Source: Verrucomicrobiota bacterium (GTDB lineage: Bacteria; Verrucomicrobiota; Verrucomicrobiia; Limisphaerales; SIBE01). From it: 42,095 nt of DNA. Within the stretch, counting starts at the first letter, position 1. The number at the start of each line of letters is the position of its first letter. The stretch lies in NCBI GenBank assembly GCA_016871535.1, contig VHCZ01000023.1, positions 1 through 42,095 on the forward strand. Reading direction: 5' to 3'. A program made the translations under genes and the position numbers. Of this stretch, positions 1 through 42,095 are shown one piece after another. The notes below the pieces were generated by a model. That model ran no database searches and had not been told where the DNA came from. It worked only from the letters and a program-made list of their open reading frames with translations.

Positions 1-324
1 TTGCCTGGGGCTGCGTTGCTCCTCGGTCACAGCCCCACTGGCGGGGGATGCTCGCTCGTCGCGCCTTGCCCCAGGCCAAATTGGGCGCAACGAACGTGAG
101 CGTATTTACGAAACGGACCACTTAGGCGTGACTATGCAATTCGACGCCGCGTTCCCCATCACCCCCTCCCTCTCCCTCAGGGAGAGGGAGGGGTTTTCCT
201 CGGCGCAGGAATGGTCACCGAATCGTGAATTAGAACAACGCCGTGGAAATGTTCTCCCTCTCCCCAGGGGAGAGGGCCGGGGTGAGGGGAAGAGCGGCGT
301 CGGACTGAATAGTCACAGTTCAGT
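1..324. other. Non-coding left edge with inverted repeats
   Basis: No credible gene is visible. The first 77 bases hold a loose inverted repeat (CCTGGGGC near the start against GCCCCAGG near 70). The stretch around 50-115 resembles 15078-15130 (both contain TCGTCGCGCCT followed by a CAAATgcGcaacaa-like run), suggesting another dispersed element. The right half is the CTCTCCC-type element annotated separately. No promoter could be assigned for the downstream protease gene. Confidence 0.5.
153..292. repeat. CTCTCCC-type MITE-like element, copy 1
   Basis: Two hairpin arms about 60 bp apart: the left arm at 154-193 folds CCCTCTCCC on GGGAGAGGG, and the right arm at 252-291 does the same and ends in GGGGTGAGGGGAA. 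The outer ends are inverted copies of each other (CCCCATCACCC against GGGGTGAGGGG). The arrangement is repeated at 9887-10022 and in shorter form at 8248-8355, 19908-19974 and 22571-22614. The size (about 140 bp), terminal inversions and lack of an ORF fit a non-autonomous mobile element. No transposase for it is present here. Confidence 0.7.
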
Positions 325-1647
325 GTGATGGCCCAGATGGAGGAGGAACAGGTCCATATTCCCTCCGAAGGCCGGCGCCTCGAAACGCCGGCGCGCGACG
401 CCTTGCTCGAACATTACGCGCGCACGGATTCCATATCGAAAGGGGCGCTGGCGTTTGAAATCATCGTGATTGCCGGTCTGAGTTTGTGGCTTCTGGGCCG
501 CGGCCTGCAGGTCACCTCGGCGCTTCCCTGGCTGGCGCTGGCTCTGGGCGGATTCGGGGTTTTCCGCTGGTTCCTGCACCACGTCTTCCTGAACAAGAAA
601 AAGCTGAACGAAATCCGCCCGGACGCGCAATTCGGCATTCACAACCGGGACTCCCTCCTGGCTCTGACGCGGCGCGTCTTTGCGCAACTTGGGCTTAAAC
701 CGGACGCCGCGCCGGTCTTTGTTATCCGCGCGAAAGACGTGAACGCCCATGCCGTGCGCTGCGAGCTCTGGCCCGGCCTGCACCTGTTCAACGGCGTGTT
801 TCTGAACCGTTCCATCCTCCACTTGCTGGACGAACCGGAACTGGCGAGCGTGGTCGGACACGAACTGGGCCATGTGTTTCCGTACGCGCCGTTGCTGTCC
901 CGCTGCTATCTGCTGCACGCGGCGTTCGCCGGGATCGCCTCGTTCGCGATCACTGCGCGGCTCGAATCCGCCGCCGTGGCGATCCTCGCGCCGCTGGCGA
1001 TTCTTTGGGCGCTCGACTGGGTGATCGCTTTCCCGCACCTGCGGCTTTCGCGTGGCATCGAGTTTCTCTGTGACGATTTTGGCGCGCACGCCGCGGGTTT
1101 GCTGCCGGCGCTCAGTTGCGAAATGAAAATCGCCGCCGAACAGGAGACCCGGCAGAAATTGCTCCTCCGGATTTTTGAAGCCCGCCAACAAGGGAGCCCT
1201 CTCAACCTGGCCAGTCTTGCGGAAGCCTATGAAGCCGCGGTCCCATTCGGAAAAGCGGATCCGCAGGAATTTGAGCGGGAGTTCCAAAAATTCGTGGGGC
1301 AAAAGAAAAGCGCCGCCGGCCGAATCTCCCTCGGAGGTTTCCTCGGCTTTCTCCAGGACGCTCCGTCCGGCGCCGCCGAGGAAGGCGCGGAGGAATTGGC
1401 GGCTGAACTGCGGCATCTGCAAGATTTGCCGCTTTTGCCCCTGGACCGCAGCCTCTACGAGCGCGGCAGCAAAGGGTGGTCGATTGGCCTGGCGGAGCGG
1501 TTGACGCGCGAAATCGAGAGCTGCCCTCAACGCGTGCTGTTCCAATTGCCCGTTGAAGTGGACGACCGTACCGCCTCGCATCCCAACACCACCCGGCGTG
1601 TTCTATACCTCTGGCGGAACCAGGCGCACTATCCCGTCTGCGTTTGA
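325..1647 (+). CDS. M48-like membrane zinc metalloprotease
   Basis: Likely integral-membrane zinc endopeptidase of the M48 (HtpX/Ste24-like) group. HELGH lies at residues 179-183, giving His179 and His183 as zinc ligands and Glu180 as catalytic base. A second signature (ExxCD, Glu246 to Asp250) fits the third ligand region. Hydrophobic stretches at about 35-75 and 200-235 would place the catalytic site beside the membrane. The roughly 190 C-terminal residues are Ala/Glu/Leu-rich without a recognised motif. The first codon is GTG, followed at once by ATG (328) and by another ATG at 337; none has a clear Shine-Dalgarno, so the exact start is unsure. It stands alone, convergent with the downstream minus-strand cluster. 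Substrates cannot be inferred. Confidence 0.8.
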   Translation: MMAQMEEEQVHIPSEGRRLETPARDALLEHYARTDSISKGALAFEIIVIAGLSLWLLGRGLQVTSALPWLALALGGFGVFRWFLHHVFLNKKKLNEIRPDAQFGIHNRDSLLALTRRVFAQLGLKPDAAPVFVIRAKDVNAHAVRCELWPGLHLFNGVFLNRSILHLLDEPELASVVGHELGHVFPYAPLLSRCYLLHAAFAGIASFAITARLESAAVAILAPLAILWALDWVIAFPHLRLSRGIEFLCDDFGAHAAGLLPALSCEMKIAAEQETRQKLLLRIFEARQQGSPLNLASLAEAYEAAVPFGKADPQEFEREFQKFVGQKKSAAGRISLGGFLGFLQDAPSGAAEEGAEELAAELRHLQDLPLLPLDRSLYERGSKGWSIGLAERLTREIESCPQRVLFQLPVEVDDRTASHPNTTRRVLYLWRNQAHYPVCV

Positions 1648-1648
1648 A

Positions 1649-1917
1649 GGGGAGCACACGCGCCCTCGCGGGTGCCGACTGGCGCCGTACCTGTTTTGCG
1701 CGGTAAGGACGGATTCCACTCCGTCCCAACTGAGACCTTGAGGGCAGACTGCCTTCCAGGAAGAGACGGTGGGGCAACGGAGGCTCCTGGTTTTTCCATT
1801 GTCCGTCTCTCCATTCAAGGACGGCCTCCAAGATTAGCAGGGACGGAGTGGAATCGGTACGTACCGGCGCTAACACATACGGAGCCTCGACCCGGCCGCG
1901 AGACGCGCGCGCGCTCT
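1649..1917. repeat. Compound palindromic spacer
   Basis: The whole gap between two convergent genes is repeat. It opens with GGGGAGCACACGCGCCCTCG, also present at 4412. A palindrome GGACGGATTCCACTCCGTCC follows at 1707-1726, preceded by GTAA (a degenerate form of the GTAG seen elsewhere). An inverted partner lies at 1840-1855 (GGGACGGAGTGGAATC). The internal segment, including GGAGGCTCCTGGTTTTTCC, is shared nearly base for base with 14925-15058, so this is a mobile or amplified unit. It may also act as a bidirectional transcription barrier between the convergent genes. Confidence 0.75.
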
Positions 1918-1936
1918 TCTCCGGAATGGTCGTTTC

Positions 1937-3280
1937 CTACGACGACCCCATCTCCAGCCCACGCATCGTGCCGGTGGAGGACGCGAATTTGTCCGTTTCC
2001 AAACCCATCCGCTGGAGCATGGAGACGAACAGATTGGGCAGCGGATAATTGTGCGCCGTGTCGAACGCCAGGTGCTGGCCGTGCTTGAAGCCGCCGCCGG
2101 CAAACAGGGCCGGCATGTTCGTCGTCACGTGGGTGTTCGCGTTGCCGAGGTTCGAGCCGTAGAGAATCATTGTGCGGTCGAGGAGCGGTTCGCCGTCTTC
2201 CTGCACGGCCTTGAGTTCGCGGAAGAGATTCGCGAGCAGGTTCATGTGCCATTCGTCGATGGCTTTCAACTGCGCCAGCTTTTGCGCCGATTTGCCGTGA
2301 TGGGAAAGATTGTGGTAGCCGTCGCTGGTTTTCACGTCGCCGAACTCGATGGCCGGCGAGTTCACGCTGTCGAGCAGCAGCGAGATCGAGCGTGTGGAAT
2401 CGGTTTCAAAGGCAAGGCGCGCCATGTCGTACATCAGCTTCACCTTTTCCATGTAGGCGGCGGGACTGGCGGGATCGAGCGGCACCGAAGCGCTCACTTT
2501 CGGCTTGGGCTTGCGTTCCCATTCGCGCGACATCTGCATGCGCCGCTCCAATTCGCGCACGCTGGTGAAGTATTGGTCGAGCCGGTCGCGGTCGCGGGCG
2601 CTGACATTGCGCTGTAATTCTTTGGCCTGCCCGGCCACAGCGTCGAGAATGCTTTGGCCGGTCTCCAGTTTGCGAACCTGCGCTTCGGTCTCGTCCTGGG
2701 TTCCCTCCAGGAACATCCGGGCGAAAACGTCGGCGGCCTTCTCTTCACAGGGAATGAGCACGCCCGACCCCGTCCAGGAAAGGCTGCGCACCCCTTGCTG
2801 TACGTTGACGCCGAGCGTGAGCGACGGAAATCGCGTCAGATGCCCGATGCGCTCGCCGATGTATTGATCGAGCGAGATGGTGTTGCGAAAGCCGGCGCTG
2901 CCCGGATGCGGCGCGGCCGTGAGAAAACAGTTGTCCGCCGGATGCCCGCCATCCACGTCCGGATGCCACACGCCGCTGAACACCGTGAAATCGTCGCGGT
3001 GGTCCCTGAGGATTTCGAGGTAGGGCGGCAGGGGGTAGTCCCGCCCGCTCTGCTTGGGGAAGAAATGGTCCGGCAACAAGCCGAGGTTATTGCAGATGCC
3101 GAAGAAGCGCCGCCGTTTGCCGCCTGGCGTCCCATCGCTTGCCGTGCGCTTCGCCACGGCGGCAAAGGCCGGCGTCATCGCCTCCAGCAGCGGCAGCGAA
3201 AGCAAGATGCCGGCGCCGCGGAGAAATTTGCGGCGGGAAAGCGGGGAACGCGTGGAAACAAAGGGGGCGTTGGTCATCAT
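1937..3280 (-). CDS. DUF1552 family exported protein
   Basis: The 447 residues match DUF1552, a family of unknown function from planctomycetes, verrucomicrobia and myxobacteria. Residues 14-40 form a twin-arginine signal ([10 protein letters not shown], then a Leu-rich segment ending near AFA), predicting folded export. Family blocks include [17 protein letters not shown], the [19 protein letters not shown] region and the [10 protein letters not shown] block. The family usually sits directly beside a DUF1587/DUF1592/DUF1585 cytochrome-like gene. That partner is present at 4592-7231 on the same strand, but 1.3 kb of debris now separates them. Length is normal, so the gene appears intact. The two ATG codons at 3280 and 3277 are equivalent starts; no Shine-Dalgarno is obvious. 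Biochemical role unknown. Confidence 0.9.
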
Positions 3281-3480
3281 AGGCGCAAATGGTTGGCGGC
3301 TTACTGGCTCGTAATTTACTTACGCTTGCGGATTAGAAAAGGAGGATTTTAGGAGAAACGTAAAAGTCGATCAGCCACTCGGCGGGAGACCTTCTTTCGG
3401 ATCCGCCGGTGTGAAGTGCGCGCAGGAGTGCGGATCCTCCCAAGAACCTCATTCACCTCCGCTATCTCAGTTTTCTCCTG

Positions 3481-3708
3481 TTGAATTCTTTTGGAAGTGC
3501 GATTTGCCGCATCGAAGCTTTGGCAGGCCGACTGCACTTGACCGTGCCGGAAGTGCTTTGCAAGGCCGCAGAACAGATGGTCCTGCGTCAGGCACCACGC
3601 CAGCCGACAGCGAACGGCGACTGGCGATTTCCAGAAGGCCGCCATCTCGGGGCCTTCCGCGTCTCGGTCGAGACCTGGCGCCTGCTGGGAAACGAAGCGG
3701 CCGTTTGA
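3481..3708 (+). CDS. Possible antitoxin of a decayed PIN toxin
   Basis: A 75-residue reading frame ends six bases before the ATG of a PIN-domain reading frame, the usual spacing and order of a VapBC-type operon. The N-terminal half is helical (IEALAGRLHLTVPEVLCKAAEQMV), as expected of a DNA-binding or dimerising antitoxin. The C-terminal part (WRFPEGRHLGAF...) could be the toxin-binding tail. No specific antitoxin family is recognised, and the only start codon near the 5' end is TTG at 3481, so it may itself be truncated. The call rests mainly on position next to the PIN gene. Confidence 0.35.
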   Translation: MNSFGSAICRIEALAGRLHLTVPEVLCKAAEQMVLRQAPRQPTANGDWRFPEGRHLGAFRVSVETWRLLGNEAAV

Positions 3709-3714
3709 GCCACT

Positions 3715-3912
3715 ATGATTTCCTTCGACACCAACCTCCTCCTGTACTCGCTGAACCAGGACTGTGCGGAATACAATGATGCACGCGCTTTTTTCGCCTC
3801 CTTACCCGCAACGCCGAACACCGTGGCCGTTTGCGAACTCGTCCTGATCGAGCTTTATGTGCTGCTGCGGAATCCTGCAGTCCTGGCCAACCCGCTCGAC
3901 CCGGCCGACGCG
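3715..3912 (+). pseudogene. Truncated VapC-like PIN toxin
   Basis: The first 65 codons are typical of a VapC ribonuclease: MISFDTNLLLYSL carries the first metal-binding Asp (D5), and CELVLIELYVLLRNP carries the conserved Glu. After NPLDPADA, near 3910, similarity to PIN domains ends. The reading frame continues only as antisense of a RecB-like nuclease remnant, so the second half of the domain, with the remaining acidic residues, is lost. The product is therefore predicted inactive. This marks an exact recombination junction. The possible antitoxin lies upstream at 3481-3708. Confidence 0.7.
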
Positions 3913-4224
3913 TTTGTCGCGCAGCCGTTTCGGGCGCCGGCGCGGACGGAAGGTGTAGGAAAGTTGCGTGACGGTGAAGATGCCTTTGCTGCGGAGTTTC
4001 TGGCGCTCCTTCGCGCTCATGCCGGCCAGCAGGCTCAGATCGTCCTTGTCGATGGCGATCTTCCGACAGCGGGCCTGGAATTCGCACTCAGCGCAGTGGC
4101 GGTTCAGGACGAGATCCGGCGGCGTGGTGCTGGAGAGCAGCGCGGCGATTTTCTCAGTGCGTTTCCTCACTTCGCTAACGAGGGCGGCAGCCTTCACCTT
4201 CAAGATCGGTGGCCGCAGTTGGAG
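3911..4224 (-). pseudogene. Remnant of TM0106-type RecB-like nuclease
   Basis: On the minus strand about 105 codons match the middle of TM0106-family RecB-like nucleases, a Cas4-related group. A cysteine cluster HCAECEFQARC is followed by a helical linker, then GIFTVTQLSYTFRPRRRPKR. Similarity stops at the junction with the PIN fragment near 3911, and upstream the frame is closed by a stop just beyond 4224. Both ends of what should be a protein of 450 or more residues are missing, so it cannot be functional. It shows that this locus took in foreign or rearranged DNA from at least two genes. Confidence 0.65.
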
Positions 4225-4411
4225 TCATGAGGGGTCGCACGACGCCGCTCCAGGTTGGCACGTTTCCATGGAGTCTCTGGACTCGGCAGTGCTTTCTGAG
4301 CCTGTTGGGGTGATTTTCATGCGACAAGCTTACACTTTGTCGCGTTGTCTCTCAGCGGCGGCGTCAATGCATAGACTTCATTGGATGAGCGGTGAGCATG
4401 CCATCCGGGAT

Positions 4412-4569
4412 GGGGAGCACACGCGCCCTCGCGTGTTCCGACCGGCGCCTCGCCGGTCGGAAGGAACGCATCGGTTGGTCACTTCCCAAATTTAAGTGAT
4501 GGTTGTTCGAACCCACCGAGGTGGTCGGCGAGGGCGCCGACCACAGCACGCGAGGCGCGTGCGCTCCCC
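4412..4569. repeat. Inverted-repeat element with two internal hairpins
   Basis: The ends are inverted copies: GGGGAGCACACGCGCCCTCG near 4412 and CGAGGCGCGTGCGCTCCCC ending at 4569. Inside are two hairpins, at 4438-4460 (GACCGGCGCCTCGCCGGTC core) and 4521-4544 (GGTCGGCGAGGGCGCCGACC core). The left end recurs at 1649. It lies just past the stop codon of the DUF1592-type gene. The rest of 4225-4591 shows no gene. Confidence 0.7.
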
Positions 4570-4591
4570 GTCTCGATGTCGCCGCTACCTT

Positions 4592-7231
4592 CTATTTGTT
4601 CCGGAACAATTCGCTCTGCACGATTTCATGCATGAGCGAGCGCACGCCGTAGTGGCTCGGTTTGGCGCGTTGGAGAATGGCTTCGATTTGGGGACGGTCC
4701 GCGAAGCGAATCGGCGCGCCGGTGGCATAGACGGCCAGTTGCCGCGCGAGATTGCGCGCGAGCTGCGCTTCGTCGGCCAGCAGAAGTTGTTTGAATTCGC
4801 GCACGTCGCGGAATGTTCGACCGTCGGGCAGCACGCCACTGGAATCCACGGGCAGCGCATAATGGAACGCGAATTTCTGTCCGCTCTTGGCCAGGCCTTT
4901 CTCCGGCGTCCCGCCGCCTTCAGCGCGATAGCGCTCGCGCCAGCCGCCCAGGACGTCGAAGTTCTCCAGGGCGAAGCCGGGCGGATCAATTTTTGCGTGA
5001 CAGGCGGAGCAGCTTTCCAGCGTGCGATGCTGGTCAAGCTGCTGGCGAATGGTGACGGCGCCGCGAATGTCCGGCTCAACGGCAGGAACGCTCGGCGGCG
5101 GCGGCGGCGGTTTCTGGCCCAGGATGCGTTCCATGATCCATGCGCCGCGCAACACGGGCGAAGTTGTGGTGCCATTGGCGGTGACCTTCAGCACGGCGGC
5201 TTGGGTCAGCAATCCGCCGCGAACACTGTCCGCCGGGAGCGCAGTCCGGCGCAGAGCCACGCCCTGCACGGGCGACAATCCGTAATGCGCCGCGAGCCGT
5301 TCGTTCAGCAGGGCAAAATCCGACGCCGCGATGTTGCGGGCGGGCAAATCGCACCGCAGCAGTTCCGCGAAGAACAGCCGAGTTTCCTCCAGCGCGGATT
5401 CGGTCAACAAATCGTCCAGGTAGTAATCGCCGTACAAATTCGCGTCCGGCGCGGTGGCCACAATCTTCCGCAAGTCCAGCCAGTAATCGAGAAAGGCCTC
5501 CACAAAGCGGCGGGATTTGAGATCGGCCAGCAGGCGTTCCGTTTGGGCGCGCAACACGTTCGGTTTGTACAACTCATTCATCGCCGCGCAAAGCCGCAGT
5601 TCATCATCCGGCGGCGAGTTCCAGAGAAAGAAGGAAAGGCGCGAAGCAAGCGCGTAGTCGTCGAGACGTCCTGGCCTTTCTTCCAGGCAAATGAAGCCGG
5701 GCGAAGAAAGAACGGCCGTGTACGCCGCCAGCATGGCGTCGGTGAAGCTGTTTCCCAGCTTCAGTGCGTTTTCGACGACGGGAAGAAAGCGCGCTACTTC
5801 GACCTTGCTCGTGGGCCGGCGATAAGCGCGGCGGATGAATTCAGGCAGCAGCCGTTTCGCATCGCGCAACGGCTGGTCTGAGAAGACCTCAACTCCCGGC
5901 GGCGGCGTGAACCGGCGGTCGCCGAACCGATTGGTGCGGGCCAGATTTCTCGCGGCGCGCCCTTCTGCGTTCGCGTCCACTTTTCGGCTGACCAATGACA
6001 GGTCGCCGAAGAGGAGTCTGTGTCCCGCCGGCGGCCACTCGTCATAAATCGGGCCTTCGACTTCGAGCCACCGGAACACGACGCCCGGTTGCCCGTCCTT
6101 TTCCGCGAGTGGATTCTGCCAGCGCGACGCGCCGGGGCGGGAACGAAAAAGTCGTCCGGCGTCCGGACGGATCATCTCGCCGGCCAGCAGCCAGACGTCG
6201 AGTTCATGCACGGACGGTTCCGGCGTGACATCAAAATCGCCGAGCTTGCGCAGCAGACGAGGGGGAGTTTCGGCCGTGATCGTGACCGGTTCGTCGCGGC
6301 GGCCTTTAGAAATATCATCCAGATTGGGAATGAACCATTTGTTGCTCGGCCCGAGGCCGACCCAAACCGAATAGGCATGGAAACGGAGTTTGTAGCGGCC
6401 TGCCAAGGGAGCCCGGAACTGGTTGAACTTCGGCTCAATCGGCTCGTAAGCGCTCGCGACCACGCCGACGCCCTCCAGTTCGCGCAACTCCGCGTTGGTG
6501 CTGCCGACGGTGATTGGCGCGTCGCCGCGGCGCACGTCCGGCTGCCCCTGAAAACCGAGCACGGGAAACGTGGCGCGTTCCGGCGCCGTGTTGAACACGG
6601 AAAATTTCATCGGCCCGGTGTAACTGCGCTGGTCGCGCGCGTAATAGCGGACCGTGTTCGTCTCGGGACGAGCTGCATAGGGCGCCATGGCTTGACGGAG
6701 CGCGTAGTCCGCGGCGTTGAGGTAGCGCGCCATTTGCACGTGCGACACATCCAGCGCATCGCCGACCTTGTTGAAACGGTGCGCTTCGCCGTCTTCGGGA
6801 AGCGAGTCCCTGATCTGCAGCCACGGCGCCTGCAACAAATCCCGCAGCGCGTTTTCGTACTCGTAGCGATTGAGCCGCCGCTGCGTGGCACGGCCTTCAC
6901 GCTTCAGGTCGGCCTGTTCAGCAGCGACGAGCGAACCGGACAGCGACCTGGCGAACGCGGCCAGCTCCGCCGAATTCGGGCGGGGTTTTTTCTTCGGCGG
7001 CATTTCACCGGCGCTCACGCGATCATGCACGAGAACCCATCGATTGAAGTTGGTGGAGTTCGCGAGATCGAATTTCAGCGCTGCCAGATCCAGTCCGCCT
7101 TTCTGCGTCTCGGCGTCGTGGCACTCGAGGCAATGCTCCTGCAGGAATCGATCGACGTTCGACGTTCGTTCACCGGACGCCGCGGAGGCTGCCGTGGCGA
7201 AAAGGAGAGAGAACCGCAGAAGTTCTTTCAT
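4592..7231 (-). CDS. DUF1587/DUF1592/DUF1588/DUF1585 dihaem protein
   Basis: An 879-residue exported protein of the planctomycete-type cytochrome group. A signal peptide covers residues 1-20. A first c-type haem motif CLECH (Cys34, Cys37, His38) lies in a PSCyt1-like region. Blocks that fit DUF1587 (about 90-140), a beta-rich middle, DUF1595/DUF1592 (about 440-640), DUF1588 and a C-terminal DUF1585 follow. A second haem motif CSACH (Cys741, Cys744, His745) sits in [20 protein letters not shown]. Two covalent haems outside the cytoplasm suggest electron transfer, but no reaction has been established for the family as far as I know. It is the usual partner of DUF1552, here at 1937-3280. Start ATG at 7231 precedes the signal peptide directly. 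Confidence 0.9.
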
Positions 7232-7240
7232 GGTAACTCT

Positions 7241-7338
7241 TCAGTTAACGACGGTGGAGCGACGCTCCTGCGGAGCTTTTCTTCGATGGCATGGCTCGGC
7301 AGGAGCCTCGCTCCACCTTAACTAACTACCTTAACTGA
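7241..7338. repeat. 98-bp nested palindrome
   Basis: Outer arms TCAGTTAA (7241) and TTAACTGA (7331) enclose inner arms GGTGGAGCGACGCTCCTGC (7253-7271) and GCAGGAGCCTCGCTCCACC (7299-7317), which pair at 18 of 19 positions. Each inner arm is itself a small palindrome (GGAGCGACGCTCC, GGAGCCTCGCTCC). There is no U-tract, so it is not a classic intrinsic terminator. It separates the DUF1592-type gene from the upstream ConA-like gene. Confidence 0.7.
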
Positions 7339-7382
7339 GGGGGTACGTTTCATGGGGCTTTCGCGAACCAGGTCGTCCTCCA

Positions 7383-8189
7383 TCACGGCCGAGTGAAATA
7401 CTCGATTTTCTTCGTTTCGACCGAGGCGCCCCAAATCTTGATGTTGTTCACCTTTCCCGTGTCGTCAAACGAACCGAAACCGATGTGCCCGGCGCCGAAA
7501 GTCTTGTCCTCGGCAACCATGATCGGTTTCGTCAAATCGTCGAAATAGACCTTGATCGAGCCGTCGGAGAGTTTTCGTTCGAGGCGGACTTTGTGCCAGA
7601 CGTTCAGGCCCCAGTTGACGCCTTGGGTGGTTTCTTTGGCGATGTTGGTCCGCGGTTTGTCATTCACGATGAAAATGTTGTGCGCATTGGGGTCGGCCGC
7701 CGTCGCGATGTGCGCGTAGTAAAACTTGCTCGGATCCTTGAACCCGAAGACCAGGACCATGTCGCGGTGCCCGTATTCTCGCCCCGTCTGAACGAGGTCC
7801 GCTTCGAGAATGAAGTCGCCAAAGGCCTTTTCCGCGATCAAGGCGATGTTGAAGGGCGAGCGCACTTTCGGGGTGTATTTGCTTTGCGCGACGAGTTCCA
7901 GCGCGGAGGACTTTTCATCCGCGGAGAACTTCCAGACCTTCGCGTCCGTGAACACGAAATGCTTCAACGCGGATTCGTCCTCGAACGTCTGTTCGTAGAG
8001 AAGTCTGAAGCCGTCGGGCAAAGGGAGTTTGCTCTTCTCGTGGAATACCAGCGCCCCACCGGATCGAGTGGGAGGGAACTGGGCTTTGGGGCCGTCAGCC
8101 GCGGGGGTCTGCGCTGAAGCGCCGGGGGCGCCGAGGAGAAGGAGCCACGTGGAGACGGCGCCGATTGGGAGGGAAGCAATGATGTTCAT
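7383..8189 (-). CDS. Exported ConA-like protein, DUF1080-like
   Basis: A 268-residue protein with an N-terminal signal peptide (cleavage near GASAQT, about residue 27) and one beta-rich domain of concanavalin-A type. Typical strands are FEDESALKHF, FGDFILEADLVQ, DMVLVFGFKDPSKFYYAHIA, WHKVRLERKLSDGSIKVYFDD and GHIGFGSFDDTGKVNNIKIWG. This pattern is shared by DUF1080 domains (3-keto-disaccharide hydrolase) and by laminarinase-like folds. It lies upstream of the dihaem gene and downstream of two sugar-dehydrogenase-like genes on the same strand, which favours action on glycosides outside the cytoplasm. Catalytic residues could not be assigned, so a binding role remains possible. Confidence 0.7.
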   Translation of the reverse strand: MNIIASLPIGAVSTWLLLLGAPGASAQTPAADGPKAQFPPTRSGGALVFHEKSKLPLPDGFRLLYEQTFEDESALKHFVFTDAKVWKFSADEKSSALELVAQSKYTPKVRSPFNIALIAEKAFGDFILEADLVQTGREYGHRDMVLVFGFKDPSKFYYAHIATAADPNAHNIFIVNDKPRTNIAKETTQGVNWGLNVWHKVRLERKLSDGSIKVYFDDLTKPIMVAEDKTFGAGHIGFGSFDDTGKVNNIKIWGASVETKKIEYFTRP

Positions 8190-8247
8190 GACGTGCGAGC
8201 GTTCAGATCGGTTGCCAAAAGTAATTGATTCAGCACTCGTCCCGTTA

Positions 8248-8355
8248 TCTCTCTCTCCCCGCGAGGAACGAGTAGGGAGAGAGTCGGGGAGAGGGGAATT
8301 CTCGACCGAACGCCCTCCCCTGCCCTCTCCTCCTTGCTTGGGAGGAGAGGGAGAA
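8248..8355. repeat. CTCTCCC-type MITE-like element, copy 2
   Basis: Diverged copy: left arm CTCTCTCCCC then GGGAGAGAG (8250-8285), right arm CCCTCTCCTCC paired with GGAGGAGAGGG (8323-8353). It fills most of the gap between the ConA-like gene and the first oxidoreductase and may attenuate read-through. Confidence 0.6.
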
Positions 8356-8376
8356 AAGCGCGATGCATCGCAAGGA

Positions 8377-9810
8377 TCAGACGTTTTCCGGAACGACGAA
8401 CGGCGGACGGTAGTTGTCCTTCAACAATTTGTCGGCTTCAGGATTGTCGATGAACCGCTCGGTTTTGCCGTTCATCCGCAAGAAGGCCCCCAACGAAGCT
8501 CGGGTCTTTTTCAGATCGACGCCATTCGCCGCCAGGTGCTCTTCCATCCGGCCCAGGGTTTCCACGGCGGCTTTGTCCGCCTTGAGCGCCTCGCGGATTT
8601 CCTCCGGGTTCGCCTCTTTGCCCAGGCGATAAGAGATGTTCGAGGTGTGGCAAAGCGCGCTGGAAAGGTGGCCTTCCAGGATGTCCGCGTTGAGATCCGA
8701 AACTTTGCGGCTGCGGACGGCCTTGATGAAATTCTCAAAGTGTCCTTCTTCGCCGCGCCCCATGAAACTGCGGATGACCTGCCCGTCGTTGTCATAAACC
8801 GACGTGCCCGCCAGGTAGCCGCCTTCGCATTCGATCACGTGCCCGACGCTTTGCGTGCGGTATTTGTCCATCTCGCGTTTCCCGGTGCCGGCGGGCAAAC
8901 CGCGGACCTCGAAGATCAGCAGCGCATCGCCATAATCGTGCACGGCAAATTGCGTATTCGGCGTTTCGCCATCATCGGCGTAACCGAGCCGGCCGCCAAC
9001 ACTAAGGATCTTCGGCGAAAGCTCCGGCTTGTTCAGCGCCCAGCGGCAAATGTCCATCTGATGGATGCCCTGATTGCCAATGTCGCCGTTGCCCGTGGCC
9101 CAGACCCAGTGCCAGTCATAGTGCAGGCGGCTGCGCATCAGCGGACCGTTCGGCGCGGGACCGCACCACAGATCGTAATTCACCGAAGGCGGAATCGGCT
9201 GCGGGCCCTCGACTTTCCCGATGCTCGGACGAGGCTTGTAGCAAAGCCCGCGGGCAATCTTGATCTTGCCGATATTGCCCGCGCGCACCCAATCGAGCGC
9301 TTCGCGCAACCCGGCGTTCGAGCGACTTTGCGTGCCGGCCTGGACGATGCGCTTGTATTTGCGAGCCGCCTCGACGGCCTTCCGGCCTTCCCAGACGCAG
9401 TGCGAGATGGGTTTTTCCACATAGACGTCTTTGCCGGCCTGGCACGCCCAGATCGTGATCAAGCCATGCCAATGATTCGGCGTGGCGGTGCTGATAACGT
9501 CGATGTTCTTGCTTTCGAGCAGGCGGCGGACATCGATGTGGGCTTCGATGGTCTGGCCTTTCTTTTGCAGACGTTGCGCGGAGGCGTCCAATACTTTGCT
9601 GTCCACGTCGCAAAGCCCGGTCAGGCGCACGCCCGGAATATTGGAGAACCCGCTGATATGACTGCCTCCCCGCCCATTGAAGCCAACGACCGCCACGCGG
9701 ATGTCTTCGTTTGCGCCCAGGACATTATTCCACGAACGCGCCGAAAGGCTCAGGGCGCCGGTGGTGATGAGGGAGGATTTGATGAAACGACGACGAGACA
9801 GTGTTTTCAT
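8377..9810 (-). CDS. Tat-exported Gfo/Idh/MocA oxidoreductase 1
   Basis: A 477-residue NAD(P)-dependent sugar or cyclitol dehydrogenase-like protein. The chosen ATG at 9810 has GGAG seven bases upstream (CTGGAGATAATCAA) and starts a twin-arginine signal (LSRRRFIKSS..). An upstream in-frame extension to 9894 reads into repeat DNA and is rejected. The Rossmann turn is VAVVGFNGRGGSH near residue 40, and the conserved EKP of the substrate/cofactor cleft appears in VEKPISH. The C-terminal half is the usual alpha/beta domain (NYDLWCGPAP, DWHWVWATGNGDIGNQGIHQMD). With Tat export the nucleotide would have to travel bound. Its paralogue lies at 10072-11520. Confidence 0.9.
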   Translation of the reverse strand: MKTLSRRRFIKSSLITTGALSLSARSWNNVLGANEDIRVAVVGFNGRGGSHISGFSNIPGVRLTGLCDVDSKVLDASAQRLQKKGQTIEAHIDVRRLLESKNIDVISTATPNHWHGLITIWACQAGKDVYVEKPISHCVWEGRKAVEAARKYKRIVQAGTQSRSNAGLREALDWVRAGNIGKIKIARGLCYKPRPSIGKVEGPQPIPPSVNYDLWCGPAPNGPLMRSRLHYDWHWVWATGNGDIGNQGIHQMDICRWALNKPELSPKILSVGGRLGYADDGETPNTQFAVHDYGDALLIFEVRGLPAGTGKREMDKYRTQSVGHVIECEGGYLAGTSVYDNDGQVIRSFMGRGEEGHFENFIKAVRSRKVSDLNADILEGHLSSALCHTSNISYRLGKEANPEEIREALKADKAAVETLGRMEEHLAANGVDLKKTRASLGAFLRMNGKTERFIDNPEADKLLKDNYRPPFVVPENV

Positions 9811-9886
9811 TTGATTATCTCCAGGTTTGTGTTTTCGGATCAGGCTCAGAAACTTGGTTCCGCTGCGTTTGGATTGAGCAACCTTT

Positions 9887-10022
9887 CCCCTCACCCTGGC
9901 CCTCTCCCCAAGGAGAGGGAATCCCGATCTCCACGCCTCGCAGAATGCCAGCGGGCTTCTTCTGCGCCACCGCGCAATTCGATACCCCCTCTCCCCAAGG
10001 GAGAGGGTTGGGGTGAGGGGAA
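9887..10022. repeat. CTCTCCC-type MITE-like element, copy 3
   Basis: The best-formed copy. The left end CCCCTCACCCTGGCCCTCTC is the inverted equivalent of the right end GAGAGGGTTGGGGTGAGGGG. Each end also folds on itself (CCCTCTCCCC-AAGG-GAGAGGG). The middle, about 60 bp, has no coding content. It sits between the two tandem oxidoreductase genes. Confidence 0.75.
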
Positions 10023-10071
10023 CGAGACGCCCGATGGAGAACGCGCAATCATTCGTGAGGGCGACGCTCGG

Positions 10072-11520
10072 CTAAACGATTTCAGGCACAACGTAAGGCC
10101 GGCGATAGTGGCGCGTGAGCAGGGCGTCGGCTTCCCGGCTGTTGGTGAATCGCTCCGCCTTCGGGTCCATGGTCAAGAACTCGCCGAAGGTGAGTTTGTC
10201 GTGATTGAGATCCACCTCGTTCGCCTTGAGGTGCTCGACCATTCGGCCAAATGTTTCCAGCGCGGCGCTGTTGCTTTTGAGTTTCTCGCGGACTTCGTCC
10301 GGGGATTTCTTGGCTCCCAGCCGATAGGACACGTTGCCGGTGTGGCAAAGCGAGCTCGACAAGTAGCCTTCGAGGATATCGGCGTTCAAATCAGTGTGCT
10401 TCCGGGAGCGGCACGCTTTGATGAAGTTGTCGTAGTGGTCGGTCGAGCCGCTCCACCGTTTGATTTCTTTGCCGTCCTTGTCGTAAGCAATCGCGCTGTT
10501 GTAATTCGGACTCACGACATAACCGCCTTCGTAGTGCACGATCGCCGCCACCCGCCCGCCCATGAACGTGTCCATGTTCCTGGAACCGCTCTTTTCCGGC
10601 AAACCGCGCACCTCGAAAATCAGCGGCGCCTTCGGGTAATCATGGAATACGACCTGAGTATTCGGCGTCTCCGCGTCGTCCTGGTAACCGAGCCGGCCGC
10701 CAAAACTGAAAACGCGCGGGGACAATTCCGACACGCCAAGGAACCAGCGGGCGCGGTCCATTTCGTGAATGCCCTGGTTGCCGAGATCGCCGCAGCCGTA
10801 GGCCCAAAACCAATGCCAGTCGTAGTGCAGGCGCTTGCGCCGGAGCGGATCGACGGGCGCCGGGCCGCACCAGAGATCGTAATTGATTTCGTCCGGTATT
10901 GTCTGCGGGCCTTCGGTTTTTCCGATGCTCCCACGTGGCTTGTAACAGAGACCGCGAGCCACAAGGATTTTGCCCAGGTTCCCGGCTTGAACCCAATCGA
11001 CTGCCTCTCGGATACCGTGGCTGGACCGGCTCTGCGTGCCGGTTTGGACGATCTTTTGATACTTGCGCGCCGCCTGCACCATCTGGCGGCCTTCCCAAAC
11101 ATTATGGCAAACGGGTTTCTCGACGTACACGTCTTTGCCCGCCTGCACAGCCCAGATCGTCGCCAGCGCGTGCCAGTGGTTCGGCGTCGCCGTCGTGATG
11201 ACATCAATATCTTTTCGCTCGAGCAATTTCCGGATGTCTGTGAATCCGTCGGCCACGTTGCCTTCCTTGTTGAGCGAACCCAGCCCTCGGCTCAGAACAG
11301 TTTGGTCCACGTCGCACAGCGCAACGATGCGAACCTGCTTGTCCTTCAGCTTACGCATGCCGTTGATGTGGTCCCCGCCGCGCCCGCCAAAGCCGACCAC
11401 GGCCACGCGAATGGTTTCGCTGGAACCGGGGACTTGAGACCAGGAACGGGCGGAAAAACTGAGCGTGGTGGCGGTGAACAGGGAACTTTTCAGGAAGGAG
11501 CGACGCGTAAGATGTTTCAT
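10072..11520 (-). CDS. Tat-exported Gfo/Idh/MocA oxidoreductase 2
   Basis: A 482-residue paralogue of the downstream oxidoreductase, closely similar throughout (for example VAVVGFGGRGGDH, VEKPVCHNVWEGRQMV, TGTQSRSSHGIREAVDW, NYDLWCGPAPVDPLRR). It begins with a twin-arginine signal (LTRRSFLKSS). ATG at 11520 is preferred; a TTG nine bases upstream is possible, and neither has a strong Shine-Dalgarno. Tandem copies separated by a mobile-type repeat suggest duplication followed by divergence, perhaps towards different sugars or a forward/reverse pair. Which hydroxyl is oxidised cannot be read from the sequence. Confidence 0.9.
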   Translation of the reverse strand: MKHLTRRSFLKSSLFTATTLSFSARSWSQVPGSSETIRVAVVGFGGRGGDHINGMRKLKDKQVRIVALCDVDQTVLSRGLGSLNKEGNVADGFTDIRKLLERKDIDVITTATPNHWHALATIWAVQAGKDVYVEKPVCHNVWEGRQMVQAARKYQKIVQTGTQSRSSHGIREAVDWVQAGNLGKILVARGLCYKPRGSIGKTEGPQTIPDEINYDLWCGPAPVDPLRRKRLHYDWHWFWAYGCGDLGNQGIHEMDRARWFLGVSELSPRVFSFGGRLGYQDDAETPNTQVVFHDYPKAPLIFEVRGLPEKSGSRNMDTFMGGRVAAIVHYEGGYVVSPNYNSAIAYDKDGKEIKRWSGSTDHYDNFIKACRSRKHTDLNADILEGYLSSSLCHTGNVSYRLGAKKSPDEVREKLKSNSAALETFGRMVEHLKANEVDLNHDKLTFGEFLTMDPKAERFTNSREADALLTRHYRRPYVVPEIV

Positions 11521-11579
11521 GGTTTTCAATTTGGTTCGTAGTTAATGGACGACTGACGAATTAAATTCATTGCTTCAAA

Positions 11580-11702
11580 GTAGGGCAGGCTTCCAGCCTG
11601 CCCAGAAATTCAATCCAGATGAACCGTTGCAACAATCTGCTTCATGAACCAAAATCGATTGGCTTCTGCGGAAGCGAGAAGGAGGCAGGATGCCTGCCCT
11701 AC
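11580..11702. repeat. Inverted pair of GTAG palindromes (BIME-like)
   Basis: Plus-strand unit: GTAG (11580-11583) runs into the palindrome GGCAGGCTTCCAGCCTGCC (11584-11602). Inverted unit: GGCAGGATGCCTGCC (11684-11698), then CTAC (11699-11702). A roughly 80-bp spacer lies between them. A GTAG tetranucleotide 5' of an imperfect hairpin is the hallmark of REP sequences recognised by RAYT (TnpA-REP) proteins. The right unit contributes the TAG stop codon of the PmoA-family gene. Confidence 0.8.
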
Positions 11703-12736
11703 TTTTGGGCGACCTTCGTTCGCGCGTATTCCTCGTACTGTTCGGCAACTTTCCCGTGCTTCTCGTCGCCTTCGTGGAAGTAGATGCGATACCGGAACGT
11801 CACGCTCTGGCCTTCCGGAAGAACCAGGTTGCCGGCCTTTCTGTCGGGCAGACTCTCGAAATCGTGGCGGCCAAAGGCATTCGCGGCAAATAATCCGTAA
11901 TCGCGCACGTGCCACCAGGTCGGATGCCGCGGATTCTGTGGGTGATCGAAGATGGCGACGCCGACCACCTTGCCATCGACCGGCCCATAGTAATCGCACC
12001 ACTTGGCGCGTTTGCCCCAGGTCTGGCCGTCGCGCACGCCTTCGCTGTTGACGATGCGGCCTTCGCCAGGACGGCTTTTCTTTTCACCTTTGGCCGGCGG
12101 TTTCGTCAGGCGCATCGACTCGTTCAGACGGAGTGCCATCGTCCCCTCCTTCGTGTCACCAAACGTCACGTCGCTCTCAGAGGCGTGAATCGTCACCTCG
12201 AAGTCCATCATCCGGTCGTGAGCGCGATTGTAGATCCGCATCGTGCGATCTTCAGTGCAAACCATTTTTCCATCGACCGCGACCAGTTTGTTTTGAGTCC
12301 GGATCACACCCACATCCTGCCCGGATTTGATTTCCGTAAAAGCAACATGAACGGTCTTGCCTGACTTGGCGCTCTCGGCCCAGAAGTCATGGCCATTGAT
12401 GTCGCCGTGAGCGTACCAAAGAGAGCGGTGATGCGGATGATCGTGCGCTTCGCCTTCAACATCCTTCATTGGCCAATTGCGCGTCATGGGCACGCCACCG
12501 GGGCCGATCACAGGATAAAAAAACGGCCTGGACACTTCTTTGCCGCCATACGCTTTGGAGTGGTATTCGGAGAAGAGCTGGCCGCCGACTTTGATGACGA
12601 GCTTGCCGTCCTGCTCCGTGATCTGGACGCCTCCCGGTTTGCTTTCCGCCGCGTTGGCTCCGACAGCACCCACACCTGCCAGAAGCGAAATGACAAAGGC
12701 AATTGAAGGACGATGGAATTTGGCCAGTGGTTTCAT
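11699..12736 (-). CDS. PmoA-family exported protein
   Basis: A 345-residue protein of the PmoA family (methane oxygenase PmoA, PF14100), which despite its name is a family of unknown function common in verrucomicrobia and planctomycetes. A signal peptide (residues 1-29, cleavage near ANAAES) predicts export. Family blocks: FFYPVIGPGGVPMTRNWP, DHPHHRSLWYAHGDINGHDFW, and the C-terminal VAIFDHPQNPRHPTWWHVRDYGLFAANAFG. The conserved His-rich DHPHHRS resembles a metal or sugar-binding site, but that is inference. It follows the oxidoreductase pair on the same strand and may belong to the same sugar locus. The last three codons are A-Q-K, and the TAG stop lies in a REP-like hairpin, so the native C-terminus may have been altered. 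Confidence 0.85.
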   Translation of the reverse strand: MKPLAKFHRPSIAFVISLLAGVGAVGANAAESKPGGVQITEQDGKLVIKVGGQLFSEYHSKAYGGKEVSRPFFYPVIGPGGVPMTRNWPMKDVEGEAHDHPHHRSLWYAHGDINGHDFWAESAKSGKTVHVAFTEIKSGQDVGVIRTQNKLVAVDGKMVCTEDRTMRIYNRAHDRMMDFEVTIHASESDVTFGDTKEGTMALRLNESMRLTKPPAKGEKKSRPGEGRIVNSEGVRDGQTWGKRAKWCDYYGPVDGKVVGVAIFDHPQNPRHPTWWHVRDYGLFAANAFGRHDFESLPDRKAGNLVLPEGQSVTFRYRIYFHEGDEKHGKVAEQYEEYARTKVAQK

Positions 12737-12805
12737 GATGGAGATCGTATCGCCGCCCCAAATTCGCGGTCAATGGGAAATCGAACACTGAGTCGCGGCA
12801 ATTAC

Positions 12806-13159
12806 TCATTTCCGTAGCCCATTGGGAATCGCCAGTGCGATCGATTCATCGACCGGGTCGGACTCGGTTTCAATCAAGTAGGCCGCGCCGGGATCGCACG
12901 TCACCGTTTTGCTTTTGGGCTGCGCATTCTCGGCCCAGGTGTGCGTTACCGTGATCGGTGCGGCGGCTCTCGGCCGGTCATCCAGGCAATGGGCGTAAAT
13001 GCGGATGTTGTTCAAGCCGGGATCGCCAACGTATCGGACGAAAACCGTGGCGGCGCGCTTGTCCAGCATTACTTCCCGATCCACGTTGAAGTGCCAGTGA
13101 TCCTGATCCTCGGGGATTTGCGCGCGGTAGATTTGTTGAAAATGTTCCGGGGTTTCCAT
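12806..13159 (-). CDS. Short unrecognised protein, possibly truncated
   Basis: A 117-residue reading frame (ATG at 13159) with regular beta-strand-like content (FVRYVGDPGLNNIRIYAHC, APITVTHTWAENAQ, KTVTCDPGAAYLIETESD). It has no signal peptide and no motif I can name. The strand pattern resembles a beta-sandwich from the end of a larger exported enzyme. Its 5' end lies directly against a palindromic repeat array starting near 13165, so the upstream part may have been lost. Codon use looks like the neighbours. Coding is plausible; function unknown. Confidence 0.5.
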   Translation of the reverse strand: METPEHFQQIYRAQIPEDQDHWHFNVDREVMLDKRAATVFVRYVGDPGLNNIRIYAHCLDDRPRAAAPITVTHTWAENAQPKSKTVTCDPGAAYLIETESDPVDESIALAIPNGLRK

Positions 13160-13164
13160 CTTCA

Positions 13165-13295
13165 AACGCAGATTTGTAATCTGCCGTATCGCGGAATTGT
13201 ATTCCGCAGGGGCTCGACAAGTTCGAGGGCTCTGGAACTCGCCGAAGCACCGCCGATTGCAAATCGGCGATACGGCAGGTCCAACTCTGCGCTAC
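13165..13295. repeat. Multi-hairpin BIME-like array 1
   Basis: Consecutive small palindromes: GCAGATTTGTAATCTGC (13168-13184), GCGGAATTGTATTCCGC (13191-13207), CTCGACAAGTTCGAG (13213-13227), GCCGATTGCAAATCGGC (13252-13268), and an imperfect GCAGGTCCAACTCTGC (13275-13290) ending in CTAC (13292-13295). Hairpins are joined by GTATC or GATAC linkers. The same plan with different stem sequences is seen at 26069-26202. The stems change while pairing is kept. Confidence 0.85.
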
Positions 13296-13319
13296 GGGGA
13301 AATGGACCTTCGCGACGGT

Positions 13320-14783
13320 TTACGCGATCGCCTTCTTGATCACCTCACCCGCCACATCCGTCAGCCGTTCGTCGCGGCCATTGTGGCGGAAAGTCAGGCG
13401 CGTGTGATCGAGTCCGAGCAGGTGCAAGAGAGTGGCGTGAATGTCGTGAACGTGAGTTTTCTCCTGCTCGGCGCGCAGGCCTACGGCATCGGTCGCGCCG
13501 ATGACCCGTCCGCCTTTGACGCCGGCGCCGGCCAGCCACATGCAGAAGCCGTGGGGATTATGATCGCGGCCGTCCGAACCCTCACTCATCGGCATCCGGC
13601 CAAATTCTCCGCCCCAGACGACGAGGGTGGAGTCCAGCAGCCCGCGCGACTTCAAATCTTTCAGCAAACCGGCGATGGGCAAATCACTTTGAGCGCAAAG
13701 TTTGGCGTGATTGTCTTCCACAGCGGAATGGCCGTCCCAGCCGTTGGTGTCGCCGCAGTAAAGTTGCACGAACCGCACGCCGCGCTCGATCATGCGCCGC
13801 GCCAGCAGGCAGCGGAGGCCAAATTCGGCGGTCGTTTTGTTGTCCAGGCCGTAAAGTTTCTTCGTGGCTTCGCTCTCACTCGAAACATTGACGACGTCCG
13901 GCGCGTGGGCCTGCATGCGAAACGCCAGTTCGTACGCCGAAATGCGCGCCGCTAACTCCGATTGCTCTTCCCCGGCCCTCAGGTCTTCGCGGTTGAGCCG
14001 GTTGATGAAATCGACCGTGGCTTGCTGCTGTGCCGCGCTGATTCCTTTCGGGGTATTGAGGTGCAGAATAGGCGATTCGCCGCCGCGCAAAATCGTGCCT
14101 TGATAAACGGCGGGCATGTAGCCGTTGCCCCAGGCGGGCGCGCCGCCTTTGACCCACCCGCTCGGATCGGGCATGACCACAAACGCGGGCATGTTCTGAT
14201 TTTCAGTGCCCAATCCATAAGTCGCCCACGCGCCCAGGCTCGGTCGCCCCATCAGAATCGATCCCGTGTTCATCAAATAGACAGACTCCGGATGCGTGAC
14301 GCTGTCGCCATAGCAACCGCGCAAGAGGCAAATGTCATCCACGCAGCCGGCGATGTGGGGCAGAAAATCCGAGACATCCATTCCGCATTGGCCGTGCTTT
14401 CGGAACGGACGAACCGGCGCCATGAGTTTGTTCTTCGCCACCGCGCGGCGCGTCTTGAACGTGCCGAACGATTCCGGAATCGGCTGGCCCGCGAGGCGAA
14501 TCAAGTCCGGCTTCAGGTCGAACAAATCGACCTGGCTCGGCCCGCCGGACATGAACAGAAAAATGACGCTCTTGGCTTTGGTCGGGAAATGCGGCGGCTT
14601 AGGGAGCAAAGGATTGACCGGCGTTACGCGGCCCGCCGGCGTGTCGCCTGCCAGCAAACCGTCGGCATCCAGCAAGGAAGTCAGCGCCAGCATCCCGAAT
14701 CCGCAGCCGCTGCGCCGCAGGAATTCGCGGCGTGAGGTGGGCCTGGTTTCGGGTCCGTTCGGTCCCGTGCAATGGCAGCTCAT
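13320..14783 (-). CDS. DUF1501 family Tat-exported protein 1
   Basis: A 487-residue member of DUF1501, related to the sulfatase/alkaline phosphatase superfamily. The ATG at 14783 places a twin-arginine signal (SRREFLRRSG) near residue 20; a longer frame to 14951 reads into the upstream repeat. Characteristic blocks are SVIFLFMSGGPSQVDLFDLKPDL, GGEFGRMPMSEGSDGRDHNPHGF and VHDIHATLLHLLGLDH. The HDIHATLLHLLG block resembles metal-binding ends of sulfatases, but enzymatic activity is unproven. It lies 466 bp downstream of a DUF1549/DUF1553 gene on the same strand, the standard pair for this family. Confidence 0.9.
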   Translation of the reverse strand: MSCHCTGPNGPETRPTSRREFLRRSGCGFGMLALTSLLDADGLLAGDTPAGRVTPVNPLLPKPPHFPTKAKSVIFLFMSGGPSQVDLFDLKPDLIRLAGQPIPESFGTFKTRRAVAKNKLMAPVRPFRKHGQCGMDVSDFLPHIAGCVDDICLLRGCYGDSVTHPESVYLMNTGSILMGRPSLGAWATYGLGTENQNMPAFVVMPDPSGWVKGGAPAWGNGYMPAVYQGTILRGGESPILHLNTPKGISAAQQQATVDFINRLNREDLRAGEEQSELAARISAYELAFRMQAHAPDVVNVSSESEATKKLYGLDNKTTAEFGLRCLLARRMIERGVRFVQLYCGDTNGWDGHSAVEDNHAKLCAQSDLPIAGLLKDLKSRGLLDSTLVVWGGEFGRMPMSEGSDGRDHNPHGFCMWLAGAGVKGGRVIGATDAVGLRAEQEKTHVHDIHATLLHLLGLDHTRLTFRHNGRDERLTDVAGEVIKKAIA

Positions 14784-15249
14784 GGCTTTGAGGAAGAATA
14801 CACCTTTCCGGCGAAGAGAACAGAAGGAAAAATGGTGAGAGCGGTAACGAAAATGAACTGGTTGCGATGGATTGCGCTCGTGTCGGCGCTTCATTAGCAC
14901 TCCGCTCCATACGTGTTTAGCGTGGTAGGGACGGATTCCACTCCGTCCCAAATCAAGCCGCGAGGCAGACCGCCGCCCAGGAAGAGACGATGGATCAACG
15001 GAGGCTCCTGGTTTTTCCGTTGTCCGTCTGTCCCTTCAAGAGACGCCCCAAGGATTAGTCAGGGACCACCAGGGATATTCTCCTTCGTCGCGCCTGAGCC
15101 CAAATGCGATGCAACAAAGTGTATTCTATCCCACGGTCTGATCAGTACACCCCGCTGAAGCGGAGTGTTATTAATAATGAGACGAACCGAAGAGGTAATC
15201 TGTCGTTCCGAGTTCGAGATGGTCCAGGCTGGTTAGGATTCCGGTCTCG
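14784..15249. repeat. Repeat-filled spacer with GTAG palindrome
   Basis: GTAG (14925-14928) precedes GGACGGATTCCACTCCGTCC. The following 110 bp, to about 15058, are close to those after 1726, including GGAGGCTCCTGGTTTTTCC. The inverted partner present at 1840 is degraded here. Part of the stretch 15078-15130 resembles 50-115. The last 100 bases before the DUF1553 stop codon show nothing recognisable. No gene is supported in these 466 bases, although the flanking genes are the two halves of a conserved pair. Confidence 0.7.
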
Positions 15250-17454
15250 CTAATCCACGTACACGAACGCATTCAAGTTGAACAGCGCGCGGCACAGCTC
15301 GCTCAACGGCGCATTCTGCAAGAATGAGCCGGCTATTGCTTGCTCCTTCTCCGAAGGCCCGCGCCCCAGAATCAATCGATAGGCCAGCGTGACGCGCGCC
15401 GCATTCGTGCCGGCTTCACTCGTCAGGCGCGCCGCGGTGACCTCGCTGGCGGTCATCACTTCGTCCGCGTTGAGCAAGGTCAGCGATTGCGGCGCGGACG
15501 TGCTGCGCGGGCGATCGGGACAGGTCAAGTTGCTGTCCGGTGCATCGAACACTTCGAGAAAGGGAAACCGCAAGTTGCGCCGCGCAAAGATGTAGATGCT
15601 GCGGCGATTGTGCTCGGCGGCGTTCTTGCTCACAGTCCAACCTCTCGATCCTTTGAACACGTCCTCAGGAATGGCCGGAAAAACTCCCGGCCCGCCGATC
15701 TGTCGATTCAATTCTCTGCTGATCGCAAGCAAACTGTCGCGGATGACTTCGCCTTCGAGCCGCTTCCGCTGCCAGCGCGAGTAAAGCCGATTTTCCGGAT
15801 CGCGCTCAAGCGCCTCTTCCGAGGCCCGACTCGACTGCTGATAAACCGATGAAAGCAGCAAGAATTTGTGCATCTCCTTGACGCTCCAGCCTCGCGCCAC
15901 GAATTCGCTCGCCAGCCAATCCAGCAATTCCGGATGCGACGGACGTTCGCCTTTCAAACCGAAGTCGCTCGGAGTCGGCACAAGACCGCGTCCGAAATGA
16001 TGTTGCCAGATGCGGTTGACCATGACGCGGGCGGTGAGCGGGTTGTTGGGGCTTGCGATCCATTCCGCGAGCGTGGTCCTCAGAATTGCGGTCGCACGGT
16101 GAGCACTCTGCTCTCCAATTTGAAATTTGAGATTTGAAATTTGAGATTCGCCCAGCACGGCCGGAAATCCCGGCTGCACCTCGTCGCTGGGCCGGTTGTA
16201 GTCGCCCCGCGCCAAAATGAAGGTCTTCGCGAGTTTCCCTTTGGCCTTCTGCAGAGCCATCGTCATCGGCAAAGGCGAGGGCTTCGGATATTTGGCCAGC
16301 GCCTCCTTGGCAGTTTTATGGCGTGCTCGGTCCTCCTTGCTCATGGCGTTGAGCATCTCCTTTTCCATGACTTCGACGAGAGCCGCGGTTTCTTGGATTT
16401 GGTTGACCTGCTCGGTCGTGCGTTCGGCGGGAGGAGTCTTGTGCGCCGCCTGCGCTTCGGGCGAAAGTTTGGCCAGCTTTTGCTCAAAAATCTTTTGGCG
16501 ATACGGCGCTTCGATCGCCGCGATTTCTTCCTGCTCCTTAAGAGTCAGTTGACTGTATTTCAGGAGCGCGGACTGGTGCGCGGCTAACTCCTCGCGCCGG
16601 GGCGCCGGTAGATCGTCGCGGAAAGTGGCTGGGGTGAAAAACGCTTGAAAGCGGTAGTAATCTTTCTGGGAAAGCGGCTCGAATTTGTGGTCGTGGCAGC
16701 GCGCGCAACCCATCGTCAAACCCAGGAATGCCGAAGCCGCCGTGTCCGTCATGTCGTTGAGCCGGTTGAGCCGGCGCTGAATCTGGTCCGCTGAATCCAC
16801 CATGTCCGGTCCCAAAAGATTGAACGCGGTCGCGATCAACGCTTCGGGTTCGTCCGGATACAACTCGTCGCCCGCGAGTTGTTCCTTGATGAACCGATCG
16901 TACGGCTTGTCGGCATTGAACGATTGCACGACATAGTCGCGATAGCGCCAGGCGTGAAACCGAACGGCGTCATGCTCGAAGCCGTCCGTCTCGGCGAATC
17001 GCGCCACGTCAAGCCAATGCCGTCCCCAGCGCTCGCCATAGTGCGGCGACGCCAGCAACCGATCGATCAGGTTCGCGTACGCGTCCGTTGAAGTGTCTTT
17101 CGAGAACGCATCGATTTCGCTCAGCGTGGGCGGCAGTCCGATCAGATCAAAGGTGGCGCGGCGGATCAGTTCCTCCTTGGTCGCCGATGTGGCTGGCGGA
17201 ACGCCCTTCGCTTCCAACAACGCCAGGATGAAATGATCCACAGGCGTCTTGAGCCCGCGAGTGTCTTTGACCGCCGGGGGTGCAATGCGGTTGACCGGCT
17301 GGAATGCCCAATGCGTGCGAGCGCTGGTTGCGAAAGGGACTTCAGTGACACGAGCATTCTGGTCAGCCTCTTCCGGGGCAGGATCTGCCGAAGCAGGCCC
17401 GCGAATCGCTATCACGACGAAGGCGCAGAGGATCAAGGCGTGAACTGCCTGCAT
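15250..17454 (-). CDS. DUF1549/DUF1553 surface-cytochrome-type protein 1
   Basis: A 734-residue exported protein. The ATG at 17454 starts a signal peptide ([25 protein letters not shown]); a longer frame to 17511 is rejected because it puts charged residues before the signal. DUF1549 covers about 70-290 ([37 protein letters not shown]) and contains a haem motif CARCH (Cys250, Cys253, His254). DUF1553 covers about 460-720 ([25 protein letters not shown]). The N-terminal PSCyt1 cytochrome domain common in longer members is missing. Between the two, [12 protein letters not shown] is encoded by an AT-rich repeat insertion. Partner of the DUF1501 gene at 13320-14783. Confidence 0.9.
16115..16149. 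repeat. In-frame AT-rich repeat inside DUF1553 gene
   Basis: Alternating AATTTGAAATTTGAG / ATTTGAAATTTGAG units, about 2.5 copies, are strikingly AT-rich against the surrounding GC-rich code. On the coding strand they give QISNLKFQI just before the DUF1553 domain. The segment keeps the frame and sits in an interdomain linker, so it is probably tolerated. Confidence 0.7.
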
Positions 17455-17560
17455 GGTTATATTCTTGGCCTCTCCCGTGCGTTCGGTCAACTCGTCATGG
17501 CGCTTTCCCATACCGGACTTGCTTACGCTCAGTTTACTCTGTTACCTCCTGTTTGAAACC
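17455..17560. promoter_or_regulatory. Divergent intergenic promoter region
   Basis: The 106 bp between the start codons of the minus-strand DUF1553 gene and the plus-strand dehydratase must carry both promoters unless one is transcribed from farther away. I see no clear -35/-10 pairs or operator palindrome, and neither start has a good Shine-Dalgarno. Shared control of the two genes is possible but unproven. Confidence 0.35.
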
Positions 17561-19507
17561 ATGAGCGTCACCGACAAATCATCCGCAAGTCCGGAAGACA
17601 TCTATTGCGTTCAAACCAAAGCGCCCGGGCCGGCCGGCGCGTTGCCGCTGACCGAAGAAATGCTTCTGAATCGTCCCAGCGGCGACATTTTCGGCCTGAG
17701 CCAGAACGCGGGCATGGGGTGGGACCCGCGCGAACTCGGCCGCAAACAATTCTTGATTCTCAGCACGCAAGGCGGAGTGCGCGCGCCGGATGGCCGGCCC
17801 ATCGCGCTGGGTTATCACACCGGCCATTGGGAAGTCGGCTTGCTCGTGCAGGCGGCGGCGAATGAACTTCGCGCGTTGAAAACCCTCCCGTTCGCCGCGT
17901 TTTGCTCCGACCCGTGCGATGGTCGCACCCAAGGCACGCCGGGGATGTTCGACAGCTTGCCGTATCGCAACGACGCCGCGCAAATCTTTCGCCGTTTGAT
18001 TCGTTCGCTCCCGACTCGCTCCGGCGTCATGGGCGTCGCGACGTGCGACAAAGGGCTTCCGGCCATGATGATGGCGTTAGCGTCCATGCACAACCTGCCC
18101 GGGGTCCTCGTCCCTGGAGGCGTGACGTTGCCGCCTTCGGATGGTGAAGATGCCGGAGCGGTGCAAACGATTGGCGCGCGCTTCAGCCACGGCCTGCTTT
18201 CACTTGAGCAAGCCGCGGAACTCGGCTGCCGGGCTTGCGCTTCGCCAGGCGGCGGCTGCCAATTTCTGGGCACGGCCGCAACCTCGCAAGTGGTCGCCGA
18301 AGCGCTCGGTATCGCGGTGCCGCATTCCGCTCTGGCTCCATCCGGGCAACCCGTCTGGACGGATGCGGCAGTCCGTTCGGCGCGCGCGGTCACGCTTTTG
18401 GAAGAACGCGGAATCCGCATGCGCGACGTTCTGACCGACGCCAGCATCCGCAACGCCATGGCCGTGCACGCCGCGGTGGGCGGTTCGACGAATCTGCTCC
18501 TGCACATCCCGGCCATTGCGCACGCGGCCGGTTTGCGCCGCCCGACGGTCGATGACTGGATCGCGGTCAATCGCCGCGTCCCCCGGATTGTCGATGTCCT
18601 GCCGAATGGGCCGAGGAATCATCCCACGCTTCGGGTCTTTCTCGCCGGCGGCGTGCCGGAAGTCATGTTGCACTTGCGGCATCTGGGAATTCTCGAAACA
18701 AACGTGCTCACCGTGGCGGGAAAATCTCTGGGCGAAGTTCTGGATGAATGGGAGAAATCCGAGCGGCGGCAGCGATTCAAGGAAATCCTCACACGCGAAG
18801 ACGGCGTCAACGCCGACGATGTCATAATGCCGCCGGACCAGGCGCGGGCCAAGGGCTTGACCAGCACGATCACTTTCCCGCGCGGCAACCTCGCGCCGGA
18901 AGGAGCGGTTATCAAGAGCACGGCCATTGATCCAAGCGTGGTCGATCACGACGGCGTCTATCGCAAGGAGGGGCCGGCGCGGGTCTTTGTGAGCGAAAAA
19001 GAGGCGATGGCCGCGATCAAAGCAGGCCGCCTCCAGGCCGGAGATGTCATGGTGTTGATCGGCTGCGGGCCAATGGGGACCGGGATGGAGGAAACCTATC
19101 AACTCACGTCTGCGCTCAAGCATTTGCCGTTTGGCAAGCACGTGGCGCTGATCACGGATGCGCGGTTCTCCGGCGTTTCCACCGGCGCTTGCATTGGTCA
19201 TGTCGGCCCTGAAGCGCTGGCAGGCGGGCCGATGGGCAAGCTGCGCGACGGCGATTGGATCCGAATCGTGATTGATCGCACTCGCCTGGAGGGTAGCGTA
19301 GATTTCGTCGGCGAAGCGGACCGGCGCTTCGAGCCGGAAGTCGCCGCGAAGATTCTCCACGAACGACCGCCACACGATCGGCTCGCGCCAAATCCAGCTT
19401 TGCCCGATGATACGAGGCTCTGGGCGGCGCTCCAGCAAATCGGCGGCGGCACCTGGGGCGGCTGTATTTATGACGTGGAGGGGATTCTGGAGCGCGTAGC
19501 CAGGTGA
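17561..19507 (+). CDS. yjhG: YjhG/YagF-type D-xylonate dehydratase
   Basis: A 648-residue member of the IlvD/Edd dehydratase superfamily, closest by motif to the YjhG/YagF branch that converts D-xylonate to 2-keto-3-deoxy-xylonate. Diagnostic blocks are [25 protein letters not shown] (about 21-45), [22 protein letters not shown] and [11 protein letters not shown] (115-125). Likely iron-sulfur cluster cysteines lie in CSDPC, CDKG (162-165) and GGGCQFLGT (Cys233). ATG at 17561 matches the family N-terminus; the frame open further upstream is not homologous. A cytoplasmic aldonate dehydratase beside sugar-oxidising exported enzymes supports an oxidative, non-phosphorylative sugar route. Other aldonates cannot be excluded as substrates. 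Confidence 0.9.
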
Positions 19508-19875
19508 GCGGGCAGAATCTACTACTGTATCAGAAAATTGGGCGCATCTGTACCCTGCCCGTGATTTCAGAGTGGACCGGACCGCGGCGTTTACGCCGCC
19601 TCCGCGGTCAACAGGCCGAGCGTGCCCAAACTTCCAATGCGCTTTCAATGGCCGGCGTTTAAGCGGTCTGAAGACCGCGGTCCGTCTTGGTTTTGGTCGG
19701 GGGCAGTGTTCGGATGCCCCCCCTGGGCCCCGGTTTCAAGTTGTCGGCACGTTGAATTCAGCCTATGGTTCCCATCACACCAAGCCGACGCCAGAAGCGC
19801 TTTTGGAATCCGCCGACTTGCGGTTGAGGTCTCGATTCGCAAGGACGCGATGGCCGCTAAAATGCCGATCTTGCT
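19508..19875. repeat. Spacer with GC-rich palindromes
   Basis: Palindromes occupy 19575-19683: GCGGCGTTTACGCCGC near the left, and GCGGTCTGAAGACCGC plus GGACCGCGG/CCGCGGTCC-type ends on both sides, giving an inverted pair about 110 bp long. No GTAG flank is visible. The rest of this 368-bp gap, up to the prepilin gene, shows no gene and no clear terminator. Confidence 0.6.
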
Positions 19876-20763
19876 ATGAAAACTCCTGCTTCCTGCATCC
19901 CGACGAACCTCCCCCTCATCCCGGCCCTCTCCCGCTCCGAAGAGGAGAGGGTGTCCGGAGGAAGGGTGAGGAGGAAGTTTAGTTGGCCAACGTGCGAGGC
20001 TTCGCTTGGGCGAATTCTCTCCCAAAATCCTCGCCCCTCGAATGGCTTCACGCTCATCGAACTCCTTGTCGTGATCGCAATCATCGCCATCCTGGCCGGA
20101 ATGCTGCTGCCGGCGCTGGCGAAGGCCAAATCGAAGGCGCAGTCCATCCAATGCGTCAGCAACGGGCGCCAGATTATGTTGGCGGGGAAAATGTACACCG
20201 ACGACAACAACGGGAAACACGTCGTCACTTACATTTATCCTCCCTACACGAGGGGGCTGGTGACCTGGTTTCAATTGCTCCAGCCGTATCTGAGCAGCAC
20301 GAATATTCTCCTGTGTCCCGCGCGCAAAGGCAAACCGTTGAACCTCGAACGCTGGGATGGCATTCCGGTCACGGCGCCGACGGTCTCGGACTACGCGATC
20401 AACCACCAGATGGCCGGCGAACTTAGCCATTACGTGGGTTACAATCACAAACCGGAGATCACTCTCCGCAATCCTGCGCGGACCGTCTTCATCACGGACT
20501 CAGGCACATGGGCCGAAGCCAACAAAAAACCGGCCGTTACAACGAAGTCGAAAACCAAGTTCGGCGCCTGGATGCTGGGCGATCCGCAAGTCGGGGATTG
20601 TCCAGGCTGCGTGACCGGCGACAATCCGAATTGGTGCGGGCCTCACCTTCGTCACAACGAACGCAGCACGGTGGGCTTCGCTGATGGGCACGTGGAAAGC
20701 ATGCGCGCCAATTGGTATTATGGCAACACGCCCTGGCTCGACCCGCTGCGGGGAGGAGAGTAG
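19876..20763 (+). CDS. Prepilin-type protein with H-X9-DG motif
   Basis: A type II secretion/type IV pilin-like exported protein of the abundant verrucomicrobial class. The prepilin peptidase site is [30 protein letters not shown], with cleavage after Gly57 and the conserved Glu at +5. The H-X9-DG motif near the C-terminus ([12 protein letters not shown]) is the pattern of prepilin-type processing-associated domains. From the ATG the leader would be 56 residues, far longer than usual, because the leader code contains a CTCTCCC-type element (19908-19974). In-frame GTG codons at 19951 and 19966, each after a purine-rich GGAG-type stretch inside that element, could be the real starts and give leaders of about 32 or 27 residues. 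Partner and surface role unknown. Confidence 0.85.
19908..19974. repeat. CTCTCCC-type element inside prepilin leader
   Basis: One arm of the family (CCTCCCCCTCATCCCGGCCC to AGGGTGAGGAGG), with the hairpin CCCTCTCCCGCTCC/GGAGAGGG, overlaps the first 33 codons of the prepilin-like gene. It contributes possible Shine-Dalgarno-like GGAGG sequences and GTG codons. Confidence 0.7.
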
Positions 20764-20767
20764 GCGG

Positions 20768-20880
20768 GAGTGGTGGAGTGGTGGAGTAATGGAGTATTGG
20801 TCCCACCATCACTCCATCACTCCATCACTCCATTACTCCATCACTCCATTACTCATTACTTCATTACTCCACCACTCCAG
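20768..20880. repeat. Octamer tandem repeat with inverted left arm
   Basis: From about 20809 the 8-bp unit ATCACTCC (variants ATTACTCC, ACCACTCC) is repeated about nine times. The left part (20768-20800) carries the complementary GGAGTGGTGGAGTAATGGAG, so the transcript could fold into a long slipping hairpin. It lies between convergent genes, where it might end transcription from either side. Copy number is likely variable. Confidence 0.8.
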
Positions 20881-20885
20881 CCCTC

Positions 20886-22394
20886 TTACGCCAGAATCTC
20901 CTGAATTACCCGCCCGTGCACGTCGGTGAGCCGGCGGTCAATGCCATTGTGCCGGAAGGTCAGTTTCTCGTGATCGATGCCAAGGAGGTGCAGGATCGTC
21001 GCGTGGATATCATAGACCTGCGTGGGATCGCTTCGGTCGGCCGGTTTGTAGCCCCATTCATCGCTCGGCCCAAAGCTCAGGCCGCCTCTGACGCCTCCGC
21101 CTGCAAGCCAGTTGGTGAAACAGAACGGATTGTGGTCTCGGCCTTTTCCGCCTTGCGCGCAGGGCATCCGCCCAAATTCCGTCGTCCAGAACACAATCGT
21201 GTCGTCAAGCATCCCACGCTGTTTGAGGTCTTGGATCAAAGCGGAGGCGCCCCGAGCCATGCCGATGGCCAGCGGCCCGTGGTCACGCTGGATGTCTTCG
21301 TGGGAATCCCAATTGCGGCGAGGAAACCCGTTGTCGTTGCCGGACCAGATCTGCACGAAGCGCACGCCTCGTTCGAGCAGCCGCCGGGCGACCAGACATT
21401 TGCGGCCAAAGTAATCGGTCTCTTCGATGGGATTGATTTCTTTGTCGAACGTCTGCCGGCGATGATTCAGCCCGTAGAGGTCGAGGATATAGTCGGGCTC
21501 TTTGGAAATATCCAGGGCTTCGGGCGCGGCCAGTTGCATCCGCGCGGCCAGTTCGTACGAGCGGATGCGGGCGTCCAGGCGCTCGTCTCCGGGGCGCAAA
21601 TCAGCATGCTCGCGGTTCAACCGGGTCATGACCGCCAGAGCATCGGCGTCGCTTTGCTTCGTGATGAAGTCGCCTTGTTTGGCCGGGAACAGGTCTGTGA
21701 TGGGATGGTCCGTGCCCGGCCAGATCGTGGTGCCTGAATGCCGGGAAGGCAGGAAAGCCGAGTGCCAGTTCTTCGGACCGTTCGAGGCGTATCCGCGGTG
21801 GTCAGGCAACACCACGAACGTCGGGAGATTCTCATTCAAACTTCCCAAGGCGTAACTCACCCAGCAACCCATTCCCGGAAATCCGGGCATCTGAAAGCCG
21901 GTGGCTTGCAGATAGGTCGCCTGGCTGTGAACGCCGGTCTTGCCGACGACATTGTGAATGAACGCGAGGTCGTCCACGCAAGAGCGGAGCGCGCTGACGA
22001 TTTCACTGAGGTATTTTCCGGATTGGCCGTATTGCTTCCAACTCCAGGGCGACGCGAAGGTCGCGCCGTGGCCGTTCTGAAACAACTCCACTTTCTCGCC
22101 GGGATCCCAGGGCTGCCCGTGGCGCTTCAGGAGTTCCAGTTTGTAATCGAACGTATCAACGTGGCTGGCCGCGCCGCCCATGAACAATTGAACGACCCGC
22201 CTGGCTCTGGCGGGATAGTGCAGGGCACCCGTGAACACGCCCTCCGCGGCGGTTGGAGCCGCCCGCAGCCGCTCCTGGCCGAGCAAGCAACTCAACGCGA
22301 TGCCTCCGAGCCCTCCGCCGGAAGCCCACAAGAATTCACGGCGAGACATGGGCGGTCGTGGCCGCTCCAGACGATGATAAAGCGAGGTGTTCAT
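20886..22394 (-). CDS. DUF1501 family Tat-exported protein 2
   Basis: A 502-residue DUF1501 protein. The ATG at 22394 is chosen because the signal (SRREFLWASGGGLGGIALSCLLG) then starts near residue 17; the frame is open to 22427 through repeat DNA. Blocks: RRVVQLFMGGAASHVDTFDYKLELL, TTEFGRMPCAQGGKGRDHNPF, VYDIHATILHLLGIDHEKLTFRHNGIDRRL. Compared with the other DUF1501 protein here, it has His in the first block (ASHVDTFD for PSQVDLFD), so the two belong to different subgroups. It follows the DUF1553 gene at 22689-25370 on the same strand, across 294 bp of repeats. Confidence 0.9.
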   Translation of the reverse strand: MNTSLYHRLERPRPPMSRREFLWASGGGLGGIALSCLLGQERLRAAPTAAEGVFTGALHYPARARRVVQLFMGGAASHVDTFDYKLELLKRHGQPWDPGEKVELFQNGHGATFASPWSWKQYGQSGKYLSEIVSALRSCVDDLAFIHNVVGKTGVHSQATYLQATGFQMPGFPGMGCWVSYALGSLNENLPTFVVLPDHRGYASNGPKNWHSAFLPSRHSGTTIWPGTDHPITDLFPAKQGDFITKQSDADALAVMTRLNREHADLRPGDERLDARIRSYELAARMQLAAPEALDISKEPDYILDLYGLNHRRQTFDKEINPIEETDYFGRKCLVARRLLERGVRFVQIWSGNDNGFPRRNWDSHEDIQRDHGPLAIGMARGASALIQDLKQRGMLDDTIVFWTTEFGRMPCAQGGKGRDHNPFCFTNWLAGGGVRGGLSFGPSDEWGYKPADRSDPTQVYDIHATILHLLGIDHEKLTFRHNGIDRRLTDVHGRVIQEILA

Positions 22395-22422
22395 GAACGG
22401 AATTCTTTGGGCTTGTTCTTTG

Positions 22423-22614
22423 ACCACGGATTTCGCGGATTTCGCGGATGAAGAAGCGGTTTATCCGTGTGATCCTTGTAATCCGTGGTTGAATCCGGTT
22501 CGTGGGGAGGGAGCATCGATCGTTGCATTTCGATGGATCGAGCGCACAGAGTTGTTCTCGGTGCGGAATGCCTCTTCCCCTCTCCTTGAGGGAGAGGGAC
22601 AGGGTGAGGGGAAG
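22423..22614. repeat. ACCACGGATT element plus CTCTCCC arm
   Basis: 22423-22489 is an inverted repeat with ends ACCACGGAT and ATCCGTGGT and inner GCGGAT/ATCC repeats; a second, right-truncated copy is at 25913-25960. At 22571-22614 a single CTCTCCC-type arm follows (CCCCTCTCC-TTGA-GGGAGAGG, then GGTGAGGGG). Together they fill most of the gap between two genes that would normally be adjacent. Confidence 0.7.
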
Positions 22615-22688
22615 CTGACATACGCAATCTACTCTTCCGGTTTACCGCGGAAAGTTTTCGCAAGGCTTGTTCATGCATCAAGCATTCG

Positions 22689-25370
22689 TCAGTCCACGAA
22701 AAGGAATTCGTTCAGGTTCAGGATAACCCGGCAGGTGTTCGCCAATCCATGTTGCTTCGCGTAATGGGCAAGTTCAGTCCGCTCCGGCGCGGACGGACGG
22801 CGTCCAATGGCCAGGCGAAACGCGGATTCGACTTTGTCCGCCAGTTCCCCGCCGGCTTTCTCCACGCGCGCCGCAAAGTGTTTCGCCATCGTCAGCATGA
22901 ACGCGTCGTTCAACAACGCCAGAGCCTGGAGCGCGGAAAGAGTTTCGTTGCGCTTGTCCACCCGCATCGACGGGTCCGCGCAATCGAGCGTCGTCATGAA
23001 CGGTTGCTGCTGCGAGCGGACGATAAACCGGTAAATCGAGCGCCGGTGCGAACGTGGGTCCTCCGGATCGTGCAGGTGATACTGATAGTGCGGAGAGTGC
23101 TCCGGCTTCTCGATCACGAAATCCTGAAAGCTCGGCCCGTAGAGCTTCGGGTCGAGTTTGCCGCTGACGAAGAGCACGCTGTCTCGGAGCGCTTCCGCTT
23201 CCAACCGTCGGCGGTTCATGCGCCAGTAATAAGCGTTGTTTGCATCGGTCTTCGCATGCGATTCGTTGGCCGCGGACACCTGCCGATACGTTGCGCTCGT
23301 GACCAGGAGGCGATGCAATTGCTTGAGCGATTGGCCGTGGTCCCGGAATTCCAGGGCGAGCCAGTCGAGCAACTCCGGATGCGTTGGCATTTGCCCCATG
23401 CGGCCGAAATCATCCGGCGTATCCACGAGGCCGCGTCCGAAGTGATAAAGCCAGACGCGATTGACAATGGACCGCCAGGTGAAGGGATTGCCTGGATCAG
23501 TAATCCATTGAGCCAGGGCCAGGCGCCGCGCGCCTTCGGCGTGTTCGGGCGGGAGATCGAAACGCGCCGGCAAGGCCGCCACAGATTTCAAAGCCCCAGG
23601 ACGCGCCTCCGGGCCCGGATTCTTGACGTCCCCGCGGTTGAGAACATGAATCGGCCGAGGCCTGCCGCCCTCCGGTCCTGTGCCGCGGAACGCGCCGCTG
23701 CCGTAGTGAACTGTGCCCACGAAGGCCAGGTTTGGTTTGGGGAGCCTCGAAATCTCCGCATCCACTTGCGCAAGCAAGGTCGTGACTTCGCTCAGTTCCT
23801 TCTTCGTGTCCGCATCCATCGCTCGATCCAGCAACGCTTGCCGCTCCGTCTGCAATTTGGCCAGCGCTTCGGGATTGGCCTTGGCCTTTGTGTAGGTGTA
23901 GCCATCCACGAGGTTCTTCGTTTGCCATCGAACCGGCGCTTCGATGGCGTCGAGTGCGGTCACCCTTGCGCCCAACGCAGCGTTTTTCCCGTCGGAGTCG
24001 AGCACGCTCAATTCTCCGAGGGCAAAGATGTAATCGTCTTTGCGCGGCGCGAGCTTCGTGGCCGTCACCCGGACATAGCGCGCCGACTTGCCGTGGACGA
24101 TGGCAGTCTGGGGATCGACACCGGGATTGGTGAAGTCGGCCTGCGTGTGATCGACGATTCGAACCGCGCCTGCGCTAAACTCCGCGTCGTCTGAAATCTC
24201 GATCTTGAATCGGACCGGAAAACCAAATCCCTCTCCGATGTTGTTGAAGTCGTCGTGGCAACCAACGTAGATCACTTTGTCGATAACCACCGGACGCCCG
24301 AGATCGACCTGGACCCACTTGATCTGGTCGGGCGTGGCTTCAATCTGGCTATGGTAGCCGAACTCCGGACGCGCCGCGCCACTGGACGCCTTGCGGGCGG
24401 CTTCGATCTTTTTCTCCAGATCAGCCAGTTCGCTCCCGCCAAGTTTCGCGATCTTCTCCTCGAGCGTCTTCTTCTGCTCGGCAAGCGCGCGTTGTCGGGC
24501 TTCCAGATTCGAGCGCTGCCGGGTCAACGAGGGATCGGAATAATACTTGCGATCGGCGCGGTCCAGCGCCGCGAACACCGATTGGAGGCTGTAGTAATCT
24601 TCCTGGGCGATGGGATCGAATTTGTGATCGTGGCATTGGGCGCAATGCACCGTCAAACTCACGAACGTGCCCATGGCGTTCGCGACCATATCGTCGCGGT
24701 CCAGGTGACGCGCGATCTTGCCGTCAATTTTGTCCTCCGGCACTTCCATGTGCCCGATCAAATCCCACGGCCCCGCCGCGATGAATCCCGTGGCCTCGAT
24801 GCCGTCCTCTGTGTCGGGCGCCAGGACGTCGCCGGCGATTTGCTCCTGGACGAAGCGCGCGTAGGGTTTGTCCGCGTTGAACGCGCGAATGACGTAGTCG
24901 CGATAAGGCCAGGCGTTGGGGCGGGGTTTATCTTTGTCGTAACCGTGGGTTTCTCCGTAATGCACCACGTCGAGCCAGTGCCGCGCCCAGCGCTCGCCGT
25001 AGTGTGGAGAAGCCAGCAAGCGATCCACGAGATTCTCGTAAGCCTTGGGATTGGAGTCGGCAAGGAAAACGTCGATTTGTTCCGGCGTCGGCGGCAAACC
25101 GATCAAATCAAAGTAAAGCCGCCGGATCAACGTGCGGCGATCCGCTTCGGGCGACGGCGCGAGACTCTTCTCGTGAAGTTTGGTCAGAATGAACGCGTCG
25201 ATCGGATTGCGAATCCACTTCAAATCCGCGCCGTGGAATGCTGGGACGGCGGGACGTTGAACGGGGCGGAATGACCACCCGTTATTCTGGTTCGCCTTGG
25301 CCGGTTCAGACGTTTGCCCGGCGTGTGCCGGTAAGATTGAGATCAAGGAATGCAAAAGCACGAAGCCCAC
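22689..25370 (-). CDS. DUF1549/DUF1553 protein 2 with discoidin-like insert
   Basis: About 893 residues from a GTG at 25370 that directly precedes a signal peptide (GFVLLHSLISILPAHAG). The frame stays open to 25781, but those 137 codons read through repeat DNA and look non-coding; no ATG is well placed, so the start is uncertain. DUF1549 (about 45-285: [34 protein letters not shown]) carries haem motif CAQCH (Cys243, Cys246, His247). A coiled coil (LEARQRALAEQKKTLEEKI) and an F5/8-type-C-like beta domain (IKWVQVDLGRPVVIDKVIY ... ARYVRVTATKLAP) follow, then DUF1553. The insert suggests carbohydrate or surface binding. Partner of DUF1501 at 20886-22394. Confidence 0.88.
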   Translation of the reverse strand: MGFVLLHSLISILPAHAGQTSEPAKANQNNGWSFRPVQRPAVPAFHGADLKWIRNPIDAFILTKLHEKSLAPSPEADRRTLIRRLYFDLIGLPPTPEQIDVFLADSNPKAYENLVDRLLASPHYGERWARHWLDVVHYGETHGYDKDKPRPNAWPYRDYVIRAFNADKPYARFVQEQIAGDVLAPDTEDGIEATGFIAAGPWDLIGHMEVPEDKIDGKIARHLDRDDMVANAMGTFVSLTVHCAQCHDHKFDPIAQEDYYSLQSVFAALDRADRKYYSDPSLTRQRSNLEARQRALAEQKKTLEEKIAKLGGSELADLEKKIEAARKASSGAARPEFGYHSQIEATPDQIKWVQVDLGRPVVIDKVIYVGCHDDFNNIGEGFGFPVRFKIEISDDAEFSAGAVRIVDHTQADFTNPGVDPQTAIVHGKSARYVRVTATKLAPRKDDYIFALGELSVLDSDGKNAALGARVTALDAIEAPVRWQTKNLVDGYTYTKAKANPEALAKLQTERQALLDRAMDADTKKELSEVTTLLAQVDAEISRLPKPNLAFVGTVHYGSGAFRGTGPEGGRPRPIHVLNRGDVKNPGPEARPGALKSVAALPARFDLPPEHAEGARRLALAQWITDPGNPFTWRSIVNRVWLYHFGRGLVDTPDDFGRMGQMPTHPELLDWLALEFRDHGQSLKQLHRLLVTSATYRQVSAANESHAKTDANNAYYWRMNRRRLEAEALRDSVLFVSGKLDPKLYGPSFQDFVIEKPEHSPHYQYHLHDPEDPRSHRRSIYRFIVRSQQQPFMTTLDCADPSMRVDKRNETLSALQALALLNDAFMLTMAKHFAARVEKAGGELADKVESAFRLAIGRRPSAPERTELAHYAKQHGLANTCRVILNLNEFLFVD

Positions 25371-26068
25371 AGCACGGCGAAGCCGCAACCGAGGGATGGC
25401 TGCAAAAAGGCGCAGAAGGCGCAAAGAAATCCCCGCTTTTGTGCCTTTTTGCGCGTTTTCGCGGCCAACAAAAATTTCTTCGCAGCGTGCGAGCCAGTTG
25501 CGCCATTGCAGGACAAAGCACGCTCTGAGTCGCAGAATGGGGAACCGTGAAGGCCCGCGAAGACCCGCGAATGCGAAAGCTTCCCATGAACCCGGGAGGG
25601 CTGCGTTGCCGCGCAGCCGGTCTTCTGTCGATACGGCGGCGCAACAGCACCGACCTACCGGACGCGTGGACCATGCCCACCGTCGGACGCCCTTGGAGCC
25701 ATTCTGTGAATTCAGGTCAAGATAGCTCGCGCCCCGCGCCGACAAAGCCAAGGCCGCTGGTAGATGCTCCTTCCGCTTCATGAGTCTCCTGTTGCGAAAC
25801 GAAAGGCCATGTGATTCGACGCGCTAAGTAACGTCGTTACTTTGGGACCAACCCGCCGCTTCGTCAACTCCGACCGAATTCCCGGAATTCCCGCGAATTT
25901 TGACCACGGATTTCGCGGATTCCGCGGATCGAGAAGCGATCGTATCCGTGCGATCCGTGCCACAAATTCCACAGGATTTCCACAAGAGCCCACAGCATTC
26001 AATCGCTCGGAAGGCCTTGTCGCTTACTGATCAGACCGTGGGATTGACGACAGATCGACCGGAGAACC
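25371..26068. repeat. Repeat-rich spacer
   Basis: No gene supported. Contents in order: an inverted repeat built from GCAAAAAGGCGCAGAAGG and CTTTTTGCGCG-type strings (25402-25465); a minus-strand REP-like unit whose GTAG is seen as CTAC at 25655-25658 beside GGCGGCGCAACAGCACC, with a second palindrome GGCTGCGTTGCCGCGCAGCC at 25600-25619; and a second ACCACGGATTTCGCGGATT element at 25913-25960. Between 25660 and 25900 nothing is recognised. Confidence 0.65.
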
Positions 26069-26202
26069 GTAGCGCAGATTTTCAATCTGCGGTATCGCCG
26101 ATTTCCAATCGGCAGGGCGCCGGCAAGTCCCAGCGGGCTCGGACTGGGAGACGCCCCGCAGAATACAATTCTGCGATACGGCAGAGTGCAACTCTGCGCT
26201 AC
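26069..26202. repeat. Multi-hairpin BIME-like array 2
   Basis: Begins with GTAG (26069-26072) and ends with CTAC (26199-26202). Hairpins in order: CGCAGATTTTCAATCTGCG (26073-26091), GCCGATTTCCAATCGGC (26097-26113), a central TCCCAG/CTGGGA stem, GCAGAATACAATTCTGC (26158-26174) and GCAGAGTGCAACTCTGC (26181-26197). The two halves mirror each other in layout, linked by GGTATC and GATACGG. The plan is that of 13165-13295. Confidence 0.88.
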
Positions 26203-26863
26203 GAGCTTTGTCGTCCATCCCGCGGACCAAGCAGTAACCAACAGGTTGACATTTGGCCTGCGCTCCGTTCCAGCAAACTATGCGTTCTTCAGCAAATCCC
26301 TGGGAGACGCTAGCCAGTCGCATGCTTGCGCTCTTGTCGTTGACGGACAGGGAACGGTCCGAATGTTCCTCGATGGAATTCCTGCCATGGAGGGTGCTGA
26401 CCCCGGGGTTTTGATGGCGCAAGGTTCTTACGATCCCGCCCTCAATTTTGATTTTCATCGGAACCGGTGGACGAACCTGGTTCCGTTGCCGGGGCTGGAG
26501 TGCCGGAGAGGCCCGTTCGCGGCCTATTTTCCTCCGCTCGAGGCCGTCGTTGTCGTCGAGGGTTGTTTATCGTCCGATCCCTATCCGACGTATCCGCGCA
26601 TGCACGTCTTCAGAACTGGCATGGACAAACAATTCGTCGAAGCCATGAGCGTTGGAACCCTCCCCGACAGCCGAAAAGGCGGGTTCGTCTGTTACGACCC
26701 CATCAGACGACGCTTGCTCAGCTTTTTTCAAAGCGGGATTTACGGGATCGGTCTGGAGTCCAGCCGAGGAACGGCAACGGCGAGCGATCCGGAAACCGGG
26801 TTTGTTGAACTGCCAGGAAATCCCAAACTGCCGTCTCGTTGGAAGCACGCTTTAGATTTTTAG
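26186..26863 (+). CDS. Unrecognised protein, probably 5'-truncated
   Basis: The frame yields up to 225 residues, but the first codons (GTG at 26186) lie inside the palindromic array, so the true start is later or lost. Strand-like repeats separated by turns (SHACALVVDGQGTVRMFLDG, GPFAAYFPPLEAVVVVEGCL, RKGGFVCYDPIRRRLLSFFQSGIYGIGLE) recall blades of a Kelch or beta-propeller protein, which would fit the tail of a larger exported protein. No signal peptide is visible. It ends 47 bp before the ATPase gene on the same strand. Coding is plausible from length and composition; function unknown. Confidence 0.5.
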   Translation: MQLCATSFVVHPADQAVTNRLTFGLRSVPANYAFFSKSLGDASQSHACALVVDGQGTVRMFLDGIPAMEGADPGVLMAQGSYDPALNFDFHRNRWTNLVPLPGLECRRGPFAAYFPPLEAVVVVEGCLSSDPYPTYPRMHVFRTGMDKQFVEAMSVGTLPDSRKGGFVCYDPIRRRLLSFFQSGIYGIGLESSRGTATASDPETGFVELPGNPKLPSRWKHALDF

Positions 26864-26910
26864 CGAAAATTTAAGATGCGGTGTGGCATTTTTTCTTCTA
26901 CCCTGCCGCC

Positions 26911-28155
26911 ATGTTTGATCGTTGGGTTGCCGCAACGCTGCGCGAAAAACTGACCCGGCCGTTTGTTCACCTCGTATTCGGGGCCCGGCAGACGGGCAAA
27001 TCCACCTTGATCCGGTCGCTGCTGCCTGAAGACGCGCTCGTGATAAATCTCGCCAACCCTATTGAACGCAGCCTGCACCTGGCCGATCCAGGGCGGTTCC
27101 TTGTCGATTGCCGGGCGCTCAAGCCCAAGGCGGGCGGGCGGTTCGTCTTTGTGGATGAGGCGCAGACGGCACCCGCGATTTTCGACGCCGTTCAAACGCT
27201 CTACGATGGCGACAAGCAGCGGTGGCGATTCGTCCTTTGCGGAAGTTCCGCCCGGAAACTCAGGCGCACGGGCGCCAATCTGCTCCCCGGCCGCAGCTTC
27301 TTGCACCGGCTGATGCCCCTGGTGCTGGCCGAGCAACCGCCGTCGGAAGATCCCAACTCGGATGCAGAATCACCGTTGCCGCTGGCGTGGCCAAAGGGGC
27401 GCACCCCAGATCATCCGTTTCGTTCGTGGGCGCTCGATGAGCGCCTGGCCTGGGGTGCATTGCCGGGAATTGTCGCGGCAGAGGAGAAAGATCGCGCAGA
27501 CCTGCTGCAGGCATTCGCTGCGGTGCATCTGGAGGAGGAGATGCGCCGTGAGGCAATGGTCAATGATTGGGGCGCGTTTCTGCGTTTTCTGCGGCTCGCG
27601 GCGATGGAATCCGGACAGATCGTGAACTACTCCGCAGTCGCCCAGCAGACCGGCCTCTCGCTCCCCACGGTGAAGAACTATTACCAATTGCTCGAAGACA
27701 TGTATGTCGGGGTGCCAGTGTCGGCGTGGTCGGGCAGCCAGCGCAAGAATCTGATGAGCGCGGGGAAATTTCTGCTGTTCGATCTGGGTATCCGGCACGC
27801 GGCGGCTGGCTTGCGGCCTGCGATCGAGACGGTGCAGGCCAATCCGGGGCCGCTTTTCGAACAGTGGGTGGGACTCGAACTCTGGCGGCGTCTTCATTAC
27901 CTCGGAGGGGGCGGCTTGCATTACTTGCGTACCTACGCTGGCGCGGAGGTGGACTTTATCGTAGAACACGAGGGCCAACTGATTCCGGTGGAAGTGAAGT
28001 GGAGCGAAAACCCGGCGCCCGGAGACGCACGCCACCTCCTGACCTTTCTCGACGAGAACCGCAAGCGGGCAAAGCGCGGTTTCATTGTGTGCCGCTGCCG
28101 CCGCCCCATGCAACTTCATGATCGGGTCATGGCGATTCCCTGGCAGTGCCTTTGA
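26911..28155 (+). CDS. AAA-type ATPase with DUF4143 domain
   Basis: A 414-residue protein of the archaeal/bacterial AAA_14-DUF4143 group. Walker A is GARQTGKST (24-32) and Walker B VFVDEAQ (79-85), with a sensor-like VLCGSSARKLRR (108-119). A helix-turn-helix-like stretch (YSAVAQQTGLSLPTVKNYYQLLED) precedes DUF4143, which carries a PD-(D/E)XK-like pattern: AEVDFI (Glu346, Asp348) and PVEVKWS (Glu361, Lys363). That pattern hints at nuclease ancestry. ATG at 26911 is preferred over a GTG 30 bases upstream because it matches the family start. Such genes are widespread in accessory regions and occur alone; their role is not established. Confidence 0.9.
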   Translation: MFDRWVAATLREKLTRPFVHLVFGARQTGKSTLIRSLLPEDALVINLANPIERSLHLADPGRFLVDCRALKPKAGGRFVFVDEAQTAPAIFDAVQTLYDGDKQRWRFVLCGSSARKLRRTGANLLPGRSFLHRLMPLVLAEQPPSEDPNSDAESPLPLAWPKGRTPDHPFRSWALDERLAWGALPGIVAAEEKDRADLLQAFAAVHLEEEMRREAMVNDWGAFLRFLRLAAMESGQIVNYSAVAQQTGLSLPTVKNYYQLLEDMYVGVPVSAWSGSQRKNLMSAGKFLLFDLGIRHAAAGLRPAIETVQANPGPLFEQWVGLELWRRLHYLGGGGLHYLRTYAGAEVDFIVEHEGQLIPVEVKWSENPAPGDARHLLTFLDENRKRAKRGFIVCRCRRPMQLHDRVMAIPWQCL

Positions 28156-28216
28156 GCGGTTTTTCGGCGCCCGGAGAAGGCGCAGAGATAAGACACGCTG
28201 TGCGAAACCTTTTAAT

Positions 28217-30097
28217 TCACTTGATCCACTGGGGCAGGAAAGTGGTCAGCGGCGGGAGGTACGTGATCAGGAGCACGCCCGTCAGGAGCACGAGTTGCAT
28301 GGGCACGACGGCGCGCGTGACTTCGAAGACGGGTTTGTTGAAACGGTACGAGGAGAGGAAAAGGTTGATGCCCACCGTCGGCGTCAGAAGGCCCAGTTCC
28401 ATGTTCGCCAGGAAGATGATTCCGAGATGAATCGGATCGATCCCGTAGGCAATTCCCAGCGGCACAAGCAGCGGGACGACGACGACGATGGCTGAGAAGA
28501 TATCCATCAGGCAGCCGACCAAAAGCAGACCCAGATTGAGCACGAGCAGGAACGCATACTTTGATTTGATCGCGCCGGTCACCCATTCAACGCCTTTGGC
28601 CGGCACTTGCGCGTCGATCAAATAATTTGTGAAACCGAGCGCAACGCCCAGAATCAACAGCACGCCGCCAACGAGCAGCCCGCACTCGGACATCACGCGC
28701 GGCGCATCGCGCACGACGTGCAAATCGCGATACACAAGAGTCTCGATGAGGAATGCATACAACGCTGTGACCGCAGCCGCTTCAACCGGCGTGGCGAATC
28801 CGCCAAACAAGGCCACCAGAGCGACCACGGGCAGCAACAGTTCCCATTTCGCTTCCCAGATCGCTTGCCGGGCTTCTCCCCAAACGAAGATTGGCCGGCT
28901 GCCGCGTTCCTTTGGACCTCGGCTGATTCCCCAGAGCGACGTCAGCGTGACCAGCAACAGTCCCGGGCCAAGGCCGCCTAAGAACATTTTTTCAATGGTG
29001 ACGCCGCTGTTCTTGACGTTGGAGCTGGCCACGATGGCAAACAAGATCAAGGGCAGCGACGGCGGGAACAGCAGCCCCAGCCCTCCGGAGCCAGTCAGCA
29101 ACCCAAGCGCCGAGCGTTCGGAATATTTCGCTGCGGTGAGCACCGGCAACAGCAACCCGCCCAGCGCCAGGATCGTCACGCCGGACGCTCCTGTGAACGA
29201 GGTGAAGAACGCGCACATCAAGACCGTGACAATCGCCGGGCCACCGTGCAGTGGTCCCAGGAGCGCCTGAAACACGCGAACCAATCGCTTCGACGCGCCG
29301 CCTTCAGCCAGAAAATATCCGGCCAGCGTAAACAGGGGAATGGTCGGCAGCGTTGGATTCGTGACCATCGAATAATGCGTGAGCGAGATCGAAGCGATGG
29401 GCAACTCCTCCCGCCAGAAAAAGATCAAGGCCGCGCCGCCGAGGAGTACGAAAATGGGAGCGCCGAGCGCCATCGCAATCAGCAGCGCCACCAACGCCGG
29501 CGCCGCGAGCCTTTCGGGAGTCAAGGGGGGATGAAGTCCCAGGTAAATCACGCCGGCTGCGATCAGCAGAGTTGTCACGCGCCCCGGCCATCGTTCCGAC
29601 GCTCGCCAGATCAAGCGCAGCGCGATCAATCCGAATCCCACCGGCATGGCCAGTTGGATGACCCAGATGGGAATGCCGTAGGCAAGGACTTTGCCGCTCT
29701 CTTTTTCGGTCAGCAGGAATTGGTAACTGGCCAGACCGAGAAAGGAGCTGATGGCCGCAGCGAAAGATCCGCTCGCGATCCGAGCCGCAGCCCGCCAGCG
29801 GCCTTTGAGAAAAGCGGTCAGGGTTGAAAGCGAAAGCAGCCGGCCTTCCCGCGCCGCAAGCGCGCCGCCCAGCAGTCCCACAATCAGCGTGAAGTGCTGG
29901 AGAAACGCGCTCGCGCCTGTGATGCCGGTGTGGAAGAGCTTCCGAAGAACGATTTCGGACAACGGGAGGAGCACCATCGCGGCGAGGGTCGAGGACAGGA
30001 TGAGATTCTCCCCGCGCCGCAACGTGCCGCGCCAGCCTCTAATTTCGGGAGCCGCCGCGGGAAGGTGATGAGGGTCGAGCGCAATCTCGCCAGGCAT
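28217..30097 (-). CDS. dctM: Fused TRAP permease DctQM
   Basis: A 626-residue membrane protein joining the small (DctQ, about 25-190) and large (DctM, about 200-620) TRAP permease subunits. The Q part has four hydrophobic segments and the typical SEIVLRKLF after the first. The M part shows the repeated hairpin-helix pattern (GAPIFVLLGGAALIFF, PTLPTIPLFTLAGYFLAEGG, FTSFTGASGVTILALGGLLLP, GGLGLLFPPSLPLILFAIV, ELGLLTPTVGINLFLSS). The PPS and TPTVGINLF motifs are characteristic. It imports a substrate delivered by the binding protein using an ion gradient. The ATG overlaps the stop of the upstream dctP gene (TAATG), so translation is probably coupled. The substrate cannot be inferred; carboxylates are usual. 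Confidence 0.92.
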   Translation of the reverse strand: MPGEIALDPHHLPAAAPEIRGWRGTLRRGENLILSSTLAAMVLLPLSEIVLRKLFHTGITGASAFLQHFTLIVGLLGGALAAREGRLLSLSTLTAFLKGRWRAAARIASGSFAAAISSFLGLASYQFLLTEKESGKVLAYGIPIWVIQLAMPVGFGLIALRLIWRASERWPGRVTTLLIAAGVIYLGLHPPLTPERLAAPALVALLIAMALGAPIFVLLGGAALIFFWREELPIASISLTHYSMVTNPTLPTIPLFTLAGYFLAEGGASKRLVRVFQALLGPLHGGPAIVTVLMCAFFTSFTGASGVTILALGGLLLPVLTAAKYSERSALGLLTGSGGLGLLFPPSLPLILFAIVASSNVKNSGVTIEKMFLGGLGPGLLLVTLTSLWGISRGPKERGSRPIFVWGEARQAIWEAKWELLLPVVALVALFGGFATPVEAAAVTALYAFLIETLVYRDLHVVRDAPRVMSECGLLVGGVLLILGVALGFTNYLIDAQVPAKGVEWVTGAIKSKYAFLLVLNLGLLLVGCLMDIFSAIVVVVPLLVPLGIAYGIDPIHLGIIFLANMELGLLTPTVGINLFLSSYRFNKPVFEVTRAVVPMQLVLLTGVLLITYLPPLTTFLPQWIK

Positions 30098-31293
30098 TAT
30101 TTCGCCCCTTCCTGTGCCGCTCGATAATCCTTCAGCAAGCGCGCGACTTCGTCGAATATGTCCGCCGGAACGATTCCTCCGCGGATCTTGGGATAGACGG
30201 CTTCGGTGGCCCGCCTCCATTCGGATTCGATTTCCGGTGTCACGGCATGCACTTTGAGGCCGCGTTTCTTCATCGCTTCGACGGCTTCGCTGCTTTCGCG
30301 GCGGTTGTCAGCCTTGATCAGGCTGCCGGCCTCCTGGGCGGCTTTGAGCAAGTGGGGATGAGCGGCGGCTGGAATCGAATCCCAGGTTTTCTTTGTGACA
30401 ACGGTTGCGCCAACCAGCGGCGCCCAGTTCAACTCCAGCATATGGGGAGCGGGACCGTCAATCTGCGTGGCCAGCGCCACAAACGGCGGCACCGGCACGG
30501 CCGTGATCAATCCCGTTTGCAGGTTGGGGAGGATGTCCACGGTTTCGAGCGGGACCGGATCAAACCCGGCCGATTTGTAGATATCGACCTGCGCCGGATT
30601 CCCCGCCCACGAAAACAGCTTGGTCCTTTTCAAATCGTCCGGGCGAAGGACGGGGGTTTTGGAGAAGAAACGAACCCACCCGGCGTCCCCCCAGAAGAGC
30701 ACGACGAAACCCTTTTCGAGAAGCCGCTTCTCCAGGGTCGGCCGCAACTTTTCGCCAATGTAATCGACCTCCTCGAGAGACCGGAACATCATTGGCAAGT
30801 GCTGCAACCCGGTGACGCCGGGTTCGATCTCGGAAAGGCCGACGGCGGTGAGCATGCCCGCCTGGAGCTGGCCGATCCGCATTCGCCGAACCATGTCTGC
30901 TTCGCCGCCCATGGTGCCATCCGCGTAGATGGTGAGGGTGGCGCTGCCGCCGGAAGACTGTTTCCACTTGTCCCCCATCGCGAGCACGTGTTTGTAGGAG
31001 GACGACCCTTTGGGCGCCAGCGTGCCGAGGCGAACGCGAACCGGAGCGGCAGCCGCCGAGGCCACCTCAGTCAATAATGCCGCACTCCAAAAGCTCAGGA
31101 ACAGGCTGGGAACGAACCCGCACGTTGTCCGCAAGAAGAGAGGCTTTAGCAGGAGGCACAGGAAACGGAGCCCTCGATTCAATGTTGCAGCGTGGTCACG
31201 TTGTAACGCGGTAACGATTCGGATGCGGCTGCGCCGGGCTGCGTTTCTTGCGCTTCGGTTGAGTTTGCCAGCGGCGGTCATAAATCGATTCAT
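30097..31293 (-). CDS. dctP: TRAP transporter binding protein DctP
   Basis: Periplasmic solute-binding component. The mature part starts near VRVRLGTLAPKGSSSYKH and contains the DctP blocks GGSATLTIYADGTMGGEADMVRRMRIGQLQ, LPMMFRSLEEVDYIGEKL, GFVVLFWGDAGWVRFFSKTPV and the DDLKRTKLFSWAGNP ligand loop. The N-terminus is uncertain. ATG at 31293 gives a long basic leader before the hydrophobic segment (FVPSLFLSFWSAALLTEVASAAAA), while a TTG nearer that segment would give a normal signal peptide. Start codons further upstream at 31326 are less likely. It lies between the TatT-like gene (88 bp upstream) and dctQM (4-base overlap region), defining one operon. Confidence 0.9.
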   Translation of the reverse strand: MNRFMTAAGKLNRSARNAARRSRIRIVTALQRDHAATLNRGLRFLCLLLKPLFLRTTCGFVPSLFLSFWSAALLTEVASAAAAPVRVRLGTLAPKGSSSYKHVLAMGDKWKQSSGGSATLTIYADGTMGGEADMVRRMRIGQLQAGMLTAVGLSEIEPGVTGLQHLPMMFRSLEEVDYIGEKLRPTLEKRLLEKGFVVLFWGDAGWVRFFSKTPVLRPDDLKRTKLFSWAGNPAQVDIYKSAGFDPVPLETVDILPNLQTGLITAVPVPPFVALATQIDGPAPHMLELNWAPLVGATVVTKKTWDSIPAAAHPHLLKAAQEAGSLIKADNRRESSEAVEAMKKRGLKVHAVTPEIESEWRRATEAVYPKIRGGIVPADIFDEVARLLKDYRAAQEGAK

Positions 31294-31380
31294 TTCCATT
31301 AGCTTGAATCCGACGGTTAGCAACACTGCTTTGGGAGGATTGTTGCACGCGGCCCGTCTCTTGCAAGAAGGACCGCAAAC

Positions 31381-32304
31381 TCAAGGAGAGGAAATGAGGA
31401 ACAGTTCCTCCTTGCGCGAAAGAAGCCAGCGGGCCCGGCGTTGCATGACCAGATTGATCAACCGCGAATCCGGATCGGCGTCCGCGTCGATGGCCAGGGC
31501 GCGATTCAGCAAGGACTCGAATTCTTTGATGTCCTGCTTTTGCACCGTCACAGCCTCGGCGAGCGCGATGAGAGGCGCGGCTTGCCGGCCTTGGCTGAGT
31601 CGCCAGGCGCGCCCAAAGTGTTGGCGCGACCGCTCCGCCGGATCGCCGGCCTTTCCCTGGCGGCTCATTTCATACGTGATCAGAAAAGTGTGGATCGATC
31701 CCTCGCCAAAGCTTTCATCCAGTTCCAACGCGTGATCCATCATCGCCTCTACGAGCGGCAGGTCGGCGACGAGTTCTGGTTTGTCCTTGGATAGAGCAAT
31801 CGCGGCTGCCCAGGCCGCGGCTGTCCAATACAGCGCCGGCACGTCCGGCTTCCGGGCGATCTGGACCGCTAGCTTCGGGTTGGCGCGCAGCGTGCTTGCA
31901 AAGCCGGGATGAGAGACGTCGAGGCCGCGCAGCCCGTAATTGCGGGCGCGCAAATAGAGCCGGCGGGCGCGGTCCCGCAGCGCGGTTGCCACCGCGAGGT
32001 CGCGGTCTTCTATCTCGTCCGCGTCCTGCTGGACGAACGCGTAGGCGTATTGAGTAAACCCGCTCGCTGCGGCGAGCAACAATCCGGCATGGTTCGGCGC
32101 TTCCGCGAGGAGACTCTCAATCAGCTTGAGGCTGAAAGGCGCCGCGTCCTTGATCAGATCGGGATCGTCGTCGCGGGCAAAGGCCGATCCCGTTTGGGAA
32201 AGGGCGTCGCCGAGCTGGTTGATGGCGAACTTGCGGATCGAGCAGCCCGGACCGACGCACACCAGAAGTCCGAGCAAAGCGGGGAATAGAGATCTCAAAC
32301 TCAT
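31381..32304 (-). CDS. tatT: TatT-like TRAP-associated TPR lipoprotein
   Basis: A 307-residue protein resembling the T component of TPAT (TPR-protein-associated TRAP) transporters, the type described in Treponema pallidum. A hydrophobic leader ends in a lipobox-like GPGC (Cys21), predicting a lipoprotein, although the residue at -2 is unusual. Hallmark stretches are SLKLIESLLAEAPNHAGLLLAAASGFTQYAYAFVQQDADE, RARRLYLRARNYGLRGLDV, ALYWTAAAWAAAIALSKDKPELVADLP and HTFLITYEMSRQG. Helical TPR-like repeats would form a trimer-like docking platform with ligand pores, as known for the family. It is first in the operon with dctP and dctQM. ATG at 32304 is chosen because the leader then starts at residue 1. 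Confidence 0.88.
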   Translation of the reverse strand: MSLRSLFPALLGLLVCVGPGCSIRKFAINQLGDALSQTGSAFARDDDPDLIKDAAPFSLKLIESLLAEAPNHAGLLLAAASGFTQYAYAFVQQDADEIEDRDLAVATALRDRARRLYLRARNYGLRGLDVSHPGFASTLRANPKLAVQIARKPDVPALYWTAAAWAAAIALSKDKPELVADLPLVEAMMDHALELDESFGEGSIHTFLITYEMSRQGKAGDPAERSRQHFGRAWRLSQGRQAAPLIALAEAVTVQKQDIKEFESLLNRALAIDADADPDSRLINLVMQRRARWLLSRKEELFLISSP

Positions 32305-32427
32305 CAGCAATTCTGGGCTACGAAGAATTCTTTCCTGCACCGCGCAATTGGAATTGAAAACTGACAATTATCAATTTTCAATTGCCGTGATCGCAATCGT
32401 TGAACTGTATCTGACTTCCGCAAGGGA
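32305..32427. promoter_or_regulatory. Divergent promoter region with AT-rich hairpin
   Basis: The gap between the divergent tatT and SDR genes contains an AT-rich inverted repeat (32351-32384: AATTGAAAA against TTTTCAATT with a short loop, CAATTG on both sides). It could be an operator or a dispersed repeat. It is the only AT-rich patch nearby and probably overlaps a promoter; no -10/-35 can be assigned with confidence. Confidence 0.4.
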
Positions 32428-33198
32428 ATGATTATTCAAGGCAAAGCCGCCGTAGTCACGGGCGCCAGCCGAGGCGTCGGCAAGGCGACGGCCCTGGCCC
32501 TGGCGCGCGAAGGCTGTTCCGTGCTCGTGAATTTCAGCCGGTCGCGTGGTGAAGCCGAACAAACGGTCAAAGAAGCGCAAGCCTTGGGAGCGAAGGCCGC
32601 GCTTTTTCCTGGCGACGTTTCCGACGATCGCGTTTGCCGCGAGATGATGGACGAAGCCGCGCGCACGTTTGGCCGTCTCGATATCCTGGTTAACAACGCC
32701 GGCACGACTCGCTTCATCCCCCACGGAAACTTCGACGAAGTGCGCGACGAGGATTGGGAGCGGATTATGGGCGTGAACGTCAAAGGCCCGTTCCAATGCG
32801 TCCGCGCGGCCCGCAAGTATCTCGAGGCTTCGGGCGAAGGCGTGGTCATCAACGTTTCCAGCATCGCCGGAATCATCGGGTCCGGGAGCTCGATTCCGTA
32901 CTGCGCGTCAAAAGCGGCGCTCATCACGATGACGATTTCGCTGGCGCGGGCGTTGGGGCCGAAAGTTCGCGTGAACTCAGTTGCCCCAGGATTCATCGCC
33001 GGCCATTGGACCCAAGAAGGCCTGGGCCGCGACTATGAAGCGGTGAAGCAAAAGGCTGAAGAGCGTTCAGCGCTGGGTCGTGTTTGCCGGCCTGAAGACG
33101 TCGCGGCGGCGATTCTGAGTTTGATCACGGGATCCGATCTGATCACGGGCCAAACGATCGTCTGCGACGGCGGCTTTCTGGTCGGCCCGAGGGGATGA
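32428..33198 (+). CDS. SDR-family oxidoreductase (FabG-like)
   Basis: A 256-residue classical short-chain dehydrogenase/reductase. Cofactor motif TGASRGVG at 11-18, NNAG at 89-92, Asn117, Ser144/145, and YxxxK at 158-162 (YCASK) complete the catalytic tetrad. The Arg after the glycine motif's Ser and the basic stretch NFSRSR after the second strand favour NADP(H). FabG-like and sugar/alcohol dehydrogenases share these features, so the substrate is open. No acyl-carrier or fatty-acid gene is next to it, which argues against a dedicated FabG. It is divergent from the TRAP operon. Start ATG at 32428; no strong Shine-Dalgarno. Confidence 0.92.
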   Translation: MIIQGKAAVVTGASRGVGKATALALAREGCSVLVNFSRSRGEAEQTVKEAQALGAKAALFPGDVSDDRVCREMMDEAARTFGRLDILVNNAGTTRFIPHGNFDEVRDEDWERIMGVNVKGPFQCVRAARKYLEASGEGVVINVSSIAGIIGSGSSIPYCASKAALITMTISLARALGPKVRVNSVAPGFIAGHWTQEGLGRDYEAVKQKAEERSALGRVCRPEDVAAAILSLITGSDLITGQTIVCDGGFLVGPRG

Positions 33199-33218
33199 TC
33201 CCTGATCCAACAGTTGCG

Positions 33219-33342
33219 CCCACGAAATACACGAAAGGCACGAAAAGAGGAGGTATTGGCCCCGGGGAGCGCCGGTTGGGTGAGGATCGCTTCCGTGGCA
33301 ACTCGTCTTGTTTTTGTGTGTTTAGTGTGTTTCGTGGGCCAA
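33219..33342. repeat. CACGAAA inverted-repeat element
   Basis: GCCCACGAAATACACGAAA at 33219 faces TTTAGTGTGTTTCGTGGGC ending at 33339, with further GGCACGAAAA and CTTGTTTTTGTG repeats inside. It is about 120 bp, has no ORF, and lies between convergent genes. Its composition differs from the GC-rich palindromes elsewhere, so it is a separate family. Confidence 0.7.
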
Positions 33343-33364
33343 CTGCTTTTCCCAAGACGACCGG

Positions 33365-34516
33365 TTACAGCAACTCCAGCAGCCGGTTGAGTTCCGCGTC
33401 GGTGTTGTAGAAGTGAGGAGAGATTCGGATGTAGCGCTGCCCGCTTCGGTCCGCGCGCAAGGAGGTGATGACATCGGCGTTTTCCAGCTTCTGATGGAGC
33501 GCGACCAGGTCCACTCCGGGACGGAAAAAACTGACGATGCCGCTGGCGTTCTGGGCAGGGGCCTTGGCTTCGAGAACCGCATAGCCCTTGGCGGCCAAAG
33601 CAGGCACGAGCCAGGCGCGCTTGCGCAGCAACTCCGCTGCAATCTGGTCGATTCCGATTTCCAGGAGCAATTCCAGGGCGGCGTTGAGCCCCAGGAGGCC
33701 CAGCAGGTTGTGCGTTCCGGCTTCGTAACGGCGGGCATCCGGGCGGAAGATCATGGATTCTTGCGCGACGTAATTCGGACAGCGCACGTTGTTCCACCCG
33801 AATGCGGTCGGCTGCAACTTTTCCTGCAGCGCCTTGCGCACAAAGAGAATGCCCGCCGCGCAAGGGCCGAGAAGCCACTTGTGCGCATCCGCCGCCAGAA
33901 AGTCGATCCCTTCGACGGAAGTGGGGAAGGCACCGACTGTCTGAATCGCATCCACGCAGAAGAGAATGCCGCGCTCCCGCAAGGATTCGCCGATGGCCCC
34001 CAGGTCAATTCGGTAGCCGGCCACGAAGTGGCACGAAGCCAGCGCGACCAGTCGCGTGCGCGGATTGACCTGGGCGAGGACATCGGCCGGTTCAATCCGC
34101 CCCACCTGGCTGACCTTCAAGAATCGGACTTCGACTCCGCGCGCCGCGAGCGCCATCCAGGGGTAAACGTTGGAAGGATAGTCATCCCGGTAAATCAGGA
34201 TATCGTCGTCCGGCTCGAATTGGAGCCCACCGCCGACAAAGCTGAGGGCGAGCGAGGTCGGCCCAACAAAGGCGATCTCGTCGGGCCGCGCGTTTAGAAG
34301 GCGGGCCGCCAGTTCGCGCGCATGCTGCAGGTGATAAGCGGGCAGCAAGGTTTCCTGGTCGCCGCGCGTGCATTGGCTCGCGTAAGCGCGAATCGCTTCC
34401 GCAACGCGGCGGGGCAAGGGACACACGCCGGCGTGAGCGAGGAAAATCTTTTCCGAAGCAACCGGGAATTCGTGCCGGCGGAGTTCTTCGTTGGCCAGAA
34501 TATCAGCCAGAGTCAC
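33365..34516 (-). CDS. Class V aminotransferase / NifS-like PLP enzyme
   Basis: A 383-residue fold-type I PLP enzyme of the class V group. The Schiff-base lysine lies in DAHKWLLGPCAAGILFVRK, the ring-nitrogen Asp in GILFCVDAIQTVG, and the N-terminal AHAGVCPLPRRVAEAI block is typical. It lacks the mobile cysteine loop of true cysteine desulfurases, so it may be an isopenicillin-epimerase- or kynureninase-like member. The start is GTG at 34516, nine bases after the stop of the GspF-like gene, so it is co-transcribed with it. The functional link between the two is not obvious. Confidence 0.88.
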   Translation of the reverse strand: MTLADILANEELRRHEFPVASEKIFLAHAGVCPLPRRVAEAIRAYASQCTRGDQETLLPAYHLQHARELAARLLNARPDEIAFVGPTSLALSFVGGGLQFEPDDDILIYRDDYPSNVYPWMALAARGVEVRFLKVSQVGRIEPADVLAQVNPRTRLVALASCHFVAGYRIDLGAIGESLRERGILFCVDAIQTVGAFPTSVEGIDFLAADAHKWLLGPCAAGILFVRKALQEKLQPTAFGWNNVRCPNYVAQESMIFRPDARRYEAGTHNLLGLLGLNAALELLLEIGIDQIAAELLRKRAWLVPALAAKGYAVLEAKAPAQNASGIVSFFRPGVDLVALHQKLENADVITSLRADRSGQRYIRISPHFYNTDAELNRLLELL

Positions 34517-34525
34517 GGCGGGAGT

Positions 34526-35527
34526 TTACTCGAAGGTCTTCATGATCCCGCCATAGTAACCTGTCCAGAACGTCACGACGCGATAGGCGATCATGAAGAT
34601 GATGGCGAAATAAATCAGCCGGGGAAACCATTCGGCCAGGAGCTGGAGCTTCCGCAAGGCTTCCTCCTGATAATACTTGTGCAAGCGACGCAAGGTGTCG
34701 TCGAGGCTCCCGCTGATTTCGCCGGTGTGATAAAGGTTGGCAAAGAGTTCGGGGAATTCAGGGGATTCCGTGAGGATTTCCGAAGGCGGTTCTCCGCGCA
34801 CCTCGATTCTCGGTCTCCAGGTGGACACGGCGCGGTGCAGCGCCGGCGAGCCGCTTGCGGCCGCAGCCAGTTCCCAGGCATGCACGATGGAAACACCCGC
34901 GCTCAACAAGGCCTCCAGGGCCGCAGACAACCGGGCCAGGGCGAGGTTGCGCCGCGCGTGGCCGAGAATGGGAACGATTCGAAACAGCCGCTCCAGCAGC
35001 GAGCGCCAGGCTTCGCCGTGGCGGCCCTGGCACGCAAGAATCAGCAAGAACGCAATCGCATAAAGCGGCGCCAGAACGCCGAGGGTTTGCGTGAGATACG
35101 CGGAGAGGTTGCCCGTCGCGAAGAGATCCGGAAACGGGCCGAGCAGAATCGCAAAGTGCAGGAGAAAGAGCGGATAACGGAGTTGGCCGATGGTCTTGCG
35201 GACGAGTTCAGCGCGGTCGCGATAGTATTCCGAGAGCAACTTGAAACACGCGTCCAGGCGCCCGCTTTGCTCGCCGGCCTGGAGCAGCGCAACATCAAAA
35301 GCCGGAAGCCAGCCCTCTGCGTGCAGCATCGCTTCGCTGAAAGTTGATCCGCGCTCGAAATGAGTCAGCAAGCGAGCGACAGGGTGCCGGAAGGAGCGTG
35401 CCGGAGGATTCTTGTGGAGCGTCTCCAACGCGGTGAGCAGCGGCAGTCCGGCCGAGAGCATCGTCCCAACCTGGTAGTACAACTCGCCGCGCAAACGCAG
35501 TTGCCTGGGCGTGACGATGAGTGGCAT
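34526..35527 (-). CDS. Type II secretion GspF/PilC-like protein
   Basis: A 333-residue inner-membrane protein with two T2SSF domains. The first is at about 12-130 (YYQVGTMLSAGLPLLTALETL ... FDVALLQAGEQSGRLDACFKLLSEYY). The second is at about 200-310 (LARLSAALEALLSAGVSIVHAWELAA ... FANLYHTGEISGSLDDTLRRLHKYYQEEA). The repeated G-E-x-S-G-x-L signatures are diagnostic. Membrane segments are near 118-140, 150-170 and 300-325. It is shorter than classical GspF/PilC (about 400). It would serve the assembly of pseudopili such as the prepilin-like protein in this window, but no ATPase or secretin gene is nearby. Start ATG at 35527. Confidence 0.9.
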   Translation of the reverse strand: MPLIVTPRQLRLRGELYYQVGTMLSAGLPLLTALETLHKNPPARSFRHPVARLLTHFERGSTFSEAMLHAEGWLPAFDVALLQAGEQSGRLDACFKLLSEYYRDRAELVRKTIGQLRYPLFLLHFAILLGPFPDLFATGNLSAYLTQTLGVLAPLYAIAFLLILACQGRHGEAWRSLLERLFRIVPILGHARRNLALARLSAALEALLSAGVSIVHAWELAAAASGSPALHRAVSTWRPRIEVRGEPPSEILTESPEFPELFANLYHTGEISGSLDDTLRRLHKYYQEEALRKLQLLAEWFPRLIYFAIIFMIAYRVVTFWTGYYGGIMKTFE

Positions 35528-35666
35528 ACCCCGCGGCGCGGCACAGCCGCAAATCCGAATCTCGTTACAACGTCAGAAAGGTTAAACCGCCAAGCCGGTG
35601 GAACGGCTCATGAAAATCACTCCCGGTTAGCGAAATGGACTGCAAGAGCCGGAAGGTTCGCCCGCG

Positions 35667-35999
35667 CTATCCCACCACTCGATCCAATCCTGCCTTCAGA
35701 TCCCGTTTGCTCTTCAAACCGATGATCTGGTCTGCGACCTCGCCGTCTTTGAACAACAACAGAGTCGGCACCGCGCGAATGCCGTGCTGCACCGCCAGGG
35801 ATTGCTGTTCATCGATGTTGACTTTGCCCACTTTCAGTTTGCCGTCATATTCGCTGGCGATTTCATCCAGGATCGGCGCGATCATCTTGCAGGGACCGCA
35901 CCACTCCGCCCAGAAATCAACCAGCACGGGAGTTGATGACTGAGTGACTTCCGCGGCGAAATTCGTTTCGGTCAAAGTGATAATGTTTGATGCTGTCAT
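35667..35999 (-). CDS. trxA: Thioredoxin
   Basis: A 110-residue cytosolic thioredoxin. The active site is WCGPC at 33-37, preceded by the conserved VLVDFWAEW, and the cis-proline occurs in [11 protein letters not shown]. Length and fold pattern are standard for TrxA. ATG at 35999 gives the family N-terminus ([14 protein letters not shown]); a start nine bases upstream adds only three residues. It reduces protein disulfides using electrons from thioredoxin reductase, whose gene is not here. Confidence 0.95.
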
Positions 36000-36051
36000 A
36001 CACACCATTCCTCTTTTCTGAAATCCGTTTTCCGAGGCCAGGCCGTGCTCA

Positions 36052-36480
36052 TCAGGACTGCCCCGTCAACATGAACAATCGAACCACGACGAGCACCGAC
36101 ACGATGGCCGCCGCAACGGCCAGGATGATATCCATTCCGCTGACTCCCGATCCCGCCGGCGCGGGCCTCGGCGCAGCCGCCGGCCGGGGAGCGGCGGACG
36201 AAGCGGCGGCTCGTGGGGCGGACGCAGGCGCCGGCGTGGGAGCCGGAGCCGCGGCGGTTGGAGCGGGGGTTGGAGCCGGGGAAACTGCAGCAGCGGGCGC
36301 TCCCGGCGCGGGAGCGGCCCCGGCAACGGCCGCCGGCGCAGGAATCTTGATGGTCGGCGCGGCGGTTGGCTTCGGGGGCAAATTGATTCGAACGGTTTCC
36401 TTCTTCGGCTGAATTTTGGCCGCTTCCGCCGGTTTCGGCGGCACGGAACCCGTCGGAGTGTTGGGAGTCTCTTCAGGCAT
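36052..36480 (-). CDS. Ala/Pro-rich protein with C-terminal membrane anchor
   Basis: A 142-residue protein. An N-terminal 45-residue part with Lys/Pro ([23 protein letters not shown]) leads into a low-complexity Ala-Pro linker (about 45-110). One membrane helix near the C-terminus follows ([24 protein letters not shown], about 113-136). The opposite strand is also open because of the GC-rich, repetitive code, but the hydrophobic helix and the charge pattern favour this strand. The architecture suggests an anchored, extended cytoplasmic or periplasmic tether. No homologous family recognised; it lies between trxA and the RRM gene, all on the minus strand. Confidence 0.65.
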
Positions 36481-36595
36481 AAATGTTATGTTTCAACCTA
36501 GGAGTCGGTTGGCGTAGTGTCAAATCGTTATTCGCGGGACTCAGGTTGGATCGAATCGGGATTGACGACCCTGCGATGGGGCCGCATCCGGCGCC

Positions 36596-36928
36596 CTATC
36601 GTGAGTCGCGCCGCCCGGAATCGCGATGGTAATCCCCGCCTTGGCCGCGGTGTTCTCCGGATCGCGGCGGGCGATCCTCCTTGGGCCGCGCAATGTTCAC
36701 CGTCAACTGACGGCCTTGAAGTTCTTTGCTGTGGAACATTTCAACCGCTTTGTTGGCTTCCTCAGGAGTGGACATCTCGACAAAAGCGAACCCGCGGGAT
36801 TTCCCCGTGAATTTGTCGAACATCACATCGACGGAGCGGACCACGCCCGCCTGCGAAAAATAATCCTGCAAATCACTCGCCAGGGTCTGATAGGACAGGT
36901 TGCCAACGAAAAGTCTGGTAAGGTTCAT
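36596..36928 (-). CDS. RRM-domain RNA-binding protein
   Basis: A 110-residue single-RRM protein of the bacterial/cyanobacterial Rbp type. RNP2 is LFVGNL (6-11) and RNP1 is KSRGFAFV (43-50), with the usual beta-alpha-beta pattern. The C-terminal tail is Arg/Asp/Gly-rich (DRPPRSGEHRGQGGDYHRDSGRRDSR), typical for these RNA chaperones. ATG at 36928 matches the family start; an extension to 36976 is not homologous. The 237-bp upstream gap before dxs holds no recognised gene and could be a long 5' leader, as is common for cold-regulated RNA-binding proteins. Confidence 0.92.
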   Translation of the reverse strand: MNLTRLFVGNLSYQTLASDLQDYFSQAGVVRSVDVMFDKFTGKSRGFAFVEMSTPEEANKAVEMFHSKELQGRQLTVNIARPKEDRPPRSGEHRGQGGDYHRDSGRRDSR

Positions 36929-37165
36929 TTGGATTGGTTGAGTTGCGCTCGAGAACCCAGTAAGGTGATCCCGCACCCGCAGGAATCATGGAAAGTCGCC
37001 CGAAATGTTTGCCTGACCATCTGTTTTGCTTGACGCCAACACTGCTTGTTTCTCGCGCAAGGCGCCACGGTAGCAAACCGCTTTCGGGAGTCAACGAGAG
37101 ATTCGAGAGAGCAGAGACTCGAACGATGAACCTTGTTCGTCAACCGGTTCCCTCGCCACGCCAGG

Positions 37166-39148
37166 TCAGCCAATCGCCGTCAACCGCGCGGCGGGAGCGT
37201 CTGCGAGCAGCATCTTCACCTTCCCCACGATGGTGTCCACGGTCAGGCTATATCTCTCACGCAAGTCCTCCGCGCTTGACGCGTGTTCGATGAATTGATC
37301 GGGCCAGCCAATGCGCACGACCGGGGTCGAGATGTGGGCATCGCTCAGAATTTCCTGCACCGCGCTGCCGTAGCCGCCCATCAAAACATGATCTTCCAGC
37401 GTAATCACCAGGTCGGCGGCGCGCCCGAAAAACTCCGTTGTGCCCGCGTCGATGGGTTTGATGAAACGCGGATTGATGAGCGCGACGTCGAATCCTTGTG
37501 TCTTGAGTTCTGCACCCGCTTGCCAGGCCAGCCGCAACATGTTGCCCAACCCGAAGAACACGATTTTGCGCCCGCCCGTCTGAGCGAAATTCTCCACGAC
37601 TTCGGCTTTGCCGATCTCGAGGAGTTTCGGTTGCTCCTTGATCGGGACGCCTTCCGCCGGGCCGCGCGGATAGCGAATGAACGTGGGATGCTTTTCCCGA
37701 GTCGCGGTGAACATCATGTCCACCAGTTCGTCTTCGTCTTTGGGCGCCATGGCGACGATGTTTGGCACGGTCCGGAGGTACGCGATGTCGAACATGCCGT
37801 GATGGGTCGGCCCGTCTTGCGGCGACAATCCCGCGCGGTCCATGCAGAAGATAACCGGCAAATCCTGCAGCGCGGCGTCATGAATGATGCAGTCATAAGC
37901 GCGCTGCAAAAACGTTGAGTAAATCGCGCACACGGGATGAAAGCCCATCGTCGCCATGCCGCAGGCGAACAGCGCGGCGTGTTCCTCCGCGATTCCCACG
38001 TCGTAATAGCGATCCGGCATCGCCTTCTCCAGAATGTTCAGCCCGGTGCCGCTCGGCATGGCCGCGGTGATGCCGACCACGGTATTGTCGCGCTGGCACA
38101 GTTTGACCATGGCCTGGCCAAAGACATCCTGCCAATTCGGAGGCGCCCCGGCCTTCTTCGCTGGCGCCGCGCCGGTTTTCACATCGTACGGCCCCGTGCC
38201 GTGGAGGCGTTCGGGATGCTGGATCGCCGCTTCGTATCCCTTGCCCTTCTTGGTCACGGCATGAATGACGACCGGCGACTCGCAGTTTTTCGCGTATTCC
38301 AGAACGTTGATCAGCAACGGCAAATTGTGTCCATCGATCGGACCGAGGTAGCGCAGGCCCATCTCCTCGAAGATCAAGCTGCTGCCAAAACCGCCGCGGC
38401 CATCGGATTCGACGTTCGTGGTGCTTGGTCTGAGCGCCACTTCGGTGACAGCCCCTTTGAGCGCTTCCTCCGCTTTGTGTCCGAGCTTGAGGGCGATCTC
38501 TCCTTTGGGGATGAGCCGCATCCAACGCTCGAAATCCTTTTGGAGGCGGTTGTAGGAGGGATGCGTGATGAGCTTGTTCAAATACATGGCGATCGCGCCG
38601 ACGTTCTTGGCAATGCTCCACTCGTTGTCGTTGAGAATCCCGATGAAACGCTGCGTGGTCGAGGCAATGTTGTTAAGGGCCTCGAACGAAATCCCGTTCG
38701 TCAAAGCGGCGTCGCCAAAAATGGCCACGACGTGTTCGTCCCGGCCCAACCGGTCGCGCGCCACGGCAATTCCCAGCGCGGCCGAAAGCGCCGTGCCCGC
38801 GTGAGCGGCCCCGTAGCAGTCATGCTCGCTTTCGGTCCGGAGCGCGAAACCGTTCAGTCCGCCTGTGGTGCGAATCGTGTGGAACCGGGCTTTTCGTCCC
38901 GTCAACAGCTTATGGACGTAAGTCTGATGACTCACATCCCAGACGAATTTGTCCTTGGGGGTCGAAAACACCCGATGCAACGCCAGGGTCAGTTCAACGA
39001 CGCCCAGGTTGGGACCCAGGTGCCCGCCGGTTTTGGCCAGAGTCGAAATCAGCTCGGAACGGATTTCTTCGGCCAGTTCACCCAATTGCGGCAAAGTCAA
39101 TTTCTTGACGTGCGTCGGGTCGTCCACCATGTCCAGGTATCGGCTCAT
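37166..39148 (-). CDS. dxs: 1-deoxy-D-xylulose-5-phosphate synthase
   Basis: A 660-residue thiamine-diphosphate enzyme that condenses pyruvate and glyceraldehyde 3-phosphate, the first step of the MEP isoprenoid pathway. The N-terminal block is KTGGHLGPNLGVVELTLALH. The diphosphate/Mg motif appears as GDAALTNGISFEALNN, where most DXS have GDGA at the start. The pyrimidine-side and transketolase blocks are DRAGLSPQDGPTHHGMFD and the VVRIGWPDQFIEHAS end. Length is a little over the usual 620-640. The ATG overlaps the stop codon of xseB (ATGA), a coupling seen in many bacteria where xseB and dxs are neighbours. Confidence 0.95.
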   Translation of the reverse strand: MSRYLDMVDDPTHVKKLTLPQLGELAEEIRSELISTLAKTGGHLGPNLGVVELTLALHRVFSTPKDKFVWDVSHQTYVHKLLTGRKARFHTIRTTGGLNGFALRTESEHDCYGAAHAGTALSAALGIAVARDRLGRDEHVVAIFGDAALTNGISFEALNNIASTTQRFIGILNDNEWSIAKNVGAIAMYLNKLITHPSYNRLQKDFERWMRLIPKGEIALKLGHKAEEALKGAVTEVALRPSTTNVESDGRGGFGSSLIFEEMGLRYLGPIDGHNLPLLINVLEYAKNCESPVVIHAVTKKGKGYEAAIQHPERLHGTGPYDVKTGAAPAKKAGAPPNWQDVFGQAMVKLCQRDNTVVGITAAMPSGTGLNILEKAMPDRYYDVGIAEEHAALFACGMATMGFHPVCAIYSTFLQRAYDCIIHDAALQDLPVIFCMDRAGLSPQDGPTHHGMFDIAYLRTVPNIVAMAPKDEDELVDMMFTATREKHPTFIRYPRGPAEGVPIKEQPKLLEIGKAEVVENFAQTGGRKIVFFGLGNMLRLAWQAGAELKTQGFDVALINPRFIKPIDAGTTEFFGRAADLVITLEDHVLMGGYGSAVQEILSDAHISTPVVRIGWPDQFIEHASSAEDLRERYSLTVDTIVGKVKMLLADAPAARLTAIG

Positions 39149-39432
39149 AAATCTTCAGGGTTCTGTTCGTTCGCTTGAACGGGTTTCAGAACAAATTCGC
39201 CCGCGGCGTTCTTCTCCAGTTGCTGGATTTTCAATTCGGCCTGGGCCAGTTTGGTCTGGCAAATCTGCGCCAGGCGCGTTCCTTCTTCAAAGCGAGCGAG
39301 CAATGTGTCCAACGGCAATTCGTCGGATTCCATCGATTCGACGACGGACTCCAGCTTCTTGAGCGCTTCCTCAAACGGCAAATCCGGAGCCGCGATTGTG
39401 GCCGCGCTGACGCTTTTCGCTGCTTTCGACAT
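39145..39432 (-). CDS. xseB: Exodeoxyribonuclease VII small subunit
   Basis: A 95-residue helical protein with the XseB signature PFEEALKKLESVVESMESDELPLDTLLARFEEGTRLAQICQTKLAQAELKIQQL. It binds several copies per XseA large subunit, which degrades single-stranded DNA. The large-subunit gene is not in the window. ATG at 39432 gives the normal start; an open extension to 39528 is not homologous. The last codon overlaps dxs by four bases. The extra Ala/Ser-rich N-terminus (MSKAAKSVSAATIAAP) is unremarkable. Confidence 0.92.
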   Translation of the reverse strand: MSKAAKSVSAATIAAPDLPFEEALKKLESVVESMESDELPLDTLLARFEEGTRLAQICQTKLAQAELKIQQLEKNAAGEFVLKPVQANEQNPEDL

Positions 39433-39539
39433 TTCGCGAAAGGTAATGGAAGGCGCCGCGCTCGTCACGAAAGATGTTTTGTTCCTTGAACCGGCCTGCG
39501 CCGTTTGGGAAAATCCCGCGAAACGCAACCTGGAAACTT

Positions 39540-40121
39540 ATGCTTCCCCCTCATCTCCTGGACGAATTCCCCAAAGACATCACGCTGAAAGATGGCTTTC
39601 ACTGCCTGATCCGGCCCCTCCACTCGAGCGACGAAAAGGCGTTTCATGAATTCTTTCTCGCGGTGCCGGAAAAGGAGCGCATGTTCATCAAGCATCGCGT
39701 TACCGAGCAATCCGTCATCCGCGATTGGTGTGACAACATCGATTACGGACGGAACCTGCCGTTGCTCGCGCTGACCGACGGCAAGATCATTGCCGACGCC
39801 ACGCTGCATCAGCAATTCGGCGGATGGAAACGCCACATCGGACGCGTGAGCGTGCTCGTGCTGCCGCAGTATCGAGGCCGAGGCCTGGCGCGGGCTTTGA
39901 TCCATCAAATCGTCGAAATCGCCCGGCACATCGGCCTCGAAAAGGTGGAAGCGGAATTCATCGGCGAACAGGAAGCGGCCATAAAAATGTTCGCGCTGCT
40001 CGGCTTCAGCAATCTGGTCCGGCTGCCCGATTACGTGAAGGACATGCAAGCCATCTCGCACGACTACATCCTGATGGGGTTGGATTTGACGACGGACGAG
40101 GAATACGCCGGCATGGAATAG
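39540..40121 (+). CDS. GNAT family N-acetyltransferase
   Basis: A 193-residue GNAT protein. The acetyl-CoA motif A is GRVSVLVLPQYRGRGLARALIHQIVEIA, with the Q-x-x-G-x-G-type loop QYRGRGLA. The substrate half (LKDGFHCLIRPLHSSDEKAFHEFF) matches acetyltransferases that modify small metabolites or protein N-termini. Start ATG at 39540 has GGAAAC upstream. It is divergent from the xseB-dxs operon with 107 bp between. Substrate unknown. Confidence 0.88.
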   Translation: MLPPHLLDEFPKDITLKDGFHCLIRPLHSSDEKAFHEFFLAVPEKERMFIKHRVTEQSVIRDWCDNIDYGRNLPLLALTDGKIIADATLHQQFGGWKRHIGRVSVLVLPQYRGRGLARALIHQIVEIARHIGLEKVEAEFIGEQEAAIKMFALLGFSNLVRLPDYVKDMQAISHDYILMGLDLTTDEEYAGME

Positions 40122-40217
40122 CCGCGGAAATCCCAGTTCTTCGCTGTTTTCAGTGGCGACACACCGGTCGATGCGCCGGAACGCGCGTCACCGCGGAACT
40201 TCCGATTCGCTGCGCGG

Positions 40218-40847
40218 TCACTTCAGCCTGAGCCGATAAAACTTTTGCGCCGTGGCCATGGGCAGCGTGACCGTGATCCGGGTCCCATCATTCTGCGGCG
40301 TCGCTGCGGTTGCGCTCCAGTTTGGGCTGGCGAGATTCTCCGTGAATTCAGCCGTTGCGTTAGGGAAGTCTTTCGGCCACGACAGCGTCACCGCAGTTTG
40401 GGAGACCGCGATCGCCAGCTCCGGCGTGGCGGCATTGGGTCCCCAGGTCTCCAGACCGACGAGATTGGGCGGGGGCATGATGCCTCCGCCGAGTGTGATC
40501 TTGACGGCATTGGAATAAACTTCCCCATTTCCGGCCGTGGAGAAGGCGCGGACCTTGAGCGTCGCCTCTGAACCCGCCTCGACGCCGGGCACGACCGCCA
40601 GTCCGCCGAAGAAATATCCGGCGAGATTGAAAGTTTCGAGAAACACGGGTTGGCCGACGCGCTGCAAGGCGCCGCCGCGGCTGACGAGCAAAAGCTCCGC
40701 CTGCCATTCGGGACCTTCCAGTGCGGCGTTCGCCAGAAGGACGGGCGCATTCACACCCGCCGCGCCGTTGGCGAAATTGACCGTCCCCTGCCCTGCGGTC
40801 TGCCATGTGACCAACCCCAACAAGCCTGCACATAATGCGGTCTTCAT
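40218..40847 (-). CDS. Exported beta-rich protein of verrucomicrobial type
   Basis: A 209-residue protein with a signal peptide (MKTALCAGLLGLVTWQTAGQG) followed by GTVNFANGAAGVNAPVLLAN, a start seen in a recurring group of verrucomicrobial exported proteins. The C-terminal 65 residues form a separate beta-domain ending in FYRLRLK, also a common verrucomicrobial tail (NWSATAATPQNDGTRITVTLPMATAQKFYRLR). A Shine-Dalgarno GGAA is eight bases before the ATG at 40847. It begins 11 bp after the stop of the next gene, so the two form an operon. Function unknown; a surface or matrix role is inferred. Confidence 0.75.
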   Translation of the reverse strand: MKTALCAGLLGLVTWQTAGQGTVNFANGAAGVNAPVLLANAALEGPEWQAELLLVSRGGALQRVGQPVFLETFNLAGYFFGGLAVVPGVEAGSEATLKVRAFSTAGNGEVYSNAVKITLGGGIMPPPNLVGLETWGPNAATPELAIAVSQTAVTLSWPKDFPNATAEFTENLASPNWSATAATPQNDGTRITVTLPMATAQKFYRLRLK

Positions 40848-40858
40848 AAAGCCGTTCC

Positions 40859-41470
40859 TTAATTGATTGTGAAAGCGCGAGTCCATCTGAGTTCTTGATT
40901 AGCGCGAATGAAGAACGCTTCGCCCACTTCGATGTCGGGTTCGGAAGGCATCCACGTTCCGTTCGGCAAGAATGTGTAAACGTCGAATCGATTCGACCGC
41001 CATCGATAGACATTGTCGAAAGGAGCGAGCCGCAAACCGAGCGCGCTCATGACACCTCCGCGTTGCGGCACTTTGCTGGACTTGATCGAGAGCCCGCTGG
41101 GAATGGTGTTATCCAGATTGCCGGTCAGGATTTCGCCTTGAAAAATCGCCCTGAACTGAGTTCCGCTCCGATTGTAAACGAGAAACCCTTCTCCAGGCTC
41201 CAGCGCCTGGTCCGGGTTCGTCCAGACACCGCTGCTGAATCGGTTCGTCGAAAACTTGCCGTTGCTCAGGGTGTAAATCTCCGTACCCTCGGACGCCTGC
41301 GCAAACCGCTTCACCACGCGGTTGTCCGGCACTTTAAGTGGATTGGCCGCGAGCCTGATTCCAGGACCGCAGGTGATGGTCACATAGCCCATGGCCGGCG
41401 GCACAGCCGCCATGGCTCCGAAGCCGAAACCGGCCAAAGCCAAACTGAACAGGAAGGTGCGGATTCTCAT
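40859..41470 (-). CDS. Exported protein with verrucomicrobial repeat domain
   Basis: A 203-residue protein: signal peptide MRIRTFLFSLALAGFGFGAMA (cleavage near AMA/AV), then two copies of a motif with W-x-P/P-G-E-G-F features. The first is YTLSNGKFSTNRFSSGVWTNPDQALEPGEGFLVYN and the second is VYRWRSNRFDVYTFLPNGTWMPSEPDIEVGEAFFIR. Such repeats recur in verrucomicrobial surface proteins. ATG at 41470 has a clear Shine-Dalgarno (AAGGAG) seven bases upstream. It is the first gene of a two-gene operon with 40218-40847. Function unknown. Confidence 0.78.
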   Translation of the reverse strand: MRIRTFLFSLALAGFGFGAMAAVPPAMGYVTITCGPGIRLAANPLKVPDNRVVKRFAQASEGTEIYTLSNGKFSTNRFSSGVWTNPDQALEPGEGFLVYNRSGTQFRAIFQGEILTGNLDNTIPSGLSIKSSKVPQRGGVMSALGLRLAPFDNVYRWRSNRFDVYTFLPNGTWMPSEPDIEVGEAFFIRANQELRWTRAFTIN

Positions 41471-41736
41471 AATGCTCCTTTGGTTTTTGCTTGTTTCTCC
41501 GAGGTTGATTCATAAGCGAGTCCCAACGCGCTCTCTTGGTTCGAGGAATGTAGCACGGCTCTCAAAACAGGCCAGTGCGTTTTCTGCGCTGTCTCCTCTG
41601 CCGCGGTGCTCACTCATTCCTCGTAAAGAAACTGAAACCAGACCCTCTTCGCCTCTCTTCGTTTCTTTCTGCCATTCGGTTTGTGGGAAGTTTCCTTGGT
41701 TTCCGAACCATGCACTCGGCCCTTGAACCCGTCGAT
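41471..41736. other. Upstream region of exported-protein operon
   Basis: Apart from the Shine-Dalgarno just before 41470, no gene, terminator or repeat is recognised. Promoter elements of the exported-protein operon are expected here but could not be placed. Confidence 0.4.
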
Positions 41737-42001
41737 GGTAGGGCGAGTCCGTCCCGGCGAGCCGCTCGACGCGCTTGGAACACGTCTGACTCGGCTCGCT
41801 GGGGACAGGCTCGCCCCACCGTCTGGTTTCATGGGAAGCTTCCTTGGCCTGATTACCATGCTCTCGCCCCATGAATCCGGTAGAGACGGATTCCACTCCG
41901 TCCCTGACTTTCTTGATCCATCGAGCGAAACAGATTCCAGGGACGCGGTGGAACGCGTCCCTACCCGGTGGAAGAGTGAACAGGCTGGAAGCCTGTCCTA
42001 C
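41737..42001. repeat. Three REP/BIME-like units in a row
   Basis: (1) 41738-41820: GTAG then GGCGAGTCCGTCCC on the left, and the inverse GGGACAGGCTCGCCCCACC on the right. (2) 41879-41966: GTAG then AGACGGATTCCACTCCGTCC, paired with GGGACGCGGTGGAACGCGTC and CTAC (41961-41964). (3) 41980-42001: ACAGGCTGGAAGCCTGT then CTAC (41998-42001). The three units use different stem sequences but the same flank rule. The last supplies the stop codon of the gene entering from the right. Confidence 0.85.
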
Positions 42002-42095
42002 TTTAGCCGTTGCTGGGCTTTGCGCTTGGCGTCCAGCAGGCGGCTCGTCGTGCTCGCTGCTTCGGGCGCATCGGCGGATTTGGCGGGGGTGATGG
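41998..42095 (-). CDS. 3' end of a gene continuing beyond the window
   Basis: The minus strand is open from the window edge to a TAG at 41998-42000 and gives a helical, charged C-terminus (...AASTTSRLLDAKRKAQQRLK). The amphipathic, Lys/Arg-rich end looks like real protein and no other frame is better. Only 32 residues are seen, so no family can be assigned. The stop codon is the CTA of the CTAC flank of a REP-like hairpin. Confidence 0.5.
   Translation of the reverse strand, partial: ITPAKSADAPEAASTTSRLLDAKRKAQQRLK

Follow-up and report, generated by a model that had tools for sequence, protein, structure and literature searches.

A conserved gene neighbourhood of Tat-type Gfo/Idh/MocA dehydrogenase, ConA-fold and DUF6807 proteins with a possible role in glycoside oxidation outside the cytoplasm

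Genes of the locus

The stretch of DNA analysed here (the window, 42,095 nucleotides) is the whole of one contig, C23, of a verrucomicrobial genome of 6.67 Mb, and its ORF listing places four open reading frames in a row on the minus strand, at 7383-8189, 8377-9894, 10072-11529 and 11699-12736. In the direction of transcription they encode a DUF6807 protein, two Gfo/Idh/MocA dehydrogenases (DH2, then DH1) and a ConA-fold protein, separated by gaps of 169, 177 and 187 bp. An original prediction from the sequence had described these four genes as lying together on one strand, as they do, and had read them as a 3-keto-glycoside cleavage locus.

The two Tat-type dehydrogenases that it named were borne out. 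DH1 (8377-9894, minus strand, with a likely start at the ATG at 9810) and DH2 (10072-11529, minus strand) both match PF01408 and PF19051 above cut-off, and the twin-arginine motifs SRRRFI and TRRSFL stand near their likely starts; against the Pfam TAT_signal profile, DH1 scores 13.3 bits, below the cut-off of 22.7. The lysine of the EKP motif and the column of the active-site histidine are kept in the aligned ConA-linked members. For both enzymes the nearest solved relatives are the glycoside 3-dehydrogenases 8tdf and 8tdh (E values of 1e-30 to 1e-32; for 8tdf, 1e-30 with DH1 and 9e-32 with DH2), which favours the 3-keto reading, followed, with scores no more than half as high, by DgpA-type, putative and inositol-type dehydrogenases. 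We take 8tdf to be BT2158 of Bacteroides because the BT_2158 model is the best NCBIfam match of DH1 and DH2. Neither passes that model (NF058561, BT_2158_fam), as DH1 scores 121 and DH2 151 bits against an equivalog cut-off of 750; other dehydrogenases of the same genome, on C266, C9, C22 and C39, reach 433, 321, 303 and 289 bits.

The first gene of the row (11699-12736, minus strand) had been called an exported protein of the PmoA family, and this holds in the sense that it matches PF14100 (DUF6807; 237.8 bits against a cut-off of 27, E = 2e-70), a family once annotated as PmoA or methane oxygenase. Identity with the PmoA of particulate methane monooxygenase was rejected, for DUF6807 is the sole Pfam match and the protein is modelled as a soluble super-sandwich, not a membrane-bound one. 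This predicted fold (pLDDT 85.2) resembles galactose mutarotase and the PL26 and PL4 lyases (VIA Z of 15-19, and of 17-19 for the PL26 lyase and mutarotases); the sequence search gave no convincing solved relative. Motifs of the family include HDHPHH and HPTWWH, and our alignment holds 13 of 15 sequences, with 23 listed in all. Judged by eye, the N-termini of the DUF6807 and ConA proteins resemble signal peptides of the ordinary type.

Of 141 genomes from the class, 56 carry DUF6807. A literature search under DUF6807, PF14100 and the PmoA-family names found no paper on its function. The one link in print that we found between DUF6807 and glycoside cleavage is a cosmid from Verrucomicrobia that complements lactose use, in which, as far as the available text of the source goes, a PF14100 gene lies between two reported beta-galactosidases, possibly as an operon, and one of these two is of the TIGR02604-HEAT-cytochrome type (PMC5342196).

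A ConA-fold family apart from DUF1080

The last gene of the row (7383-8189, minus strand) encodes a protein whose AlphaFold2 model is a ConA sandwich (pLDDT 94.6). The original prediction had described it as an exported ConA-like protein of DUF1080 type; the fold stands and the type does not. The profile search with PF06439 that had been proposed as a check gave no match up to an E value of 0.1, no Pfam family was found above cut-off and no NCBIfam match up to an E value of 0.01; of the 39 matches that PF06439 has across the window's genome, not one falls in C23. The prediction itself had named the lack of the DUF1080 catalytic residues as refuting it, and to the letter this has come about, as the conserved DUF1080 glutamate is not kept in the profile alignment: at its position in the ExQ strand the ConA family has YAH, with GSFDD near the end, in an hhalign register uncertain by a residue. 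The ExQ pattern was derived from an alignment of seven DUF1080 members of the same genome (seven of eight loci, L004 being left out) and not from published catalytic residues. By the profile searches and the missing glutamate, membership of 7383-8189 in DUF1080 was rejected. Even so, DUF1080 and the ConA family take up equivalent positions next to one and the same dehydrogenase clade.

The ConA family appears to be a distant cousin of DUF1080, since 6 of 16 members match PF06439 weakly (best 2.4e-8) and the profile-profile probability is 87%. In L105 and L120 a PF06439 domain and a ConA-family domain stand in tandem in one protein, which shows them to be distinct. On sequence grounds, the window protein is a member of a distinct family with the ConA fold, which has near-invariant polar residues of its own, and at least 538 relatives were confirmed in one genome collection. 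Among 100 sequences (of 101, L057 being too short), W86, P112, Y158, H160, V175, G234, G239 and D243, in protein numbering, are invariant, and R110 (96%), D143 (99%), D166 (99%) and R180 (94%) nearly so; the near-invariant polar set thus consists of R110, D143, Y158, H160, D166, R180 and D243. Our smaller alignment of the family covers 16 of 21 ConA sequences.

With Foldseek, the best match of the model is CBM66 (E = 4.5e-8), below which come thrombospondin domains and DUF1080 proteins including 9fbe, 8rr2, 8tda and 3osd (4e-6 to 2e-5). The VIA Z scores are 17.9 for galactocerebrosidase, where the matching part is the lectin domain, 17.6 for CBM66 and 15.6 for 9fbe and 4jqt, so that binding modules rank ahead of 3-keto hydratases. 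Because its best structural matches are binding modules, the ConA protein may bind rather than cleave.

Conserved neighbourhoods and fusions

Neighbourhoods were collected for 80 loci from the at least 538 confirmed ConA relatives, and a dehydrogenase was counted as window-type at 520 bits or more. In 22 loci, from Verrucomicrobiota, Planctomycetota, Acidobacteriota and two unplaced genomes, the gene immediately upstream of ConA on its strand encodes such a dehydrogenase, which is absent from the other 58. DUF6807 is found within 10 kb in every one of the 22 linked loci, as compared with 5 of the 58 others (L068, L070, L073, L076 and L080, several of these cut by contig ends). We compared the flank within 3 kb of ConA (near, 438 kb available) with that at 3-10 kb (far, 783 kb). 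Counted as loci of 80, near/far, the neighbours were dehydrogenase 22/1, DUF6807 21/6, cupin 15/3, sulfatase 14/7, HEAT/DUF7133 8/0, GMC oxidoreductase 5/5, SDR 5/4, other Gfo 4/5, ThuA 3/0, TIM barrel 3/1, SGL 3/0, DUF1080 2/2, PSCyt2 2/7, DUF1501 2/5, YjhG-like 1/1, aldose epimerase 0/1 and PSCyt1 0/3. Neighbouring genes were called with a home-made hexamer gene finder, so that starts are approximate and ConA itself was missed in several loci.

L058 and L059, the two closest relatives, share the gene order DUF6807-DH2-DH1-ConA with the window, and two dehydrogenases occur only in these three loci; the other 20 linked loci have one, among them the verrucomicrobial L060, L061 and L063, and in the 17 that remain DUF6807 is on the opposite strand. 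By our own gene caller's starts, the dehydrogenase stop and the ConA start overlap by 1-4 bp in L098, L107, L114 and L135. An early sample of 20 loci from the phylum had high-scoring dehydrogenase neighbours in two only (L040 and L057), which counts against linkage and is put into context by the larger samples. In a ConA tree of 100 rows, dehydrogenase linkage falls in separate branches (Verrucomicrobiota, Planctomycetota with Acidobacteriota, and L040), for which an old ConA-dehydrogenase pairing with losses is the simplest account and repeated gain a possible one. A conserved module across several phyla is well supported, and the description as a verrucomicrobial version therefore proved too narrow.

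The dehydrogenases follow the same pattern. In a 55-row tree the ConA-linked enzymes (26 rows) form one clade (96/93), which L040 and L057 adjoin (93/89); BT2158, represented by a fragment some 216 residues long, falls in another clade (100/100) together with dehydrogenases of the window's own genome, some of them next to DUF1080 or DUF6807. In a 63-row tree, which omits 10 dehydrogenase rows (three long-branch, seven near-duplicates), the enzymes sampled by way of DUF6807 join the ConA-linked clade (38 rows, 100/99), except for the BT2158-type neighbour L198_13495.

Sampling from DUF6807 gave 29 loci besides the window's own, 17 of which have a dehydrogenase of the window's kind directly beside it; 20 of the 29 were widened (these 17 and 3 without), and in L200, L201 and L209 the DUF6807 motif matched no called gene. 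The third slot of the 17 is taken by ConA once (following, L213), by a preceding double DUF1080 twice (L202, L206) and by a following Tat-type AP_endonuc_2 TIM barrel once (L204), and no ConA, DUF1080 or TIM barrel was recognised close by in the other 13. This sampling suggests that DUF6807 and the dehydrogenase are the steady core, with ConA as one of several third partners. Elsewhere in the genome of the window, at C39 and at C266, DUF6807 has BT2158-like dehydrogenases as neighbours, at C266 together with a TIM barrel.

ConA and DUF6807 are fused in L076 in one gap-free frame and in L080 in a single frame spanning a stretch of N; in L070 an SGL domain lies between the two in one frame, and in L087, L095 and L096 ConA is fused to ThuA. 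In 3 of the 80 loci an SGL lactonase domain lies no more than 3 kb away, which would suit oxidation at C1 better. The HEAT/DUF7133 protein stands beside ConA in 8 of the 80 loci, mostly from Bacteroidota, and may be similar in make-up to the TIGR02604-HEAT-cytochrome protein of the lactose cosmid, to judge from the available text (PMC5342196).

Neither the haem proteins nor YjhG belong to the conserved unit. The original prediction had cast the former as electron sinks, and this was rejected on the near/far counts of PSCyt1 and PSCyt2 given above. YjhG (17453-19507) had been correctly annotated as a YjhG/YagF xylonate dehydratase (TIGR03432, 1171 bits against a cut-off of 808), and it was its membership of the unit, acting on aldonate products, that failed, a true YjhG lying within 10 kb in just one of the 80 loci (L103). 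PSCyt2 and DUF1501 are also upstream in the closest relative L058, whose flank ends inside PSCyt2, and not in L059. The window has PSCyt1 and DUF1552 genes downstream of ConA, of which L058 shows no homologue within 10 kb.

Possible chemistry and known systems

We put at about even the prospect that the genes form an extracytoplasmic module which cleaves or remodels glycosides by oxidising the sugar, with C3 as the likeliest site. The dehydrogenase would presumably fold in the cytoplasm around bound NAD(P) before export, a bound cofactor being suggested by Tat export as in GFOR, which is Tat-exported with bound NADP. Outside, it would oxidise a glycoside at its C3-OH, the 3-keto sugar would lose its aglycone with the help of the ConA protein (elsewhere of DUF1080 or a TIM barrel), DUF6807 may act on the released or anomeric sugar, and the same dehydrogenase would reduce the 3-keto product and regain NAD. 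Such a cycle would be redox neutral and need no haem electron sink, and the single dehydrogenase in 20 of the 22 linked loci makes it possible for one enzyme to serve both oxidation and reduction around the cleavage. The original 3-keto reading thus keeps its conserved exported dehydrogenase, ConA and DUF6807 unit, together with DUF1080, ThuA and an exported TIM barrel among the third-slot or fusion partners, and loses the ConA protein as PF06439. Against oxidation at C3 stand the dehydrogenases themselves, outside the BT2158 clade and below the BT_2158 cut-off, as well as the 58 of 80 ConA loci without a dehydrogenase and the 13 of 17 pairs without a recognised cleaving candidate.

The company of DUF1080 fails to fix the chemistry, since this family includes, in the available portions of the sources, an ordinary endo-glucanase, noted there as an endo-xanthanase (PMC9007349; PMC10881899), alongside BT2157, a 3-ketotrehalose hydrolase, and the periplasmic 3'-ketolactose hydrolysis proposed in Caulobacter (PMC9007349). 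It is possible, though short of probable, that we are dealing with a new 3-keto-glycoside-cleaving class, in which a ConA site of R110/D143/Y158/H160/R180/D243, an NAD-recycling Tat dehydrogenase and DUF6807 as third catalytic partner would work with no free cofactor and no electron sink.

Two other accounts, both rather unlikely, partly overlap with C3 oxidation and with each other, and the weights given to the three are to be read with this overlap in mind. One, the chief competitor of C3 oxidation, is periplasmic aldose oxidation in the manner of GFOR, in which DUF6807 would be a mutarotase, oxidation at C1 would yield a lactone for a lactonase, TRAP uptake would bring the aldonate to YjhG, and ConA would bind the sugar. 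The SGL/gluconolactonase domain that shares a reading frame with DUF6807 in L070, L097 and L100, the predicted mutarotase-like fold, an aldose 1-epimerase in L063, the YjhG and TRAP genes in the window and the Tat export of GFOR with its bound NADP all suit it, but DH2 scores 27 bits with GFOR against 113 with 8tdf, Pfam found no lactonase among the 20 larger window ORFs scanned, true YjhG is near ConA in 1 of 80 loci only, and the ConA fusions to DUF1080 and ThuA are left unexplained.

The other, of similarly low standing, makes ConA a carbohydrate-binding partner only and assigns cleavage to DUF6807, as a mutarotase-fold lyase, or to an enzyme encoded elsewhere. It draws on the CBM66 and lectin domains as top structural neighbours, on the likeness of DUF6807 to the super-sandwich of the PL26 and PL4 rhamnogalacturonan lyases, on the greater constancy of DUF6807 than of ConA beside the dehydrogenase, and on the lactose-complementing cosmid, so far as its available text describes it (PMC5342196); seven near-invariant polar residues, including a histidine and three aspartates, look catalytic or very specific, however, and DUF1080 holds the third place in two loci.

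Very improbable is a bona fide DUF1080 3-keto-glycoside hydrolase, for which the shared fold, matches to BT2157, BT2 and 3-keto eliminase/hydratase structures at E of about 1e-5 and the weak PF06439 and profile-profile matches would speak, and which the lack of a PF06439 match in the window protein, the lost glutamate and the tandem proteins L105 and L120 already contradict. Chance assembly from gene families common in PVC bacteria is hardly credible: the genome does hold 38 PF19051 and 39 PF06439 matches, but DUF6807 has only 5 in its 6.67 Mb, and a PF19051 dehydrogenase lies beside 3 of these (C23, C39, C266), gene order is conserved across three phyla, and the ConA- and DUF6807-based neighbour counts, with the dehydrogenase near in 22 loci and far in one, refute it.

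If oxidation at C3 is right, it would give a function to DUF6807 and to an unnamed ConA-fold family and would explain NAD chemistry on glycosides outside the cytoplasm in PVC and other bacteria; the genes are few and short, which makes the chemistry directly testable. Our literature search found nothing on this gene unit, and known systems resemble it in parts. DUF6807 shares its predicted fold with galactose mutarotase and the PL26 super-sandwich at about 8-11% identity. CBM66 of Bacillus levanase (4b1m, 4azz), the best Foldseek match of the ConA model, is about 18% identical and is a binding module inside an enzyme. The LacABC dehydrogenase of Caulobacter is membrane-bound and of the GMC type, whereas those of the window are Gfo/Idh/MocA enzymes that carry a Tat motif. 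What the LacABC and DUF1080 route to 3'-ketolactose has in common with our proposal is oxidation followed by cleavage outside the cytoplasm, as is proposed there too in the available part of the source (PMC9007349). In the Bacteroides 3-keto-glycoside pathway BT2156-BT2160 (BT2158 dehydrogenase, BT2157 DUF1080; 8tdf, 8tda, 3osd) the enzymes belong to another dehydrogenase clade; the window differs further in that its ConA protein falls outside PF06439, DUF6807 is present and no TIM barrel was found beside its genes, and the two share a Gfo/Idh/MocA dehydrogenase beside an exported ConA-fold protein.

Intergenic repeats and the rest of the window

The gaps between the four genes of the module (8190-8376, 9895-10071 and 11530-11698) contain CT/GA-rich palindromic repeats (CCCTCTCC...GGGGAGAGG) as well as inverted repeats of the form GGCAGGC...GCCTGCC, and these repeats resemble REP or MITE elements. 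Elsewhere in the window, DUF1501 and PSCyt2/PSD1 genes occur as two pairs, the first at 13320-14951 and 15250-17511 and the second, which carries an F5/8 type C domain, at 20886-22427 and 22689-25781. An AAA_14 + DUF4143 ATPase (26881-28155) lies between the YjhG region and the genes of a TRAP transporter (28217-32367). This transporter combines DctP with a fused DctQ-DctM (PF06808, PF04290), and TAtT (PF16811) is its T-component.

Other partners of the ConA-fold protein

Among the 80 fetched loci carrying relatives of the ConA-fold protein, 15 encode within 3 kb of it a protein of about 315 residues, cupin-like by eye (L072, 8959-9906, and 14 others), which belongs to no Pfam or NCBIfam family and is spread over Bacteroidota, Planctomycetota and Acidobacteriota. 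A GMC oxidoreductase related to the large subunits of fructose and glucose dehydrogenases (for example L135, 14897-16585) is found within 3 kb in five of the 80 loci and 3-10 kb away in five. In L087, L095 and L096 (Acidobacteriota, Aminicenantes), a ThuA (trehalose utilisation) domain is fused ahead of the ConA domain.

Other settings of DUF6807

In L205, sampled through DUF6807, the DUF6807-dehydrogenase pair is followed by a GHMP kinase with a galactokinase signature in Pfam (12034-13353), which hints at galactosides as substrates. Genes similar by eye to this kinase, the one assigned by Pfam, also come after the pair in L199, L210 and L211.

The window's own genome holds a second DUF6807 cluster on another contig (C266; 3312-7001 of locus L163), where DUF6807 is grouped with a BT2158-like Tat dehydrogenase, scoring 433 bits against the 750-bit cut-off of the BT_2158 equivalog, and a TIM-barrel sugar isomerase-like protein; this cluster is nearer the Bacteroides type than is the module of the window.
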